NCBI RefSeq assembly: GCF_030540775.2 | Contig: NZ_CP141266.1 | Coordinates: forward strand, 917,001 to 981,000 | Direction: 5' to 3' | DNA from: Flavivirga abyssicola | GTDB taxonomy: Bacteria > Bacteroidota > Bacteroidia > Flavobacteriales > Flavobacteriaceae | DNA length: 64,000 nucleotides | Shown here: positions 1-64,000 of the stretch, in pieces | How the letters are laid out: every line of letters starts with the position of its first letter | Numbering within the stretch: the first letter of the stretch is position 1 | Position numbers and translations under genes: made by a program | The notes under the pieces: generated by a model | The model's input: the letters and a program-made list of their open reading frames with translations, nothing else | What the model was told of the DNA's origin: nothing | The model's database searches: none

Positions 1-1
1 C

Positions 2-154
2 ATACAAGTTAGTTTGATGCTTTTAATGGTACTTATTTGGATTGTTTTATACTTTGCAGGAAGTATTGGAAAAGCTTCTAGTAAAAGTGAAATGCGTGCA
101 TTACATGATTTTATGAACCGTGTTATTAAAATTGAAAAAGCACCTCAATCTTAA
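2..154 (+). CDS. C-terminal end of a small membrane protein (partial)
   Basis: An open frame enters from the left edge and stops at 152-154. The visible 50 residues contain a hydrophobic stretch (LMLLMVLIWIVLYFAG) followed by a charged tail ending in EKAPQS, so this is a membrane segment with a short cytoplasmic tail. The start lies outside the window or at an internal ATG near residue 6, so the true length is unknown. I do not recognise a family. Confidence 0.5.
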   Translation: MQVSLMLLMVLIWIVLYFAGSIGKASSKSEMRALHDFMNRVIKIEKAPQS

Positions 155-168
155 AAATTGAAGTGCTT
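138..168 (+). terminator. weak hairpin at the end of the first gene
   Basis: Arms AAGCAC-c-TCAAT and ATTGA-a-GTGCTT form an imperfect stem that overlaps the stop codon. There is no T-tract after it, so termination is uncertain. Confidence 0.3.
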
Positions 169-458
169 AACCAACTAACTATAACTCAACAAACTAAACT
201 AACTAAACATTTTTATATAGTTTCGTAGAAACGAACTATCTAGTATATTTTAAAAACCAGCAATAAACTTTTCATTATTGTTTCCTCTTGAACTCCATAA
301 GACACTTAAAAAAAGAAGCTACAAAAACATCTATGAATTATTTATTACTAGGTTTTGTATTGAACTCATCTTGACTTTTTGTTTTTAATTAAAGTCCAAA
401 TATTATAATAGTATTTAAATTTAACGTTACCCTATTAAGAAGAAAGTATTAGGATTTT
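155..458. other. intergenic, no feature recognised
   Basis: AT-rich spacer between the converging first gene and era. Apart from the hairpin arm at its left edge, I see no ORF, repeat or promoter box that I can support. Confidence 0.5.
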
Positions 459-1340
459 CTATTGATTGTAACCAAAACGTTTCAGTTGGTTTTGATTGCT
501 TCTCCAATTTTTATTTACTTTAACATACAGTTCTAAATGAATTTGCTTGCCAAAGAATTTTTCTAAATCTTTTCTAGCCTCTACGCCCACCCGTTTTAAA
601 GCACTTCCTTTATGACCAATAATAATACCTTTTTGAGTATCGCGTTCTACCATAATAACAGAACGTATTCTAATGATCTTATCTTCTTCTAAAAATTCTT
701 CAGTATCAACTTCAACGGCATAAGGAATTTCTTTTTTGTAATGAAGTAGAATTTTTTCTCTTATACTTTCATTTATAAAAAAACGCTCAGGTTTATCTGT
801 TAATTGATCTTTTGGATAAAATGGTGGAGATTCTGGAAGTAATTCTATAATTCTATTAAATACTTCTTTTACTTGAAAGCCTTCAAGTGCAGAAATTGGT
901 ATAATCTCAGCATTAGGGACTTTTTCTGCCCAAAGCTGTACTTGAGTTTCTAGTTGTTCTTGATCTGATCTATCAATCTTATTTAAAAGTAATAATACCG
1001 GGATTTTTGAGCTTGTGATTTTTTTAAAGAAGGCTTCATCCTTAAGTGCTTGCTCACCAATTTCTACCATATAAATTAGTACATCGGCGTCTTCAAAAGC
1101 TGATTTCACAAAGCCCATCATAGATTCCTGTAACTCGTAAGCCGGTTTTATAATTCCTGGTGTATCACTAAACAATACTTGAAAATCATTACCATTTACA
1201 ATACCTAAAATCCTATGGCGCGTGGTCTGCTCCTTTGACGTTATAATAGATAGCTTCTCACCCACAAAGGCGTTCATCAATGTAGACTTACCTACATTAG
1301 GGTTACCAATAATATTTACAAAACCTGCTTTGTGACTCAT
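459..1340 (-). CDS. era: GTPase Era
   Basis: Ribosome assembly GTPase that binds 16S rRNA. Near the N-terminus the P-loop GNPNVGKS is seen, followed by the G3 motif DTPG, G4 NKID and G5 SAL. The C-terminal KH domain carries the GHKGSALKRVG loop. I chose the ATG at 1338-1340 (protein begins MSHKAGF, 293 residues, the usual Era length). A longer frame reaches 1364, but that start touches a -7 box at 1362-1369, so it would lie at the transcription start. The gene is downstream of the FKBP gene but separated from it by a strong terminator, so it is probably its own unit. Confidence 0.96.
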   Translation of the reverse strand: MSHKAGFVNIIGNPNVGKSTLMNAFVGEKLSIITSKEQTTRHRILGIVNGNDFQVLFSDTPGIIKPAYELQESMMGFVKSAFEDADVLIYMVEIGEQALKDEAFFKKITSSKIPVLLLLNKIDRSDQEQLETQVQLWAEKVPNAEIIPISALEGFQVKEVFNRIIELLPESPPFYPKDQLTDKPERFFINESIREKILLHYKKEIPYAVEVDTEEFLEEDKIIRIRSVIMVERDTQKGIIIGHKGSALKRVGVEARKDLEKFFGKQIHLELYVKVNKNWRSNQNQLKRFGYNQ

Positions 1341-1361
1341 ATATTCTTTATTTAACTCATG

Positions 1362-1369
1362 CAAAGTTA
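1362..1369 (-). promoter_or_regulatory. -7 box for era
   Basis: The reverse strand reads TAACTTTG, a full match to the Bacteroidetes TAnnTTTG -7 consensus, about 22 bases upstream of the chosen era ATG. I see no clear -33 TTTG at ideal spacing. Confidence 0.55.
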
Positions 1370-1402
1370 CAATGTTTGGATTTTATCACACCATAACAAT
1401 AC

Positions 1403-1450
1403 TTATAAAACAAAAACAGGAAGCAAATGCTTCCTGTTTTTGTTTTATAA
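1403..1450 (-). terminator. perfect 22-bp inverted repeat terminator
   Basis: Positions 1403-1424 and 1429-1450 are exact reverse complements around a 4-base AAAT loop, with the core AGGAAGC/GCTTCCT flanked by A and T runs on both sides. It lies just after the FKBP gene (leftward). The run symmetry would let it act in both directions. Confidence 0.85.
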
Positions 1451-1467
1451 TATTAAATAATCTTAAA

Positions 1468-2196
1468 TTACTTAACTATTTCTATTAGTTCTACTTCAAA
1501 TATCAAAGCATCAAACGGTTTAATAACACCTCCCTGACGTGGAAAAGCACCATATGCTAAATCTTGTGGAATGAAAAATTTATATTTAGAACCAACTTTC
1601 ATTAGCTGTAGCCCTTCTATCCATCCTGGTATCACTTGGTTAACTCCAAATTCCGATGGCTCGCCTCTATCAACAGAACTATCAAACACAGTCCCATCAA
1701 TTCTAGTTCCATGATAATGAACTTTAACTCTTGATGTTGCTTGTGGGGTTTCTCCACTTCCTTCTTTTAAAACAATATATTGTAAACCACTATCTGTAGT
1801 TTCAACACCATCTTTAGATATATTTTCAGTTAAAAACTTTTCGTTTTCTACTTTATTATCTCCAAACTGCTCTTCAGCTTTTTTAAGCGCTTCTTCTTGC
1901 TGCTTTTTCATCTCTTCCTGCTGCTTTTTTTGGAAATAAGTTTGAATAATAACATTAATTTTATCTTGTTCTATTAAAATATTTGTTGAGTCAGCCCCAT
2001 TTTTAAGCCCTTGAACAAAAAGATCTATATTAACCTCCTCAAAACCTGCTCTTACTTGATACCCATTACTTAACCCGATAGCATAACTCACTGAGTCTAT
2101 TTGTGTTTTTAACGGTAAATTTGTAACACCGCTCTTGTTACATGACATTGCAAGTAGAGCAATCATTGCTGCACTTAAAAACTTTATTGTCTTCAT
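1468..2196 (-). CDS. FKBP-type peptidyl-prolyl isomerase lipoprotein
   Basis: Exported proline isomerase (242 residues). The N-terminus MKTIKFLSAAMIALLAMSC is a lipoprotein signal with the modified Cys at 19. Residues about 30-120 form a helical, Gln/Glu/Lys-rich arm like the dimerisation arm of FkpA/Mip proteins. The FKBP domain fills about 130-242, with VKVHYHGT, FDSS, VIPGWIEGLQLMKVGSKYKFFIP and the closing FDALIFEVELIEI. It likely acts as a periplasmic folding factor anchored to a membrane. Transcribed leftward from its own -7 box and closed by the inverted repeat at 1403-1450. Confidence 0.92.
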   Translation of the reverse strand: MKTIKFLSAAMIALLAMSCNKSGVTNLPLKTQIDSVSYAIGLSNGYQVRAGFEEVNIDLFVQGLKNGADSTNILIEQDKINVIIQTYFQKKQQEEMKKQQEEALKKAEEQFGDNKVENEKFLTENISKDGVETTDSGLQYIVLKEGSGETPQATSRVKVHYHGTRIDGTVFDSSVDRGEPSEFGVNQVIPGWIEGLQLMKVGSKYKFFIPQDLAYGAFPRQGGVIKPFDALIFEVELIEIVK

Positions 2197-2290
2197 CTTT
2201 TAATTTTTATTTTTTTGTTAGTAATGTCATATTTATAATTATAACTATAAATACGACATTTAGTTATTTTTCAATTGATGCCAAAAGTAA

Positions 2291-2298
2291 CAAATTTA
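2291..2298 (-). promoter_or_regulatory. -7 box for the FKBP gene
   Basis: The reverse strand reads TAAATTTG, matching TAnnTTTG, giving an untranslated leader of about 90 bases before the ATG at 2196. Confidence 0.4.
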
Positions 2299-2314
2299 CA
2301 CGCATAAAAAAAAG

Positions 2315-2344
2315 AAAAACCTTCCTGAATACAGGAAGGTTTTT
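2315..2344 (-). terminator. terminator after eda
   Basis: A perfect 13-bp stem (AAAAACCTTCCTG / CAGGAAGGTTTTT) with a 4-base loop follows the leftward eda gene. A/T runs lie on both sides. Confidence 0.8.
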
Positions 2345-2374
2345 AGCCATGTAGAATAAATAATATTCTTATAA

Positions 2375-3043
2375 TTACTTTCTAACTTCTTTAATAAGTT
2401 CAATAGAGAACCTTACCTGCTCTTCTATTTTAGCATAATCAAACTGACCATTAGCATCTTTGGCCATTAATTTAGACCCCATTCCAACACAGGTAACTCC
2501 AGCACTAAACCAAGCTTCCAGGTTTTCTTTTGTTGGAGACACCCCACCAGTCGGCATAATACTTGTCCAAGGTTGCGGTCCTTTAATACCTTTTACAAAT
2601 TGTGGCCCGTAAATATCTCCAGGGAATAATTTAACAATTTCACAGCCTAATTCTTCTGCTTTGGCTATTTCTGTTAAGGTTCCACAACCAGGAGACCATA
2701 AAACTTTTCTTCTATTGCAAGCGATAGCGATATCTTCTCTTAAAACCGGTGTTACAATAAAGTTTGCACCTAAAGCCATAAACCTAGAGGCTGCCGCAGC
2801 ATCAGTTACTGAACCAACACCTAGCACCATACCTGGTAATTCTTTAATTGCATATTTTATTAATTCACCAAAAACTTCATGAGCAAAATCGCCTCGGGCT
2901 GTAAACTCAAGCAACCTAGCACCGCCATCGTAACAAGCCTTTAATACCTTTTTACTTGCTTCTATATCGCTATTATAAAACAAAGGAACTAACCCTGTGC
3001 TTTTCATAACTTCTGCAACTTCTATTCTTGTAAATTGTGCCAT
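2375..3043 (-). CDS. eda: 2-keto-3-deoxy-6-phosphogluconate aldolase
   Basis: Cleaves 2-keto-3-deoxy-6-phosphogluconate to pyruvate and glyceraldehyde-3-phosphate. 222 residues, the usual length. The Schiff-base lysine is K138 in VKLFPG and the active-site glutamate is E46 in LLEFTAR. The phosphate-site segment MPTGGVSPTKEN is also present. It lies 61 bases downstream of the kdgK gene on the same strand, so the two form a kinase-aldolase pair for ketodeoxygluconate arising from uronate (for example alginate or pectin) breakdown. A terminator follows at 2315-2344. Confidence 0.93.
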   Translation of the reverse strand: MAQFTRIEVAEVMKSTGLVPLFYNSDIEASKKVLKACYDGGARLLEFTARGDFAHEVFGELIKYAIKELPGMVLGVGSVTDAAAASRFMALGANFIVTPVLREDIAIACNRRKVLWSPGCGTLTEIAKAEELGCEIVKLFPGDIYGPQFVKGIKGPQPWTSIMPTGGVSPTKENLEAWFSAGVTCVGMGSKLMAKDANGQFDYAKIEEQVRFSIELIKEVRK

Positions 3044-3104
3044 ATGTGTTTATTTTTTATTTTGTTGAGATGTTTAACAAATAAACATCTCAACTATTAA
3101 TTTA

Positions 3105-4145
3105 TTATCTAGCAACTCTTCCTGAAGCGTCACCACCCATAAGTTTTTTTACTTCATCAATAGAAGAAAGGTTAGCATCCCCTTTAATGGTGTGTTTCAA
3201 ACAAGAAGCTGCGACAGCAAAGTTTAATGCTTTTTGGTCATCCCCTTCGTATTCTATCAAACCGTAGATTAATCCTCCCATAAAAGAATCTCCTCCTCCT
3301 ACTCTATCTACAATGTCTGTAATTTGATATTGAGGTGATTCATATAATGTTTCTCCATCATATAAAACACCAGCCCAAGTATTATGTGAAGCTGATATTG
3401 ATCCTCTTAACGTAGTGATCACTTTTTTAGCACGCGGGAATTTTTTTAACATTTGATCACAAACCGATAAAAATGCTTCTCCTTTAACGTGTTCTCCTTG
3501 AGTGGTTATATCTAATCCCTCAGGCTTAATTCCAAAATGCTTCTCAGCATCTTCTTCATTTCCTAAGATGATATCACAATAAGATGTTAACTCCGTCATT
3601 ATTTTTTCACGATCCCCTCCATATTTCCAAAGTTTCTGACGGTAATTTAAATCTGTTGAAATAGTTAGACCCAGTTTACTTGCTGCTTTTACTGCTTCTA
3701 AACAAACATCGGCAGAACTCTGAGAAATAGCTGGGGTTATCCCTGTCCAGTGAAACCACTCTGCTCCATCAAAAACCTCTTCCCAATTCACCATTCCTGG
3801 TTGAATTTCTGCCATAGCAGAATGAGCACGATCATAGACTACTTTAGACCCTCTGTTAACGGCACCAGTTTCTAAAAAATAAATACCCAAGCGGTCTCCG
3901 CCCCAAACAATTTTGTCTGTTCCAACACCTCTCTTACGCATTTCCATCATAGCGCATTCACCGATATCATTTTTTGGTAAACGTGTTATAAAATCTACAG
4001 GAACTCCATAATTTGCTAAAGATACGGCAACGTTAGATTCTCCTCCTCCATATATAACATCAAATGATGTTGATTGTGAAAATCTTAAAAATCCATGGGG
4101 AGCTAATCTTAACATAATTTCTCCAAAAGTGACTACCTTTTTCAT
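3105..4145 (-). CDS. kdgK: PfkB-family 2-keto-3-deoxygluconate kinase
   Basis: Phosphorylates 2-keto-3-deoxygluconate before the adjacent aldolase cleaves it. 346 residues of a ribokinase/PfkB fold: the N-terminal sugar-binding GGGESNVAVSLANYG (about 33-47), DLNYRQKLW (about 165-173), and the ATP/anion-hole signature DRVGGGDSFMGG with catalytic D286. The assignment to ketodeoxygluconate rests on the family pattern plus the eda neighbour; other 2-keto sugar acids are possible. It is divergent from a LacI-type gene, with operator half-palindromes in the shared 157-base gap. Confidence 0.88.
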   Translation of the reverse strand: MKKVVTFGEIMLRLAPHGFLRFSQSTSFDVIYGGGESNVAVSLANYGVPVDFITRLPKNDIGECAMMEMRKRGVGTDKIVWGGDRLGIYFLETGAVNRGSKVVYDRAHSAMAEIQPGMVNWEEVFDGAEWFHWTGITPAISQSSADVCLEAVKAASKLGLTISTDLNYRQKLWKYGGDREKIMTELTSYCDIILGNEEDAEKHFGIKPEGLDITTQGEHVKGEAFLSVCDQMLKKFPRAKKVITTLRGSISASHNTWAGVLYDGETLYESPQYQITDIVDRVGGGDSFMGGLIYGLIEYEGDDQKALNFAVAASCLKHTIKGDANLSSIDEVKKLMGGDASGRVAR

Positions 4146-4182
4146 TTTTTTCTTATTTAAATGTTTAGTTTATATTAATTGC

Positions 4183-4194
4183 TTAAACGTTTAA
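4183..4194. promoter_or_regulatory. LacI-type operator near kdgK
   Basis: TTAAACGTTTAA is a perfect 12-bp palindrome with the central CG typical of LacI-family sites. It shares the core of the larger palindrome at 4266-4293 and lies about 38 bases upstream of the kdgK start, where it could repress the kdgK-eda operon. Confidence 0.75.
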
Positions 4195-4242
4195 TCAATT
4201 TTTAAAAATAAAATCAAAAATGCACAATATTAAAACTACATT

Positions 4243-4272
4243 TTTGATTATAAATCTAAAACGTTATATTTG
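4243..4272 (+). promoter_or_regulatory. promoter of the LacI-type gene
   Basis: TTTG at 4243-4246 and TATATTTG at 4265-4272 are separated by 18 bases, which fits the Bacteroidetes -33/-7 promoter layout. The -7 box overlaps the operator palindrome. Confidence 0.7.
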
Positions 4273-4293
4273 CTTAAACGTTTAAGCAAATAT
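4266..4293. promoter_or_regulatory. 28-bp perfect palindromic operator
   Basis: The two 14-base halves are exact reverse complements around the central CG of TTTAAACGTTTAAA-like sequence (arm ATATTTGCTTAAAC). It covers the -7 box and the predicted transcription start of the regulator, so autorepression is the simplest reading. Confidence 0.8.
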
Positions 4294-4302
4294 ATAAAAA
4301 AA

Positions 4303-5334
4303 TTGAACATCAAAAAGAAAACAACCATAAAAGATATTGCTAACGTTTTAAATATTTCTCCTGCTGCTGTTTCTAAGGCTTTGCATGATGACTCTCGTAT
4401 AAGTGAAAAGACTAAAAGAGCTGTAAAGCAAGTTGCTAAAAACCTAAATTACCAACCAAATCATCTTGCCAGCGCATTACGTAAAGGAAAAAGTCATTTA
4501 GTTGGCGTTATAGTTCCTAGGACTAATAGTAATTTTTTTTCTTCTGTGATTCAAAATATCGAAGAGGAATTAGATAAAGAGGGCTATAATATCATTATAA
4601 CTCAATCTAATGAGTCTTATAAAAAAGAATGCCGCAATATTGACACCCTTTTGTTTACCCAGGTAGATGGCATTATAGCTTCTATGGCCAATGAAACAAT
4701 TGATTTGAATTATTATGAAAAAATTAAATCCAAGGGGATTCCTTTAATTTTATTCGATCGTGGAGAAAATGATTTAAATGTAGATTATATTGGTATTAAT
4801 GATTACGAAAGCAGCCATTTGATTGTTGATCATTTAGTGCAGCAAGGTTGCAAACGAATTGCTCATATTGGTGGTTATAAGCATACACGAATTTTCAATA
4901 ATAGAATAAGGGGGTATATTGATGCTCTGAAAAAACATAATCTTCCTATCGAGGATGAACTTTTAATTGAAAGCAATCTAACTACTGAAGACGGGAGAAA
5001 GAAAATGACTCAGTTATTGGCTTTAAAGAACAGACCTGATGCCGTTTATGCCGCAGGTGATTATGCCGCCTTGGGAGCACAACAAGTGCTAAATGAGCAA
5101 GATATTAAGATGCCCCGTGATATTGCCTTAGTAGGTTTTGGCAATGAACCCTTTACCGCCATGGTTACGCCTTCTATTACAAGTATAAATCAGCATAGTA
5201 CTGAAATTGGAAAACAGGCAGCTAAAACGTTTTTAGAACACGCTAAAAAAACCACTATTAAACAACAATTGAATAAGATAATTCTGGATGCTGAATTAAT
5301 TGTTAGAGATTCCTCAAACCTTAAAGATACTTAG
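4303..5334 (+). CDS. LacI-family transcriptional regulator of the KDG operon
   Basis: N-terminal LacI helix-turn-helix TTIKDIANVLNISPAAVSKALHDDSRISEKT with hinge NYQPNHLASALRKGKSHLVGVIVP, then a periplasmic-binding-protein-like sensor to the end (DRGENDLNVDYIGINDYES, GFGNEPFTAMVTPSITSI). No ATG lies upstream of the helix-turn-helix. The frame opens at a TTG at 4270, but that codon sits inside the -7 box and operator. The TTG at 4303 is the better start (343 residues). It is divergent from kdgK-eda, so it probably senses a KDG-pathway intermediate or a uronate-derived sugar; the ligand is inference. Confidence 0.9.
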   Translation: MNIKKKTTIKDIANVLNISPAAVSKALHDDSRISEKTKRAVKQVAKNLNYQPNHLASALRKGKSHLVGVIVPRTNSNFFSSVIQNIEEELDKEGYNIIITQSNESYKKECRNIDTLLFTQVDGIIASMANETIDLNYYEKIKSKGIPLILFDRGENDLNVDYIGINDYESSHLIVDHLVQQGCKRIAHIGGYKHTRIFNNRIRGYIDALKKHNLPIEDELLIESNLTTEDGRKKMTQLLALKNRPDAVYAAGDYAALGAQQVLNEQDIKMPRDIALVGFGNEPFTAMVTPSITSINQHSTEIGKQAAKTFLEHAKKTTIKQQLNKIILDAELIVRDSSNLKDT

Positions 5335-5728
5335 CCGTATATGATAATATTAAAAAAAGAGATTAAGGTACTTGTTAAGAAATGACCATCAGGCAAGCCC
5401 CAACCCTTCGTAAGAATAAAGAGCAAAAGCTTCGAAGCCCAGGAGCATAGTATTGGGTGAGGCATTGAAGCGACGTCGAAGTTTTGTGCTTGGTTCTTCT
5501 CGAGCCTAAGCAAGAGAAGAAATTCCTATCGAAGGGGCGTCTTTTCTTTTGTTACTTTTCTTTGGACGCGCAAAGAAAAGTAAATAATGAATCTTTTTTA
5601 AAGATGTGGGTACACTTTAGCTGCTAATAGATAGGCAAATAAATTCTCAATAAAAAAGCTTCTCGATACTAAATTCTTCCAGAATTTAACTCGAAGTAAC
5701 ATCTTCGACTCTTAAAACAAAATTCACA
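5335..5728. other. intergenic with dispersed repeats
   Basis: No gene seen. It holds a copy of a short repeat at about 5371-5399 (contains AAATGACCATCAGGCAAGCC, seen again at 10801-10820), a perfect hairpin at 5552-5583, and at about 5658-5727 a sequence (CTCGATAC...CTCGAAGT...ATTCACATTA) that recurs at about 28867-28937. A short reverse frame here is a by-product of the repeats. Confidence 0.6.
5552..5583. repeat. perfect 13-bp inverted repeat
   Basis: TTACTTTTCTTTG and CAAAGAAAAGTAA flank GACGCG. It lies between the convergent lacI-type and synthase genes, so it could end transcription from both sides, but it has the look of a dispersed intergenic palindrome. Confidence 0.6.
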
Positions 5729-8164
5729 TTAATTATTAGTAAACGAATTCGTTTCCATAACCCCCATTAACTCCATAGAATAATTATCTTTTGCCTGTAT
5801 ATAGGCTACTTTAGGAATAATAGTCGCTCCTACTTTTTTCTTTTCAAAAGAAGCTGTCATACCAAAATCTATCTTATTAAACTTAAGTTTTGTAGCTTGT
5901 TTAATTGTCTGATACAATAGTTGCCTATAAACCTGATGCTCATCAGTGTAATTGTAATCCATACCAATAAAAGCTGGTGTATAAGTCGCTCCTAAATTTT
6001 TGTAACAAAACATAACACCTACTGGTATATGTGATTTTCCTTTATTAAACTCCTCTTTTAAATAAATTACTATGAACTCCCAATTTGGGTGTTGAGCCAT
6101 CATTGTAAATAGATTTTTTGGTAAAGGAAACATATTTAAAGCGAGATTATGCTTATTTACATTATTATACAATTCGTAGAATTGGTCTATCTGTGTTTCA
6201 TTAGGGCTTACATGATGTACAATACTAAAACGTTCTTCATAAGGCAGGATGTCTTTTTTAAAGTGTTTTTTGGAGCGTGTGGATAATGACTCAGGATACT
6301 CACCCATAGTCTTCCAATATAGATCAAGGATTTGACACGAATCTGGCATTACCGTCTTAATAAAACCCTGTTGATGAAATAGTTGACTAAGTTCATCATC
6401 GTTTTCAAAGTCCCGTAGCACTAACCAGTTTGAATTAAATTCCAATTCCAGTTCTTCAATTTTATCCAACATCTGTTTCATGGCTAACTTCCAATTAGGA
6501 TGCGATTTATCTAAATAAACATGTTCCCCTTCTGTGAATGGCGATCCCATCCCCAGTACGTTGGAAGTAAGATAATAAGGGTCGTTTTTTCGTGTTTCTT
6601 CTAATTGGATAGAGACAGAAATTGGTGCAAGCATATCTTCTTTCCAAAGCGCATATGTAAAAAATGTGGCCAATATGGGTACATGCGCTTCATCTCTAAT
6701 AATAATATAGTGAAAGTCCCAATTATTTTCAGAGCGTTCATTTTTAGTAAAAACGTTTTCAAGAAAAAGTAAACCATCCCAATCAAAAACGCCTTTTTTT
6801 CCCATAAGTTTGTTCCATTCTACCTTATCGACATCTAGTATACTTTTTTCATATTGAACATTAAATTCATCAACAAGCTTCTTTTTAGGTTTCTCTTTTA
6901 AAATAGGCAATTTAAAAGCACTTCTTACTTTATCAGGAGTAGTATATGTATCCTCTAAAGCTTTCGGATAATGATAAACCATAGCATCTACCAAACTTTT
7001 AATTTCTTTTTCCTGATTATGTCTGGAAATAGTTACTCTAATTCCAGTATTCTTTACAGGTACAGCTGGAAATATTCCTAAATTCACAAAAAACCCTTCC
7101 TTCATCAATCTATTCACAAAATTATACCCGGTAACTGGCATACCTGTCCCGATATAGAATACCGGAGAATTGTTTTGTTCAACCAAAGGCAAATCCGTTT
7201 TTGATAACAGCGTATTGAATAGCGTTATGCGTTCCAATAATTCATTTTGTAGCATATAAATTTCTGGAGAAAGATGAATATCTGCAGATGCAATTGCTGC
7301 TGCAACAGAAGCCGGTTCTAATTGGGCAGAAAAAGTTAAAGGACCTCCAAAGGTTTTAATTTTATGATATCTTTTTTTATGAGTACATACAGCCACAGCT
7401 CCACTAGCTCCAAAAGTTTTACTAAGTGTTCCAAATAACAGCACATTCTCTGGTAATTCGCCTAATTTACTAAGTACGTAACCCGTTCCATGTTTACCTG
7501 CCCAACTCATTCCATGAACATCGTCCAAATACAGATGTAATTGCGGATACTTATTACATAACTCCATAAGTTCATCTATAGGCGCAACATCACCATACAT
7601 AGAATAAACACCATCAGCCATATACCATATTTTCTTATATTTGGAAGATAATTTTTTAATTTTATCTTCCAACATATCGAGATGACTGTGTCTAATCATC
7701 TCAATAGGCACACTACGTGTTTTAAGCACATTTGCTGCACTTTGTACACTCCAGTGAACTTGATGATCTAAAATAATAGCATCACCATCCTCAACGGCAC
7801 TAGGAATAACGCCAAGATGTCCAAGCGTACTATTTTTTGTAATAATAATAGGTGCATTGTACAATTGAGTAATCTTTTCTTCTAGCTTGGCATATAAAGG
7901 ATTTGAAATATAGCTTTTAGAAAGTGGAAATTGCGTTCCATATTTATAAACACCATCCATGGCTGCTTTTTTTAAGCGCTCATCCTGTTCCAACCCCAGG
8001 TATCCCGTTGTTCCGAAATGAAAAAGATCTTTTTGTTTTACCCGTATTTTTCTACCCGTAAAACTATCACCTTCAGCATATAAATGTAATACGCCCTGTT
8101 CTTTAGCGTCGGTAAATACTTCATTAACGGTATCAAGAAAATTATTATGCTTAATTTTAGCCAT
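5729..8164 (-). CDS. alpha-oxoamine synthase fused to a GNAT/FemAB-like acyltransferase domain
   Basis: 811 residues. Residues about 1-410 are a PLP-dependent alpha-oxoamine synthase (relatives: serine palmitoyltransferase, BioF, Kbl). Key parts are the PLP-stacking region around HQVHWSVQSAANV (134-146), the aspartate motif YLDDVHGMSWAG (D214/D215, H217) and the Schiff-base lysine K249 in GTLSKTFGASG. These enzymes condense an amino acid with an acyl thioester and release CO2. Residues about 440-811 resemble a two-lobe GNAT/BioF2-like (acetyltransferase_6) module ending near IDFGMTASFEKKKVGA. Such a fusion could make and then N-acylate a lipid-type amine, for example a sphingoid or sulfonolipid precursor; the substrate is not shown by the sequence. 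No partner genes adjoin it. Confidence 0.78.
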   Translation of the reverse strand: MAKIKHNNFLDTVNEVFTDAKEQGVLHLYAEGDSFTGRKIRVKQKDLFHFGTTGYLGLEQDERLKKAAMDGVYKYGTQFPLSKSYISNPLYAKLEEKITQLYNAPIIITKNSTLGHLGVIPSAVEDGDAIILDHQVHWSVQSAANVLKTRSVPIEMIRHSHLDMLEDKIKKLSSKYKKIWYMADGVYSMYGDVAPIDELMELCNKYPQLHLYLDDVHGMSWAGKHGTGYVLSKLGELPENVLLFGTLSKTFGASGAVAVCTHKKRYHKIKTFGGPLTFSAQLEPASVAAAIASADIHLSPEIYMLQNELLERITLFNTLLSKTDLPLVEQNNSPVFYIGTGMPVTGYNFVNRLMKEGFFVNLGIFPAVPVKNTGIRVTISRHNQEKEIKSLVDAMVYHYPKALEDTYTTPDKVRSAFKLPILKEKPKKKLVDEFNVQYEKSILDVDKVEWNKLMGKKGVFDWDGLLFLENVFTKNERSENNWDFHYIIIRDEAHVPILATFFTYALWKEDMLAPISVSIQLEETRKNDPYYLTSNVLGMGSPFTEGEHVYLDKSHPNWKLAMKQMLDKIEELELEFNSNWLVLRDFENDDELSQLFHQQGFIKTVMPDSCQILDLYWKTMGEYPESLSTRSKKHFKKDILPYEERFSIVHHVSPNETQIDQFYELYNNVNKHNLALNMFPLPKNLFTMMAQHPNWEFIVIYLKEEFNKGKSHIPVGVMFCYKNLGATYTPAFIGMDYNYTDEHQVYRQLLYQTIKQATKLKFNKIDFGMTASFEKKKVGATIIPKVAYIQAKDNYSMELMGVMETNSFTNN

Positions 8165-8315
8165 TTTAAATGTATTATGTAGTTATTGAATATAAAAAAG
8201 GACGGTAAACCTAAATAAGAACAGGCAGGTTTAGATTATAAAATCTACTATGCAAATATTATAGTCTTCCATAAAGTTAAGAACCTAATCTCATTATTGC
8301 TCTAACGATTTAATA

Positions 8316-8371
8316 AAAAATCCCTTACGGATAAGTTTTTATCCTTTTAAGGTAAATTTTTATTAGGCAAA
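8316..8371 (+). repeat. promoter-like element, copy 1 (degenerate end)
   Basis: Shares ATCCCTTACGGATAAG and TTTTTATCCTTTTAAGG with the 12 other copies, including the dyad GGATAAgtttTTATCC. The terminal TTTG is not clear here, so it may be inactive. Confidence 0.6.
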
Positions 8372-8564
8372 AAAATGTGTTGAAAGCAAACGCAACAAAG
8401 CCAAAACCCTTAAACCGTCTGACAAACAAATGGTTACAACAACATTTAGAACTCCGTTTTTTTGCTCTAGCTTTAAATAAAAACATAAAATACAATTAAC
8501 TTAAAATTACCTTTAAAGATTGTAAAGTACGGTTTTACCCCAGCTAGATTAAAATAATTGTAAT

Positions 8565-8572
8565 TATATTTG
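8565..8572 (+). promoter_or_regulatory. -7 box upstream of the STAS-like pair
   Basis: TATATTTG matches TAnnTTTG about 150 bases before the first STAS-like gene. No matching -33 box is obvious. Confidence 0.35.
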
Positions 8573-8723
8573 TTTTGTCCTAGCTTATTTTGTCCTAATT
8601 TGTTTCGCATTATAATAAGACATCTCTCACATTTAGAATGAATTAAGAATAGAGTAAAACAACATAATTTATGTATAGATAAGTAAGAATAAAAATTTTG
8701 AAACCCCTAAATTTTAAAACAAT

Positions 8724-9104
8724 TTGATAGACCATATAGAAAATGAGTACGCAAAGTTTTGGATCGAAAAAGACATTCTTCATTTTGTTTACAAAAATGG
8801 AATCTCTATAGACCAATCTGTAGCTATGAAAGTCGTAGAAGATAGACTTTTACTGCAACAAGGAAAAGCATTTTTAATCCTTTGTGATATGAGAGGTATT
8901 AAAAAGATAAACAAAAGCGCAAGAAATTATTTAGCTCTGGAAGGTTCTACTTTAATTAAAGCTGTAGCCTTATTAGTTAACAATCCATTGTCTAGTACCA
9001 TATCAGGTTTTTATATTAAAACCAGTAATCCAACCATCACAACTCAGGTATTTACTGAAGAGAAAGAGGCCTTAAAATTCCTAAATAATCATGTTGATGA
9101 ATAA
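8724..9104 (+). CDS. STAS/SpoIIAA-like small protein, paralog 1
   Basis: 126 residues, cytoplasmic, no signal. It reads NEYAKFWIEKDILHFVYKNGISID... then VVEDRLLLQQGKAFLILCDMRGI, a strand-helix pattern like the SpoIIAA/STAS fold seen in small Bacteroidetes proteins (the DUF7793-type family, from memory). The first possible start is TTG at 8724; no ATG is available before the conserved ENEYAKFW block. The next gene is a clear paralog (same ENEYAKFWIE, VVEDRL/IVEDRL, QQGK, RSARNY/KSARNY blocks). Both starts are preceded by a similar AAACCC-CTAAAT leader (8701-8715 and 9262-9275). Role unknown; STAS proteins usually act as regulatory partners. Confidence 0.65.
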   Translation: MIDHIENEYAKFWIEKDILHFVYKNGISIDQSVAMKVVEDRLLLQQGKAFLILCDMRGIKKINKSARNYLALEGSTLIKAVALLVNNPLSSTISGFYIKTSNPTITTQVFTEEKEALKFLNNHVDE

Positions 9105-9283
9105 TTATTAACCGTTACAGATTTTACATGCGCTGCTTTTACAAGTAAAATAATTTTTGATTTTTCCTGTTTATACAATAGTTAAACCCCTTTAATAATT
9201 ATTAAATCAATAAAAACAATGCTAGTACATCTATTTAAATTTAATGCAAAATTTTTATTTAAACCCTCTAAATCTTAAATAGT

Positions 9284-9667
9284 ATGACAAAAAACGTAAA
9301 AGAAAATGAATATGCAAAGTTTTGGATAGAAGAAAACATTTTATATACCACATACAAAAATGGAGTCTCCTTAGACGAGCCTGCAGCCATGAAAATTGTA
9401 GAAGACAGACTCTCACTACAACAAGGTAAATCATTTTTAATGCTTACTGATGTAAGAGGTATAAAAAGCACTGATAGAAGTGCGAGAAATTACTTTGCCA
9501 TGGAAGGTTCCGTCTTGGTTAAAGCTGCAGCTTTATTAGTGAACAGCCCATTAGAAAACATATTGTCCCAATTTTTTATCAAAGCTAATAATCCAGCTTT
9601 TATAATTGAAACGTTTGCCGATAAAGAAGAGGCTTTAGAATTTCTTAATAACTATAATCCTAATTAA
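9284..9667 (+). CDS. STAS/SpoIIAA-like small protein, paralog 2
   Basis: 127 residues starting at ATG 9284. It is collinear with the previous gene over its whole length (ENEYAKFWIEENILYTTYKN, KIVEDRLSLQQGKSFLMLTDVRGIKS, RSARNYFAMEGSVLVKAAALLVNSPLE, EEALEFLNNY). The pair therefore arose by tandem duplication. It lies 90 bases before the AraC-type regulator on the same strand, so the three may be co-transcribed and work in one signalling module; that link is inference. No phosphorylatable serine can be assigned with certainty. Confidence 0.68.
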   Translation: MTKNVKENEYAKFWIEENILYTTYKNGVSLDEPAAMKIVEDRLSLQQGKSFLMLTDVRGIKSTDRSARNYFAMEGSVLVKAAALLVNSPLENILSQFFIKANNPAFIIETFADKEEALEFLNNYNPN

Positions 9668-9757
9668 TATGACCTTATAGAATTTTTGCTCCCTATGTTA
9701 TTTTTTAATTAAAATAATTCCCCCTTGAACATTAAATAAACCTATAAAGTAATATTC

Positions 9758-10747
9758 ATGAACGATGACGAAACTAATAAAGAAAGAATAGAACAAATCC
9801 ATAACATGCTTATGGAATTTGCCAGTGGGAATTTTGCATATAAAATTGAAAGATCCAACCTGGATGACGATATCGAAGCACTGACTGCATTGGTTAATAT
9901 GACATTTGAAGAAATAAAAGCTTCTTTTCTTCATCAAGGCTATGCAAATCTAAACGAAACTTACAAGCATTTGGTTCAAATGTTCTTTGTTTTAGATTTT
10001 AACGATACTATTGTTGCCTTTAATGCGCGTATAAAACAAATGCTACTTTTTGATGATGACGAATTACAAGAAAAAGCATTTTCTACTTTCTTAACTGAAG
10101 ATTCAAAATTAGCATGGAGTGGCTTAAAATCTAAGTTAGTCCTAACCAATCTGGATGCCCATGAGGAATTTATTATGCTGTCTTTTAGGACTAAACAAAA
10201 GTTAATTTTAACAACAAATTGTCTAGTTAGTAAATTTATTGATGGGGTTAATCAATCGGAGAGAATTGTAGTCACATCAATAGAAATTATTAAAAACAGT
10301 ACAGAAAGGGAGACCGAATTACGAAAAACTGTAAACTCCAATAAAAACAAAACAGCCAATCTTACCAATATTACTGGTAAAAGCAAACCATTAAATCTAA
10401 GTTTTACTGATATTAGAAAAATCAGAAAAGTACATGATCACATTATAAATAACTTAGATAAACCACTTTCTCCACTAATAGAATTAGCACATACTTTTGG
10501 AACCAATGAATACAAACTAAAGTATGGATTTAAACAATTATACGGACAAACAGTATTCCGTTTTTTAATAAATGAACGGTTAAGAAAAGCCAGCGTGTTG
10601 ATCCAACATACAGATACTTCTATAAAAGAAGTTGCACATGTAACAGGGTTTATAAGTGCTCCTCATTTCTCTAAAGCTTTCAAGGAAAAATATGGGTATA
10701 CACCAAGAGATTTAAGAAAACGATCAAATAATGAGGATTCTTTGTAA
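9758..10747 (+). CDS. AraC-family regulator with HAMP/PAS-like sensor
   Basis: 329 residues. The N-terminus (about 10-55, MLMEFASGNFAYKIERSNLDDDIEALTALVNMTFEEI split over two helices) looks like a HAMP signalling segment, although no transmembrane helix precedes it. Residues about 70-190 resemble a PAS fold (FFVLDFNDTIVAFNARIKQMLLFDDDEL). The C-terminal AraC DNA-binding domain (about 225-320) has RLRKASVLIQHTDTSIKEVAHVTGFISAPHFSKAFKEKYGYTPRDLRKR. It follows the two STAS-like genes and precedes the repeat-rich region with the promoter-like elements. It is a candidate regulator of those elements, but nothing in the sequence proves this. Confidence 0.8.
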   Translation: MNDDETNKERIEQIHNMLMEFASGNFAYKIERSNLDDDIEALTALVNMTFEEIKASFLHQGYANLNETYKHLVQMFFVLDFNDTIVAFNARIKQMLLFDDDELQEKAFSTFLTEDSKLAWSGLKSKLVLTNLDAHEEFIMLSFRTKQKLILTTNCLVSKFIDGVNQSERIVVTSIEIIKNSTERETELRKTVNSNKNKTANLTNITGKSKPLNLSFTDIRKIRKVHDHIINNLDKPLSPLIELAHTFGTNEYKLKYGFKQLYGQTVFRFLINERLRKASVLIQHTDTSIKEVAHVTGFISAPHFSKAFKEKYGYTPRDLRKRSNNEDSL

Positions 10748-10840
10748 TATAAGTTAGATTTAACAATGATTTCTGAAAAGGGTTTAGGGTAATCGTTAAG
10801 AAATGACCATCAGGCAAGCCTATCAACTGTCAACTACACA

Positions 10841-10898
10841 ACATCCCTTTCAGATAAGTTTTAATCCATTTAAGTTAAGTTTTATCATCGATATTTGC
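10841..10898 (+). repeat. promoter-like element, copy 2
   Basis: Contains CATCCCTTTCAGATAAG, TTTTAATCCATTTAAG and ends in GATATTTG, one base off the TAnnTTTG -7 box. It could drive the beta-barrel receptor gene at 11278 with a long leader. Confidence 0.65.
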
Positions 10899-10935
10899 TC
10901 TATAGTTGTTAGTTAGTTAGTTAGTTGTCTTTTCA

Positions 10936-10992
10936 ACTTCGGTTGCGCCCTTTCATCTTCATTGGGATTATGGATGTTGAGCGTAACTGAAC
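10936..10992 (+). ncRNA. stem-loop just downstream of promoter-like element (copy 1)
   Basis: CTTCGGTTGCGCCC near the left end pairs imperfectly with GAGCGTAACTGAA at the right end. The same stem recurs at 14701, 14911 and 15204, each time 17-40 bases after a promoter-like element. Here it would lie in the untranslated leader of the receptor gene. Confidence 0.4.
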
Positions 10993-11277
10993 TTGAAAAG
11001 GACAAATTTTCCAATGCTCAACAATTAATTCATATCACAAAAATTGATAATCATTTCATTACATATAGACAAAACAACTTCCTCTTTAAGGACTTGCCGT
11101 ATGGGGTCAAAAATCAACATACATATCAAAAAGCAAAGATACGTTTCAAAGCTCTGTATAATGCGACACGCTTTGTTACTAACCTTTAAAAAGTCTAATC
11201 TGAAAGTAACATACCTCTACTCATTTTATATTCCTAAATTGATTCATTCTCAAGCAATGAACTAAAATTTAAAACAT

Positions 11278-13941
11278 GTGAAATATTGTTTTTTTGTATT
11301 TACAGTGCTTTACTTAACAGTATCTTTTGCACAAACAAAACCGTTTAAAATTTCTGGAACTTTAGTAGCAGAAGCCGATAAAACAGCTTTGGAAGCTGCA
11401 ACTATTTATTTAGAACGGGTTAAGGATAGTTCATTAGTTACCTATACTATTTCAGATAAAAATGGTAGATTTAATTTAGAAGGCAAAACATCGGATAAAC
11501 GTTTAAATTTCTATATCTCATATGTTGGATATCAAACCTATCATCAAACTATTCATTTAGATCAGGAGACTATTCATTTAAATGCTATTAGCCTAAAAAC
11601 AGACCTTAATGCCTTAGAGGAAGTTTTAATAAAAGTTAGCCCTCCCGTAGTCATCAAAAAAGACACCTTAAAATTTAATGCTTCATCTTTTAAAACTAAA
11701 AAAGATGCCAATGTTGAAGATTTATTAAAGCAGTTACCAGGAGTAGATGTTAATGAAGTTGGGAAAATAACTATTAATGGGAAAGAAGTGGATAATATTT
11801 TGGTAAACGGGAAGCCCTTTTTTAGTAATGACCCCACTATAACAACCAGACATTTAAGTAAAGAAATTATTGAGAATATTCAAATTACAGATACAAAAAC
11901 TAAGGCTGAAGCTTTTGCAGGAGACGAAGGAGACAAGGAGAAAAAAACGATTAATCTTGTTATAAAAGAGGAAAACAATGATGGGATTTTTGGACAAGTA
12001 GCAGCTGGCACTGGAACGGATAAGCGTTATGAATTTGCCGGTATGCTTAATCTTTTTGATAACGACCAGCGCATTAGTATCCTTGCTGGAGGAAATAACA
12101 TCAATTCCCCTGGATTCAGTTTTGGTGGTGGCCTTACTAGTGGGCGAGGTATTATTGAATCTCAAAATTATGGAGCCAATTATGTCGATAAACTAAAAGA
12201 AAAGAGCGATATCTCTGCCAATTATTTTTTCTCTAATAGTCGTACAGAAAATGAGAGCACCATACAACAGATAAATATTCTTCCAGATTCAAGATATAAT
12301 TCCAATTCCAACTCAAAATCATATAATGAAGGAGATAACCATGACGTTCGATTGGGGTTCAATATCGAAATAGACTCTACACTTTTAATCAACGTGAATC
12401 CTTCATTTAATACCTCCAAAAACAAAATTGAAACTTCCGCAAGTCAAGCCTCTCAAGATGAAGAAAATACTTTAACAAATCAATCCAGCTCATCTTCATT
12501 TTCAGAAACTTTAAACAAAAGTTTTAATAACCACTTAAATATTACAAAACGATTTGGTAGAAAAGGAGCCTATTTAAGACTTAATATCTCAAATAAGTAT
12601 GGTGTTAGAGAATCTGATGATTTTTTAAATTCTGAAGCTGCCATTTTTGGAGACAATCCAGAAACTATTAGTAGAGATCAATTTACAGATGGTAACCAAA
12701 AGTCAGAAGGCATTAATACAAGCACTTTTTTCAGGTGGCCATTAATGGTTAATAATTTATTTTTAGACCTTAAATTTAATTACCAGTATGACAAACAGGA
12801 AAACATAAGAAGTACTTTCGATTTTGATCCAGACACTCAAGATTTCACCCTATTCAATGAAGCCCTAAGCACCGATTTTGAATATATAAACAAAAGAAGT
12901 ACACCTGCCTTAAGGTTTACTTATAAAAAAGAAAAGTGGTCTGTTAGTTCTGAAGCAGGATATGTATTTAGAACCTTACAGAACAACGATTTTTTAAGGC
13001 CTCAATTAAGTTTAGCTCGTCATTTTGAAACTGTAGAATTACGATCGAATTTTCAGTATCAATTTAATCCCAAATCATATATATATGCCAGCTATGGTTT
13101 AGATAATGTTCCTCCACAATTATCCCAACTCCAACCCTTTCAGGATGTATCAAATCCGTTGAATACGGTTACGGGCAATCCAAATCTAAAACCCACAAAT
13201 ACCCATAGTTTTTATTTTGGATATAATACATTCAACTTTCAAAAACGTAACGGTTTCTTTAGCCACGTCTATGCTAATTTAAGCAACAATCAAGTGGTTA
13301 CTAAAACCACTATTGATACCAATTTTGTACGAAACACAAGCTATGCAAATGTGGATGGTGGTTATAACTTAAGCGCTGGCGGAAGTTATAATAAAACGAT
13401 AAAAATAGACAGTTTAAAAACACTAAAATATAACATTGGTCTGTCTGCAAGTACTAATAGAACCGTTAACTTTAATAATGAAGTACAATACGCTTCAAAC
13501 AATACTGCGCTAACACCACATGCAGGTATCACTTTTACCTGGGATGACGTGATAATGATGGTACCCAATTACAGACTTTCATTTAATAAAACCACGTTTG
13601 ATCTAGACAATTTTGAAGACCAGGAGTTCATCAATCATTCAGCTGGACTGCAAATAACAACATTTGTTCCTAAAAACTTTGAGTGGCGGCACGACATTAG
13701 TTTTAATTATAATCCAAATGTTGCAGAAGGGTTTCAAAAAAGTGCCTGGTTTTGGAATACAACCCTGGCCTACACTATGTTTAAAGACCATGGAACTTTC
13801 TCCTTAAAAATTTATGATTTATTAAATCAAAATACCAACGCAAGACGTATTGCAACTCAAAACTATATACGAGATTCTCAAAGTACCGTTCTTAAACAGT
13901 ATTTTATGTTACGTTTTAGTTGGAAGTTTAATAATTTTTAA
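11278..13941 (+). CDS. outer-membrane beta-barrel (TonB receptor-like) protein
   Basis: 887 residues. A signal peptide (MKYCFFVFTVLYLTVSFAQ) is followed by a carboxypeptidase-regulatory-like Ig domain (about 22-110). A plug-like region comes next (LKQLPGVDVNEVGKITINGKEVDNILVNGKPFF, about 145-180), then a long barrel rich in alternating aromatic strands ending YFMLRFSWKFNNF. The C-terminal aromatic residue suits BAM-dependent insertion. This is the OMP_b-brl_3 type of receptor, without a SusD partner; cargo unknown. The start codon is GTG at 11278; an ATG two bases earlier is immediately followed by TGA. Upstream lie the promoter-like element at 10841 and its stem-loop. Confidence 0.85.
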   Translation: MKYCFFVFTVLYLTVSFAQTKPFKISGTLVAEADKTALEAATIYLERVKDSSLVTYTISDKNGRFNLEGKTSDKRLNFYISYVGYQTYHQTIHLDQETIHLNAISLKTDLNALEEVLIKVSPPVVIKKDTLKFNASSFKTKKDANVEDLLKQLPGVDVNEVGKITINGKEVDNILVNGKPFFSNDPTITTRHLSKEIIENIQITDTKTKAEAFAGDEGDKEKKTINLVIKEENNDGIFGQVAAGTGTDKRYEFAGMLNLFDNDQRISILAGGNNINSPGFSFGGGLTSGRGIIESQNYGANYVDKLKEKSDISANYFFSNSRTENESTIQQINILPDSRYNSNSNSKSYNEGDNHDVRLGFNIEIDSTLLINVNPSFNTSKNKIETSASQASQDEENTLTNQSSSSSFSETLNKSFNNHLNITKRFGRKGAYLRLNISNKYGVRESDDFLNSEAAIFGDNPETISRDQFTDGNQKSEGINTSTFFRWPLMVNNLFLDLKFNYQYDKQENIRSTFDFDPDTQDFTLFNEALSTDFEYINKRSTPALRFTYKKEKWSVSSEAGYVFRTLQNNDFLRPQLSLARHFETVELRSNFQYQFNPKSYIYASYGLDNVPPQLSQLQPFQDVSNPLNTVTGNPNLKPTNTHSFYFGYNTFNFQKRNGFFSHVYANLSNNQVVTKTTIDTNFVRNTSYANVDGGYNLSAGGSYNKTIKIDSLKTLKYNIGLSASTNRTVNFNNEVQYASNNTALTPHAGITFTWDDVIMMVPNYRLSFNKTTFDLDNFEDQEFINHSAGLQITTFVPKNFEWRHDISFNYNPNVAEGFQKSAWFWNTTLAYTMFKDHGTFSLKIYDLLNQNTNARRIATQNYIRDSQSTVLKQYFMLRFSWKFNNF

Positions 13942-14036
13942 TAGGTTATTTTTTTAATAAAACTAGAGATGAATGAACAAAATAATTTGCTTTGTTCATT
14001 CTAGAAGGAGGCACGACTGTAAAAGCTAAAAAATAG

Positions 14037-14165
14037 TCGTATAGCCTGTTTCTTCTTCTAGGTTATTCCTAACATTCCGAGGTCTTCTATATTAATAATA
14101 ATCTGCAAGCTTATCCTTATGGGATGTCTCAATCGTTCCTCATTTCGACATGACAGCGAGATGTA
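14037..14165 (+). repeat. direct repeat unit, partial copy a
   Basis: Begins GCCTGTTTCTTCTTCTAGG-like sequence at about 14044 and runs through TATGGGATGTCTCAATCG and CATTTCGACATGACAGCGAG. It matches the first half of the units at 14285 and 15264. Confidence 0.65.
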
Positions 14166-14284
14166 ATATTGGTTCTGCGCTTTAAAATACTGAATTTTAA
14201 TCGCTTGTCATTTCGAACGAATGTGAGAAATCGCATAAAACTTTTGATTATCCGAAACCTACTTATTACCAGAGAAAAAAGAAC

Positions 14285-14557
14285 TAAAATAATCATATGG
14301 CCTGTTTCTTCTTTAAGCTATTTCTAGCATTCCGAAATCTTCTATATTAAAATAATCTGCAAACCTATCCTTATGGGATGTCTCAATCGTGCCTCATTTC
14401 GACATGACAACGAGATGCAATTTTATATCCTCCTTACAGTTCGATTATTCCGATTTTTCATCGGAATGTATCGAGAACTCGTCATAATTGTTACTTGTAA
14501 TTGGGTCTCGATACATATTTATCGTTCATTAAAAAACACTCGACCTGACACGTTAAA
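14285..14557 (+). repeat. direct repeat unit, full copy b
   Basis: About 270 bases: GTTTCTTCTTTAAGCTATT, GGGATGTCTCAATCGTGCC, TTCCGATTTTTCATCGGAA (a small perfect hairpin), GTATCGAGAACTCG, GTCTCGATACAT and ACACTCGACCTGACA. Collinear with copy c. Confidence 0.7.
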
Positions 14558-14614
14558 TTGTAACGTTTTTTGGTCAGTCTCACACTCTTTACGATGAAGT
14601 AAACATGTTGTCTT

Positions 14615-14673
14615 TAAATCCTTTTCAGGTAAGTTTTAATCCATTTAAATTAAACTTTATCCTCGATATTTGT
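14615..14673 (+). repeat. promoter-like element, copy 3
   Basis: AAATCCTTTTCAGGTAAG, TTTTAATCCATTTAAATTAA and the end GATATTTGTAA. It is followed 27 bases later by the conserved stem-loop at 14701 and by no gene. Confidence 0.65.
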
Positions 14674-14700
14674 AATGGTTAGTAATTTTTGTCTTTTTGA

Positions 14701-14757
14701 CTTCGGTTGCGCTCAATCACCTCTTCATAGGATTTCTTCCGATTGTGCGTAGCCGAA
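14701..14757 (+). ncRNA. stem-loop after promoter-like element (copy 2)
   Basis: Arms CTTCGGTTGCGCTC and GTGCGTAGCCGAAA enclose about 30 bases. Nearly the same sequence recurs at 14911-14967. A short transcript from element copy 3 would begin with about 30 bases and then this stem. Confidence 0.45.
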
Positions 14758-14824
14758 ACAAAAAAATAACTTCTTTCTTTTTTTTAAATCAAATTCACAT
14801 AATATCAAATCTCAGATTAAAAAA

Positions 14825-14883
14825 GACATCCTTTTCGGATAAGTTTTTATCCTTTTAAGTTAAATCTTATCAACGATATTTGT
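14825..14883 (+). repeat. promoter-like element, copy 4
   Basis: ACATCCTTTTCGGATAAG, TTTTTATCCTTTTAAG, TTAAATCTTATC and the end GATATTTGTTG. It shows the cleanest dyad, GGATAAgtttTTATCC. Confidence 0.68.
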
Positions 14884-14910
14884 TGCGGTTAGTAATTTTT
14901 GTCTTTTTGA

Positions 14911-14967
14911 CTTCGGTTGCGCCCAGTCACCTCTTCATAGGATTTCTTCCGATTGTGCGTAGCCGAA
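14911..14967 (+). ncRNA. stem-loop after promoter-like element (copy 3)
   Basis: CTTCGGTTGCGCCC pairs with GTGCGTAGCCGAAA. It differs from the 14701 copy at only a couple of bases and lies at the same distance from its element. Confidence 0.45.
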
Positions 14968-15128
14968 ACAAAAGCTTATATAAATCTCGCAACTTGATTC
15001 TTCTTAAAATAGCTTACTAAGTTTTAACTCTAAACACTGCCTTTTTTATAAAGTTAAAAACTAAGAAAATATATTCCTATATATAAGTGCCCTTTTTTAA
15101 TGTATACAATACTAAATCAAGGCTTTAA

Positions 15129-15187
15129 GACATCCTTTTCGGATAAGTTTTAATCCTTTACAGTTAAATCTTATCTGCGATCTTTGC
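15129..15187 (+). repeat. promoter-like element, copy 5
   Basis: GACATCCTTTTCGGATAAG, TTTTAATCC, TTAAATCTTATC and the end GATCTTTGCTG. Confidence 0.65.
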
Positions 15188-15203
15188 TGAGTCTGATATC
15201 TAA

Positions 15204-15262
15204 TTTCGGTTGCGCCCGATCACCTTTTTTATAGGGATTCTGGAGATTGAGCGTAGCTGAAA
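15204..15262 (+). ncRNA. stem-loop after promoter-like element (copy 4)
   Basis: TTTCGGTTGCGCCC and GAGCGTAGCTGAAA form the stem. The loop differs from the other copies, while the arms keep pairing. Confidence 0.42.
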
Positions 15263-15263
15263 T

Positions 15264-15533
15264 TAATCATATAATCTGTTTCTTCTTTTAAGCTATTCCT
15301 AACACTCTGAAATCTTCTATATTTTAAGAATTATCACAAACTTGTTCATTCTGATGGGATGTCTCAATCGTACCTCATTTCGACATGACTGCGAGATGCG
15401 CTTTTATACTCTCCTGTCGGTTCGAGTGTTCCGATTTTTCATCGGAATGTATCGAGAACTCATCATGATTGCTACTTGTAATTGGGTTTCGATACATGTT
15501 CATCGTTCCTCAAAAACACTCGACCTGACAATT
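15264..15533 (+). repeat. direct repeat unit, full copy c
   Basis: Collinear with 14285-14557, including GGGATGTCTCAATCGTACC, TTCCGATTTTTCATCGGAA and CACTCGACCTGACA, with scattered substitutions. Confidence 0.7.
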
Positions 15534-15659
15534 AGGTACTATTTATTATATCATTAAATCGCTTTAAAAATTCTGATAACTATTCGAAGTGGAGATATCA
15601 TATAATCACTCGTTGCTCAAAAAAGTAAATCATTAGTATTATTTAAATTCAATCAAACT

Positions 15660-15719
15660 TAATCCCTCTTAGACAACTTTTAATCCTAGTCAATTAATTC
15701 TCGACTCCTACATTTGTAA
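15660..15719 (+). repeat. promoter-like element, copy 6 (diverged)
   Basis: AATCCCTCTTAGACAAC, TTTTAATCC and the end TACATTTGTAA, which is a full TAnnTTTG -7 box. No gene follows directly. Confidence 0.58.
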
Positions 15720-15869
15720 TCGAATTTAAATATACTTATTAAAGTCCCCCTAAGCTGGGTAGTATTAATTTGCGGTTGTCCTAAATTTACTTATCAAATG
15801 AATCTACCCAGTTTTTAATTCAGCACAAGCAAGTTTAGTACAGATTGAGTTTGTGATTGTGTTTTTGAG

Positions 15870-15965
15870 ATCCCGCTCAAAAGCGGGATTAGTTCGGCTT
15901 GCAACTTTAAGCGTGTCTTGTGGACACGCTTAAAGTTGAGTCTTCCTGCCACGCCATTGGCGTGG
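15870..15965. repeat. three consecutive perfect hairpins
   Basis: Stem 1 is ATCCCGCT/AGCGGGAT (15870-15889). Stem 2 has 16-bp arms CAACTTTAAGCGTGTC and its exact complement (15902-15938). Stem 3 is CCACGCC/GGCGTGG (15949-15965). They sit immediately upstream of promoter-like element copy 7 and are more GC-rich than their surroundings. Confidence 0.65.
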
Positions 15966-15969
15966 ACTA

Positions 15970-16029
15970 ACAAATCCCTCTCAGGCAATTTATTATCCTT
16001 TTAAGTTAAGTTTTCTTTCCGATTTTTGT
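15970..16029 (+). repeat. promoter-like element, copy 7
   Basis: CAAATCCCTCTCAGGCAA, TTATCCTTTTAAGTTAAG and the end GATTTTTGTG. It is placed about 30 bases before the ATG of the 206-residue protein, so it is probably its promoter. Confidence 0.65.
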
Positions 16030-16057
16030 GAGTAATTGCCCTCAATCTAAAAAAATA

Positions 16058-16678
16058 ATGATACAACGCGTAGCTACACATAAAAAAACTAATAAGGAAC
16101 TCATGGTATTTGACGACATAGAATTCGAAAAGGAAAACCCTATTAAACAATACGGAAATGACTTTATTATAAAGCAAATGATTTTAAACGGGGTTACTCA
16201 AGAGGAAATGACTGGCAAAAAAGAGCTTACTACGACAAGTGATGAAATATTTAAAAGTGCCCATTTACTTTGGTTAAAACTAAAAAGTGAATTTCAAATA
16301 ATGAAAGTGCCAGAAAATTTAATGCAGCTTTTAAAAACGGATAAGAAAAAAGACCAGGAAAAATTACTCGATGGGTTCTTGCTTCCCCTAGAAACTTTAA
16401 CCTCTTTTATTTTTACCGCTTATCATGAATTTGGGTATACCCTAAGTCAATATATCTCTGAATTTTCTAAAAAAGAGTTTAAATCGGTGGCCAGAATTAT
16501 AGATTGTGGGGAGCACTGGCATTGTTTTTTTACAACACCTAAGGATTCTACAGGAGAAAAAACACAGCTTCACTACCTATCTAGTGCCTTTGGTATTGAA
16601 AGAGATGATTTGATTAAACAAATAAAATCGAATGAATCTTTATCTCATTTAGACAAGCTTCCTCTTATTACTTTATAA
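16058..16678 (+). CDS. unrecognised 206-residue cytoplasmic protein
   Basis: No signal peptide or membrane segment. The protein is charged and helical, with a C-terminal block ARIIDCGEHWHCFFTTPKDSTGEKTQLHYLSSAFG split by turns. The Cys/His/Trp cluster CGEHWHC could bind metal, which is speculative. The frame extends to a GTG at 16028, but that codon lies in the -7 region of promoter-like element copy 7. The ATG at 16058 is therefore preferred. It lies ahead of the cysteine-protein array and shares its type of promoter. I do not recognise the family. Confidence 0.6.
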   Translation: MIQRVATHKKTNKELMVFDDIEFEKENPIKQYGNDFIIKQMILNGVTQEEMTGKKELTTTSDEIFKSAHLLWLKLKSEFQIMKVPENLMQLLKTDKKKDQEKLLDGFLLPLETLTSFIFTAYHEFGYTLSQYISEFSKKEFKSVARIIDCGEHWHCFFTTPKDSTGEKTQLHYLSSAFGIERDDLIKQIKSNESLSHLDKLPLITL

Positions 16679-17180
16679 TAGTCTAGTAATTTATGACTCT
16701 AGTTTATGTTTATACTATAAAAGTTCTCAAATAAAGCTAGAGCAAAATCTTTTCTTAATTTTTTTAGATAGTGTTGAAAATAAGATTCTGCACTGTATCG
16801 GCAATCAGTATGATTCAACCAAATCAGTTAAAATATTAATACCAAAAAATAAGACTTCCTCAGCTCCTAAACTACTGAAACATTTATCCTGAATTTATGC
16901 TTGGCTTACTAAACTCTCTTGTACTAAACTCGTTTCAGTATTTCGATAGTTCACATTAGTTTAACTCACAATTTTGAGTGCGTTATATAAATATCTCAAA
17001 ATCGAATTTAATCAATAAATCCTTCTAATACAAGTAGTTATCCTTTTAAAATAATTTTTTTCACCTATAATTATGCTTATTTAAAACCTTTCATTTTTAG
17101 CCTCTTTTTGCAAAAAATGGAATACCTGTAAATCAGGATTAAGACATAAAACAAAATATTAACTGCTTAATACATTTTTT
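16679..17180. other. intergenic before the cysteine-protein array
   Basis: It contains promoter-like element copy 8 and, shortly before it, a small hairpin (ACTCACAATTTTGAGT at about 16964-16979) related to sequence found upstream of copies 7 and 9. The other ~350 bases show nothing I can support. Confidence 0.5.
17017..17079 (+). repeat. promoter-like element, copy 8 (diverged)
   Basis: AAATCCTTCTAATACAAG and AGTTATCCTTTTAAAATAA are conserved. The -7 end is degenerate. It lies about 100 bases before the first small cysteine protein. Confidence 0.55.
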
Positions 17181-17468
17181 ATGAAAACAACACTTTTTAA
17201 AATCGTTTTGCCGACCTTTACATTAATACTGGGCATCACAACTTCTCTTGCTTTTATCGCTGCTAAAAATGCTATAGATGAGGATACTGTAAATACTAAA
17301 GGGTATTATCATGGTTCTGACGGGTTTAACTGTATCTCTGTATCTCTGGTTGATTGTGATGATACCGTATTTAATCCAGTTTGTACTGCTACAATATCTG
17401 GTATGACTCATCAAATATATGGTAGAGATAAGTTACAATGTAACATTGTACTATTTAAGAGACCATAA
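17181..17468 (+). CDS. secreted small four-cysteine protein 1 (DUF6520-like)
   Basis: 95 residues with the family signal peptide (MKTTLFKIVLPTFTLILGITTSLAF). Cysteines are at 51, 59, 68 and 87, spacing C-x7-C-x8-C-x18-C, and the ending (NIVLF) is related to the LLY ending of the others. It is the most divergent of the seven paralogs and lacks the conserved 68-nt leader, having its own AT-rich upstream sequence after promoter-like element copy 8. Function unknown; an exported, probably disulfide-bonded small protein. Confidence 0.72.
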   Translation: MKTTLFKIVLPTFTLILGITTSLAFIAAKNAIDEDTVNTKGYYHGSDGFNCISVSLVDCDDTVFNPVCTATISGMTHQIYGRDKLQCNIVLFKRP

Positions 17469-17478
17469 TCTCTTTTGC

Positions 17479-17517
17479 AAAGGTTTAGAGAAAAGACACT
17501 TATTTTATACCTTTTTA
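17479..17517 (+). terminator. weak hairpin after cysteine protein 1
   Basis: AAAGGT and ACCTTTTTATT arms with a long loop sit where clear terminators are found after the sibling genes. Confidence 0.3.
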
Positions 17518-17663
17518 TTAATAAAGAAGATTCGACTTTAATACCTACTCTTTTTTATATCGAACTCACCTTAAATTTTTTACTTCCTGAAAAACCAGAA
17601 TAAAAGGTGTAAAGCATAAAATTAAATACCTAATACCAAACACCAAAATATTGAAAAATCAAA

Positions 17664-17731
17664 CTGTAGTCAGGGCTAAGGCCGAAAACCTGTAAAATAG
17701 AGTAGGTCATTAATTTTTAAATATCTTTATT
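17664..17731 (+). ncRNA. conserved 68-nt leader, copy 1
   Basis: Ends exactly at the ATG of cysteine protein 2. It keeps TCAGGGCTAAG, CCGAAAACCTGTAAAATAGA and GTAGGTCATTAA. One base of the proposed second stem differs (GGCC instead of GACC), which still pairs with GGTC through a G-U pair. Confidence 0.65.
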
Positions 17732-18037
17732 ATGAAATCTAAAATTTTTAAAATCGTTTTACCGGCTTTTGCTTTGATGTTAGCTATCACTGCATCACTT
17801 GCTTTTACACCTGCCAATGATCATGTGGTTGAGGATGGTATTTTAGTTAGTACAGCGTACTTCAGAAATGGTATTCAAAACCCTTGTTTACAGTTATTCC
17901 CTGTTTCCTGTCAACTTGAATTTGTAGAAGATCAGATTTGTGCAGTTAATATAAATGGCCTTGATCGCGCATTATTTTTTACTAAAATACAGGCTTTGCC
18001 CTCTTGTGTTACTTTGTTGTATAAATACCAAGAATAA
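17732..18037 (+). CDS. secreted small four-cysteine protein 2 (DUF6520-like)
   Basis: 101 residues. Signal peptide MKSKIFKIVLPAFALMLAIT + ASLAF, then an acidic linker and the core NPC...PVSCQLEFVEDQIC...PSCVTLLY with Cys at 52, 60, 70 and 92. It is preceded by the 68-nt leader but has no redox membrane gene of its own upstream; the sequence between 17520 and 17660 shows no clear remnant. A hairpin terminator follows. Confidence 0.78.
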   Translation: MKSKIFKIVLPAFALMLAITASLAFTPANDHVVEDGILVSTAYFRNGIQNPCLQLFPVSCQLEFVEDQICAVNINGLDRALFFTKIQALPSCVTLLYKYQE

Positions 18038-18054
18038 TCTTTTAAGTATAAGCG

Positions 18055-18084
18055 AAAAGGTGTCTGAAATGGTCACCTTTTCTG
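18055..18084 (+). terminator. terminator after cysteine protein 2
   Basis: AAAAGGTG pairs with CACCTTTT, followed by T-rich sequence. Confidence 0.7.
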
Positions 18085-18303
18085 TTTATTTATTGTCTGT
18101 TTATAGTTTGTGTTTATTTGTAAGACTCAGATTAAATAGTCTTTATAATATTTTTCTGGTCTCAAGGCTCGAGATATGAACACAAGAATATTAGGAGGCA
18201 TAAGTCTGCATTAACCCCGATAGCTTAGGAGCAGAATTAATCTGCCTACAAGTTCAACTTGCAATTTTGAGTGTTCTCGATGTGAAATCTAGAGAGATTT
18301 ACT

Positions 18304-18365
18304 AACAAATCCCTCCTAGACAAGTCTTTATCCATTTAAAATAAATTTTATCCTGCACCTTTGTA
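18304..18365 (+). repeat. promoter-like element, copy 9 (cassette A promoter)
   Basis: ACAAATCCCTCCTAGACAAG, TCTTTATCCATTTAAAATAA and the end CACCTTTGTAA. The mauE-like ATG follows about 30 bases later. The stretch 18304-20163 appears identical to 24140-25999. Confidence 0.7.
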
Positions 18366-18395
18366 AGGTTCTTAAACAATTCATTTGTTATCGTT

Positions 18396-18851
18396 ATGAA
18401 AATTAATAGTAAGTATAAAAACGCTCTGTTAGAAGTTATTTGTTTTCTCTATATACTCTTATTTGTATATGCGGCCATGAGTAAACTATTGGTCTTTGAT
18501 GAATTTAAGATCCAGATTGGACAATCTGCCATGTTAACCCCTTTTGCGAGTATTATTGCTCTGGTAATCCCTTCTCTTGAAATACTCATTGCCCTACTTT
18601 TACTTGTTCCCCGTTTTAAACTCTTGGGAATGTTTGCTGCCTTTAACCTCATGGTCATGTTTACGGCCTATATCTTTATTATTTTAAATTTTAGTAATGA
18701 TATCCCATGTTCTTGTGGCGGGGTACTCGAAAAAATGGGATGGACAGAGCATCTATTCTTTAACATCGCTTTTGTTATTCTGGCCTTTATCGGTATCCTT
18801 ATCCTAAACGAACAAAAAAATTATATCACCCCTAAATATGCCTCCTTATGA
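18396..18851 (+). CDS. MauE/DoxX-like redox membrane protein, copy A
   Basis: 151 residues with four predicted membrane helices (about 11-29, 50-70, 76-98, 120-138). The cysteine pair IPCSCGG (C105, C107) sits in the loop between helices 3 and 4, as in MauE/DoxD-type proteins linked to disulfide handling outside the cytoplasm. It overlaps the next gene by four bases (ATGA), so translation is coupled. Downstream in the same unit come the 370-residue protein and a small cysteine protein, which makes disulfide formation in that small protein a plausible job (inference). Its protein sequence is identical to copy B at 24232. Confidence 0.82.
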   Translation: MKINSKYKNALLEVICFLYILLFVYAAMSKLLVFDEFKIQIGQSAMLTPFASIIALVIPSLEILIALLLLVPRFKLLGMFAAFNLMVMFTAYIFIILNFSNDIPCSCGGVLEKMGWTEHLFFNIAFVILAFIGILILNEQKNYITPKYASL

Positions 18852-19960
18852 CTCTAAAAAAGCTTTATGGATCTCTTTTGCTCTGTACTATTGGTAGTAT
18901 TGGGCTTATGGCTCTTTTGTTTGTTTTTACTAAAAAAAGTATTACTAGGGATAATAGTTTTAAACGGGGGTTTCTTTATAATTCCCCTGAGAAAATCCAT
19001 GAACTGGATCTTGAATATAATGGGTATTATATTGCTGGCGCAGACCAGGAACAAATCTATCTGGGAAGCCCAGGATCGCCTTTATTTCTGACGGTTGTAG
19101 ACTCGGCCCTTCAAAGTAAAGAGGTGATTCACTTATCTATGGATCAGGATAGCCTCCCCATGCGTTCGCCTCAGCTTCGGGTGGTCCCACCTTACTTCTT
19201 TTTAACCGATGGGACCATTCCTTATATTCTTAGAGGGAATACTAAAGACTGGAAGGCACATTCCATGCTGGATGATCCCCTTTATTTTACCAATGCACAG
19301 CCTATAGACTCGGTCACTTTGGCGATTCGGGCTATTAGCAATAAAACGAATGAGTTTGTACTAGGGACTATAAAACTTGAAGACTCGGCTACTATGAGAC
19401 TCTCCCATGAGCTTTTACAAAAACAGGTGGATGGACTTTTTGATGTCGATGGCATGCTTCAATACAATCAACAGCGGAAGCAAATGGTGTATACTTACCG
19501 TTATCGTAATCAATATATCGTGGCTAATGATAGTCTCCAACTTCAATTTCTTGGTAAGACCATAGATACCATTAGCCAGGCACAAATACAAGTGGGTACT
19601 ATTGCTTCTAAAAACAAACATAAAATGGCCGCGCCTGCCCTTACCGTGAATAGAAACAGTGCCACCTCTGGAGATTATCTTTTTATAAACTCCAGAAGGC
19701 TGGGACAATCGGAGTCGCTTGTGCTATGGGAACAGTCTTCGCTTATCGATGTCTATAATATGGAGAAAGATCGCTATGAATTTAGCTTTTATGTGGAAGA
19801 TATAGATGAAAATAAACTAAAATCGTTCTTTGTGCTTCATGATAAATTTATAGGCCTTATTGGGAACCATATGGTTACTTATCAACTGGGTGATCATTTT
19901 AAACAGAAACCGCCGTCTACCATTATGGCACAAAAACAAAAGACGGATGACCAAAAATAA
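18848..19960 (+). CDS. membrane-anchored 370-residue protein of the cassette, copy A
   Basis: An N-terminal signal anchor (about 8-28, LLLCTIGSIGLMALLFVFT) is followed by a large extracytoplasmic domain rich in short beta strands. Phrases such as LTVVDSALQSKEVIHLSMDQD, YFFLTDGTIPYILRG and KFIGLIGNHMVTYQLGDHF recall the repeating blades of Bacteroidetes beta-propeller proteins of the BF3164 type. I see no catalytic motif and no cysteine beyond the anchor. Translationally coupled to the MauE-like gene. It ends 31 bases before the 68-nt leader of cysteine protein 3. Identical to copy B. Confidence 0.7.
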   Translation: MTLKKLYGSLLLCTIGSIGLMALLFVFTKKSITRDNSFKRGFLYNSPEKIHELDLEYNGYYIAGADQEQIYLGSPGSPLFLTVVDSALQSKEVIHLSMDQDSLPMRSPQLRVVPPYFFLTDGTIPYILRGNTKDWKAHSMLDDPLYFTNAQPIDSVTLAIRAISNKTNEFVLGTIKLEDSATMRLSHELLQKQVDGLFDVDGMLQYNQQRKQMVYTYRYRNQYIVANDSLQLQFLGKTIDTISQAQIQVGTIASKNKHKMAAPALTVNRNSATSGDYLFINSRRLGQSESLVLWEQSSLIDVYNMEKDRYEFSFYVEDIDENKLKSFFVLHDKFIGLIGNHMVTYQLGDHFKQKPPSTIMAQKQKTDDQK

Positions 19961-19991
19961 AAAAAACATACTGGAATACCAGAAAACAATA

Positions 19992-20059
19992 CTGCAGTCA
20001 GGGCTAAGACCGAAAACCTGTAAAATAGAGTAGGTCGTTAATTTTTAAATATCTATATT
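19992..20059 (+). ncRNA. conserved 68-nt leader, copy 2
   Basis: Intercistronic, ending at the ATG of cysteine protein 3. Potential pairings, counted from the leader start: CAGG (8-11) with CCTG (26-29), and GACC (17-20) with GGTC (42-45). The interleaved order gives an H-type pseudoknot. ACCT (25-28) could instead pair with AGGT (41-44). Confidence 0.65.
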
Positions 20060-20359
20060 ATGAAATCTAATTTTTTTAAAATCGTTTTACCGGCTTTTGC
20101 GCTTATGTTAGCAATCACAGCTTCGCTGGCTTTTACTTCTGCTAATAATGATGTGGCTGAGGAGGAGGATGCTGTTACTATAGCGTACTACAAGGATGGT
20201 ATTGGTAACCCTTGTGTAGAGGAAAGCCCTGTTTCATGTCAAGTTGAATTTGTAGAAGACAAGCCTTGCACAGTTTTAATAGATACTGTTGAGCGTCAAT
20301 TATTTCAGAATCCAACACAATCCTCTTGTACTGTTCTTTTGTATGAACTACAAGAATAA
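20060..20359 (+). CDS. secreted small four-cysteine protein 3 (DUF6520-like), cassette A
   Basis: 99 residues, Cys at 52, 60, 70 and 90. Residues 1-34, including the signal peptide, are identical to protein 6 of cassette B, and identity then stops abruptly at nucleotide 20163. The mature parts differ at many positions while keeping NPC, PVSCQVEFVEDKPC and SCTVLLYE. It is the last gene of the mauE-like unit and is followed by a terminator. It faces the convergent T9SS gene. Confidence 0.78.
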   Translation: MKSNFFKIVLPAFALMLAITASLAFTSANNDVAEEEDAVTIAYYKDGIGNPCVEESPVSCQVEFVEDKPCTVLIDTVERQLFQNPTQSSCTVLLYELQE

Positions 20360-20377
20360 TCTTTTCGAAGATTAGTG

Positions 20378-20410
20378 AAAAGGGTGTCTTTCTTTAGACA
20401 TCCTTTTTTT
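20378..20410 (+). terminator. terminator after cysteine protein 3
   Basis: AAAAGGGTGTCT and AGACATCCTTTT arms followed by a T run. Confidence 0.72.
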
Positions 20411-20534
20411 AGTGAATCTTATATTTTATAAATTTGCATAATAAAACTTAATAGTTGGCTATCTGCAACCCTTTCACTAAAAAGGTATCACGCGATACCA
20501 ACACCACAAACTGTACCACTGGATGTTCCTCTAC

Positions 20535-22124
20535 TTACTTTTTAATAACCTTTTTAGTTTCCATGCCTAAACTGGTATGTATCTGTAAAAAATAGAGTCC
20601 TTTTGATAAATGACTCACATTAATGCTTTCCTTTTTACTCTTGAATACCAACTGTCCTAAATTATTATATACGTTTATATATTTTAAATCTGGTACATTT
20701 TTAACATATAACGTATTTCTTACAGGATTGGGGTATACTCTTGCTTTTTCAGACCTATCTACATCTGTAACAGATAATGATTCTGATAGAGATACTGATA
20801 AATTATCAAATCGGAAAGCTACATTTGATGTTGTTGTAACTGTAAAGGCTGTAATATCTTTCCAGTTTAAAGCTACTGTGCCTCCCGGAGCTGCACCTCC
20901 CACTAAGGGCACCACTACAGGTGAGTTGCTACCGCTAGTTGGGGTAAAGGTGTAATCTCTGTCCCAACCATGCCCCTCTACAGGTAAAACAGAATAGACA
21001 TCAACCGCTTTATCAAAGGTAAAGGTAACCGAAGTACTACTACCTGTTTTAAGAACATTACCAGATGAACCTTTAAAACCGAGACCGTCATATACATAAG
21101 TATTTCTAGGATCCGTACTATCATCATTTTTAAATGTCACTGTAATACCATCTATAATCTCTGTGACATTGTTACCGTTATCTACTGCTGTTTCCCATCC
21201 AAATACAGTGGGGTCATCAAACCTATGGATTGATAGATTGTCAAACAAAAACTCTAAAGCTCCTGGTGCTGAAACCGTAAAGGATGTCACATCGATCCAG
21301 TTTAAAGCCACTGTTCCTGCCGCTCCACCTGTAAGTGGTACCACTTTTGGTAAATTATCACCTCCTGTCGGGGTAAAGGTTAAATTTTCATTCGTACCAA
21401 ACCCATCTCTTGGTATAATGGATTTGATGGTTACAGCCTGATCAAAGCTAAAGGTAACCGAAGTTGTTAATCCGCTTGATAATGCGACATTTCCAGTTGT
21501 TCCTCCAACCCCTGAACCATTATCATGTAAAGAAATATCTATATCTGAAACTGTAAGGGTAATGCCATCTATGGTTTCGGTGATCGTGTTCCCGTTATCT
21601 ACTGCATTCGTATCAAAATCAAATACACTGGGATCGTTGATGGCATATATTGATAGGTCATCAAATAAAAATTGTATACTTCCCATTGATGATACCGTAA
21701 ACGATGTTACGTTAACCCAGTTTAAAGCTACTGTTTCTTCTGGTGCTGCTCCACCTTCCAGTAATACCGTAACTGGTGAATTATCACCTCCTGTTGGAGT
21801 AAAGGTTAAATTTGTATTCGTACCATTTACATCTATTGGTATAATGGAATTAATGGCTACGCCACGATTAAAGCTAAAGGTCACTGAAGTCGTTGTTCCG
21901 CTTGATAATACCACATTTCCTGTAACACCTCCAAATCCTATACCGCTATCAAATAAAGAGATCCCGGCATCTGAAACGGTAAGTGTAATACCATTTATGG
22001 TCTCGGTGATATCGTTTCCGTTAACTTCTGCATTGGTGTCAAAATCAAATACTGTTTGAGTTTGAGCTCCAACTATATTAATAACAAGTGTTAGTATTGC
22101 AAAAAGGCATGTCGCTTTCTTCAT
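20535..22124 (-). CDS. T9SS-secreted repeat surface protein, copy A
   Basis: 529 residues. Signal peptide MKKATCLFAILTLVINIVGAQ, then three ~140-residue repeats (about 24-165, 166-305, 306-445). Each begins like FDFDTNA and ITETI-GITLTVSD and contains TSVTFSF, LTFTPTGGDNSP and a closing FLFDDLSI strand. A type A C-terminal sorting domain (about 460-529) has VYPNPVRNTLYV, NNLGQLVF, LSKGLYFLQI and ends KKVIKK. It is exported through T9SS and probably displayed on the cell surface; the repeats look like beta-sandwich adhesive or binding domains. Residues 1 to about 336 are identical to copy B, and the rest diverges. It is convergent with the cysteine protein gene. Confidence 0.82.
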   Translation of the reverse strand: MKKATCLFAILTLVINIVGAQTQTVFDFDTNAEVNGNDITETINGITLTVSDAGISLFDSGIGFGGVTGNVVLSSGTTTSVTFSFNRGVAINSIIPIDVNGTNTNLTFTPTGGDNSPVTVLLEGGAAPEETVALNWVNVTSFTVSSMGSIQFLFDDLSIYAINDPSVFDFDTNAVDNGNTITETIDGITLTVSDIDISLHDNGSGVGGTTGNVALSSGLTTSVTFSFDQAVTIKSIIPRDGFGTNENLTFTPTGGDNLPKVVPLTGGAAGTVALNWIDVTSFTVSAPGALEFLFDNLSIHRFDDPTVFGWETAVDNGNNVTEIIDGITVTFKNDDSTDPRNTYVYDGLGFKGSSGNVLKTGSSTSVTFTFDKAVDVYSVLPVEGHGWDRDYTFTPTSGSNSPVVVPLVGGAAPGGTVALNWKDITAFTVTTTSNVAFRFDNLSVSLSESLSVTDVDRSEKARVYPNPVRNTLYVKNVPDLKYINVYNNLGQLVFKSKKESINVSHLSKGLYFLQIHTSLGMETKKVIKK

Positions 22125-22732
22125 AATTTAGTTAGTTTAAGAGTGCTGCTATTAATCTAAACTATTCAAAATTTGAACTTTTTTAATTACTAGGTTCTTT
22201 TGTTATAACAATAAAAAAACAAAACGGGTAGTATAATTTAAAAGGTATTTTATTCTAACTTTTCTAATTTACGATTTATACTTATTTGCAAAGGCTATAT
22301 CTAACTGTTTTTATGACGCCTTAATTTATCGATAAACAAGGGGAAAAGACACTAGATATAAGGCTTAACATTAAAAACCTAAACTCTTTATTTACAACTT
22401 ATTGAATTTTTTTATGAAAATATTTTTTTTTCAAGGATGGAGATTTTTTTGAACCACTATTTTATAATAGGCTTTAACCCTCTTTATGTATTGGAGCTTC
22501 TTGATGAAGTTTTCAGATGCAATAAAATACGGTATTTTATAAGTTTTTGCTTAGCACCGCTTAGGTGATAGCAAAGCGCTATACTTTGCAGTAGCTGGAT
22601 GCTGTAATCGTTTTTCAAATGCATTAAGTGGGTTTAATATAAGGTACTACCAGATACCAAAAACATTTATCCTAAATTTAACCCAGAAGGTTCTGTAAAG
22701 GCAAAAATTGGTACTCAAAATGATGTTTTACC
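22125..22732. other. intergenic upstream of T9SS gene copy A
   Basis: It contains the GGGT-GTATAAT motif at 22220-22243. About 350 bases (22390-22740) are collinear with 28320-28680, including GCTTAGCACCGCTTAGGTGA and GCTATACTTTGCAGTAGCTG. No gene seen. Confidence 0.6.
22220..22243 (-). promoter_or_regulatory. conserved motif upstream of T9SS gene, copy 1
   Basis: On the plus strand AAAACGGGTAGTATAATTTA. Related copies lie at 28149, 41621 and 46811, each upstream of a leftward gene. It may be a promoter or operator. Confidence 0.45.
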
Positions 22733-22794
22733 AACAAATCCTTCTTATGCAAGTGTTTATCCTTTTTAAATAAATTTTATTCCGCAACTTTGTA
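22733..22794 (+). repeat. promoter-like element, copy 10
   Basis: AACAAATCCTTCTTATGCAAG, TTTATCCTTTTTAAATAA and the end CAACTTTGTAA. It heads a decayed cassette. Confidence 0.68.
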
Positions 22795-22828
22795 ATATTA
22801 ATATACAACTTGTTATTTATTAATATTC

Positions 22829-23022
22829 ATGGGAAGTACAAAAACGTCTATTGGATTTTATGTGTTTCCTGTTCATACTCTTATTTGTATACGTTTCATT
22901 GAGTATTATATCTTTAATGACACTTTTCTATAGGGCTTATTAGTAGTCATATTGTTACTAATTAGAGTTTTAAGCAAGAACCGTCATCTCTCATAATGGT
23001 TCAAGACTTAAAATCCAGTAAC
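22829..23022 (+). pseudogene. fused remnant of mauE-like and 370-residue genes
   Basis: 22829-22905 aligns with the start of the mauE-like gene (AAGTACAAAAACG, ATACTCTTATTTGTATACG). From about 22930 the sequence aligns instead with the end of the 370-residue gene (ATAGGGCTTATTAGTAGTCA, then GAACCGTCATCTCTCATAATGG). The middle of both genes, about 1.4 kb, is gone and the frame is broken. The remnant lies between a promoter-like element and a leader, exactly where the intact genes lie in cassettes A and B. Confidence 0.65.
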
Positions 23023-23064
23023 AAAAAACAAAACTTAAAAAAATTGACATTCCGATAAATAATA

Positions 23065-23132
23065 CTGCAGTCAGGACTAAGACCGAAAACCTGTAAAATA
23101 GAGTAGGTCATTAATCTTTAAATATCTATATC
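23065..23132 (+). ncRNA. conserved 68-nt leader, copy 3
   Basis: Differs from copy 2 at only a few positions (CAGGACTAAGACC at the start, TAATCTTTAAATATC near the end). All four proposed pairing segments are kept. Confidence 0.65.
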
Positions 23133-23435
23133 ATGAAATCTAAAATTTTTAAAACCGTTTTTCCTGCTTTTGCATTTATGCTAGCTATCACGGCTTCACT
23201 TGCTTTTACGTCTGCTAATAATGATGTGGTTGAGGAAGAACATACTAAAATCACTAAAGCCTACGTCAAGGCTGGTATTGGTCAGCCTTGTCAACTTGTA
23301 ACTCCTGTTTGCTGTCAAGTTGAATTCGCAGAAGTACTTTGCACTATTAATATAAGTGGTATTGACCGCCAATTATTTAAGACCAGAACACAGACCTCTT
23401 GTAATGGTTTATTGTACGAATACGAAGAGCATTAA
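23133..23435 (+). CDS. secreted small cysteine protein 4 (DUF6520-like)
   Basis: 100 residues with five cysteines (53, 60, 61, 70, 90), the motif QPC...PVCCQVEFAEVLC and the LLYEYEEH ending. Signal peptide as in the siblings (MKSKIFKTVFPAFAFMLAIT). It belongs to a cassette whose membrane genes have decayed, but leader, promoter-like element and terminator are all preserved, so it is probably still expressed. Confidence 0.76.
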   Translation: MKSKIFKTVFPAFAFMLAITASLAFTSANNDVVEEEHTKITKAYVKAGIGQPCQLVTPVCCQVEFAEVLCTINISGIDRQLFKTRTQTSCNGLLYEYEEH

Positions 23436-23451
23436 TCTTTCAAATATTAAC

Positions 23452-23482
23452 AAAAAGGTGCTTTGGACAGGCATCTTTTTTT
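23452..23482 (+). terminator. terminator after cysteine protein 4
   Basis: AAAAAGGTGC pairs with GCATCTTTTT, then a T run. Confidence 0.68.
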
Positions 23483-23530
23483 AGTGCAACCCATGTTTTT
23501 CAAGCTTGTGAGCTAAAACTTCATGTTAAA

Positions 23531-23593
23531 AATAAATCCCTCCTAAACAAGTATTTATCCATTAAAAATAAACCTTATCTCGTACCTTAAATT
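23531..23593 (+). repeat. promoter-like element, copy 11
   Basis: AAATCCCTCCTAAACAAG, TATTTATCCATTAAAAATAA. The -7 end reads ACCTTAAAT and is degenerate. Confidence 0.6.
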
Positions 23594-23594
23594 T

Positions 23595-23668
23595 ATGAAA
23601 ATTCATAGTTAAGCATAAAAGCGTTTATTAGAATTTATGTGTTTCCTGTTTATACTTTTATTTCTAAA
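23595..23668 (+). pseudogene. short mauE-like remnant with in-frame stop
   Basis: ATGAAAATTCATAGTTAAG is the mauE-like start with an in-frame TAA after five codons. It continues GCATAAAAGCG and TTATACTTTTATTTCT, then runs directly into the 68-nt leader. The whole 370-residue gene is absent here. Confidence 0.65.
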
Positions 23669-23670
23669 TA

Positions 23671-23738
23671 CTGCAGTCAGGGAGAAGACCGAAAACCTGT
23701 AAAATAGAGTAGGTCATTAATCTTTAAATATCTTTGTT
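23671..23738 (+). ncRNA. conserved 68-nt leader, copy 4
   Basis: Carries CAGGGAGAAGACC instead of CAGGGCTAAGACC; the pairing segments are unchanged. It begins only six bases after the mauE-like remnant. Confidence 0.65.
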
Positions 23739-24044
23739 ATGAAATCTAAAATTTTTAAAACCGTTTTTCCTGCTTTTGCTTTAATATTAGCGATCTCTGC
23801 TTCACTTGCTTTTTCACCTGTTAATAATGATATGGCTGAAGATGCTACTAAAATTACTACAGCTTACTACAAAAATGGTATTGGTATACCTTGCCCATTG
23901 GTAACTCCTGTTTTATGTCAACTTGAATTCGTAGAGAACCAGGCTTGCACAATTCAAGTATCAGGTACTGATCGTCAATTATTTTTGATTCAAACACAGA
24001 ACTCTTGTGTTACGCTTTTATATAAATGTCAATTGCCTGAATAG
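23739..24044 (+). CDS. secreted small cysteine protein 5 (DUF6520-like)
   Basis: 101 residues, Cys at 52, 60, 70, 90 and an extra one at 97. Motifs IPC, PVLCQLEFVENQAC, DRQLF and SCVTLLYKC. Same signal peptide type. It lies between the two complete cassettes, behind a promoter-like element and a stub of the mauE-like gene. Confidence 0.76.
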   Translation: MKSKIFKTVFPAFALILAISASLAFSPVNNDMAEDATKITTAYYKNGIGIPCPLVTPVLCQLEFVENQACTIQVSGTDRQLFLIQTQNSCVTLLYKCQLPE

Positions 24045-24062
24045 TTTTTCAAATATATCAGT

Positions 24063-24092
24063 AAAAAGGTGCCTGTCTTGGGCACCTTTTTT
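24063..24092 (+). terminator. terminator after cysteine protein 5
   Basis: AAAAAGGTGCC and GGCACCTTTTTT form a strong stem with a T run. Confidence 0.8.
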
Positions 24093-24139
24093 AGTTAAAT
24101 TCTTGCCTTATAAGTTTATACACAAAACTTCATGCCAAA

Positions 24140-24201
24140 AACAAATCCCTCCTAGACAAGTCTTTATCCATTTAAAATAAATTTTATCCTGCACCTTTGT
24201 A
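24140..24201 (+). repeat. promoter-like element, copy 12 (cassette B promoter)
   Basis: Identical to copy 9. It marks the left edge of the long identical block 24140-25999. Confidence 0.7.
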
Positions 24202-24231
24202 AGGTTCTTAAACAATTCATTTGTTATCGTT

Positions 24232-24687
24232 ATGAAAATTAATAGTAAGTATAAAAACGCTCTGTTAGAAGTTATTTGTTTTCTCTATATACTCTTATTT
24301 GTATATGCGGCCATGAGTAAACTATTGGTCTTTGATGAATTTAAGATCCAGATTGGACAATCTGCCATGTTAACCCCTTTTGCGAGTATTATTGCTCTGG
24401 TAATCCCTTCTCTTGAAATACTCATTGCCCTACTTTTACTTGTTCCCCGTTTTAAACTCTTGGGAATGTTTGCTGCCTTTAACCTCATGGTCATGTTTAC
24501 GGCCTATATCTTTATTATTTTAAATTTTAGTAATGATATCCCATGTTCTTGTGGCGGGGTACTCGAAAAAATGGGATGGACAGAGCATCTATTCTTTAAC
24601 ATCGCTTTTGTTATTCTGGCCTTTATCGGTATCCTTATCCTAAACGAACAAAAAAATTATATCACCCCTAAATATGCCTCCTTATGA
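24232..24687 (+). CDS. MauE/DoxX-like redox membrane protein, copy B
   Basis: Identical in protein sequence to copy A (four helices, C105/C107 in PCSCGG). The overlapping frames on both strands also translate identically, so the nucleotides appear unchanged too. It overlaps the next gene by four bases. Same proposed role: supplying or shuffling disulfides for the small cysteine proteins. Confidence 0.82.
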   Translation: MKINSKYKNALLEVICFLYILLFVYAAMSKLLVFDEFKIQIGQSAMLTPFASIIALVIPSLEILIALLLLVPRFKLLGMFAAFNLMVMFTAYIFIILNFSNDIPCSCGGVLEKMGWTEHLFFNIAFVILAFIGILILNEQKNYITPKYASL

Positions 24688-25796
24688 CTCTAAAAAAGCT
24701 TTATGGATCTCTTTTGCTCTGTACTATTGGTAGTATTGGGCTTATGGCTCTTTTGTTTGTTTTTACTAAAAAAAGTATTACTAGGGATAATAGTTTTAAA
24801 CGGGGGTTTCTTTATAATTCCCCTGAGAAAATCCATGAACTGGATCTTGAATATAATGGGTATTATATTGCTGGCGCAGACCAGGAACAAATCTATCTGG
24901 GAAGCCCAGGATCGCCTTTATTTCTGACGGTTGTAGACTCGGCCCTTCAAAGTAAAGAGGTGATTCACTTATCTATGGATCAGGATAGCCTCCCCATGCG
25001 TTCGCCTCAGCTTCGGGTGGTCCCACCTTACTTCTTTTTAACCGATGGGACCATTCCTTATATTCTTAGAGGGAATACTAAAGACTGGAAGGCACATTCC
25101 ATGCTGGATGATCCCCTTTATTTTACCAATGCACAGCCTATAGACTCGGTCACTTTGGCGATTCGGGCTATTAGCAATAAAACGAATGAGTTTGTACTAG
25201 GGACTATAAAACTTGAAGACTCGGCTACTATGAGACTCTCCCATGAGCTTTTACAAAAACAGGTGGATGGACTTTTTGATGTCGATGGCATGCTTCAATA
25301 CAATCAACAGCGGAAGCAAATGGTGTATACTTACCGTTATCGTAATCAATATATCGTGGCTAATGATAGTCTCCAACTTCAATTTCTTGGTAAGACCATA
25401 GATACCATTAGCCAGGCACAAATACAAGTGGGTACTATTGCTTCTAAAAACAAACATAAAATGGCCGCGCCTGCCCTTACCGTGAATAGAAACAGTGCCA
25501 CCTCTGGAGATTATCTTTTTATAAACTCCAGAAGGCTGGGACAATCGGAGTCGCTTGTGCTATGGGAACAGTCTTCGCTTATCGATGTCTATAATATGGA
25601 GAAAGATCGCTATGAATTTAGCTTTTATGTGGAAGATATAGATGAAAATAAACTAAAATCGTTCTTTGTGCTTCATGATAAATTTATAGGCCTTATTGGG
25701 AACCATATGGTTACTTATCAACTGGGTGATCATTTTAAACAGAAACCGCCGTCTACCATTATGGCACAAAAACAAAAGACGGATGACCAAAAATAA
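24684..25796 (+). CDS. membrane-anchored 370-residue protein of the cassette, copy B
   Basis: Identical to copy A over all 370 residues: N-terminal anchor about 8-28, then a beta-strand-rich extracytoplasmic domain, possibly propeller-like. Perfect identity next to strongly diverged neighbours points to recent duplication or gene conversion of this block. Function unknown. Confidence 0.7.
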   Translation: MTLKKLYGSLLLCTIGSIGLMALLFVFTKKSITRDNSFKRGFLYNSPEKIHELDLEYNGYYIAGADQEQIYLGSPGSPLFLTVVDSALQSKEVIHLSMDQDSLPMRSPQLRVVPPYFFLTDGTIPYILRGNTKDWKAHSMLDDPLYFTNAQPIDSVTLAIRAISNKTNEFVLGTIKLEDSATMRLSHELLQKQVDGLFDVDGMLQYNQQRKQMVYTYRYRNQYIVANDSLQLQFLGKTIDTISQAQIQVGTIASKNKHKMAAPALTVNRNSATSGDYLFINSRRLGQSESLVLWEQSSLIDVYNMEKDRYEFSFYVEDIDENKLKSFFVLHDKFIGLIGNHMVTYQLGDHFKQKPPSTIMAQKQKTDDQK

Positions 25797-25827
25797 AAAA
25801 AACATACTGGAATACCAGAAAACAATA

Positions 25828-25895
25828 CTGCAGTCAGGGCTAAGACCGAAAACCTGTAAAATAGAGTAGGTCGTTAATTTTTAAATATCTATATT
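25828..25895 (+). ncRNA. conserved 68-nt leader, copy 5
   Basis: Identical to copy 2 and part of the identical block. It ends at the ATG of cysteine protein 6. Confidence 0.65.
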
Positions 25896-26207
25896 ATGAA
25901 ATCTAATTTTTTTAAAATCGTTTTACCGGCTTTTGCGCTTATGTTAGCAATCACAGCTTCGCTGGCTTTTACTTCTGCTAATAATGATGTGGCTGAGGAC
26001 ACTACTATTGAAATTACTACAGCGTTCTACAAAAATGGTCTTGGCAACCCTTGTGTACTGGTAAATCCTGTTTCATGTCAAGTTGAATTTGTAGAAGACA
26101 AGCCTTGCACAATTTCACTTCAAGGTGTTGATCGTCAATTATTTATGACTGAAACACAAACCTCTTGTACTGTTCTTTTATATGAATGGGAGGGCCCACA
26201 AGAATAA
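25896..26207 (+). CDS. secreted small four-cysteine protein 6 (DUF6520-like), cassette B
   Basis: 103 residues, Cys at 53, 61, 71 and 91. Shares residues 1-34 exactly with protein 3, then diverges (DTTIEITTAFYKNGLG versus EEDAVTIAYYKDGIG), keeping PVSCQVEFVEDKPC and SCTVLLYE. The divergence begins at nucleotide 26000 and continues through the terminator into the end of the T9SS gene. Confidence 0.78.
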   Translation: MKSNFFKIVLPAFALMLAITASLAFTSANNDVAEDTTIEITTAFYKNGLGNPCVLVNPVSCQVEFVEDKPCTISLQGVDRQLFMTETQTSCTVLLYEWEGPQE

Positions 26208-26223
26208 TCTTTTCAAAGATTAG

Positions 26224-26253
26224 AAAAGGGTGCCCTTTTTTGGGCACTTTTTT
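26224..26253 (+). terminator. terminator after cysteine protein 6
   Basis: AAAAGGGTGCCC pairs with GGGCACTTTTTT. Confidence 0.78.
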
Positions 26254-26377
26254 AATGAATTCATGTTTCATAAGTTTGCTAAAACTTTATGATTGAGTCA
26301 ACTAGCAGCAAGTTAATCCATTCACTAAAAATTTCTACTGTAAGCAATTTTTGAAACGTTCGATCCCACGACGATGA

Positions 26378-27967
26378 CTATTTCTTGATAACTTTTTTAG
26401 TTTCTGTACCTAGACGGGTATGTATCTGTAAAAAATAGAGTCCCTTTGATAAATTGCCCATATCAATACTTTGCTTTTTACTCTCTAATACCAATTGCCC
26501 TAATTTATTATACATTTGAATCGATTTTAAATCCGATATATTTTTGATATGTAGCATATTTTCTACCGGATTAGGGTATACTCTTGCTTTTTCAGACCTA
26601 TTCACTTCTTCAACAGATAATGATGTTGATAGAGATACTGACAAATTATCAAACCGAAAATGTGTATTAATTGGTGATGTTATCGTAAAGGCTGTAATAC
26701 CTGTCCAACTTAAGGATACGGTATTTCCTGGAACAACACCTTCCACTAAAGATACCACTACTGGGGAATTATTCCCCCCAGTAGGAATAAAGGTATAATT
26801 TATATTAGCTTCAGCCGCTTCTAATGGAAAAACAGAATAAATATCAACCGTTTTATCAAAGGTAAAGGTCACCGAAGTACTACTACCTGTACCAAGAATA
26901 TTATCAAAAATACCTTTCCAACCAAGGCCTTCTGTCACAAAAGTATCACCAGCACGTGTACTATCATCATTTTTAAATGTCACTGTAATACCATCTATAA
27001 TCTCTGTGACATTGTTACCGTTATCTACTGCTGTTTCCCATCCAAATACAGTGGGGTCATCAAACCTATGGATTGATAGATTGTCAAACAAAAACTCTAA
27101 AGCTCCTGGTGCTGAAACCGTAAAGGATGTCACATCGATCCAGTTTAAAGCCACTGTTCCTGCCGCTCCACCTGTAAGTGGTACCACTTTTGGTAAATTA
27201 TCACCTCCTGTCGGGGTAAAGGTTAAATTTTCATTCGTACCAAACCCATCTCTTGGTATAATGGATTTGATGGTTACAGCCTGATCAAAGCTAAAGGTAA
27301 CCGAAGTTGTTAATCCGCTTGATAATGCGACATTTCCAGTTGTTCCTCCAACCCCTGAACCATTATCATGTAAAGAAATATCTATATCTGAAACTGTAAG
27401 GGTAATGCCATCTATGGTTTCGGTGATCGTGTTCCCGTTATCTACTGCATTCGTATCAAAATCAAATACACTGGGATCGTTGATGGCATATATTGATAGG
27501 TCATCAAATAAAAATTGTATACTTCCCATTGATGATACCGTAAACGATGTTACGTTAACCCAGTTTAAAGCTACTGTTTCTTCTGGTGCTGCTCCACCTT
27601 CCAGTAATACCGTAACTGGTGAATTATCACCTCCTGTTGGAGTAAAGGTTAAATTTGTATTCGTACCATTTACATCTATTGGTATAATGGAATTAATGGC
27701 TACGCCACGATTAAAGCTAAAGGTCACTGAAGTCGTTGTTCCGCTTGATAATACCACATTTCCTGTAACACCTCCAAATCCTATACCGCTATCAAATAAA
27801 GAGATCCCGGCATCTGAAACGGTAAGTGTAATACCATTTATGGTCTCGGTGATATCGTTTCCGTTAACTTCTGCATTGGTGTCAAAATCAAATACTGTTT
27901 GAGTTTGAGCTCCAACTATATTAATAACAAGTGTTAGTATTGCAAAAAGGCATGTCGCTTTCTTCAT
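26378..27967 (-). CDS. T9SS-secreted repeat surface protein, copy B
   Basis: 529 residues, same architecture as copy A: signal peptide, three ~140-residue repeats, T9SS sorting domain (VYPNPVENMLHI, NKLGQLVLES, LSKGLYFLQI, KKVIKK). It is identical to copy A up to about residue 336 (TFKNDDST). The third repeat and the sorting domain then differ substantially. Equal total length suggests selection on architecture. Convergent with cysteine protein 6. Confidence 0.82.
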   Translation of the reverse strand: MKKATCLFAILTLVINIVGAQTQTVFDFDTNAEVNGNDITETINGITLTVSDAGISLFDSGIGFGGVTGNVVLSSGTTTSVTFSFNRGVAINSIIPIDVNGTNTNLTFTPTGGDNSPVTVLLEGGAAPEETVALNWVNVTSFTVSSMGSIQFLFDDLSIYAINDPSVFDFDTNAVDNGNTITETIDGITLTVSDIDISLHDNGSGVGGTTGNVALSSGLTTSVTFSFDQAVTIKSIIPRDGFGTNENLTFTPTGGDNLPKVVPLTGGAAGTVALNWIDVTSFTVSAPGALEFLFDNLSIHRFDDPTVFGWETAVDNGNNVTEIIDGITVTFKNDDSTRAGDTFVTEGLGWKGIFDNILGTGSSTSVTFTFDKTVDIYSVFPLEAAEANINYTFIPTGGNNSPVVVSLVEGVVPGNTVSLSWTGITAFTITSPINTHFRFDNLSVSLSTSLSVEEVNRSEKARVYPNPVENMLHIKNISDLKSIQMYNKLGQLVLESKKQSIDMGNLSKGLYFLQIHTRLGTETKKVIKK

Positions 27968-28670
27968 AATTTAGTTAGTTTAATTTTTGGTTAGTTTTGA
28001 ACGATCTAAGTTTTCCTAAATGATGAGGAATAGTATTTTTAATTAGCAAAATTCTTGTTGTAGTTGTTGTTGAAAACACCTTCATTTTAACGAAATTATT
28101 CATTTTAGGTTACTTTAGACTGTTCTTGTTAACACAACATTTCCAAAAAAACGGGTGGTATAATTTAAAAGATATTTTATTATAACTTTTCTACTTTACG
28201 GTTTACACTTATTTTAAGGGCTATATCTGACTGTTTTTATGATATCTTAATCTTATCGATAAACAAGGAAAAAGATACTAGATATAAGGTTTAAGATTAA
28301 AACCTAAATTCTTTATTTACATCTTATTGAATTGTTTTTATGAAAATATTTTTTTTCAAGGAAAAAGATTTTTTTGAACCACTATTTTATAATAGGTTTT
28401 AAATCACTTTATGCATTGGAACTTCTTGATGAAGTTTTCAGATACAGTAAAGTATGATATTTTATAAGTTCTTGCTTAGCACCGCTTAGGTGAAACTTAA
28501 AAATGTAGCAAAGCGCTATACTTTGCAGTAGCTGGATGCTGTAATCGTTTTTCCAATGCATTAAGTGGGTTTAATATAAGGTACACTACCAGATACCAAA
28601 AACATTTATCCTAAATTTAACCCAGAAGGTTCTGTACAGACAAATTTGGTGCTCAAAATGCAGTTTTACT
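27968..28670. other. intergenic upstream of T9SS gene copy B
   Basis: Apart from the conserved motif at 28149-28170, it holds the ~350-bp block collinear with 22390-22740 and no gene. Identity with copy A's upstream sequence ends at 27983, just past the start codon. Confidence 0.6.
28149..28170 (-). promoter_or_regulatory. conserved motif upstream of T9SS gene, copy 2
   Basis: AAACGGGTGGTATAATTTAA on the plus strand, about 180 bases upstream of the start. Confidence 0.45.
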
Positions 28671-28732
28671 AACAAATCCTTCTTATGCAAGTGTTTATCC
28701 TTTTTAAATAAATTTTATTCCGCACCTTTGTA
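28671..28732 (+). repeat. promoter-like element, copy 13
   Basis: AACAAATCCTTCTTATGCAAG, TTTATCCTTTTTAAATAA and the end CACCTTTGTAA. Nearly identical to copy 10. Confidence 0.68.
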
Positions 28733-28774
28733 ATATTAATAAACAACTTGAACGTGAATCTTGAATAAGAAAAT

Positions 28775-28938
28775 TTATGTCAGTTAGAGTGATTTTTGCA
28801 AAAAATCGTATCGAAAACCTGTCTGCCGACCTTTAGGCAGGCAAGTAAATTTTCGCCCAAAAAAGCTTCTCGATACAAAATTCTTCCAGAATTTCACTCG
28901 AAGTGACATCTTGAACTCTTAAGCAAGATTCACATTAT
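28775..28938. repeat. dispersed repeat inserted in a decayed cassette
   Basis: CTGTCTGCCGACCTTTAGGCAGGCAAG forms a small stem (28820-28846), followed by GCTTCTCGATAC, TTCTTCCAGAATTTCACTCG and AAGATTCACATTA, matching about 5650-5720. Compared with the sibling at 22795-22829 it separates the promoter-like element from the mauE-like remnant, so it looks like an insertion. Confidence 0.55.
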
Positions 28939-29100
28939 TTATTAATATTCATAGGAAGTATTAAACATCCATTAGGTTTCATCTAATTCTTATTTATAAT
29001 CATAGCATTATTTATAAGCTGAGAGGTCACTTCAAAGGGAATAAAGCCTTCCGTTTTAACGGCTCAAATACAAAAACTCTAGAATACTAGACTTTAGAAC
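28939..29100 (+). pseudogene. heavily decayed mauE-like cassette remnant
   Basis: ATTAATATTCATAGGAAGTA, then CATCCATTAGG and TTCTTATTTATAAT can be followed against the remnant at 22829. The original ATG has become ATA and stops interrupt the frame. Beyond about 29000 similarity is lost. Confidence 0.5.
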
Positions 29101-29128
29101 ACACACACTAGCATTCCGATAAATAATA

Positions 29129-29197
29129 CTGCAGTCAGGACTAAGACCGAAAACCTGTAAAATAGAGTAGGTCATTAATTTTTTAAATATCTATATC
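29129..29197 (+). ncRNA. conserved leader, copy 6 (69 nt)
   Basis: As copy 3, with one extra T in the AT-rich part near the ATG; pairing segments unchanged. Confidence 0.63.
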
Positions 29198-29506
29198 ATG
29201 AAATCTAAAATTTTTAAAACCGTTTTTCCTGCTTTTGCACTTATGTTAGCTATCATGGCTTCACTTGCTTTAACTTCTGCTAATAATGATGTGGCTGAGA
29301 AAGAAGAGGATGCCACTAAAATCACTATAGCACTCTACAAAAACGGTATTGGTCAACCTTGTGTAGAGGTACAGGATGTTTGTTGTCAAGAAGAAGTCGC
29401 AGAAGAGCTTTGCACAATTAACGTAAATGGTATTGACCGCCAACTATTCAAAGCTCGAACACATACCTCTTGTAATATTCTTTTGTATAAATGGCAAGGG
29501 TATTAG
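29198..29506 (+). CDS. secreted small cysteine protein 7 (DUF6520-like)
   Basis: 102 residues, Cys at 55, 62, 63, 72 and 92. Motifs QPC, VCCQEEVAEELC, GIDRQLFKARTHTSC and LLYKWQGY. It resembles protein 4 most closely (double cysteine, same remnant upstream), so proteins 4 and 7 descend from the same ancestral position in the duplicated block. Signal peptide as in the siblings. Its terminator is split by a repeat. Confidence 0.76.
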   Translation: MKSKIFKTVFPAFALMLAIMASLALTSANNDVAEKEEDATKITIALYKNGIGQPCVEVQDVCCQEEVAEELCTINVNGIDRQLFKARTHTSCNILLYKWQGY

Positions 29507-29508
29507 AG

Positions 29509-29677
29509 AAAGAGATGCTGTCTGAAAAGTGATTGTGATTTACTTTGCCAGGTTGAGCTTGTCGAAACCAGTATTGATTATCAAAAAAGTTAAAATATTT
29601 AGACAGAATATGCGTTGAGCCATGTCGAAGTACTCAATATGACATTGATATTTGCTCTTCAGGCAGCCTCTTTTTTT
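29509..29677 (+). terminator. terminator with its loop enlarged by a repeat
   Basis: Left arm AAAGAGATGCTGTCTGAA (about 29509-29525) and right arm TTCAGGCAGCCTCTTTTTTT (29658-29677) pair with a two-base bulge. Sibling terminators have loops of under 15 bases. Here about 130 bases with palindromic TTGAGCTTGTCGAAACC and GTCGAAGTACTCAATATGAC sequence lie between the arms. Confidence 0.5.
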
Positions 29678-29678
29678 A

Positions 29679-30043
29679 GTAAACCCATGTTTTACAAGTT
29701 TGCATTATAAAGCACATTAAAGTCAATAATCTTCGAGGCAGATCTATAACGCTTTTTAGGTTATAATTTATATGATCGAACCTACCTCTTTTAAGCAAAA
29801 TTAGTATTTCGGCAAACTCAATGCCAGCCCTGTTATCAAAAAAGTTACAAACTTTCACAAGTTAGACATAGTAGCTCTTGAGCTACGAAACACCAATAAT
29901 TAATTAACACATATGATACGACATCTCAACCATGCCTTATTGTGTATCGCATTAGTTTTTTATGTGGAAGTATAATCAATTAAAAAAATCGAAAAGAAAT
30001 TTAGTTAACAACTTTTCAAACAATCATAATTATTTAATAAGAC
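29679..30043. other. intergenic, end of the array
   Basis: AT-rich, no gene, no further copy of leader or promoter-like element. A short reverse frame here has no support. Confidence 0.5.
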
Positions 30044-30772
30044 TTAATAATTATTAATCCGTATCACAGTATTTCTCACTCCGAATGGAAATCCAAAATC
30101 TAATTCACGCAAAACCAGTGTTAGATTCTTCTTAGTTGATACATCTTTGTTAATATTATCCATATCCAAAGGGTCTAGGGTAAATCTGGATAATAAATTA
30201 CCTGAAAGACCTCTAAACTCAAAGGTATAACTACCATCTGCTTTCTTAGCTGGAAAGGCTATATAATCAGAAGCAGACTGGAAATCCAATCCAGAAACAC
30301 TAATAGTGTTTTCTTCTGGAACCTCAATATCTATCGGTCCTGCAGTTTTAGACAAGTTTACAAATCGAACCCCTACAAGACTGTCTGTAAATTGTTTAAC
30401 ATTATCTTCTATTAAAAGGCCCTCTTCGCTGCCCGAAAATCCATAAAGATATAGTGAGTGAATTCCTGGTTTTAAATTTAATGATTCAGAATAAATCGGG
30501 TTTAAGGTATCACTTTCTGAAACAACTTCTACTTCACTATTAATACTTGCTTTAACAGTGAAATTTGAGAAAGCATTGAAATCTATTTTTGCCTCTGTTG
30601 TTGCATATTGAATGGGGTTAGTACCTGTCTTAACAATGACACGAGGCACACCATTAATAATATTGATGACTTTAATAGTTGCTAATTGCGTAATATCATT
30701 ATCTTCTTCACTGCAAGACAATGCTATCGAGGTAAAGAAAAATACAATTACTAATTTAAAAATTGATTTCAT
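30044..30772 (-). CDS. DUF4397-type lipoprotein
   Basis: 242 residues. Lipoprotein signal MKSIFKLVIVFFFTSIALSC (Cys 20). The body shows the DUF4397 pattern of extracytoplasmic beta-sandwich proteins (IKVINIINGVPRVIV, then SLVGVRFVNLSKTAGPIDIEVPEE about 130-153). Last gene of the leftward SusC/D-TlpA locus, 21 bases after the TlpA-like gene, so co-transcribed. Role unknown; likely a surface or periplasmic accessory lipoprotein. Confidence 0.72.
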   Translation of the reverse strand: MKSIFKLVIVFFFTSIALSCSEEDNDITQLATIKVINIINGVPRVIVKTGTNPIQYATTEAKIDFNAFSNFTVKASINSEVEVVSESDTLNPIYSESLNLKPGIHSLYLYGFSGSEEGLLIEDNVKQFTDSLVGVRFVNLSKTAGPIDIEVPEENTISVSGLDFQSASDYIAFPAKKADGSYTFEFRGLSGNLLSRFTLDPLDMDNINKDVSTKKNLTLVLRELDFGFPFGVRNTVIRINNY

Positions 30773-30793
30773 AAGTTCGGTTATTATTGTTTT

Positions 30794-32125
30794 TTATTCT
30801 TCTTCTAACTCTAAATATTTACGAATCAATGGCTCTAGCCTTGCGCCACGTGCATTGGTGTCTACAATAACACCTTCTTTATTTAACAACCATACTGTAG
30901 GTAATGCTTTAATTTTATACAAGGCGTGAAAGCTTACAGAAGCCTGTGATCCCTTGTCTAAACGTTGTGGCCAATTGGCTCCAGTCTTTTTAAGGATATC
31001 CTGTATACCACTTTTGGCAGCATCGTCATTGGCAGCAATCCCAATCACTTCAAAGCCTTGATCACGGTATTTATCATATAATTTTCTAACATGCGGCATT
31101 TCCTTAATACAAGGCCCACAATAAGTTGCCCAAAAATCAATAAGTACGACTTTACCACGCATAGTAGCAAGATCTATATGGCTACCATCCATAGCTGTAA
31201 ATGTTATGTCTAGAGGCTTAGCATGGTCCATTATTTTTAAAGCCTCTATAGCGGCTATATTTTCACTCGCCAATTTATGCAAAGTTTTAATACCTATTTG
31301 GTCTGCTAATGTATTATGAGTCCCCGTGGTCTCATAAAAATAATGCCAATAGGTATCTGAAGCAGTTACAGAATAATTTTTGATAAATCCTAAAACACTT
31401 TGAACACATTCAGAGACTATTTCCAATACGGCATATTTATTAACAAAACGTTCTAATCGTAAACAGATGTGTTGCCAATATTGTACTTCAAAACGGTTCC
31501 AATAATTAGCTTCTGATTTTTCTTTTATTAATTTTTGATCTAACTTCAAAGCATGATTGAGCTCACGTTTAATCAATTGAAATTCGGCAACTGCTTTAGT
31601 CTCCATATCTACATTGGAATTAAGCACACTACTCACCATATCATCCCCTGTTTGTCGCCATTGTTTATATGCTATATCATCTACAGGTACTAACCGTAAA
31701 GCTCTTTTAAAATCTTTTGAAGGAATGATAGCTATAACCGCTTTTAAACTATCAGAAACTACTTTCGATATAAACGAAGGTTCTGCATAGGGACTAAAAA
31801 ACATGGATAAAGCCTGACCACGACGTGTATCTTTTGGGTATTTGTCCCAAAATACTTTTACTAGTCTTGAGCGATTTTTCATCAATTCATCCATATATCT
31901 TCGCCTTTCTATAACATCCCCCTTTTTAGAAGCCTGATAACCAGTCCCCAAATTAGACATAACATCAATTAATTCTTCCCAGTCTATATCGGCTTGTGTT
32001 TTTATAACTGGTGTATTGGTAATTGCCTTTTGTGCCTGTATGGTGCTTGTAAAGCAGATAAGCGTGAGTAGTAATACCGTCGCATATTTTGGTAATTTTA
32101 TTTTATTATATATTGTTGTTTTCAT
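30794..32125 (-). CDS. TlpA-like thioredoxin-domain protein
   Basis: 443 residues with a signal peptide (ends about TSTIQAQ). The N-terminal ~300 residues are helical and of unknown type. The C-terminal thioredoxin domain has WATYCGPCIKEMPHVRKLYDKY (active-site CGPC near residue 335), VIGIAANDDAA and the cis-proline region ALPTVWLLNKEG. Such proteins reduce disulfides in the periplasm. It is in one run with the DsbD N-terminal-like gene (about 100 bases apart), a likely thiol partner. Confidence 0.85.
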   Translation of the reverse strand: MKTTIYNKIKLPKYATVLLLTLICFTSTIQAQKAITNTPVIKTQADIDWEELIDVMSNLGTGYQASKKGDVIERRRYMDELMKNRSRLVKVFWDKYPKDTRRGQALSMFFSPYAEPSFISKVVSDSLKAVIAIIPSKDFKRALRLVPVDDIAYKQWRQTGDDMVSSVLNSNVDMETKAVAEFQLIKRELNHALKLDQKLIKEKSEANYWNRFEVQYWQHICLRLERFVNKYAVLEIVSECVQSVLGFIKNYSVTASDTYWHYFYETTGTHNTLADQIGIKTLHKLASENIAAIEALKIMDHAKPLDITFTAMDGSHIDLATMRGKVVLIDFWATYCGPCIKEMPHVRKLYDKYRDQGFEVIGIAANDDAAKSGIQDILKKTGANWPQRLDKGSQASVSFHALYKIKALPTVWLLNKEGVIVDTNARGARLEPLIRKYLELEEE

Positions 32126-32226
32126 ACGTTTAATTGTTAGTTATGGTACTTCTAACTATCTATAAATAAGTCTTTGTTCTTCGTTCTAACTAAGAAGCGG
32201 TCTTGGTCCTCTTTTAAAATCATACA

Positions 32227-32703
32227 TCATCTAACTTTAATCACTACATCTACTTTTTCCCTAACCGGTGGATAACAGATATCACCATTACAAGTTTGAT
32301 AGATGATATTGGCTTTAATAGTATGTTTACCTGATACTGCACCCTTTTCCACCTCAAAATTTTGGCACATACGTACGTCCTTACCACTATAGGTATCAAA
32401 AAATCTATTTTTATCCGGTAGCTCTAACCCGTTTATTTTTTTTACCCCCTCTGGTACTTTAAAGGTTACTTTGGTAGGAATTTTTCCTTTTGAGGTATTA
32501 AGCGCAACGGGTGCATATACATACCAACTGGGTTGGATATTAAACACGGTATTTATAGTAAACACATCTCCTACCTGTACCATTTCCGGGGCTTCTATAG
32601 TATAACTCACAGGGTCCTTTGATGCTTCTTGTGCCATCACAAACGAACTCATCATACTTACTAATAAACAATATGTCAGTGCGATTTTCACTTTATAAAA
32701 CAT
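32227..32703 (-). CDS. DsbD N-terminal-like periplasmic thiol protein
   Basis: 158 residues: signal peptide to about residue 25, then a single immunoglobulin-like domain. The closing IIYQTCNGDICYPPVREKVDVVI carries the Cys pair and CYPP typical of the DsbD alpha domain. The membrane and C-terminal thioredoxin domains of full DsbD are absent, so it must work with a separate electron donor. The adjacent TlpA-like protein is the obvious candidate partner. Confidence 0.85.
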   Translation of the reverse strand: MFYKVKIALTYCLLVSMMSSFVMAQEASKDPVSYTIEAPEMVQVGDVFTINTVFNIQPSWYVYAPVALNTSKGKIPTKVTFKVPEGVKKINGLELPDKNRFFDTYSGKDVRMCQNFEVEKGAVSGKHTIKANIIYQTCNGDICYPPVREKVDVVIKVR

Positions 32704-32718
32704 AGTTAACTATTTTAA

Positions 32719-34152
32719 TTATTGATCCTTTTTTGTACCTAACATCACATACACATAACCTTGATGAGCTAAATCTTTATTTTTATAGCCATCATTTCCA
32801 TAATAATGTTTAATTAATCTTCTTTTTGATGATTGATTGGGCTTACTATCCCATTCCTCATCATTAAGACCTGATTTTTTCTGGAATGCTTCAGCCCCCT
32901 CTATTTGCTGTGCGATGGTGCTTTTCATGCTAGCAGAATCATATGCTGGATTTAACTTAGAAATCCCCGTATCAATTTCCCATTGCCATGATAATTTATG
33001 GTTGAATTCACCGTTTAATGTTGCTACGCTTGTGCCTATTAATAGATCATTGACCCCATCATTATTCCAATCGGCCACAGATACATTAAGCCAACTGCCA
33101 GGAAATGCTTTCTCACCATCTTTTGCTGTAAACAAAGGAATACCTGCTTTAAATTGAAATTCTTCTGATATTTTTACGCCCTGATAAAATGTCACAGCGG
33201 CATGACCTGCTTCTGAGTAGTGACCTGTCAATAAAATATCCAACACACCATCTCCGTTCCAATCTACCACATAAGGAACCGTAAGTGTTCCAGAAAGAAC
33301 TGATGAGTCAAGAGGCTTCCCGTCTAAACCTTTTAGCTGTTTTCTTTTTCCAAATTTAGGAGCTGATTTAGTACCTAGGTTTTCGCTGAACCGCAATCCT
33401 GCTCCCCCAATAATCATATCTAAATCGCCATCAGTATCAAAATCGCCAAAAGCTGCTGCCGAATAAGTCCAATATGATGCTCCTTTAGGGTCTGTCATGG
33501 GCAGTGAATATTCCCTTGATTTATAACCAATCAAGGGGTTGTATATTTCTTCAAGTTTGATGCCTGGTAAAAATCCTTCGTCACTACCACGAAACCAAGT
33601 AATATATCCGGGATTGAATTGTCCTGTTAATAAATCGGTGAAACCGTCGTTATCTAAATCCTCAAAACGCGGTGTAAATGCTAAGCAACACCATGTATAA
33701 ACAGATAAAGGTGTCCCCGAACTCGTCTCTAAATCATCTATGGCTCTAGCGTAATTAAATTGGTCATTAAACTCAGGAAGGCTATCAGTACCTATGTTTT
33801 GGTATACTCTTACAAAGTTTCCTACAGGTCCTAATTTAGATTCCAAACCACTGGCGAATTCGCCAATAAGTAAATCCTTTTTTCCATCATCATCCCAATC
33901 GTATATGGCTGGCGCTGCCCATCCCATACCTTCACCCATGACCGGTTTGGACGCGCCCATAATTAATTGGGGGTTACCCAATTTAGGAGCACCTGGAATA
34001 TCTGCCTGAATAAGTTCAGGGAATTCATTGGGTGTTGTAGTTGTATTAGAGACAGATACTAGGTTAGTGTTATGCTCTTTGGTTGATTGCGCACAACTTT
34101 GAATGGTTATAACACATAGCGTGAAGGTTGTTATTAGAATTGTTTTTTTCAT
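32719..34152 (-). CDS. VCBS/FG-GAP repeat lipoprotein
   Basis: 477 residues. Lipoprotein signal with Cys 20 (TIQSCAQS). Several FG-GAP/VCBS propeller blades with calcium-type DxDxDG loops are visible: YDWDDDGKKDLLIGEF, FEDLDNDGFTDLLTGQF, FGDFDTDGDLDMIIGGA, VDWNGDGVLDILLTGH and ADWNNDGVNDLLIGT. Such lipoproteins often sit on the outer membrane beside SusC/D and bind substrate. It is 15 bases upstream of the DsbD-like gene in the same run. Confidence 0.85.
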   Translation of the reverse strand: MKKTILITTFTLCVITIQSCAQSTKEHNTNLVSVSNTTTTPNEFPELIQADIPGAPKLGNPQLIMGASKPVMGEGMGWAAPAIYDWDDDGKKDLLIGEFASGLESKLGPVGNFVRVYQNIGTDSLPEFNDQFNYARAIDDLETSSGTPLSVYTWCCLAFTPRFEDLDNDGFTDLLTGQFNPGYITWFRGSDEGFLPGIKLEEIYNPLIGYKSREYSLPMTDPKGASYWTYSAAAFGDFDTDGDLDMIIGGAGLRFSENLGTKSAPKFGKRKQLKGLDGKPLDSSVLSGTLTVPYVVDWNGDGVLDILLTGHYSEAGHAAVTFYQGVKISEEFQFKAGIPLFTAKDGEKAFPGSWLNVSVADWNNDGVNDLLIGTSVATLNGEFNHKLSWQWEIDTGISKLNPAYDSASMKSTIAQQIEGAEAFQKKSGLNDEEWDSKPNQSSKRRLIKHYYGNDGYKNKDLAHQGYVYVMLGTKKDQ

Positions 34153-34512
34153 TATAAATGTTTTTTTTTCTCGCGAACCTTGTCTCTCTCTGTGGATGGA
34201 AGCAGAGATCTGTTCATTTTTAATTGATGATTTTTCAATTATTTTTTGATACTATTTTTACTAATCGGCATTGGTCCTTTTAGCAGTTGACTTTTATTTG
34301 TTGTCAAATAACTCCAACTATTAACAGAAATGCATCAAGACGCTGTTTTACTCAAAAATGGTTCTCGATACTTTGACTAAAAAGCCTCAACTCGAACTGA
34401 CATTTGTTTTTATTTTGACAAGTTGCCACACTTCAATTGCTCTCAGTTCATGATCCATTCTTTCTTTCGCAATGAGGTTTCATTTATGAGGTCCCTGCTT
34501 CGCAGGGGTTTT
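34153..34512. other. intergenic with a hairpin after susD
   Basis: Contains CCCTGC/GCAGGG at 34493-34507, just after the susD stop, and a partial repeat (GGTTCTCGATACTTTGAC, about 34360-34400). No gene. Confidence 0.45.
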
Positions 34513-35916
34513 TTAATTATACCCATCATTCTGAGGCAATAAATTTGGATTTCGCAAAAACTCCAACTCTGGGATGGGTAATAATATATTAGTATCTCGC
34601 CAGTTAGATTTTATAGGTGCTAATACATCTATGGCATTTCCTGTTCTTTTTAAATCGAACCAACGCTGCCCTTGTTCTGTAAATAGTTCTACTTGCCTTT
34701 CTTGAAGAATGGCATCCAGTAACGTATTCGCTGTGTTCGCTGTGGTATTGGGTAAGCCCGCTCTGTTTCTAATTATATTTAAATCTGCCTGGGCTCCAGT
34801 TATATTTTCTTGTTGTGCTCTGGCTTCGGCTCTAATCAAATATTGTTCTGCCAAGCGAAACACTATTGGATATTCTTTAGATTCCAATGTTTCTCCATTA
34901 GAAGAAAACGTGTTTCTATTCTGTTTATATTTAAAGGCATAACGAAAAGTACCCACTCCATTTGTAAAACTACCTACCCAATTAACTTCACGCTGATCAT
35001 TAGGCTCAAAAGCATCTTTCATCGAATCGCTAAAAGCAACACTTACTGGTCTTCCATCTAAAATAAAATTCCCAGCATCTCGTGTGTTTTGTCCTTCAAT
35101 ATGTGGTTTAATTTGCCATATGGTTCCTGAGGCATCTTTTAGAAATACCTTGTTTAAATCAAGTTCCAAGATATATTCATTAATGGCATTATTGGCAAAA
35201 GCTTCAGCAAACTCCCATTGCTGGCTATATAAATAGACTCTTGCTAAAAGCGCGTCTACAACCCCTCTATATATACGTATACGCTCCCCAGATATGTCTT
35301 CTCCTAATAAACCAGACGCATCCATTAAATCATTTATAATATGATTATATACTTCATCTACAGGCATACGTAATACGGTTGTATTAATAATATAATCTGT
35401 AGTACTTATATAAGGAATAGGACCAAAAAGCTCTACCAATATGGTATGGAGATACGCCCTTATAAATAAGGCTTCTCCTTGTAATTGATTTTTATCTTCA
35501 AGTTCTATAGCTTTAGAGTTCTCTATTCCTTCTATAATGTCATTGGCAGCATAAATTAAATTATACGTACTATTCCACATAGTAGATATTATTGCATTCG
35601 ATTCTGATACCGTATGCTCATAGAATGGGTTAGGGTTACCAATATTATCCAATTCATCGGCATATAACCCCATGACCGAACTCAATACAGCTACCGAGCC
35701 TCCTCCTCGCATTTTGGAATAAATATTATTCAAAGCTGCTTCGGCAGTAGCCGTTTCTTCAAAAACGGTTGCAGAGGTTAATTGGTTTATGGGAAGATCA
35801 ACCTCCACAAAGTCCTCACAACTTGCTACCAATACTATCAATAGAAGTAAACGCGGTAGTTTCCATATTCTGAAAATTATTATATACTTCCTTCTAAAGT
35901 GATTTATTTTTTTCAT
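34513..35916 (-). CDS. susD-like: SusD/RagB-family lipoprotein
   Basis: 467 residues. Lipoprotein signal with Cys 33 (IVLVASCEDFVEVDLP), N-terminal SusD helices (TSATVFEETATAEAALNNIYSKMR, LQGEALFIRAYLHTILVELFG) and the C-terminal RagB block (RLAEQYLIRAEARAQ, LNIIRNRAGL, ERQVELFTEQGQRWFDLKRTGNA). It caps the paired SusC transporter and captures substrate at the surface. Positioned directly after the SusC gene. Confidence 0.94.
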   Translation of the reverse strand: MKKINHFRRKYIIIFRIWKLPRLLLLIVLVASCEDFVEVDLPINQLTSATVFEETATAEAALNNIYSKMRGGGSVAVLSSVMGLYADELDNIGNPNPFYEHTVSESNAIISTMWNSTYNLIYAANDIIEGIENSKAIELEDKNQLQGEALFIRAYLHTILVELFGPIPYISTTDYIINTTVLRMPVDEVYNHIINDLMDASGLLGEDISGERIRIYRGVVDALLARVYLYSQQWEFAEAFANNAINEYILELDLNKVFLKDASGTIWQIKPHIEGQNTRDAGNFILDGRPVSVAFSDSMKDAFEPNDQREVNWVGSFTNGVGTFRYAFKYKQNRNTFSSNGETLESKEYPIVFRLAEQYLIRAEARAQQENITGAQADLNIIRNRAGLPNTTANTANTLLDAILQERQVELFTEQGQRWFDLKRTGNAIDVLAPIKSNWRDTNILLPIPELEFLRNPNLLPQNDGYN

Positions 35917-36003
35917 TTTTTTATTTTAATTGATTCTCTCTACACCAGCTAGTCCCTTGTCTAGAAATATTTGCTGGATCTTTTCTTAACGCATAATCCG
36001 ATA

Positions 36004-39000
36004 TTAAAAGCTTAAATTTAATCCTAAAGAGAATTGACGAAGCGGTGGGAGCGCCCCTACTCCTAGACCTTCTGGATCTCCTGTTCGCAATGGCGTGATA
36101 ATAAACAGATTCTGTCCTTGTAGGTAGACACTTAAATCCATACCCTTTGTGAATGTTTTAGGAACTGTATAATTCAAGGATATATTACGCAAACGGATAA
36201 AAGAACCATCAACTATAGCTGCATTACTAAAACCATATAACTCTTGAGCTCTTTCGGCATCGGTATTACTCACAAAATAACCCTGAGTGGCACTTTGGTC
36301 TCCTACACCTTGCCAGTGTTCTAGTAGCGTTAGTGGTAAATTGTCCATAGTAGAACCAGGAACACCAATAAGCGCCTCATACTTCTTAATTTCCTGTTTC
36401 CTAAACTGAAAGAAAACATCTAAACTTAAACCTTTATAAGTAAAGGTATTGCCGAAGCCTCCAAAATACTTAGGTGTTAAGTCTGCACGTAATTGAGTAT
36501 CATTTATATCTATTACGGCATCATTGTTATAGTCCTCAAATTGATAGATCCCTGTCTCTGGATCTACGCCTTTAAAATTATAGAGTCTACTAATTCCCAA
36601 TGGTTCTCCTATGATAAGGGTAGATTGCGTAGAGCTTTCAATACCCGGAAATGCTAACAGCTTGTTTCTATTGAGCGAGATATTAAAGGTGGTACGCCAT
36701 TTAAAGTGTTTGGTTTTCACATTTATTGTACGCAAATCAAACTCAAAACCTTTGTTTTCAACAATAGCATCAAAGTTAGCATTGATCCCGGTAAACCCTG
36801 TGGTACCAGGTAACGGCGAATTAATAAGTTGGTTAGATGACCTATTTCGATACCATGCCGCTGTTAAAAAGATACGATCCTTTAAAAAACCAACCTCTAA
36901 GGCTGCTTCTAATTTTTTAGTGACTGCCCAAGCAAAATCAGGATTGAACAACCTTGTGGGTTCTATACCTCCAAATGGTCCAGACACTTGGTAGGTATTA
37001 ATAAAAGCATAATTTGGAGAATTATCACTACCCGTAACACCATAACTGGCACGGACTTTCCCTAAACTTAACACCGTATTGTCTTCTAAAAAGCGTTCTT
37101 CTGAAAACAACCATGCGGATCCTACAGCTCCAAAATTACCAAACTGTTTACCGGGGCCAAATCTAGAAGAACCATCACGCCGTCCCGTAATGTTTAGTAT
37201 ATATTTGTCTTTTATATTTACATTAATTCTGCCAAAAAACGACTGATATTTATAATCGCTAGCATCATTGAAAGGAATTTCTACGAGACCCGCCGAGTTT
37301 ATGTCAAGAAGCAATTTATTGCTAATAAAATCTTCTCCATGAACAACCAGTTGCGTCTCTTTGTTTTGTTGAAAAGTAGCCCCAACCAGTACTTTTAAAC
37401 TGGTATCCCCCCATTCGTTTTGCCAATTGATCTGTGGCTCTATGATCCAAGATTGTCGACTACCAGCATTGGTATCCAGTTCAGAAAATTCACTAGAATA
37501 TGGGTCTTCATCATTTTCAGGTGGTGAAAACTGCGTATGCGGTTGTGCCCAATAGGAATCTAATCTGTTATCTGTATACCCCATGTTTGTCTTAAACTCC
37601 AATTCTGGAATAGGACGATATGATAATACCGTATTGGCAATAAGATTCCGTGTTACAGCCCTATAAGTTGTTCTCGAAAACGCCAGCGGGTTGCGTATAA
37701 AATCTCCAAAATCACCCCAATAATTTAGGTTACCTTCATCATCATAAAGTGCCGGCGCATTTGGCGCTAAGCGTCTAGCCTGCCTTGTTAAGTCATGACC
37801 AGGTAAATTATTGATATCTGACCCATAGGTTCCTGAAAAATTCATACTAAAACGGTCGTCCTTTGATCGGTGGTTGGCATTAACACGCAGGGAGATTTTT
37901 TCATATTTTGAGTCTCCAGGAAACACTGTGGTCTCACTAACATATCCACCACTTAATAATATTTGAGTTTGTGCAGTACCTCCTGAAAAGGCGAGTTGAA
38001 CATTCTGTCTATAAGCTGTATTACCTAAAAGTACTTCCTGCCAATCGGTATAACGATCTTGATCCCAGAGATATACGTCTGGCATGTTTAAACTATTTGG
38101 ATGTGGATTTTCTGGAGTAACTGAATACCCCGAATTTTCAATAGCCTCACGACGCATGGCTAAATACTGTTGGGTATCCATTAAATCTACAAAACTAGCC
38201 ACTTCACTAAAGGTGGTACTAACATTAACCTTAATTTGTGTTTTTCCTGATTTGCTTCTTTTGGTGGTGATAAGTACCACGCCATTGGCACCACGAGACC
38301 CATAGATAGCTGTGGCGTCAGCATCCTTAAGCACTTCAATGCTTTTAATATCTGTCGGATTGATAGCATTTAATGGGCTTACAAACCCTCCACCAATAAT
38401 GCTCCCTTCTGTTACCAAAGAAGACTCTAAAGAACCAGACGCATAAGGCACTCCATCTATAATATATAAAGGATCATTAGCAGTACCAAAAGCGCCTCCC
38501 TCGTCTATAAAATTTTGCCCACGGATTTGGATGCGAAATCCGCTTCCAGGTACTGAAGTGTTTTGCGTAATATTCACACCAGGGATATGACCTTGCATAG
38601 CAGCCAAGGGGTTATTAACAGGTTGTTTTTCTATATCTTTAGCTTCAATTTTACTAATACTTCCCGTAGCCACTCTTTGAGAGGTTTTATAATATCCAGC
38701 TTCAATAGTCACCTCATCCAACTGGCTGACACTTTCTTTAAGCGTTATATTAATAGTAGTTTGATTGCCTACGGTGACTTCTTTAGATTCAAAGCCCAAT
38801 GATGAAAATACTAGTACATTGGCAGGGTCTGGTACAGTTAAAGTATACCTGCCATCAAAATCTGTGACTACACCTTTCTTAGTACCTTTTATTAATACAG
38901 TTGCACCTGTTACAGGCACACCAGCCTGATCTGTAACAACACCAGAAACTTTGCGTTGAAGCTCTTTGGCATTTCTTGTCTTTTCTTTTATAATAATGGT

Positions 39001-39288
39001 ATTATTTTTTGCAACAATAATATTCACATCACCTCCAATAAGACTCTGTTCCAATAATTTATTTAACTTAATATTTCCTTTTTTAAGCACTACTTTAGGA
39101 AAATTTTTAAACAAATCCTGATGATATACAAACATATAATCTGTTTGTTTTTTAACTACTTTAAAGACTTCATCAACCGATAAAACCTTATCAGCATCTA
39201 TAACAATCCTGTCATTTTGAGATCCTACATGTTTTGGCGTTAAACCTAACAAAGTTGTACAAAACAAAAATATAAAAGTGCGTATCAT
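36004..39288 (-). CDS. susC-like: SusC/RagA TonB-dependent transporter with STN signalling domain
   Basis: 1094 residues from the ATG at 39286-39288, preferred because AAAGGAGC lies just upstream; the frame runs 23 codons further. Order of domains: signal peptide; secretin/TonB N-terminal (STN) domain (about 25-100, VDEVFKVVKKQTDYMFVYHQDLF); carboxypeptidase-regulatory-like domain (GVVTDQAGVPVTGATVLIKGTKKG); plug (IEVLKDADATAIYGSRGANGVVLITTK); and the barrel ending LRQFSLGLNLSF. An STN domain usually means signalling to an anti-sigma FecR, and a FecI/FecR pair lies upstream at 45.6-47.4 kb. Confidence 0.94.
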   Translation of the reverse strand: MIRTFIFLFCTTLLGLTPKHVGSQNDRIVIDADKVLSVDEVFKVVKKQTDYMFVYHQDLFKNFPKVVLKKGNIKLNKLLEQSLIGGDVNIIVAKNNTIIIKEKTRNAKELQRKVSGVVTDQAGVPVTGATVLIKGTKKGVVTDFDGRYTLTVPDPANVLVFSSLGFESKEVTVGNQTTINITLKESVSQLDEVTIEAGYYKTSQRVATGSISKIEAKDIEKQPVNNPLAAMQGHIPGVNITQNTSVPGSGFRIQIRGQNFIDEGGAFGTANDPLYIIDGVPYASGSLESSLVTEGSIIGGGFVSPLNAINPTDIKSIEVLKDADATAIYGSRGANGVVLITTKRSKSGKTQIKVNVSTTFSEVASFVDLMDTQQYLAMRREAIENSGYSVTPENPHPNSLNMPDVYLWDQDRYTDWQEVLLGNTAYRQNVQLAFSGGTAQTQILLSGGYVSETTVFPGDSKYEKISLRVNANHRSKDDRFSMNFSGTYGSDINNLPGHDLTRQARRLAPNAPALYDDEGNLNYWGDFGDFIRNPLAFSRTTYRAVTRNLIANTVLSYRPIPELEFKTNMGYTDNRLDSYWAQPHTQFSPPENDEDPYSSEFSELDTNAGSRQSWIIEPQINWQNEWGDTSLKVLVGATFQQNKETQLVVHGEDFISNKLLLDINSAGLVEIPFNDASDYKYQSFFGRINVNIKDKYILNITGRRDGSSRFGPGKQFGNFGAVGSAWLFSEERFLEDNTVLSLGKVRASYGVTGSDNSPNYAFINTYQVSGPFGGIEPTRLFNPDFAWAVTKKLEAALEVGFLKDRIFLTAAWYRNRSSNQLINSPLPGTTGFTGINANFDAIVENKGFEFDLRTINVKTKHFKWRTTFNISLNRNKLLAFPGIESSTQSTLIIGEPLGISRLYNFKGVDPETGIYQFEDYNNDAVIDINDTQLRADLTPKYFGGFGNTFTYKGLSLDVFFQFRKQEIKKYEALIGVPGSTMDNLPLTLLEHWQGVGDQSATQGYFVSNTDAERAQELYGFSNAAIVDGSFIRLRNISLNYTVPKTFTKGMDLSVYLQGQNLFIITPLRTGDPEGLGVGALPPLRQFSLGLNLSF

Positions 39289-39787
39289 GATTATAAGCTC
39301 CTTTCTTATATAGAAAAGTACATTTATTAATTCAATTTTTATAAATTTATGGATCATTAGTTAGTTAAACTTTTTAATTAATTAATTTAGAATTTGGAGG
39401 TCTGCAGTTTCTTACTTCTCACGGTGTAAACTGCTTTCCTCCTTTTGTTTTTTTTATTGATGTCTGTTTTATGTTTTAGTTAGGTATACTTTTACTTTTA
39501 AATCGACCCAGAATGTGCTCTTCTATTTTCGTAATACTTTATTTAAAGGTTTAAATATATTTTTTCATTCATTCTTAGTTCTCTCTTTCATAGTTTTTGT
39601 TCATTTTCATAAGAATAGTTACTGGTTCTTAAAAATCTTCTAATGAATGAATTCATTAGAAGATTTAATGCCATACTAACTTTTTGATCTTATTTATTCC
39701 TTTACATCCGTTAACCCCTTATGTTAAAAACATTTCCTTATATGTCACCATACATACCCTCATAAAAAGATTATTAAAAAAAGCTCG
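39289..39787. other. intergenic upstream of the SusC gene
   Basis: AT-rich, with the SD-like AAAGGAGC near the gene but no clear -7 box. Contains AATGAATGAATTCATTAG, a short palindrome at about 39641-39660. Nothing else supported. Confidence 0.45.
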
Positions 39788-41392
39788 CTATTTTTTAATA
39801 ATCTTTTTAGTTTCCTTACCTAAATTGGTATGTATTCTCACAAAATATAAGCCTTTAGACAAATGACTTACATCGATTGCACCTGTTTTAGATTGTAATA
39901 CTTGCTGCCCCAAATTATTATATAGATTTATTGATTTTATATCTGATTGGCTTTTAATATTCAGGATATTTTGTACTGGATTAGGATATACTTTTACAGA
40001 GCTATTACTATTAACGTCTTCAACAGTTAATGAAGCCGATAGAGCTACTGATAAATTATCAAATATAAATTGTATAGCACCCATTGTTGATACTGTAAAA
40101 CCTGTAACACCTGTCCAATTAAAATACACTTTTTCACCTGGAGTAAAACCACCTGTTAGAGTTACTACAACTGGATCATTATTGCCATTACCACCCACGG
40201 GAGTAAAGGTTACATCTATATTAGAGCCATTACCGTCATAAAATACTATGGAATAAATATTAACTGCATTATCAAAAGCAAAGTCAACCGAATTTGTTGT
40301 TCCACTTGTTACTGCAGCATTAACGGAAAAACCACTTGGTAACCCAAGACCAGTAACATCTACTAGATTAACACCTGTATCTGCAACGGTTAGGGCAATA
40401 TCATCAACAGTTTCTACGATATCATCACCATTATCTACCGCATTGGTATCAAAATCAAATACTGTTTGATCGATAGCATGCGCTGATATATTGTCAAATA
40501 TAAATTGTATAGCACCACCACCTACTGTTGATACTGTAAAGCCTGTTACGTTTACCCAATTTAAATCTACAGATTCACCTGGAGTAAAACCACCTGTTAA
40601 GGTTACTACAACTGGATCATTATCACCACCTATAGGGGCAAAGGTTACATCTAAATTAGAGCCATTACCATCATAAAACACTATGGAATTAAGTATTACA
40701 TCTCTGTCAAAAGTAAAATTAACCGAATTTGTTGTTCCGCTTGTTACTGCAGCATTAAAAGAAAAACCACTTGGTAATCCAAAACCAGTAACATCTACTA
40801 GATTGATATCTGTATTTGCAGCGGTCAAAGTAACGCCATCAATAGTCTCCGTGATATCATCACCATTATCTATAGCATTGGTGTCAAAATCAAATATAGT
40901 AGGCGCGTCAACTGACAGATTATCAAATATAAATTGTATAGCACCACCACCCACTGTTGATACCGTAAAACCTGTTACATTTATCCAATTTAAATCTACA
41001 GATTCATCTGGAGTAAAACCACCTGTTAGAGTTACTACAACTGGATCATTATTACCGCCTACAGGAGTAAAGGCTACATCTAAATTAGAGCCATTACCGT
41101 CATAGAACACTATGGAATTAACGGCTACAGCTTGATCAAAGGTAAAGGTTACGGAATTGGTTGTTCCACTTGTTACTGCAGCATTAACAGAAAAACCACT
41201 TGGTAATCCAAAACCAGTAACATCTACTAGACTGATACCCGTATCTGCAACGGTCAAGATAACGTCATCAACGGTTTCAGTAATATCATCACCGTTATCT
41301 ATAGCATTGGTGTCAAAATTAAATATAGTTTGCGCTCCAGCTACATTGATAGCTAATATTAAGATTGTAAAAAAGATTGTAATTTTTTTCAT
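39788..41392 (-). CDS. T9SS-secreted repeat surface protein (third paralog)
   Basis: 534 residues. Signal peptide MKKITIFFTILILAINVAGAQ, three ~140-residue repeats (FDFDTNAIDNGDDITET..., TNSVTFTFDQAVAVNSIVFYDGNGSN..., IQFIFDNLS), then a T9SS sorting domain (VYPNPVQNILNI, NNLGQQVLQS, LSKGLYFVRI, KKIIKK). Homologous to the two array proteins over its whole length, but its own repeats are closer to one another than to theirs. It lies upstream of the SusC gene in the same direction, perhaps as a surface partner. Confidence 0.83.
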   Translation of the reverse strand: MKKITIFFTILILAINVAGAQTIFNFDTNAIDNGDDITETVDDVILTVADTGISLVDVTGFGLPSGFSVNAAVTSGTTNSVTFTFDQAVAVNSIVFYDGNGSNLDVAFTPVGGNNDPVVVTLTGGFTPDESVDLNWINVTGFTVSTVGGGAIQFIFDNLSVDAPTIFDFDTNAIDNGDDITETIDGVTLTAANTDINLVDVTGFGLPSGFSFNAAVTSGTTNSVNFTFDRDVILNSIVFYDGNGSNLDVTFAPIGGDNDPVVVTLTGGFTPGESVDLNWVNVTGFTVSTVGGGAIQFIFDNISAHAIDQTVFDFDTNAVDNGDDIVETVDDIALTVADTGVNLVDVTGLGLPSGFSVNAAVTSGTTNSVDFAFDNAVNIYSIVFYDGNGSNIDVTFTPVGGNGNNDPVVVTLTGGFTPGEKVYFNWTGVTGFTVSTMGAIQFIFDNLSVALSASLTVEDVNSNSSVKVYPNPVQNILNIKSQSDIKSINLYNNLGQQVLQSKTGAIDVSHLSKGLYFVRIHTNLGKETKKIIKK

Positions 41393-42129
41393 AATTTAGG
41401 ATTATTTAATTATTAATTAAAAAAATTCAAGTGTTCTCGTTCTCAAATATTCAAGAGCATCTGAACTTTTGTTTTAGTGTCGAAAATTTTAAATTTTTCT
41501 GAATGGAGAGGCATAGTATTTTTAATTAGAGAGATCACCATTTTTTCGAAAGGAGTATAGCTTTTTTGGAATTAACCATTTAAAACGTTGTTAGTATACA
41601 TATTTAATACAATCAAAATATAAAACGGGTGGGTGTAATGTGAAAAAAGTTCCTTAATTATTTAATAACTAAAACCCTTATTTAATTATGGATAAGTTAT
41701 TTTTTATGGTTTTTAACGGTATTAGATAAATATAAACAAATGCTTCACTATCTTGATTATCTATGTAATTTTCTATACTTGATTGAAAACCTAGGAAAGT
41801 AAATTAATAGATAGTTTATTAATTATTTTTCTATAATAACATTACCTCCTATAGCTATAATTACTAAAAAAGGGACAGAATAATTCTAAACTTTTAACTA
41901 ACTATAAGAACTTAATAAAAGTGATTCTTATTCTCTTTTAAATTATATATTTATTTTTAAACATTCTTTACAAATACTAATTACTCTATCTACCTATTGA
42001 TTGTGAGATTTACTAAAAAAAGTATACCTTGGTTCAAACCAGATTCTTCACTACAAGATTCATTGTATCTATTAGTCCAATCTATCTGCGCCAGCTAGCT
42101 CCTTCACTAAAATGATATTGGATCATTTG
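41393..42129. other. intergenic upstream of third T9SS gene
   Basis: Holds the conserved motif at 41621-41647. Near 42088-42125 it holds a short sequence (GCCAGCTAGCTCC...ACTAAAATGATATTGGATC) with weak relatives at about 35945 and 45288. No gene. Confidence 0.5.
41621..41647 (-). promoter_or_regulatory. conserved motif upstream of T9SS gene, copy 3
   Basis: TAAAACGGGTGGGTGTAATG on the plus strand, a diverged copy of the motif at 22220 and 28149. Confidence 0.4.
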
Positions 42130-43635
42130 TTAACGACTGACTGCAGACTGAGAGGTTCGATCCTGACTAAAAACAATTTCATAAAATTTAGAGTCTTTTA
42201 TTAATGCCTTTGTAAATGCCTCTATATCTTCAATAGTGATTGCATTTACTAAGTCTTCAAAATTTTTGGGATCGTTTATATTATAGCCTTCACGAAAGTA
42301 ATTTATAAGTACACGCATACCATAGCTATTATAATCCTGGTCTTGTTTTATCTCTTCTAAATAATTTAATTTTGTTTTATCTAGATATGTTTGCGAAATA
42401 ACTCCATTTACTATATTTTTTATCTCCTGATGTGTCTTAGTTACAAGCTGCTGCTCCTTACCTAGATTGCAATCAAAAGCTATTTTCAAAGACACTTGCT
42501 CAATAGGTCGCTTTTGTATACTAGCTTTTACACTCCCACTATAAACACCTCCTATCTCTTGCTGTAAAATTTCTGTTAATCGTAATTCTAAAATATCATT
42601 CAAGACTCTTGCTATTAAGGCATTTTTCAAGCTATACTTCATCATATTCTTATAACCTATTCTGACCTCACTTTTTGGGGTTTCCATAATTAAAGAAATG
42701 TCCTTATCAACTGTATCTTGTAACCAAGTCACAGAATTGTCTTGCCATATTTCTTTAGTATCATTTGTTGGTATACTAGCTATATATTTTTCCAATAAAG
42801 GTCTTAATACCCTCTTTTGAAGATCTCCTACCATAAAGAATTCAAAATCGGCAGCATTATTGAAACGTTCCTTGTACAGAATCTTTATCTTATCAAAAGA
42901 CACTTCTTTGATAAAATCATGATTAAATAAACTCCTTTTTGGGTGGACCTTTCCATATAGAGTTACTGTAACACTATCTTTTATCCTTTCATTAATGTTA
43001 TGACTCCTTTTGACGATATAATTATTCATATTCTTTATTAAGGCTTGATAGGCTTCTTTGTCAAATCGGGGCTTTACAAAACGTAAATGAATCATTTGCA
43101 ATAGAGTTTCTACACCCTTTGTTCTTGAAGATCCGCTGATGCTTTCAGTCAGATTAGAAAGATGGATCTCTGTTTTTGCTGTATTACCAGCTAATATTTT
43201 TGATAAATCGATAGCCGAATGATTACCTAACCCTGATAAAGACACCATTTTAGCCAGCAATTGTGCAGAAGGTAAATCTTTATCTTTTACTAAGGATAAA
43301 CCTCCATAGCTTATGGTCTTGAATAACACAACGTTCTTATTTTTATCTGTAAACTTATAATGTACTTTTATACCATTACTTAAGGTAAAGGTTGTTGATC
43401 CTATGGATTGTAGCATACCTTCGGATACGATATGACCTTCTTTAACAGTAATACCAGACATAAGCGTTTTTCCCACATCTATGTAAGGTGTTAAGGGGTA
43501 ATCACCTTTTTTAATGGTCTGATCTATCTTGAGGGAATCATTAAAATTTAAGGTTTGGGCATGACTATTTACCGACAACAACAATAGGACATTAGTAATT
43601 AATAAAAATGATATTGTGGATAGTATATTTTGCAT
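42130..43635 (-). CDS. M16 peptidase C-terminal-half protein (non-catalytic)
   Basis: 501 residues with a signal peptide (LLLLSVNSHAQ). The body matches the second half of long PqqL/M16-type zinc peptidases: TFTLSNGIKVHYKFTDKNKNVVLFKTISYGGLSLV, then MVGDLQKRVLRPLLEKYIASIP. The substrate-cleft motif QEIGGVYSGSV is also present. The zinc motif HxxEH of the N-terminal half is missing and no gene for it is nearby. A signal peptide directly in front of this half suggests a stable domain arrangement rather than a fresh truncation. It may bind peptides without cutting them, or pair with a separate catalytic subunit. Confidence 0.75.
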   Translation of the reverse strand: MQNILSTISFLLITNVLLLLSVNSHAQTLNFNDSLKIDQTIKKGDYPLTPYIDVGKTLMSGITVKEGHIVSEGMLQSIGSTTFTLSNGIKVHYKFTDKNKNVVLFKTISYGGLSLVKDKDLPSAQLLAKMVSLSGLGNHSAIDLSKILAGNTAKTEIHLSNLTESISGSSRTKGVETLLQMIHLRFVKPRFDKEAYQALIKNMNNYIVKRSHNINERIKDSVTVTLYGKVHPKRSLFNHDFIKEVSFDKIKILYKERFNNAADFEFFMVGDLQKRVLRPLLEKYIASIPTNDTKEIWQDNSVTWLQDTVDKDISLIMETPKSEVRIGYKNMMKYSLKNALIARVLNDILELRLTEILQQEIGGVYSGSVKASIQKRPIEQVSLKIAFDCNLGKEQQLVTKTHQEIKNIVNGVISQTYLDKTKLNYLEEIKQDQDYNSYGMRVLINYFREGYNINDPKNFEDLVNAITIEDIEAFTKALIKDSKFYEIVFSQDRTSQSAVSR

Positions 43636-43805
43636 TTTTCTGATTGTTTTTTTGTGAAAAGATTTAAGACTGCTTTGCTATTAGAATCAAGAATAAAGAT
43701 TTGGTTGTAACAAATTGACTAACATAAACACTCATAAACATTACTTTCTTTTAAATTTTAGAATCTTAACTAGTGTTAAAAGCACGGCTTTTTACTTTAA
43801 CGTAA

Positions 43806-43979
43806 CTCGATATAATTTTAGTTTTATTTAAATGAAAATCAGTTAATTATATTCAAATGTCAGATTGAGTACTTCAACTATAGTTTATACTGAGTACTTC
43901 GACTGCGCTCAAGGTGACAAGCTTTATTTTATTGAACTTTTGTCTATTTTTTTATAAATTTTATGTCGAACTCACGTTA
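43806..43979. repeat. long dispersed repeat, copy 1
   Basis: Collinear with 54150-54347, sharing TTTTAGTTTTATTTAAATGA, TTGAGTACTTCAACTATAG, CGACTGCGCTCAAGGTGACA and ATCGAACTCACGTTA-like ends. The copies differ by a replaced central segment. Confidence 0.75.
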
Positions 43980-44147
43980 CTTTAACATCAGTTTAACAGA
44001 ATTAATTACTTAAAATCAAATAGTTACACCTTTCAAAGAAGGATTATGTCATTTTGAACGCTATCGAAAACAAAACATATTTTGTTTGAAGGTATCAAGC
44101 GAAGCTTATTGAGGAGCCTGCCAGAAGGCAGGGAACTCCATCCTTAT

Positions 44148-44187
44148 GAGATTTCTCGTCACTCGTTCCTCGCTCTGTCGAAATGAC
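44148..44187. repeat. REP-like element
   Basis: GAGATTTCTCGTCACTCG...CTCTGTCGAAATGAC. Close relatives lie at 48803, 49171, 54050 and 57115. Confidence 0.7.
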
Positions 44188-44361
44188 ATTTACTATTAAA
44201 GTTATAGTTAGGTCTCAGATAAATCATGAATGTTTACATCGGCGATGAAAAGAGGGGATTTAAAAAGTTAATATATTATCATTTTGAGTACTTCTATATA
44301 GCTAGTCTTAAAAGCAGTTGAAAGGCAATAAAAACCTGTAAGTTTAATGGGTTTCGACTTT

Positions 44362-44400
44362 AGTTTATACTGAGTACTTCGACTGCGCTCAGTATAAACT
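44362..44400. repeat. palindrome with perfect 13-bp arms
   Basis: AGTTTATACTGAG and CTCAGTATAAACT enclose TACTTCGACTGCG. Variants occur around 43883, 44920 and 47779. Confidence 0.75.
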
Positions 44401-44727
44401 ATAGCCGAAGTACTCAACCTGACACGAAGAACGTAATTTATTGGTTTTTAACATAGAAACTCACGTTAACATTAAACATTAGCCCCTGTCTTCCGCAGAC
44501 AAGTTTGCTTCACTCTGGATGATATTTTCATTCTGACACCTTTCGATTAAAAAATATGGACAATCGAACTATGATATCGATTGCCCGTACTTTACATGAA
44601 AATGTTGTCTTTGGAGTGACTAATTCAAAAAACAACCGATATGATATTTAGGGCTATTATATTTTAATTTTTTTCCTCCGATAACTTTTTGATTCCGTTT
44701 TATTTAATCGTTCTACTTACCACATAT

Positions 44728-44800
44728 AAAAGGGAACAGGTGGTTTTTAACTTTTAACTACTCTAACCTAATTAATTTTAAAACCAGTCTGTTTCCCTTT
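44728..44800. repeat. twin inverted-repeat element, copy 1
   Basis: AAAGGGAACAG-TGGTTTT on the left and AAAACCA-CTGTTTCCCTTT on the right can pair around about 30 bases (TTAACTACTCTAACCTAATT). Confidence 0.7.
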
Positions 44801-45156
44801 TTAACATTGCTTCTTATTTAAATCTATAATTGTCGAGTTGCCTTGGACCTTTCGACTTCACTCAACACAAGCTAAAATCGAAGGGTAATAAAAACTTACA
44901 AGTTTAAATAGGTTTCGACTTTAGTTTATACCGAGCGCAGCCGAAGTACTCAACCTGACATAAAGAACACTATCTATTAATTTTTAATAAAAAATTTCAT
45001 CATTAAATCAAACTCATGTTAAATAAACTACAGAACTACTCCTTAAGCATTCTTCACTACATTTCAACATAGTATTCATGTATACACTTATTTTTTTCTT
45101 AAAATAGCTCCTTTCAAAATGTTTTTAAACCATGAATATGAATTGCTTTATTTAAT

Positions 45157-45229
45157 AAAAGGGAACAGATGGTTTTTAATCTTTAACTACTCTAACCTAA
45201 TTAATCTTAAAACCAGTCTGTTTCCCTTT
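45157..45229. repeat. twin inverted-repeat element, copy 2
   Basis: Same arms and nearly the same loop as the copy 429 bases to the left, including TTTAACTACTCTAACCTAA. Confidence 0.7.
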
Positions 45230-45613
45230 GTAACATTGCTTCTTCTTTAAGTTTCATTAAAACGTAACTAACTTTATGCCAACACGCCAGCTGGCTCGTT
45301 CATTAAAATTGCCAAGAAGACCATTTCTTTACATTCATAGTAAAAATATTAATATTTTAGTTACCTATATGAGATGTCTCCTATTGTCGACATGACAGTG
45401 AAACTAATTTTACATCTTAAGTAATCTTATAATTCGAAGGGGAGATAAATTACAAATAAAATTACTACACTTATTCTTTCTATTCTATGTATCAATCAGT
45501 AATTATTTACACTTATAAGCATGTAAATTTTTAATTAAACAGAATAAATAGTCGTCACATTATAAAGAAAACAAACAAAATAACCAGTCTATTACTCCTT
45601 ACCCACTAAATTA

Positions 45614-46771
45614 CTATTTAATGGTTAGTGTTTTATCATTTATTTCATAGCTATTAATAAAATTAGTGCTTTTAATAGCTATTAATATGTCTTCAATGCT
45701 ATTACTTTTATTGAATGTTCCAATAAAACGCTCTTCTTTTTTCACTTTATTTTCAATAACTACATCCATATCATACCAACGGGACAAAACTTTAAAAATC
45801 TCCTTTAAAGGTTTATTTTCAAAGCTAAAAATACCATCCCTCCATGCTGTTTCGTTATAAACATCGGCAACTGTAGTGATACGTATCGTATTCGTTTCCA
45901 GATTAAGAGTTGATTGTTGGTTTGGTACTAGCACCTGATTTTCAACTGCTGTACTTACCGCTACCTTACCTTCCACCAATAGCGTATTAATACTAGTGTC
46001 GTCTTTATAGGCTTTTATATTGAATTCGGTTCCTAATACCTCTACTTCCTGAGATCTGTTAAACACTTTAAATTTTGAGCCTTTATGTTGGGTACTTGGA
46101 GACACATCAAAATAGGCTTCGCCGTAGACTAATTCCACTTGACGCGTTTCCCCTTCAGTAAATGCTACAGGGTATTTTAATTGAGATTCAGAATTCAACC
46201 ATACTTTTGTGCCATCAGATAATAAAATATAGAATTGTCCGCCTCTTGGTATTGTTAAGATATTATAGTTATTCGCCTTTTGTTTCTGGTTGCCTGTTTT
46301 GTATACTAACTCCTCGCCGTTACTAGCAACATGGTTTGATTCGTAAGTTTGACCTTTTTCAAGAATAATATCCGATCCGTCTTCAAGCGTTAAAGTGGCT
46401 TTACCTGTTCCTATTTCAATATTATTATTAACAATAACAGGTTCGCTAAAGTCTTGATCTTGATTTGTTTTATTAAAAACCAAGCCTAAGGTAATTAACA
46501 CAGCCACAGTAGCCGCAGCGCCATAATACCAGAACTTGAATGATTTTCTAGATTGCTGCTGTATTTTTCTTTCCAGAACTTTCCAATCTTTTTCTGTATC
46601 AATTTCTTTTAAAAGATCCGAATGCTTACCTGATTTTATTTCTGATAACATCTGTACTTTAGTTTTGGCATCAAAAATCTCAGACGTCTCTAAATCATTA
46701 GACTTTTCATTCTTTATTAACGAGGCTGCTATTTTTTCTGAAAGTGATTTTATTTTATTGGAATTACCCAT
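45614..46771 (-). CDS. fecR-like: FecR-family anti-sigma factor
   Basis: 385 residues: cytoplasmic N-terminus, one transmembrane helix (about 81-99, WYYGAAATVAVLITLGLVF), a FecR domain (about 170-275, ILSDGTKVWLNSESQLKYP, YGEAYFDVSP, VFNRSQEVEVLGTEFNIKAY) and a C-terminal DUF4974 domain (FSFENKPLKEIFKVLSRWYDMDVVIEN). It receives a signal from an STN-bearing transporter and controls the ECF sigma factor encoded 66 bases upstream. Confidence 0.94.
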   Translation of the reverse strand: MGNSNKIKSLSEKIAASLIKNEKSNDLETSEIFDAKTKVQMLSEIKSGKHSDLLKEIDTEKDWKVLERKIQQQSRKSFKFWYYGAAATVAVLITLGLVFNKTNQDQDFSEPVIVNNNIEIGTGKATLTLEDGSDIILEKGQTYESNHVASNGEELVYKTGNQKQKANNYNILTIPRGGQFYILLSDGTKVWLNSESQLKYPVAFTEGETRQVELVYGEAYFDVSPSTQHKGSKFKVFNRSQEVEVLGTEFNIKAYKDDTSINTLLVEGKVAVSTAVENQVLVPNQQSTLNLETNTIRITTVADVYNETAWRDGIFSFENKPLKEIFKVLSRWYDMDVVIENKVKKEERFIGTFNKSNSIEDILIAIKSTNFINSYEINDKTLTIK

Positions 46772-46810
46772 TGCAATGTTTTAGGCTATATGATTAATAC
46801 AAAAAAAAGA

Positions 46811-46836
46811 AAAAGTGGGTGGTATAATGTAATAAA
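46811..46836 (-). promoter_or_regulatory. conserved motif between fecI- and fecR-like genes, copy 4
   Basis: AAAAGTGGGTGGTATAATGT on the plus strand, related to the motif found upstream of the three T9SS repeat proteins. It could be an internal promoter for the anti-sigma gene. Confidence 0.42.
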
Positions 46837-46837
46837 A

Positions 46838-47365
46838 TTATTTTTTTGTTAAAAAACTAAGAAAATCTCTTAATTTACGATAGGCTACCTTTTTATGATC
46901 TTTGACCGTATTGATAGATATGGACAACTCATCCGCAATCTGATTATTTGTATAATCTTCGATACTTAATCTTATAACTTGTGCTGCTTTTTCGGGCAGT
47001 TTATTGATCGCTTTTTCTATAACAGCAGTGGTTTCTATAACCACAGCATCAGAGATATAGTACTCTTCAGTCTCATAAACCTCCAAATTTGCAAGCTCGT
47101 AACGCTCAGTAACTTTATACTGTTTACTTTTCAAATAATTGAGACATTTATTTTTCACGGCTTTATAAAAGAACCCTGTAGCATGGTTTTCATTTTGAAA
47201 CGTGATTTTATCTTCCCATACTTTAAGAAACACTTCCTGAACGGTATCTTTTGAGAGATCCAGATCATTAAGATATTTGTATGCAAACACACATAATTGT
47301 GGATATAAATCCTCAAAAAGTTTCTTATAAGCTTTTAATGTAAGTTCGTTACTGCCTCCCCTCAT
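46838..47365 (-). CDS. fecI-like: ECF-type RNA polymerase sigma factor (FecI-like)
   Basis: 175 residues. Region 2 is seen at about 15-80 (YKKLFEDLYPQLCVFAYKYLNDLDLSKDTVQEVFLKVWED), region 4 at about 115-170 (INKLPEKAAQVIRLSIEDYTNNQIADELSISINTVKDHKKVAYRKLRDFL). It is paired with the FecR-like gene and probably directs transcription of the SusC/D locus to its left. Confidence 0.94.
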   Translation of the reverse strand: MRGGSNELTLKAYKKLFEDLYPQLCVFAYKYLNDLDLSKDTVQEVFLKVWEDKITFQNENHATGFFYKAVKNKCLNYLKSKQYKVTERYELANLEVYETEEYYISDAVVIETTAVIEKAINKLPEKAAQVIRLSIEDYTNNQIADELSISINTVKDHKKVAYRKLRDFLSFLTKK

Positions 47366-47947
47366 GGCTATGTTAGAGATAATAATTCGATAAAACTAAG
47401 TAATTTTCTATTAATCCTACAAAAATGCACGTGATTATTTATTAATTCCATAAAAAGTAAGGCGTTTTTATTTCCAAGAAACAGTATGCTTTAATGAAAA
47501 AGAACCTGTGATTAATCAATAAAACTAATCTTATTTTTGTGTAAACTAATTTATAACCAATTAATTACAAAAATAAAAAGAAGATGTTCTTTATATTTAT
47601 ATAATTTCATTTATAGTCATTTATATTAATTCATAATAAATATAATGAATTTCTCACAAACAAATAGTATTTCTTTTTATTTTAACGTGAACCAAATATA
47701 ACAATAAGTATATTTATCTAAAAATTAATCATTTATATTTTCATGTCAGATTGTGCCTTTCAACTTTAGTTTATGCTGATTAATTCAACTGATTTCAGTA
47801 TAAACTAAAATCGAAGCACTCAAAGTGCCTCATACCAACATGAGTAATTTTATACTTATAAGTAAACTTTTGTTAAATTGAAATTTCAACGGAAACACAG
47901 AGGCAAGTCCCGGAGAATTCTTTTCGATTACATTAATAGAAAATCAA
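47366..47947. other. intergenic upstream of the sigma factor gene
   Basis: AT-rich. A diverged palindromic repeat lies at about 47744-47830 (AACTTTAGTTTATGCTG ... CAGTATAAACTAAAATCG). No gene or clear -7 box. Confidence 0.5.
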
Positions 47948-48796
47948 CTAAAATTTAAGAAAGACAAAAACAGGCAAGTGATCTGACGGATATTTACAGT
48001 CTTTAGAATCACTCAGCACAGCATATTTACTAACTTTAATAGTTTTTTTACTGACAAAAATATAGTCGATTCTAAGAGTTACTGGTTTATCAAAATGAAA
48101 ACCATTAAATGTTCCTAATGGACCAAAGGGGAGTTTTTCTGAAACTTCTTTAGAGTCATTAAAATGTTTTTTTATGAATTGAATGTTTTCAGTTTCTGGT
48201 TTTAAATTAAAATCTCCCATTAAAATAGTCGGGTAATTTTTAGAATTTAATTCTTGTATTTTTTGAAGAATCAATTTTGGACTTTCTTTTTTTGCCTGCT
48301 TTCCAACATGGTCGAAATGTGTGTTAAACACCCAAAAATACTTATTTGTTTTTTTGCTCTTAAAAAGCGCATATGTACATACCCTATTACAAACGGCATC
48401 CCAACCCATAGATACTTTGTCTGGTGTTTCGGATAACCAAAATGTGCTACTTTTAATAACTTCCAACAACACTTTTTTATAAAATATAGCTGAATATTCC
48501 CCTGAGTTTTTTCCATCGTCTCGCCCCACGCCTACATAGCTATAATTTACAAGTGTACTATCCAAATAAGCCATTTGATTTGGCAAAGCTTCCTGCACTC
48601 CAAAAACATCTGGTTCGTAGAAATTTATTTGTCCGATTATCAAGGCCTTACGCTGATCCCAACTATGTTTTCCTTCTTTTGGATAATCTAATTTGATATT
48701 GTACGTCATAACTTTGGTCGTCTCTTGTCCAAACAAGACTCCTAAACCAAAAAACAGGACTAGTAAACAGCTTAATTGCTTCATAATTAATTTCAT
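47948..48796 (-). CDS. endonuclease/exonuclease/phosphatase-family hydrolase, secreted
   Basis: About 282 residues from the chosen start. EEP fold: TYNIKLD near the N-terminus, the metal-binding glutamate in FGVQEALPNQ, FNTHFDHVGKQAKKES, the catalytic region ILMGDFNLKPET, and the closing IDYIFVSKK and SDHLPVFVFLKF. Likely a periplasmic or secreted phosphoester hydrolase. The frame extends to 48844, but the extra residues (MSFRQNEERVTR...) are a translation of a REP-like repeat. The start is therefore MKLIMKQLS (48796) or MKQLS (48784), each followed by a signal peptide. Confidence 0.85.
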   Translation of the reverse strand: MKLIMKQLSCLLVLFFGLGVLFGQETTKVMTYNIKLDYPKEGKHSWDQRKALIIGQINFYEPDVFGVQEALPNQMAYLDSTLVNYSYVGVGRDDGKNSGEYSAIFYKKVLLEVIKSSTFWLSETPDKVSMGWDAVCNRVCTYALFKSKKTNKYFWVFNTHFDHVGKQAKKESPKLILQKIQELNSKNYPTILMGDFNLKPETENIQFIKKHFNDSKEVSEKLPFGPLGTFNGFHFDKPVTLRIDYIFVSKKTIKVSKYAVLSDSKDCKYPSDHLPVFVFLKF

Positions 48797-48802
48797 TCTT
48801 TT

Positions 48803-48843
48803 GAGATTTCTCGTCACTCGTTCCTCGTTCTGTCGAAATGACA
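48803..48843. repeat. REP-like element
   Basis: GAGATTTCTCGTCACTCG...CTGTCGAAATGAC. It lies right at the start of the EEP gene and produces a false N-terminal extension. Confidence 0.7.
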
Positions 48844-49012
48844 AACATTTAAAATTTAGTGCTAGTCGTTTTATACTTATGTGTAAACTTGCTTTTAAAT
48901 CGAACTCATTTTGTTTTAAAAATAGTGTAACTAACGTGAGTTCGATTTAACTTAAATTATTTAACTTCATTGTAAAGTTTTGATTGTCAGGTTTATAAAA
49001 TATTTTGTATTT

Positions 49013-49096
49013 AAAAACACCCGCCTTAATCCTCCCTCGAGGGAGGAATCTCACTCGGTAAAATTGTCCCCTTGAGGGGATTTTAGGGGTGTTTTT
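49013..49096. repeat. MITE-like inverted repeat
   Basis: Ends AAAAACACCC and GGGGTGTTTTT are complementary. Inside lie CCTCCCTCGAGGGAGG (palindrome) and CCCCTTGAGGGG (palindrome). Confidence 0.65.
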
Positions 49097-49170
49097 AATT
49101 TAACTAATTGAAAATCAAAAACTATTAATTGAACTCACGTTAACTAATAAAGAGGAACCCCATTCTTTCT

Positions 49171-49210
49171 GAGATTTCTCGTCACTCGTCCCTCGTTCTG
49201 TCGAAATGAC
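49171..49210. repeat. REP-like element
   Basis: GAGATTTCTCGTCACTCG...CTGTCGAAATGAC, close to the copy at 48803. Together with the inverted repeat at 49013 it fills most of the gap 48797-49276, in which no gene is seen. Confidence 0.7.
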
Positions 49211-49276
49211 AAAAAACCTAATAACCAATCATTTAACATCTATTCGTTTGAAAAGTTTACATCGAACTGAGATTAG

Positions 49277-51358
49277 TTATAATTTCGGCATCAAAGATAT
49301 AGCACATCCACCACCTTCGGCCAAATGAAGTTCTAAAATAGTATGACTATTCACTTCTTTTTCTTCCATATCATAAACCTCAGGATTATTCATATAATGC
49401 GAATCTGATCTATCTTTATATAGTCTAGCTACATAGGTTTTACCTGCTTCTAAAAAATCCAGCTTTACCTGTATGGTTCTTTTATTTTCGTTTGTAATCG
49501 AACCCAAAAACCAATTATCTGTACCTTTTTCTTGGCGAGCTATCGTTATAAACTCACCTATTTCGGCATCTAAAACTTTAGAGGAATTCCAATCTACACC
49601 AACATCCTTAATAAATTGCATCGCCCGATGTTCTTGATAGTGCTTTATTAAATCCGGAACCATTTGCACCGGACTATACAATACAACATAAAGCGCCAGT
49701 TGATGTGCCAAAGTTGTATTTATTTGATTGTTTTGTTTATAAGGCTTTAATGAGGTATTAAAAATACCGGGAGTGTAATCTATAGGCCCTCCCAACATTC
49801 TTGTGAATGGCACAATGGTTAAATGTTCCGGCGGATTGCCGCCATCTTTAGACCATGCATTGTACTCTTGTCCTCTCACCCCTTCACGTGCTATAGCTAC
49901 TGGATATGTGCGTCGTTTCCCAGTTGCTTTAATAGGTTCATGTGCATTGATAGCCACTTGTGTTTCCAATCCCTTTTCCAATACTTTTTGATAATGGTTT
50001 ACCATATATTGTCCATGATGATATTCGCCTTCTGGAATAACACTGCTAACATAGCCTGTTTTTACGGAGTGAATGCCTAAGGATTTCATTAAGGCAAATG
50101 CGGTGTCCAATTGTTTTTCATAGAGCAAAATATCGGCTGACGTTTCATGGTGCATCATTAATTCTACGCCTTTTGATTTTCCATAACGCACTACTGCTTC
50201 TAAATCGTAATCCGGATAAGGTGTCACAAAATCAAAGTGTACTTTTTTGTTCTTTTTATCCCACCATTTTTCCCAACCAATATTCCAGCCTTCTACCAAC
50301 ATGCCACCAATATTGTGTTCCGAAGCAAAATCAATCATATCTTTAGCATAGTCGGTATTCGCTGCATGATATGTCCCTGAATAGTCCCAGCTCCCTGTAC
50401 CTATATGCATATCCCACCATATACCTACATATTTCATGGGTTTAAAATAAGGTAGGTCATCAACAACCCTTGGATCGTTTAAATTTACAATCATTTTAGA
50501 TTCTATTAAATCACCAGGTTTATCTGCTATTTGAATCGTGCGCCAAGGTGTTTCAAAAGGTGTTTGCCTTTTTACTTTTATATTTTCACTGTTACCAACC
50601 AACTCACTTTTCATTTTTAAATTTAGGGTATCGACCGCTAAGGTCATCCCCGCATAATTGGTTAAATCGGCTTCATGGAAACTTATATATACCCCTAAGT
50701 TTGTTTTCATCGTAACTGGTGTATTAACAGCATTTTCCGGTACATATGTTTGTCCTAAATGGGCTTTAGGTTCATAATATTTTAAAGCATCTATTTCTGA
50801 AAACCTTGTGGTATTATATAAATATTCGTAAATATCCCAATCTCCCGGAATCCACCATACTTTATGGTCTGCGGTTAAATTGAATTCGGTATTTTCGTCT
50901 GTTATAATCACATCATTTAAATGTTCTTGTTTTGGGAATTCATACCGAAATCCCAAACCATCATCATAGACTTTAAATACAATATTTAACTTTCTTTTTA
51001 ATTCGGAAGTTTCTTCAAGTTCAATTTTCAATGCGTTATAGTGATTTCTAACCTGTGCATCTTCACCCCAAATCATATCCCAGGTCTCATCAGTCGTAGC
51101 CATTTCTAAATTAATGATATTAAAATTATCGTGTAGTGGTGGAGCCTCCTTTAATTCGAAACTCATTTTTGATGTATCAATCACTTTTTCATTTTTGTAA
51201 TGTACTATATAATGGGGCTCGCCTTGCTCTGAAAGAAAAAAACGGACTTGCACATTTTCATTGGGAGATTTTACATCTGTTTTTATGGTTTCTGATGTGC
51301 AGGACATTAAAAATATGATGCTGCTAAAAAAACTTATAATAATATGGTACGCTCTCAT
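49277..51358 (-). CDS. GH97-family glycoside hydrolase lipoprotein (alpha-glucosidase-like)
   Basis: 693 residues from the chosen ATG (51356-51358), giving a lipoprotein signal with Cys 20 (FLMSCTS). The frame runs seven codons further into the sulfatase gene. GH97 hallmarks: SPNENVQVRFFL, WDMIWGEDAQVRNHYN, GGMLVEGWNIGWEKW, VELMMHHETSADI, INAHEPIKATGKRRTYPVAIAREGVRGQEYNAW and PPEHLTIVPFTRMLGGPIDYTPGIF. The glutamates in HHET, REGVRGQEY and PPEH, with GYVSS rather than an aspartate motif at the nucleophile position, favour the inverting SusB-like alpha-glucoside group over retaining alpha-galactosidases (inference). Confidence 0.9.
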   Translation of the reverse strand: MRAYHIIISFFSSIIFLMSCTSETIKTDVKSPNENVQVRFFLSEQGEPHYIVHYKNEKVIDTSKMSFELKEAPPLHDNFNIINLEMATTDETWDMIWGEDAQVRNHYNALKIELEETSELKRKLNIVFKVYDDGLGFRYEFPKQEHLNDVIITDENTEFNLTADHKVWWIPGDWDIYEYLYNTTRFSEIDALKYYEPKAHLGQTYVPENAVNTPVTMKTNLGVYISFHEADLTNYAGMTLAVDTLNLKMKSELVGNSENIKVKRQTPFETPWRTIQIADKPGDLIESKMIVNLNDPRVVDDLPYFKPMKYVGIWWDMHIGTGSWDYSGTYHAANTDYAKDMIDFASEHNIGGMLVEGWNIGWEKWWDKKNKKVHFDFVTPYPDYDLEAVVRYGKSKGVELMMHHETSADILLYEKQLDTAFALMKSLGIHSVKTGYVSSVIPEGEYHHGQYMVNHYQKVLEKGLETQVAINAHEPIKATGKRRTYPVAIAREGVRGQEYNAWSKDGGNPPEHLTIVPFTRMLGGPIDYTPGIFNTSLKPYKQNNQINTTLAHQLALYVVLYSPVQMVPDLIKHYQEHRAMQFIKDVGVDWNSSKVLDAEIGEFITIARQEKGTDNWFLGSITNENKRTIQVKLDFLEAGKTYVARLYKDRSDSHYMNNPEVYDMEEKEVNSHTILELHLAEGGGCAISLMPKL

Positions 51359-51368
51359 AATTAAATAA

Positions 51369-53036
51369 TTAATGTTCATAGGCTTTCATTGGTTCCCCTC
51401 TTAACCTTTCAAACCCTTTATAGGCACGCTTAATGGCTTTTGGATTAGCACGCTGAAATTCTTTTTCAGTCACCTTATAATCTTGTTGCAAGGTTTTTAG
51501 CTTTATTTTAAGCCTTTCTTCTACATCCTTATAACTCGCATCATTTATAAGATTGTCAATTTCATTCGGGTCTTTTTTTAAATCGTATAATTCCCACTCA
51601 TCTATATCATCATACACATGAATCAGCTTATACTGTTTTGTACGGACGCCACACATTTTCTTTACCATATGAAATGCAGGGAAATCGTAATAATGATAAT
51701 ATATGGCTTCTCGAAAGTCATCATCTTCAACCCCATTAATAACTAATGGTTTTAACGATTTCCCTTGCATATCCTTAGGGATATCAACACTAGCAAAATC
51801 CAAAAATGTCTCAGCAAAATCTAAATTTTGAGTTAATGCCGTTATTTTTGTTCCCGGTTTAATGACTCCCGGATATTTCATAAGCATAGGCATTCCCAAA
51901 GACTCCTCGTACATAAATCGTTTATCAAACCAACCCTTTTCGCCTAAATAAAAGCCTTGGTCTGTGGTGTAGACTACTATGGTATTGTCTTCCAAACCAT
52001 TTGCTTTTAAATAATCCAAAATACGACCCACACCTTCATCTACCGCTGCTATAGTCGCCATATAATCTTGCAGATAACGCTGTAACTTCCACAAATCCAA
52101 ATCCTTTCCGGATAAATTGGCATTATGAAAGGCATCATTTTTTGGTTGATAGGCTTTGTCCCAGGCAGATCGTTGTTCCGTTGTCATACGCTCAAAATCT
52201 GTGGTCCACGGATTGTGTGCCAATTCCGGACTCCCTTTTTTTCTGGTCATTTTTAAATCATGGCCTTCGTACATATCCCTATAAATGGTCTGGTATTGCT
52301 CTTTTGAAGCTGTTGACCCTTCATGGTTCGTAAAATAAGTCTCGGGTACCGGGAATTTAACCGTATCATATTTATTGGCATGTCGTAATGCCGGCATCCA
52401 GTTTCTATGAGGTGCTTTGTGCTGTACCATGAGCATAAAAGGTGTTTCGGAGTCTTTAATTTCATCCAGATACCTAATCGCGTCTTCGGTGACAATATCA
52501 GTCGCATAGCCCTTTACCATGGTGGTATCCACTTTTTGGGTTTGTGTATTCATAGAAATAAAATTGGGATTATAATAGTTCCCCTGATCTTGCAGAATAT
52601 TCCAATAATCAAACCCTTGTGGAACCCCATGCAAATGCCACTTACCAAACATAGCTGTTTTATAGCCTGCTTTTTGCAATAGCTTTGGAAAGGTTTGTTG
52701 GTTGCCATCAAAACGGTCTCCGTTCATTCTAAAGCCATTAATATGACTATGTTTTCCGGTTAAAATGACGGCACGACTGGGACCACAAATAGAATTGGTA
52801 CAGAAATTATTTTTGAAAATAGCCCCTTCATTGGCAATTCTATCAATATTTGGCGTGGGTGCTAATTGACTAATAGGGTGTCCATAGGCGCTTATGGCTT
52901 GAGTGGCATGATCATCTGCCATAATGAAAATAATATTAGGCCTTACTTTTGTACTACCAATCTGAGTCTCTTTTTTTTCTCCTTTACAGGATTGAAATAC
53001 TGTAGCTATTAAAACAATATATATTAGTTTTTTCAT
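51369..53036 (-). CDS. S1-family (formylglycine) sulfatase lipoprotein
   Basis: 555 residues. Lipoprotein signal with Cys 17. Metal site NIIFIMADDHATQAISAYG with D41/D42. The sulfatase signature CGPSR at 84-88, where C84 would become formylglycine, is followed by AVILTGKHSH. Further family blocks: AMFGKWHLHG, MLMVQHKAPHRNW, VVYTTDQGFYLGEKGWFDKRFMYEESLGMP. It removes sulfate esters from a glycan, typical of marine algal polysaccharide use; the exact linkage is unknown. It overlaps the esterase gene by four bases and is 10 bases upstream of the GH97 gene, so the three form one operon. Confidence 0.93.
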   Translation of the reverse strand: MKKLIYIVLIATVFQSCKGEKKETQIGSTKVRPNIIFIMADDHATQAISAYGHPISQLAPTPNIDRIANEGAIFKNNFCTNSICGPSRAVILTGKHSHINGFRMNGDRFDGNQQTFPKLLQKAGYKTAMFGKWHLHGVPQGFDYWNILQDQGNYYNPNFISMNTQTQKVDTTMVKGYATDIVTEDAIRYLDEIKDSETPFMLMVQHKAPHRNWMPALRHANKYDTVKFPVPETYFTNHEGSTASKEQYQTIYRDMYEGHDLKMTRKKGSPELAHNPWTTDFERMTTEQRSAWDKAYQPKNDAFHNANLSGKDLDLWKLQRYLQDYMATIAAVDEGVGRILDYLKANGLEDNTIVVYTTDQGFYLGEKGWFDKRFMYEESLGMPMLMKYPGVIKPGTKITALTQNLDFAETFLDFASVDIPKDMQGKSLKPLVINGVEDDDFREAIYYHYYDFPAFHMVKKMCGVRTKQYKLIHVYDDIDEWELYDLKKDPNEIDNLINDASYKDVEERLKIKLKTLQQDYKVTEKEFQRANPKAIKRAYKGFERLRGEPMKAYEH

Positions 53037-53935
53037 GGGGTCTTGGTTATAATCCTTTTTGTTTGAATGGTTTCTTTATCCTGAATGGTTTGATTGAAAA
53101 AATCAAGGATCGTGTCTAATTGGTCAAAGGGAATTTGACACAGTTCGTGCTTACCGCCTACTACTTTGTAGAAATAATAAGAAACTCCTAAATTATCCAA
53201 TGTATCTGCAATAACTTCGGAACCATCCAAAATCATATAGCCCAACGTATCTGGCGTGCAATAATGATGTGGTCCTTTTCCACAAGGCACTAAATTATCA
53301 TCGGTTCCATGAAACAGCACTGTGGGTACTGCATTGTGTTTTGAGATATAATCTGAATTAACCAAAGCACCTGCAAGCGAAATAACACCTGCAAAGTTCA
53401 CATCTTTATATGTTGAAATATCATCGACAAAAAAGCGTCTTAAATACACTGCGTTTAAAACGCTTTCGGCACCAGCACTACTACCTCCGGCTATGATTTT
53501 GGTTGGGTCTATTTTAAGTGCTGCTTTATGTTCTACAACATATTTAGCAGCATCAAGATAATCGATAGCTGCTTGTCGAAAAATATCCAATTTTAAGGTT
53601 TTCGGACAATCACAACCTGAACCTGTTTTTGAGTTTTTTAATAGCAATCTGTATGACATCGAAATACCAATATAACCTTGTTTAGTTAATTTTTTCATCA
53701 TTTTAACCTCATCGAGATTATCACGTTTACCTCCTGAAAATCCGCCTCCATGCATCCATAAAATGATGGGAAGCCTGTCGTTGGTCTTTATGCTTTTTGG
53801 TGTATATACATCCATTTTCAAAGTATCTGAATCTTTAATCGCGTAGGTATAGGTCGCTTTGTTTTGAGACCAAATAAAATTGCTGATGCACAAGCATATG
53901 ATAAATGATTTAAGATTTAGATGTACTAATATCAT
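53033..53935 (-). CDS. secreted alpha/beta-hydrolase esterase
   Basis: 300 residues with a signal peptide (SFIICLCISNFIWSQ). Oxyanion HGGGFSGG (about 64-71), nucleophile elbow GGSSAGAES, acid loop FHGTDDNLVPCG and catalytic-type His in VGGKHELCQ. It resembles carbohydrate esterase-like hydrolases that strip acetyl or similar groups from glycans. Its stop overlaps the sulfatase ATG (ATGA), so translation is coupled and both likely act on the same decorated polysaccharide. Confidence 0.85.
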   Translation of the reverse strand: MILVHLNLKSFIICLCISNFIWSQNKATYTYAIKDSDTLKMDVYTPKSIKTNDRLPIILWMHGGGFSGGKRDNLDEVKMMKKLTKQGYIGISMSYRLLLKNSKTGSGCDCPKTLKLDIFRQAAIDYLDAAKYVVEHKAALKIDPTKIIAGGSSAGAESVLNAVYLRRFFVDDISTYKDVNFAGVISLAGALVNSDYISKHNAVPTVLFHGTDDNLVPCGKGPHHYCTPDTLGYMILDGSEVIADTLDNLGVSYYFYKVVGGKHELCQIPFDQLDTILDFFNQTIQDKETIQTKRIITKTP

Positions 53936-54049
53936 TTTTAAAATTTATTTTTTCGGACTTTTTGTTTTAGAGTGATGCTATTTAAACCTTCCTAATATTT
54001 CGATAAAATCGAAATTGTCTTTCTTTTATAAAAGAAACCTCGTCTTTAT

Positions 54050-54089
54050 GGGATTTCTCGTCGCTCGTTCCTTGCTCTGTAGAAATGAC
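54050..54089. repeat. REP-like element
   Basis: GGATTTCTCGTCGCTCG...CTCTGTAGAAATGAC, a slightly diverged copy. With 54150-54347 it accounts for most of the gap 53936-54352, which holds no gene. Confidence 0.68.
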
Positions 54090-54149
54090 AACTTATTTAC
54101 TGAAATTTATATTGAACTGATCTTACATATGCTACTTCTTATCTATTTA

Positions 54150-54347
54150 ACTCGATACAATTTTAGTTTTATTTAAATGAAAATCAGTTAATTATATTCA
54201 AATGTCAGGTTGAGTACTTCAACTATAGCCGAAACCTAATTAAAACAACTGAATTTTTAAAACCTTTCGACTGCGCTCAAGGTGACAAGCTTTATTTTAT
54301 TGAACTTTTGTCTGTTTTTTTATAAATTTTATATCGAACTCACGTTA
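54150..54347. repeat. long dispersed repeat, copy 2
   Basis: Matches 43806-43979. The centre here reads AGCCGAAACCTAATTAAAAC instead of the palindromic TTTATACTGAG segment of copy 1. Confidence 0.75.
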
Positions 54348-54352
54348 TTTTT

Positions 54353-56983
54353 TCAATTTATTTTTTCGATTAAAACACCACTTATCACAGGTTTGCCTAC
54401 AATTGGTTTTAAAGAAATCGTTAAACCTTTATCGTTTTCAATTCTAACTATTGCTGATTTTTCGATACCATATTTTTCCGGGTATTGCTCAGCCATATTA
54501 AATTGATTTTCTATGCATGTATCGTTTAAATAAATATCGAAAATGCGTTGTTCTTTGTCACTTTTATTAGTCTCAACAACAGCATTCAAATTATAGATAT
54601 TTTCTGTAGGTTTTATTTGAGGTTCTACAAAAAATAAACTGACTTTATATTCGCCATTGGGAATATCTAATTTATAATCTGTACACCCTTCCAACATGGT
54701 TTGAAATAAGGGTTCTGCAACTGTATTTTTAATGCTGTAAGGCACTCCTTGATGCTTATCACTACTTACATTAAAAATGGAGCCATTTACATATCCATAT
54801 TTTCCTTTTTCATAAGGTCGATCTGGAACGAATGTTATTTGACATTCTTTATCCGCAAAGTAAAAATGAGCACCTATATTCATTCCAAAACGAGAAAAGG
54901 CTTTAAAATCTAAGGTTTTTGTTTTTATCACGTCAGTCGTTTTTTCTTTGGATATTGGCCCTGCTACTACTTTTATAGTGTTTGCACCATTTATAAACGG
55001 CATATCGACAGTTACAACACCATTTTTAAATGACACACCCTGAAGCTTTTCCCCGTTTAAAAAAATCTCTCCTGTATTCTGATTTGAATATATTTGAACG
55101 GGATATGTGTCGTTATCAAACAGTGTTAAACCATCCAAATAAGTAGTGGCAATATGTATGAACGATTCTTTGTTGTTTAAAACTGATTTATACCAATAGT
55201 ATATATCCTTGGGCTCCCGATTAAATTGTATTAAGCCTTTTTGATTAACGTGTGGTATGGCATCACCACGAAATTCCGAACCAAAATCGGCGAAATTCCA
55301 AGCTGTCATCCCTGTCATATACGGTCTTTCTGTGATTTTCTCATAATAGGATTGGTGCAATTTGGCTTGATATTCTGTGGAGAAATCAAATTTTTTGGGT
55401 GTATTTGTAAAAATTCTAACATCGGCTCCAGGTCCATACTCCGAGAGTAAAAGAGACCGGTTTGGATATCTTTTATGTTGATCATCTAAAAAAACACCTA
55501 AATCCGGGATGTCTTTATCATACCATCCAAAATATAAGTTCCAACCGAATAACATCGGTAAATCGGCGATACCGGTTTCATTATACAATTCGTTTAAATG
55601 CCCCGCCATAACTGTGATGTGATTGGGGGCTAACTTACGTGTTAATCCCTCTAATTGCTTCGCTAAATTTACAGCGGCTTTTTTCTGGTTTTCCTTTTCG
55701 ACTTCGGTGGATTTATTATCGAAGGCTAATCTTAAAAAGATTTCATTCATATAACCAAACATCACTACTGATGTATGATTATAATATTGTTTCACATGCT
55801 CTTTTTGCATATTTAAACTAACGTCGAAAAAGGCTTTGGTATCTGTTACTTTATTAACTACAGGAATTTCAGACCACACTATAATGCCTAGTTTATCACA
55901 CATGTCATACAACTCCCGTGACTGTGGATAATGTGCATTTCTAAGTACATTGGCTCCCATTTCTTTTATAAGTTGAATGTCCTTTTTCTGGAGTTCCAAG
56001 GGGACAGCATTGCCATAGCCTTTATAATCCTGATGTCGATTAACACCAATAAGTTTGATTGGTTCTCCATTTAAAAAGAACCCTTTATCGGCATCTACAT
56101 GTGCCCATCGAAAGCCTATATCTTGTCTTTTTTCGTCTAAAATATGGTGTTCTTCATCTGATAGTTGAAGTTGTAGTTTATATAAGTATGGTGAGTTCGG
56201 AGACCATAATTTTGGGTGGTATAGTTCTGAAAATTTAATATTTATAGCTTCTGAGGCATTTGCGCTACTTTTAAATTTTAAACTCTTATTAAATACCACT
56301 TTATTTTCAGCATCAAGAATAGCTACTTTTAGATTGTTGTTTGGTGATTTATTTTCAAAATTATCGATCAGTACTTTAACTTCTATGCCTACTTTTTCTT
56401 CTGAAATAGTATAGTAATCTATATAGTACCCCTCTGAAGCAAAATCAGATAACGAGATATGTTGTTTTGGTTTCGAAATAAGCTGTACGTCACGATAAAT
56501 ACCGCCATAAAAGGTGAAATCTGCATCTAATGGTGGGATATTGGGATTATGACTGTTATCAACTTTGACTTCAATTAAATTATACGCATTGTAATGTATC
56601 CATTTTGAAATATTGACATTAAAAGCTGTGTACCCTCCTTTATGATTACCTACATGGTTACCATTAACATATACATCTGCTTCTTGATTGACACCTTTGA
56701 AGTACAGGTAATGGATTAAGTTTTCTTTTGATTTTGAAAAATAAAGCTGCTTTTTATACCATCCTACACCTCTATGATATCCTTTTACCTCATCAAAGGC
56801 ATCATCTTTATTCCAAGTATGCGGTATGTTGATAGTTTGCCAATCATTTGAGGTTCTTTCGCCTAAAACAAACTGCCACCCAGAATTTATAGTAATGGTT
56901 TGGGATTTTATTGTATCTGGAAATACCCCCAATATTAAAAGGAATATAGCAAGTCTAAATTTGAATGTGTTGTTAGATTTCAA
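54353..56983 (-). CDS. GH2-family beta-galactosidase-like hydrolase
   Basis: 876 residues with a signal peptide. Sugar-binding domain (about 30-170, FKGVNQEADVYVNGNHVGNHKGGYTAFNVNIS), Ig-like domain (about 180-290), then the TIM barrel with GVNRHQDYKGYGNA, ANVLRNAHYPQSRELYDMCDKLGIIVWSEIP, acid/base E414 in FGYMNE and nucleophile E515 in LLSEYG. The C-terminal ~250 residues look like added beta-sandwich domains, the last resembling malectin-type binding (EYKVSLFFVEPQ, IFDIYLNDTCIE). Substrate could be beta-galactoside, beta-glucuronide or beta-mannoside. Confidence 0.9.
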   Translation of the reverse strand: MKSNNTFKFRLAIFLLILGVFPDTIKSQTITINSGWQFVLGERTSNDWQTINIPHTWNKDDAFDEVKGYHRGVGWYKKQLYFSKSKENLIHYLYFKGVNQEADVYVNGNHVGNHKGGYTAFNVNISKWIHYNAYNLIEVKVDNSHNPNIPPLDADFTFYGGIYRDVQLISKPKQHISLSDFASEGYYIDYYTISEEKVGIEVKVLIDNFENKSPNNNLKVAILDAENKVVFNKSLKFKSSANASEAINIKFSELYHPKLWSPNSPYLYKLQLQLSDEEHHILDEKRQDIGFRWAHVDADKGFFLNGEPIKLIGVNRHQDYKGYGNAVPLELQKKDIQLIKEMGANVLRNAHYPQSRELYDMCDKLGIIVWSEIPVVNKVTDTKAFFDVSLNMQKEHVKQYYNHTSVVMFGYMNEIFLRLAFDNKSTEVEKENQKKAAVNLAKQLEGLTRKLAPNHITVMAGHLNELYNETGIADLPMLFGWNLYFGWYDKDIPDLGVFLDDQHKRYPNRSLLLSEYGPGADVRIFTNTPKKFDFSTEYQAKLHQSYYEKITERPYMTGMTAWNFADFGSEFRGDAIPHVNQKGLIQFNREPKDIYYWYKSVLNNKESFIHIATTYLDGLTLFDNDTYPVQIYSNQNTGEIFLNGEKLQGVSFKNGVVTVDMPFINGANTIKVVAGPISKEKTTDVIKTKTLDFKAFSRFGMNIGAHFYFADKECQITFVPDRPYEKGKYGYVNGSIFNVSSDKHQGVPYSIKNTVAEPLFQTMLEGCTDYKLDIPNGEYKVSLFFVEPQIKPTENIYNLNAVVETNKSDKEQRIFDIYLNDTCIENQFNMAEQYPEKYGIEKSAIVRIENDKGLTISLKPIVGKPVISGVLIEKIN

Positions 56984-57049
56984 GATGATTTTTATTTTAA
57001 AAACCTTGTGATTTAATTGTTATTAATTAACATGAACAAAAGATGTTAT

Positions 57050-57153
57050 GTCATTCCGAACGAAGTATGAGGAGGAATCTCATAATCATACTTCAACAGC
57101 ACTTGGTACAGGTGTGATTTCTCGTCGCTCATACTTCGCTCTGTCGAAATGAC
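57050..57153. repeat. REP-like inverted repeat pair
   Basis: GTCATTCCGAACGAAGTATGAGG at the left and CTCATACTTCGCTCTGTCGAAATGAC at the right are inverted relatives, so the ~100-bp element could form a long hairpin between the GH3 and GH2 genes. Confidence 0.72.
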
Positions 57154-57191
57154 AACTAACTCTAAATAATGTTAGATAGATTAAACTATGT

Positions 57192-59456
57192 CTAATCATG
57201 TTTATCTAATATAAACATATGCTCAAAATCAAAATCTGAAGTGCCTTTTATAGCAATTTCAAATGTTCCGGGTTCTACGGTAAACGTGTCATTGTTGTAA
57301 AATTTTAAATCTTCAACGGTTAAGTCAAAACTCACCGTTTTACTTTCTCCTTTTTTAAGGGCTATTTTTTTGAAGCCTTTAAGTTCTTTTACCGGTCTTG
57401 TGATACTGCCCACTTTATCGTGAACATATAATTGCGCCACTTCAGATCCATCGTAATCACCCGTATTTGTTATAGTAACTGAGGCCGTTAAGGTATCTGA
57501 AAACCCTATAGTGGTTGCTGATAATTTAAAGTCGGAGTATTCGAAATGAGTATAGCTCAACCCATGTCCGAAAGGGTATAAAGGCGTATTCGGCGAATCA
57601 ATATAATTCGACTTGTAATCTTCTTTTGGATTATTAGGGGGAATAGGACGTCCTGTATTTTTCATATTATAATAAATAGGTACTTGCCCCAAAGTTCTTG
57701 GAAAGGTTACCGGTAATTTTCCTGATGGATTATGTGTTCCAAACAACACATCAGCAACTCCACTTCCACCACTAGTTCCTGGAAACCAGGTTTCTAAAAT
57801 GGCATCTGCTAAATGATCTTCTTCTGATAGATCCAACGGACGACCATTCATTAAAACCAATATAATTTTTTTATTGGGTACCGCTTTACGAATTGCTTTT
57901 ATTAAATCTGTTTGACGTCCGGGTAGTTTGATATTGGTTCTACTGGCAGCTTCTCCACTCATATCGTAGTCCTCTCCCATCACCATAACGACTTTATCTG
58001 CTCGTTTTGCAGCATTTATAGCACTCTTAAATTCACTCTTATCATCACCTTCAATCTCACAACCTTTGGCATATATAATTTTTGAATCGCCTAAATACTC
58101 CTGAATTCCCTCATACACACTAATGGCCTTGCCTTTTCTATCACCAGCAGCTGCCCAATTGCCTATAATATTTTCTTTGTCTTTCGCCAATGGCCCTATT
58201 AGTGCTATTGTTTGGTTATTATTTAAAGGCAATCCTTTGTCTTCATTCTTTAGCAACACGGAACACATCGCGGCAGATTTACGCGCTGCTTCTAAGAACT
58301 CAGGTTTATAAACCACTTCTTTTTCGCGTTGCTCATCGCAGTATCTATAGGGATCATCAAACAAGCCCAGTTTATATTTTGTTAGCAGAATTCTTCGGCA
58401 AGCATCATTAATCAATGCTTCATCTACGTTTCCTTCATTCACTAATTCTTCTAAATAGAGACGATTTGCACTGCTCATCATATCCATATCGATGCCCGCA
58501 TCTATAGCTAATTTTGTGGCATGTTTTTCATCTTCTGCAAATCCATGAGGCACTAATTCGTTAATAGCCGTATAATCGGTAACTACAAAACCACTAAAAT
58601 TCCATTCCTCTCTTAAAATATCTCTAAAAATAAATTTATTTCCTGTTGCTGGCACACCATTAACTTCATTAAAAGCCGTCATAAATGTTTCTACACCTGC
58701 CTCTACAGTTGCTTTAAAAGGTGGTAAGTATACATTTCTAAGTTCGTCCTCGCCCATATTTACTGTATGGTAATCACGACCAGCCTGTGCAGCACCATAG
58801 CCCACAAAATGTTTTGCGCAAGCAAGTATCGTATTATGTTTGGATAAATCCTCTCCTTGAAACCCTTTTACATATGCTTTTGCAATTTCACTACCTAAAT
58901 AAACGTCTTCACCAGCACCTTCTGAGATACGTCCCCAACGTGGGTCTCTCCCTATATCTACCATGGGGGCAAAGGTCCAATGTATGCCTTCTGCCGAGGC
59001 TTCCTCGGCTGCAATGCGCGACCCTTTTTCTATATCGTCTAGATCCCAACTTGCTGCTAATCCTAAATTAATCGGGAAAATGGTTCTAAAACCATGAATA
59101 ACATCATAGCCAAACAACAACGGGATACCTAACCTTGTTTCTTCTACCGCCAGTTTTTGCAAATCTCTAGTTCCTTTAGCTGAATATACATTCAGCATGG
59201 CACCAACATTGCCTTCTTTTATGTATTTTTTATTATTGGAACTCACTGTTGGGCCCGTAACCGTCCAACCGCCACTATACATGACGGTTTGACCAATTTT
59301 TTCCTGTAAAGTCATTAGACTCATCAAGGAATCGACTTTAATGTCGAACGGTGTTACATTAGAAACCTTGCTAACGACATTTTTAGAGTCGGTACGACAA
59401 CTAAAAACGGTCATTATGAGTAAAAAAATGTAAGCTTTGGTTAGAGTATTAATCAT
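57192..59456 (-). CDS. bglX-like: GH3-family beta-glucosidase lipoprotein
   Basis: 754 residues. Lipoprotein signal with Cys 20 (TVFSCRT). N-terminal TIM barrel with GIPLLFGYDVIHGFRTIFPINLGLAASWD, DPRWGRISEGAGEDVYLGS, AKHFVGYGAAQAGRDYH (K215, H216) and nucleophile D294 in GFVVTDYTAI. The alpha/beta sandwich contains GEDYDMSGEAASR, the C-terminal fibronectin-like domain LKGFKKIALKKGESKTVSFDLT. Next to two GH144-like genes it probably splits glucose from beta-linked gluco-oligosaccharides such as sophoro-oligosaccharides. Confidence 0.93.
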   Translation of the reverse strand: MINTLTKAYIFLLIMTVFSCRTDSKNVVSKVSNVTPFDIKVDSLMSLMTLQEKIGQTVMYSGGWTVTGPTVSSNNKKYIKEGNVGAMLNVYSAKGTRDLQKLAVEETRLGIPLLFGYDVIHGFRTIFPINLGLAASWDLDDIEKGSRIAAEEASAEGIHWTFAPMVDIGRDPRWGRISEGAGEDVYLGSEIAKAYVKGFQGEDLSKHNTILACAKHFVGYGAAQAGRDYHTVNMGEDELRNVYLPPFKATVEAGVETFMTAFNEVNGVPATGNKFIFRDILREEWNFSGFVVTDYTAINELVPHGFAEDEKHATKLAIDAGIDMDMMSSANRLYLEELVNEGNVDEALINDACRRILLTKYKLGLFDDPYRYCDEQREKEVVYKPEFLEAARKSAAMCSVLLKNEDKGLPLNNNQTIALIGPLAKDKENIIGNWAAAGDRKGKAISVYEGIQEYLGDSKIIYAKGCEIEGDDKSEFKSAINAAKRADKVVMVMGEDYDMSGEAASRTNIKLPGRQTDLIKAIRKAVPNKKIILVLMNGRPLDLSEEDHLADAILETWFPGTSGGSGVADVLFGTHNPSGKLPVTFPRTLGQVPIYYNMKNTGRPIPPNNPKEDYKSNYIDSPNTPLYPFGHGLSYTHFEYSDFKLSATTIGFSDTLTASVTITNTGDYDGSEVAQLYVHDKVGSITRPVKELKGFKKIALKKGESKTVSFDLTVEDLKFYNNDTFTVEPGTFEIAIKGTSDFDFEHMFILDKHD

Positions 59457-59568
59457 TTTTTTAGTGTTTATTTTATATAATTATCAAAATAATAATTTGA
59501 ATTCAACAATAGACAGGCTTTGGAAATCGACATCATAACGTATTGAATTCATTTATTTTTCATTTCCT

Positions 59569-60939
59569 TTAGTAATTAAATCCTAATTTATCCAGTCCTT
59601 TTTTAACATCTTCATTTTGCATAAATAGGTTCCATAACAACCCTGTTCTATGATTTTCAATCATAATAATTTGGGGTCCCTGATCTATAGCAAGGTAAGC
59701 TTCGGTGACCCAAAAATTATAATGCGGACTAAAGGCATCGTAAAATCCTGCCGGTCCTAATAATTTATCTTTATTTTGATATAAATAATGCATCACTTTA
59801 AGAGATTCCGTAGGTGTGTAGGGTATAGAACAAATGGCTGCTGTTGGAGATACTACCCCTTTGTCGTTTGAAGGACTATGTGCAGAATACCCTCTGGAAC
59901 CGTCTGTATTTCTTGAGTAACTTGCTGTTAAGCCCCAGCAGTCTTCGCCATAATCTATATAATTTTTCGGATTGGCTATACAATATTGACGATTAATCTT
60001 AGTATGGTTGACTACCAAATTCCAATAATTCCCATATTGATCGGTTAAGTTTCTAGGATTTAATCCTAAGAATGAATAATGACTAAAAAACAAAGGCCCT
60101 CCAAAATTGGAGCCACCAGAATGTCTTAACACCAATGGAAAACCATACTGTGAAGTTGAGGAAGTAATCGCCCCATTTTTAGCCCAACCTTTTTCGTAAT
60201 CTGTTTTATCAATTGTATAATCTGGTGAAGCGGCGGCTAAAATATAAGTGATTAAAACTTCATTATAGCCTGTTAGCTTCAAGTTGATATCGAAACCATA
60301 ATTAGGACTCCAGTGCCAGTATAAGACCTCTTGGTTTTGGGTATACCAATTCCATTCTACACCCTTCCATAATTCATCTGCTTGTTCTGCCAAAGCTTTT
60401 TCTGTATCTGAACCATTTTTGAAATATTCTTTGATACAAATGAGTCCTTGTACCAAAAATGCAGTTTCTACCAAATCACCCCCATTATCCTTTGTGCTAA
60501 AGGGTAATGCATTACCTGAGTTACCATCTATCCAATGTGACCATGCGCCGTGAAAACGATCTGCGTTTTTTAAAAATGTTAATATTTTACTTAATCTGGA
60601 AATACCTTGTTCTCTTGTAATAAAATCGCGCTCTATACCTACCAGAATACTCATGAGTCCAAAACCAGTACCACCTGTTGTGACTACATTTTGATTGAGT
60701 GTCGGATTATCTGGATGATATCTTTCTTTTGCAGCACCAGAACTTGAGTGTGCAAAATCCCAGAAGTATTTAAAGGTTTCTTTTTGGGTTAGATCCATCA
60801 TGTCTTCATCACTTAATGGTACTACTCCAGTAGGATCATCATCTGACCCTGGAATATAAGGTTCCTGATACCCCGGACCATTATCTTTCCCACAAGAAAA
60901 ACATACAACACACAATAATATCAATGAATATCGAAGCAT
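59569..60939 (-). CDS. GH144-like (glucoamylase-type, PF10091) lipoprotein 1
   Basis: 456 residues. Lipoprotein signal with Cys 16 (CFSCGKDNG). The (alpha/alpha)6-type domain shows the family blocks TFKYFWDFAHSSSGAAKERYH, VTTGGTGFGLMSILVGIERDFITREQG, FHGAWSHWIDGNSG, KDNGGDLVETAFLVQGLICIKEYF, VLYWHWSPNYGF, WGLTASYS and APTAAI-like SPTAAICSIPYTPTESL. GH144 enzymes known so far act on beta-1,2-glucan. It shares about half its motifs residue for residue with the next gene, from which it is separated by six bases. Confidence 0.87.
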   Translation of the reverse strand: MLRYSLILLCVVCFSCGKDNGPGYQEPYIPGSDDDPTGVVPLSDEDMMDLTQKETFKYFWDFAHSSSGAAKERYHPDNPTLNQNVVTTGGTGFGLMSILVGIERDFITREQGISRLSKILTFLKNADRFHGAWSHWIDGNSGNALPFSTKDNGGDLVETAFLVQGLICIKEYFKNGSDTEKALAEQADELWKGVEWNWYTQNQEVLYWHWSPNYGFDINLKLTGYNEVLITYILAAASPDYTIDKTDYEKGWAKNGAITSSTSQYGFPLVLRHSGGSNFGGPLFFSHYSFLGLNPRNLTDQYGNYWNLVVNHTKINRQYCIANPKNYIDYGEDCWGLTASYSRNTDGSRGYSAHSPSNDKGVVSPTAAICSIPYTPTESLKVMHYLYQNKDKLLGPAGFYDAFSPHYNFWVTEAYLAIDQGPQIIMIENHRTGLLWNLFMQNEDVKKGLDKLGFNY

Positions 60940-60945
60940 AGAAAT

Positions 60946-62307
60946 TTATTCGTCTTTTTTGTGTGTGAATCCTAATTTATCCAGCCCTTTTTGGATGTCT
61001 TTATTTGCCATAAAGAAGTTCCACAACATCCCGGAACGATAATTTTCAATCATTACAGGAATAGGTCCCTGGTCTATAGCTAAATATCTTGGCGTATACC
61101 AATTATGTTCAAAACTAAAGGCATCGTAAGGCCCATATTTCCCTATGAGACTATCATGGTCTTTATATAACTTTTTTAACATTTGCATGCTCTCTTTTGG
61201 CGTATATGGAAATGAGGACAGTGCTGCCGTTGGTGCAATCACACCTAGATCTTTATCTGGCCTATGTCCTTTATAACCTTTTACGGAATAACTTGATGTC
61301 AAACCCCAGATACTATCTCCATAACCTTTATAATTTTTTGGATTAGCTACTGCATGCTTGTAATGAATTTTGGCTTGATTTTGAACGAGTTTCCAATAAT
61401 CCGCATAGGTATCTGATAATCCTTTTGGATTTAATCCGGTATAGGAATAATGTGCCCAAAACATAGGACCTACAGGAGATTTATCATGTTCGTAATAATC
61501 AAGAATTAAATCTTCCCCATAATATGTTTCATTAGAAACAATATCTCCATTTCTAGCCCAACCTTTATGATACACTGATTCATTTACAGCATGTGTAGGT
61601 GATGAGGCTGCTAAAACATACATAATTAGACATTCATTATATCCCCCAACCGGAAAATCCATATCCCAGTTGTATTCTGGTGACCAATGCCAATACAATA
61701 CATCTTCGCCTTTGGTATACCAATCCCATTCTACGTCATGCCAAAGTTTATCTATTTTTTCTACTAATTTTTGTTCCTCTTCATTACCACCTTTAAAATA
61801 TTCGGCAACTGTTAACATACCTTGAACTAAAAATGCAGTTTCTACCAAATCTCCGCCATTATCTTTTTTGCTAAAGGGCATCATTTTACCTGTTTGCCCA
61901 TCCAACCAATGTGGCCATGCTCCATGATACCTATCTGCTTTTTCAAGAAAATTAATCATTTTAACAAAACGCCCTAACGCCTGCTCTCTGGTTATAAATC
62001 CGCGTTTCACCCCTACCAAAATAGCCATCATTCCAAAACCAGTACCTCCTATGGTAACGGTATGTTTTGGTGATGTAGGGTAAATATCGTCCATATGTAA
62101 ACGTTCTGGGGCAAGACCTGAGTTAGGTTCTGCGCCGTCCCAAAAATAATTGAAAGTTTGTTTTTGAATGGTATCCAACAACGCTTCATCATCTAAAATG
62201 ATCGTTGTGTTTTTGGAGTTGATAGTATTGTCATTATTCTTTCCATCGTTCTTACAATTGAAAAAAATAGTCAAGACAATTAATAATGTAAATAATTCAT
62301 GCTTCAT
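60946..62307 (-). CDS. GH144-like (glucoamylase-type, PF10091) lipoprotein 2
   Basis: 453 residues. Lipoprotein signal with Cys 18 (FFNCKNDG). Same blocks as its neighbour: TFNYFWDGAEPNSGLAPERLH, VTIGGTGFGMMAILVGVKRGFITREQA, YHGAWPHWLDGQTG, KDNGGDLVETAFLVQGMLTVAEYF, VLYWHWSPEYNWDM and APTAALSSFPYTPKES. A tandem paralog pair may divide endo- and exo-type cleavage of the same glucan, as is known for members of the family; which is which cannot be read from sequence. Confidence 0.87.
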   Translation of the reverse strand: MKHELFTLLIVLTIFFNCKNDGKNNDNTINSKNTTIILDDEALLDTIQKQTFNYFWDGAEPNSGLAPERLHMDDIYPTSPKHTVTIGGTGFGMMAILVGVKRGFITREQALGRFVKMINFLEKADRYHGAWPHWLDGQTGKMMPFSKKDNGGDLVETAFLVQGMLTVAEYFKGGNEEEQKLVEKIDKLWHDVEWDWYTKGEDVLYWHWSPEYNWDMDFPVGGYNECLIMYVLAASSPTHAVNESVYHKGWARNGDIVSNETYYGEDLILDYYEHDKSPVGPMFWAHYSYTGLNPKGLSDTYADYWKLVQNQAKIHYKHAVANPKNYKGYGDSIWGLTSSYSVKGYKGHRPDKDLGVIAPTAALSSFPYTPKESMQMLKKLYKDHDSLIGKYGPYDAFSFEHNWYTPRYLAIDQGPIPVMIENYRSGMLWNFFMANKDIQKGLDKLGFTHKKDE

Positions 62308-62348
62308 AAAAGTATGTATGATAAATTAATTGAGGATATCTAAAAAGT

Positions 62349-62440
62349 GTCATTCAGAATGAAATGAAGAATCTCTTATGATTTATATGCTTCAATTTAC
62401 AGAACAATAAGATTCTTCGCTATTATGCTCTGAATGACAA
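62349..62440. repeat. REP-like inverted repeat
   Basis: GTCATTCAGAATGAAATGAAG...ATCTCTTAT and ATAAGATTCTTCGC...CTGAATGAC are inverted copies around a short centre, between the LamG gene and the GH144-like pair. Confidence 0.68.
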
Positions 62441-62498
62441 AATAAATTACTTTTTAGATACCCTCAATTCTACTAATTAAACTTAAACAACATAAGTC

Positions 62499-64000
62499 TT
62501 AATTACCCATAATGGTTTGAATTTCTGATTGAGACAAGGCTTTGTCATACAAGCGTAATTCATCCATTAAACTTAGATCTGACCAGTGATTCCATTGTGT
62601 GAAATTTGGTGCTCCAGACATGACAGACAATATATCTACACCTGTCCAATCTACTGGTGAAGCTAAAGCATTTTCAGCAACAACTTCTCCGTCTATATAA
62701 ACTGTTGCCTTGTCACTGGCAATAGTAAACGCTAAATGAATCCATTTATCTACAGAGGGGTCAACATCTGCAGTCGCGCCACCATCAACCCATTGATTTG
62801 CTGAACCTAGACCTACATTGAGTTTAAAACGTTGCATACCGCCTGCATCTTCCCTGAAAAAACTAAATCCTTTTGTTAAATCATTTTTAGTGCCTCCATC
62901 TGTCATTGGTGATCTCATAGCTAATATACCAGCTCTGTTCGGATCGTTATTCACCTTATACCAACATGTGGCACTAAACTCGTTAGTCGTTAATGCGCCT
63001 CTTTCGTCTGTAGGAAACGTTAAATAAGAATCTGTTGCACCAGCATACGCATCTGTACCTTCAACACTCTCACCTGCAAAACCTGGCGTGCCCACTTTAG
63101 CTGCTTCAAGGTCTCTGAACAGTTCATTGTAGTTGCCATCAAAAGGCATATAAAACATCTCTCCAGCATAAGTTGGTGTGTAGCCTGAAACAAATTCACC
63201 TGAATCATCTGCCATAATTTGCAGTATTTCCTGCTGAGAAATCGCGCGATCAAAAATCCTGAATTCATCCAACAAACTTTGATCTGACCAGTGATTCCAT
63301 TGTGTGAAATTAGGTGCTCCGGACATAATTGAGAGGATGTTACAATCCGTCCAATCGATACCATCATGTGGACCTGTTTTCACTACCTGACCATCGATAT
63401 AAACCGTGGCTTCATTTCCAGCAATGGTAAATGCAAAATTAACCCACTTATCAGCAGTTGGATCTACATCGGCTGCCGTATTCCCATCAAACCAATGATT
63501 CTTTTCTCCGGATCCTACATTTAATTTAAAGCGCTGATTGCCTGCTACATCTTCCCTAAAAAAAGTAAAGCCTTTCTTTAAATCATGTTTTCCATCTACC
63601 ATAGGAGACCGCAGTGTTACGACACCTGCTCTTTTTACCCCATTCTTATTTGGAGCATCATTTACTTTCATCCAAAAAATGGCACTGAATTCGTTATTTT
63701 TAAAACGATCTGCTGGAAATGTTAAATACGATTCCTGAGCTCCCATATAAGAGCTTGCTCCGTTTAAATTATCGTCATTAAACCCTGGAGTTCCTTCTAC
63801 TGCTGCCTTTTCAAGGCTTACTAAATCTGTATAATCTCCATCAAAGGCTATATATAAAATTTCGTTTGGATATTTTGGGATGTAAGCAGGTTCTTTAGTA
63901 AAATTTATCGTTTCAATAGTCGTTTTATCGCTAATATCCGTAGCAACAACCTTAAGTTCATGGTCTCCATCCGCAATCTGATCATAGATCAAATTATCAA
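62499..64000 (-). CDS. LamG/concanavalin-like surface protein (partial, start outside window)
   Basis: The frame stays open to the right edge, so at least 499 residues are visible and the N-terminus is missing. After a short Ig-like end (DHELKVVATDISDKTTIETINF) come two LamG-type domains (about 45-255 and 275-497). They are near duplicates: NEFSAIFWMKVNDAPNKNG/NEFSATCWYKVNNDPNRAG, GFTFFREDVAGNQRFKLNVG/GFSFFREDAGGMQRFKLNVG, ATVYIDGQVV/ATVYIDGEVV and MSGAPNFTQWNHWSDQSL/MSGAPNFTQWNHWSDLSL. Glycan-binding surface lipoproteins with this make-up often follow SusD genes, so a SusC/D pair may lie just beyond the window. Confidence 0.8.
   Translation of the reverse strand, partial: DNLIYDQIADGDHELKVVATDISDKTTIETINFTKEPAYIPKYPNEILYIAFDGDYTDLVSLEKAAVEGTPGFNDDNLNGASSYMGAQESYLTFPADRFKNNEFSAIFWMKVNDAPNKNGVKRAGVVTLRSPMVDGKHDLKKGFTFFREDVAGNQRFKLNVGSGEKNHWFDGNTAADVDPTADKWVNFAFTIAGNEATVYIDGQVVKTGPHDGIDWTDCNILSIMSGAPNFTQWNHWSDQSLLDEFRIFDRAISQQEILQIMADDSGEFVSGYTPTYAGEMFYMPFDGNYNELFRDLEAAKVGTPGFAGESVEGTDAYAGATDSYLTFPTDERGALTTNEFSATCWYKVNNDPNRAGILAMRSPMTDGGTKNDLTKGFSFFREDAGGMQRFKLNVGLGSANQWVDGGATADVDPSVDKWIHLAFTIASDKATVYIDGEVVAENALASPVDWTGVDILSVMSGAPNFTQWNHWSDLSLMDELRLYDKALSQSEIQTIMGN

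Follow-up and report, generated by a model that had tools for sequence, protein, structure and literature searches.

What is an array of small exported cysteine-rich proteins for, and what do the membrane protein and the 370-residue protein encoded beside some of them contribute to it? The question is raised by a 64,000-nucleotide stretch of the Flavivirga abyssicola genome (NZ_CP141266.1, positions 917,001 to 981,000), hereafter called the window. A preliminary description, made from the sequence of the window, proposed a self-contained system that makes, oxidises and displays disulfide-bonded small proteins. Its observation of the array is correct but understates the locus, in which RNA leaders, AraC-type boxes, gene remnants and flanking AraC/DUF7793 and TlpA-SusD-SusC genes are also present. 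We give an even chance to the view that the locus is a regulated module in which an exported disulfide-bonded peptide is made and, most likely, taken back.

The DUF6520 array

The array includes seven open reading frames, all on the forward strand and each starting with a signal-peptide-like leader: S1 (17181-17468), S2 (17732-18037), S3 (20060-20359), S4 (23133-23435), S5 (23739-24044), S6 (25896-26207) and S7 (29198-29506). The description of seven paralogues with a common leader and a four-cysteine core is borne out: the core C-x7-C-x8/9-C-x18-21-C fits all seven (cysteines 52, 60, 70 and 90 in S3), S4, S5 and S7 carry one additional cysteine each, and all belong to PF20130 (DUF6520), whose gathering score of 25.4 bits they pass with 33.2 to 46.3 bits (34.5 for S1). 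They are the sole above-cut-off DUF6520 proteins in the whole genome (10 matches listed). No convincing relative of S with a solved structure was found by sequence (best E 2.2), and a search of one open literature library returned nothing on DUF6520.

In a hand-picked set of 65 S proteins from loci with the 370-residue protein (P), the only invariant positions are Met1 and the four cysteines. Within the window dN/dS reaches 0.5-1.2 in the core, with the highest values for S2-S3 and S3-S6, and 0.1-0.5 in the leader. A conserved leader joined to a fast core, together with tandem S arrays in the window and in another locus (L092), would suit a narrow-spectrum antibacterial peptide matured by P and the MauE-like membrane protein (M). 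The SusCD pair on the facing strand would then be the receptor type exploited, and the neighbouring peptidase or TlpA protein would destroy re-entering peptide as self-protection. Locus L168 points in the same direction: there a DUF805b RNA stands in front of a short cysteine-rich ORF whose leader is of the GG type, with VKOR and TlpA genes close by. However, S shows no toxin domain in Pfam, clustering of the neighbour families of 47 regions revealed no constant extra immunity gene, and the reading is drawn from sequence; we consider it unlikely.

The M and P proteins

The first M gene (18396-18851, forward strand) encodes a MauE-family protein (PF07291, E 1.3e-29; 103.5 bits against a gathering score of 27) with a PCSCGG motif between the last two hydrophobic segments of its hydropathy profile. 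Its reading frame shares four bases with that of P (18848-19960, forward strand), a 370-aa protein that has a single hydrophobic segment, at its N terminus, and only one cysteine (residue 13). Second copies of M (24232-24687) and P (24684-25796), also on the forward strand, encode proteins identical to the first, confirming the two complete M-P-S units described earlier. The duplicated block (24140-25999, corresponding to 18304-20163) is 1,860 bp long and 100% identical; it spans the box, M, P and the S leader and ends inside the S gene, at the start of S6.

Intact M-P is retained by two of the seven window units. M and P remnants, both of them in the case of S4, precede three others on the forward strand: a box, the start of M and the end of P before S4 (22733-23131, including an RNA leader at 23065-23120); a box and the start of M before S5 (23531-23726, including an RNA leader at 23671-23726); and, before S7 (28671-29184), a box (28671-28746), a stretch resembling the M remnant of the S4 unit (28935-29004) and an RNA leader (29129-29184). 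S1 is preceded by a lone box without M-P, and neither an M/P remnant nor a box was found upstream of S2. The term "self-contained" needs revision, since five of the seven S genes have no intact M-P of their own and the array is itself part of a larger regulated locus. In this genome S has been amplified to seven genes, all of them presumably served by the two M-P pairs that remain.

The CxC motif is present in 43 of 43 M proteins. No mau or methylamine dehydrogenase genes were detected among the window neighbours scanned with Pfam. Cysteine is not conserved in P (at most 8 of 25 sequences in any alignment column), so that any role of P in oxidation would be indirect; redox activity of P through its own cysteines was ruled out on this ground. 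No convincing relative of M:P with a solved structure was found by sequence (best E 0.033), and spread of P on plasmids was likewise discarded (0 matches in 72,556 plasmid records).

P matches no Pfam model, PF17170 (DUF5128) included, either in the window or among the members of family A3 (46 of the 47 scanned have a P part), and no internal repeats were found in it. Comparison of the P profile with four propeller-type proteins nevertheless gave a match over 165 columns (hhalign, 98.4%, E 9.7e-15): at profile level, P is distantly related to six-bladed propellers of the DUF5128 type. In other Bacteroidota such propellers occur near small cysteine-rich ORFs (L207, L209) which, like P itself, have no Pfam match, and in L207 the propeller gene adjoins a MauE gene as well as the small ORF. 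The likeness of the locus to peptide-plus-propeller pairs, suggested at the outset, is thereby strengthened. These small ORFs may be comparable to NVEALA peptides, on which the same library returned nothing.

Cysteine content of S largely follows P

The association of the three families extends well beyond the window. Of 144 S genes, 136 have M no more than 2.5 kb away, and 63 of the 116 M rows show M and P fused as a single protein. S proteins with M and without P have exactly two mature cysteines, that is one pair (18/18), whereas those with P have at least four (117/118), paralogues and near kin being counted singly in both figures. A third set of 23 loci, partly overlapping and with two matches without M set aside, gave at least four cysteines in 18 of 18 P loci and two cysteines in 3 of 3 M-only loci. 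On the M tree, absence of P requires only five changes, so that five independent pairs are available; in all five, cysteine number goes with P (sign test, p 0.0625). Both kinds occur together in a Muricauda locus (L132, with M-S2 and M-P-S6 in the notation for that locus).

P does not guarantee a second cysteine pair, as four loci show: L062, where the S at 4005-4283 beside P has only two cysteines; L140 of Pedobacter, with three small ORFs beside P of two cysteines each, missed by the S HMM; L212, with a two-cysteine protein beside P; and L211, with a three-cysteine ORF beside P. A strict equivalence between P and four cysteines is ruled out by these loci, and a one-way dependence was kept. 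Eight S proteins had been excluded for lack of M, five of which have four to six cysteines; three of these five come from arrays in which P is more distant, and another is a weak match.

The single cysteine pair of P-less S aligns with Cys2 and Cys3, and it is this alignment that identifies it. Spacing does not settle the assignment: the single pair is separated by 6-7 residues, Cys1-2 mostly by 5-6 and Cys2-3 mostly by 7-8, and spacing alone was abandoned as a guide since these ranges overlap.

The expected co-occurrence of S, M and P across genomes is therefore strong, with M and P often fused and cysteine number tracking P with exceptions. These comparative data support the proposed oxidation of S by M, one part of the preliminary interpretation that stands, the interpretation as a whole being upheld only in part; maturation of the peptide by M/P is, on genomic grounds, well supported.

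A pseudoknot leader upstream of S

A DUF805b-type pseudoknot leader precedes six of the seven window S genes. In addition to those of S4, S5 and S7 given above, the leaders of S2 (17664-17719), S3 (19992-20047) and S6 (25828-25883) are on the forward strand; that of S1 is degenerate, with no R1 match. The gathering score of the Rfam family RF02914 (35.6 bits) is exceeded in 8 of 20 S loci, and the two window copies listed fall below it (21.6 and 19.0 bits). Across 98 sequences stem 2 is 93.4% paired, with 78 two-sided changes, and stem 1 is 79.3% paired, the pseudoknot pairing being preserved by compensatory change. The S leaders have the same core as the DUF805b RNA and the same place before the start codon, but stem 2 of the window copies departs from the consensus on both sides. 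When folded without the pseudoknot, five of six leaders were no better than shuffled sequences, and the degenerate S1 leader was better than its shuffles (z -2.3). The open library held nothing on DUF805b.

Regulation of the locus

The window contains 13 copies of an AraC-type box. One (8320-8344) lies upstream of two DUF7793 genes (8724-9104 and 9284-9667; PF25056, E 1.1e-46 and 4.5e-42) and a gene for a 329-aa AraC-family regulator (9758-10747; PF12833, E 3.6e-19), which is presumed from sequence to bind the boxes. Of the 57 loci that have an AraC regulator of this type, 28 show a box before M, as against 0 of 11 with an RR/TPR-kinase type. Another box (10843-10867) is followed by a gene for an outer-membrane beta-barrel protein (OMP_b-brl_3; 11278-13941; PF14905, E 3.9e-20). 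Four boxes, beginning at 14618, 14828, 15132 and 15662 (14618-15686), have no clear ORF behind them and are perhaps the remains of decayed units. Further boxes precede an ORF of 206-216 aa with no Pfam family (box 15974-15998; ORF from 16028 or 16058 to 16678), S1 (17019-17043) and the first complete unit (18309-18333). All of these boxes and genes are on the forward strand. Beyond the window, the two further AraC boxes of the genome did not point to any convincing gene. To the left, on the reverse strand, is a gene for an 811-aa protein with aminotransferase class I/II and GNAT domains (5729-8164; PF00155, PF13480), a recurrent left neighbour whose family is present in 19 of 47 regions.

Genes on the facing strand

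A T9SS-sorted protein is encoded opposite each complete unit, as had been noted: one (20535-22124, reverse strand; PF18962, E 6e-13) faces S3, and a paralogue 88% identical to it (26378-27967, reverse strand; Pfam run on the first) faces S6. This arrangement would favour display of S on the cell surface together with the facing protein. However, S has no T9SS sorting domain in Pfam, a clear relative of the T9SS protein is found at 1 of 80 loci (four more match near the sorting domain only) and at 0 of 47 regions, and it is SusD that faces S instead. Display was ruled out for this lack of conservation and is far-fetched as an explanation.

The window SusD (34513-35916; PF14322, PF07980) and SusC, a TonB-dependent transporter (36004-39357; PF07715, E 1e-20), are encoded side by side (34513-39357), with a TlpA/redoxin-type protein of family c7 (30794-32125; PF08534, E 5e-20), a DsbD N-terminal-domain protein (32227-32703; PF11412, E 4.5e-7) and an M16-type peptidase, of which only the M16_C domain was matched (42130-43635; PF05193, E 3.7e-11), all on the reverse strand. 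SusD is convergent on S in 71 of the 75 units of one set and in 36 of the 39 of another, against a background of 30 SusD genes in the whole source genome, and a peptidase or TlpA protein faces S in 66 of 75 and 38 of 39. Co-inheritance of convergent genes without mutual action can also account for the SusD-S synteny. A TonB-dependent SusCD and a peptidase opposite a small exported protein would equally fit a secreted scavenger, a carrier of metal, haem or a small ligand that is recaptured loaded by SusCD and cleaved for release. Yet the cysteines of S occur in pairs and with an oxidase, and the 65 sequences share no invariant residue beyond Met1 and these cysteines, which makes a scavenger distinctly improbable.

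The peptidase/TlpA slot is occupied by four unrelated enzyme types (S9, M16, Met-zincin and TlpA). Among the distances compared with those between S cores, the S9 distances give the highest correlation (r 0.86), which falls to a partial value of 0.42 given M, P and SusC; SusC and SusD contribute little, with partial correlations of 0.10 and 0.03 given M, P and S9. Similarly fast rates in both proteins may account for the S9 value. As S is small, cysteine-paired and fast-evolving, it might inhibit the neighbouring peptidase or act as its partner. However, the facing enzyme varies by locus, and one inhibitor family is unlikely to cover four enzyme types; we regard this role as improbable.

Proposed mechanism

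In the regulated module that we favour, the AraC-type regulator of the locus would turn on the units through paired ATCC boxes, and the pseudoknot in the S leader would set translation of S. A Sec-type signal would probably take S across the inner membrane, where the CxC of M, predicted to lie on the periplasmic side, would form the inner disulfide, Cys2-Cys3; genomic support for both steps is good. Phylogeny and gene fusion suggest that the propeller-like P, beside M, positions S for the outer Cys1-Cys4 bond, P-less loci being expected to keep just one pair. Once mature, S might serve as a variable extracellular ligand; the facing SusCD would then take it up again, after which the adjacent peptidase would break it down or a TlpA protein would open it. 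Recapture and signalling are inferred, the former from synteny and distance correlation, and the purpose of S, in our view an autocrine or kin-specific peptide signal, is put forward with less confidence than the chemistry.

Relation to known systems

The M of the window has the family score and the CxC motif of MauE, which acts in methylamine dehydrogenase maturation, but its partner is DUF6520, it is often fused to P, and its scanned neighbours include no mau genes. In PMC7794033 a disulfide role for MauE is speculated, and candidate RiPP clusters of Streptomyces (decRiPPter) place a MauE homologue, proposed as a modifier, beside a small precursor, as M stands beside S. Compared with these clusters, the Bacteroidota module differs in its Sec-type leader, P, RNA leader and facing SusCD operon. 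Locus L168 similarly combines a membrane oxidase and TlpA proteins with a short cysteine-rich ORF and an RNA of the DUF805b family. Its oxidase, however, is VKOR in place of MauE, its leader is of the GG type (TIGR04149, below cut-off), and the 6.5 kb examined gave no match to SusD or SusC. In the open library nothing linked SusC, TlpA and MauE, or SusC/SusD with a peptide pheromone, and searches for MauE with Bacteroidetes disulfide formation and for MauE in flavobacteria yielded nothing relevant by title among the matches listed.

Significance

The analysis joins three anonymous families (DUF6520, the P family and the DUF805b RNA) and an enzyme of guessed function (MauE) into one testable module, whose chemical prediction is that M would be required for both bonds and P for the outer bond only. 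It also proposes a possible cargo for some SusCD-peptidase operons of Bacteroidota. To our knowledge, few peptide signals are known in this phylum. We tentatively suggest, as a possibility that is still doubtful, a form of peptide communication in which a hypervariable DUF6520 protein would be oxidised by MauE, given its second disulfide under licence of P, gated in translation by a pseudoknot and sensed through import by its cognate SusCD followed by opening or digestion. If recapture is true, Bacteroidota would possess a peptide ligand-receptor system; if the communication reading is true, DUF6520, the P family, the DUF805b RNA and a set of orphan SusCD-peptidase operons would all gain a function in one step.

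Co-occurrence of the small cysteine proteins with M and P

The positions given in the preliminary description for the seven small proteins (S1 to S7), the two MauE-like membrane proteins (M), the two 370-residue proteins (P) and the two T9SS-sorted facing genes convergent on S3 and S6 are all correct. All seven small proteins belong to DUF6520 (Pfam PF20130), and of the ten matches listed for the 4.68-Mb genome the seven above cut-off are S1 to S7, with none elsewhere. Among 199 genomes of the family, including this one, DUF6520 occurs in 28 (E 1e-3) and MauE-family genes (PF07291) in 194, so that the presence of MauE alone means little and gene position is what counts. Loci were taken from a 47-region set (46 regions covering 47 DUF6520 matches from other genomes, and one around a MauE match) and from an M-profile set, which leans toward P-bearing kin because only the best 80 of at least 587 confirmed relatives were kept. 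Among the relatives retained, the named M proteins most similar to those of the window come from Flavivirga. The S genes recognised number 144: 52, the window's seven included, and 92 from the M-profile set.

The proposal that the three families form one system predicted that they would occur together, and they do. M lies within 2.5 kb on the same strand for 136 of the 144 S genes, in the orders M-P-S, fused M:P-S, M-S-P and M-S; the fused form accounts for 63 of the 116 rows of the M tree. In a phylum-wide sample of 395 genomes (DUF6520 at E 1e-5, P profile at 1e-6), DUF6520 is found in 21, P in 29 and both in 16; P is thus present in 16/21 genomes with S versus 13/374 without. The five genomes with S and without P comprise three M-S loci and two that look spurious.

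Some loci are organised differently. An uncultured Flavobacteriaceae member has six tandem S genes behind a single fused M:P (L092, 10685-13585), units stand back-to-back at L132 and L165, one with a six-Cys S adjoining P, and at L129 (5204-6737) M:P is split into two ORFs of 222 and 245 aa, a copy that looks interrupted.

Cysteine number of S and the presence of P

Where M is near, S proteins adjoining P have at least four mature cysteines in 117/118 cases and those without P have exactly two in 18/18. Eight S with no M within 2.5 kb were left out of these counts: one has no cysteine, two have two and five have four to six. Among the last, window S7 and one copy each from L062 and L092 stand in arrays with P further off, L082 is a weak match, and one had P and no M match. 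The phylum sample, which partly overlaps the earlier sets, gives at least four cysteines with P in 18/18 and two with M only in 3/3, two matches without nearby M being set aside (one, at L190, has four). The P-less state requires five changes on the M tree, forced by supported branches. Cysteine number changed along with P in 5/5 independent pairs, where 1 of 200 random pairings gave 4/5 and a sign test on five pairs has a floor of 0.0625.

Exceptions exist: two-Cys S proteins lie beside P at L062 and L212, a three-Cys small ORF at L211, and three two-Cys small ORFs, missed by the S HMM, at the Pedobacter locus L140. Because of these four loci the relation is one-way and not a strict rule: where M is near, four cysteines are not seen without P, yet P occurs without four cysteines.

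In the S alignment the single pair aligns with Cys2 and Cys3. Spacing alone does not decide which pair it is: where there are only two cysteines they lie 6 or 7 apart in 20/21, Cys1-Cys2 5 or 6 in 86/113, Cys2-Cys3 7 or 8 in 104/113, and Cys3-Cys4 9 to 25. From this, S would be predicted to form a small inner loop plus an outer bond.

The M and P proteins

In 43 of 43 M proteins a CxC motif is present, set between the final two hydrophobic segments. Window P has a single hydrophobic segment, at its N-terminus, which carries its only cysteine. Since this segment is retained in fused M:P proteins, P should be periplasmic and adjacent to the loop of M that carries CxC. No family was found for P in Pfam or NCBIfam. 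Of the 29 genomes matching the P profile four do so weakly, and the three of these examined (L207, L209, L210) each encode proteins with a DUF5128 match, in one case slightly under the cut-off. Profile comparison aligns the C-terminal half of P with these proteins at 98.4% over 165 columns, on which ground P is probably a propeller. At L207 (1260-3921, genome G416), in another family of the phylum, an AraC-like ORF (named by eye), a small Cys-rich ORF, a DUF5128-type propeller and a MauE protein (PCGCGG) lie in a row; peptide, propeller and MauE may therefore form a set that predates DUF6520.

An RNA leader before S

Directly before S, a DUF805b-type RNA (RF02914) exceeds the Rfam gathering score in 8/20 S loci; two window copies score below it. 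A GAAMACC core occurs within 125 bases upstream of 118/144 S genes. Of the 107 distinct leaders 98 were aligned, the other nine having been removed manually. Stem 2, the element that turns the fold into a pseudoknot, is paired in 93.4% of cells, and each of its four pairs shows two-sided changes (78 cells in total). Stem 1 is paired in 79.3%, a value lowered in part by misalignment of its 5' side in leaders whose loop length differs. Taking both stems together, the share of paired cells is 86.4%, versus 76.9% in shuffles; in the number of paired cells, the number of two-sided cells and the covariation score, 0/500 shuffles equal the real alignment, 17/500 and 64/500 reach the two measures counting pairs and types, and slid versions of the structure pair at most 39.5%. 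Across 20 genomes a model built from this alignment gives 31 matches, of which 24 precede a recognised S gene; the genome of the window contributes six (S2 to S7). The model matches all 12 S-bearing genomes and, weakly, 2/8 without S.

The same RNA family would accompany two unlike disulfide-peptide loci, as it is also carried by L168 (822-5511, genome G133), a predicted parallel locus with two TlpA proteins and two DUF805b RNAs of 47.4 and 43.9 bits. There one RNA lies 20 nt upstream of a Cys-rich ORF of 64 residues whose leader is of the GG type (TIGR04149 21.3 bits, cut-off 25); after the second come a gap in which no ORF is listed and then TlpA, and a C39/VKOR/thioredoxin protein lies upstream. 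The RNA is not exclusive to peptides, since it stands before other ORFs at L169 and L170.

A palindrome also precedes S genes, ACTGCAGT in the window (19991-19998, 23064-23071, 25827-25834) and, varying by locus, ACTGTACAGT, ATACTGCGCAGTAT or ATTGTTGCAACAAT outside it. It is centred 17-21 nt upstream of the core in 67/118 leaders, with a mean half-length of 4.67 versus 2.79 in shuffles, and may be an operator or self-pairing RNA.

AraC boxes and evolution of the array

The box ATCCYTnnnRGRYAASTnnTWATCC has 13 copies in the window (at most one mismatch), all on one strand, and none in 100 shuffles; the rest of the genome holds two, and the reversed pattern none. Behind it lie the DUF7793-AraC genes, the gene of an outer-membrane barrel, and units of M or S. 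Outside this genome, with up to four mismatches allowed, a box precedes M in 28/57 loci with an AraC-type gene (reversed control 1/57), in 0/11 where a response regulator or TPR kinase takes the place of that gene and in 8/57 with neither seen. The AraC-family protein is likely to bind it. Five boxes lie at 14030-15998 together with several repeats of 140-270 bp, and a single clear ORF follows them; this stretch could be either the remains of decayed units or a place from which new ones arise.

Boxes with remnants of M or P precede S4, S5 and S7, and a box alone S1; neither was found before S2. The array can accordingly be read as duplication of the whole box-M-P-S unit, followed by loss of M-P from most copies. 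Between the two units retaining M-P there is no difference along 1,860 bp that run from the box to within S. Past this block the copies diverge at 15-62 per 100 alignment columns through the remainder of S, the gap and the 3' portion of the facing gene, and identity resumes beyond about 21,161 as far as counted (22,061). This divergent cassette (20164-21161 versus about 26000-27004), holding most of S and the 3' facing gene between identical arms, looks as if produced by gene conversion or cassette exchange; kilobase-scale identical repeats may also be assembly errors, although the assembly here is one contig. Pairwise dN/dS is 0.5-1.2 in S cores (highest for S2-S3 and S3-S6) versus 0.1-0.5 in leaders, one leader pair being identical; the leader is thus conserved and the core diversified.

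The facing operon

Counting one S unit per locus and strand where sequence suffices, SusD is convergent on S in 71/75 units of the M-profile set (best 80 of at least 587) and 36/39 of the 47-region set, and a peptidase or TlpA in 66/75 and 38/39. SusC is found in 70/75 and in just 7/39, the regions of the latter set being short. With 30 SusD genes in 4.68 Mb, chance would place SusD beside S here in a few per cent of cases. In the window the facing strand carries DUF4397, TlpA, DsbD-N, FG-GAP, SusD and SusC genes (30,044-39,357). A third T9SS-type paralogue adjoins SusC (39788-41392; 52% identical, sorting domain present), and beyond SusC, at 42130-47365, lie an M16_C-only peptidase and FecR-like and ECF-sigma-like genes (named by eye).

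The enzyme adjoining S is S9, M16, Met-zincin or TlpA, depending on the locus, which would amount to four different means of taking apart a disulfide-bonded peptide or opening it. In 46 S9-type loci, S-core distances correlate with S9 distances at 0.86, and at 0.42 after control for M, P and SusC; SusC, SusD and P contribute little (0.10, 0.03 and 0.11). Similar rates could produce this correlation, which is therefore a hint only.

Proposed function

Two earlier guesses about MauE, given in PMC7794033, are that it modifies small precursors in Streptomyces and that it introduces the disulfides of methylamine dehydrogenase. A literature search limited to one open library turned up no description of the complete module. 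That M oxidises S and that P allows the outer bond is fairly probable, given that the genes are adjacent and often fused, that M carries CxC, and that correlated change has occurred repeatedly. Synteny points, more tentatively and at slightly less than even chances, to S being taken back via the facing operon. That the purpose of S is to act as a signal is less certain still, with odds clearly below even.
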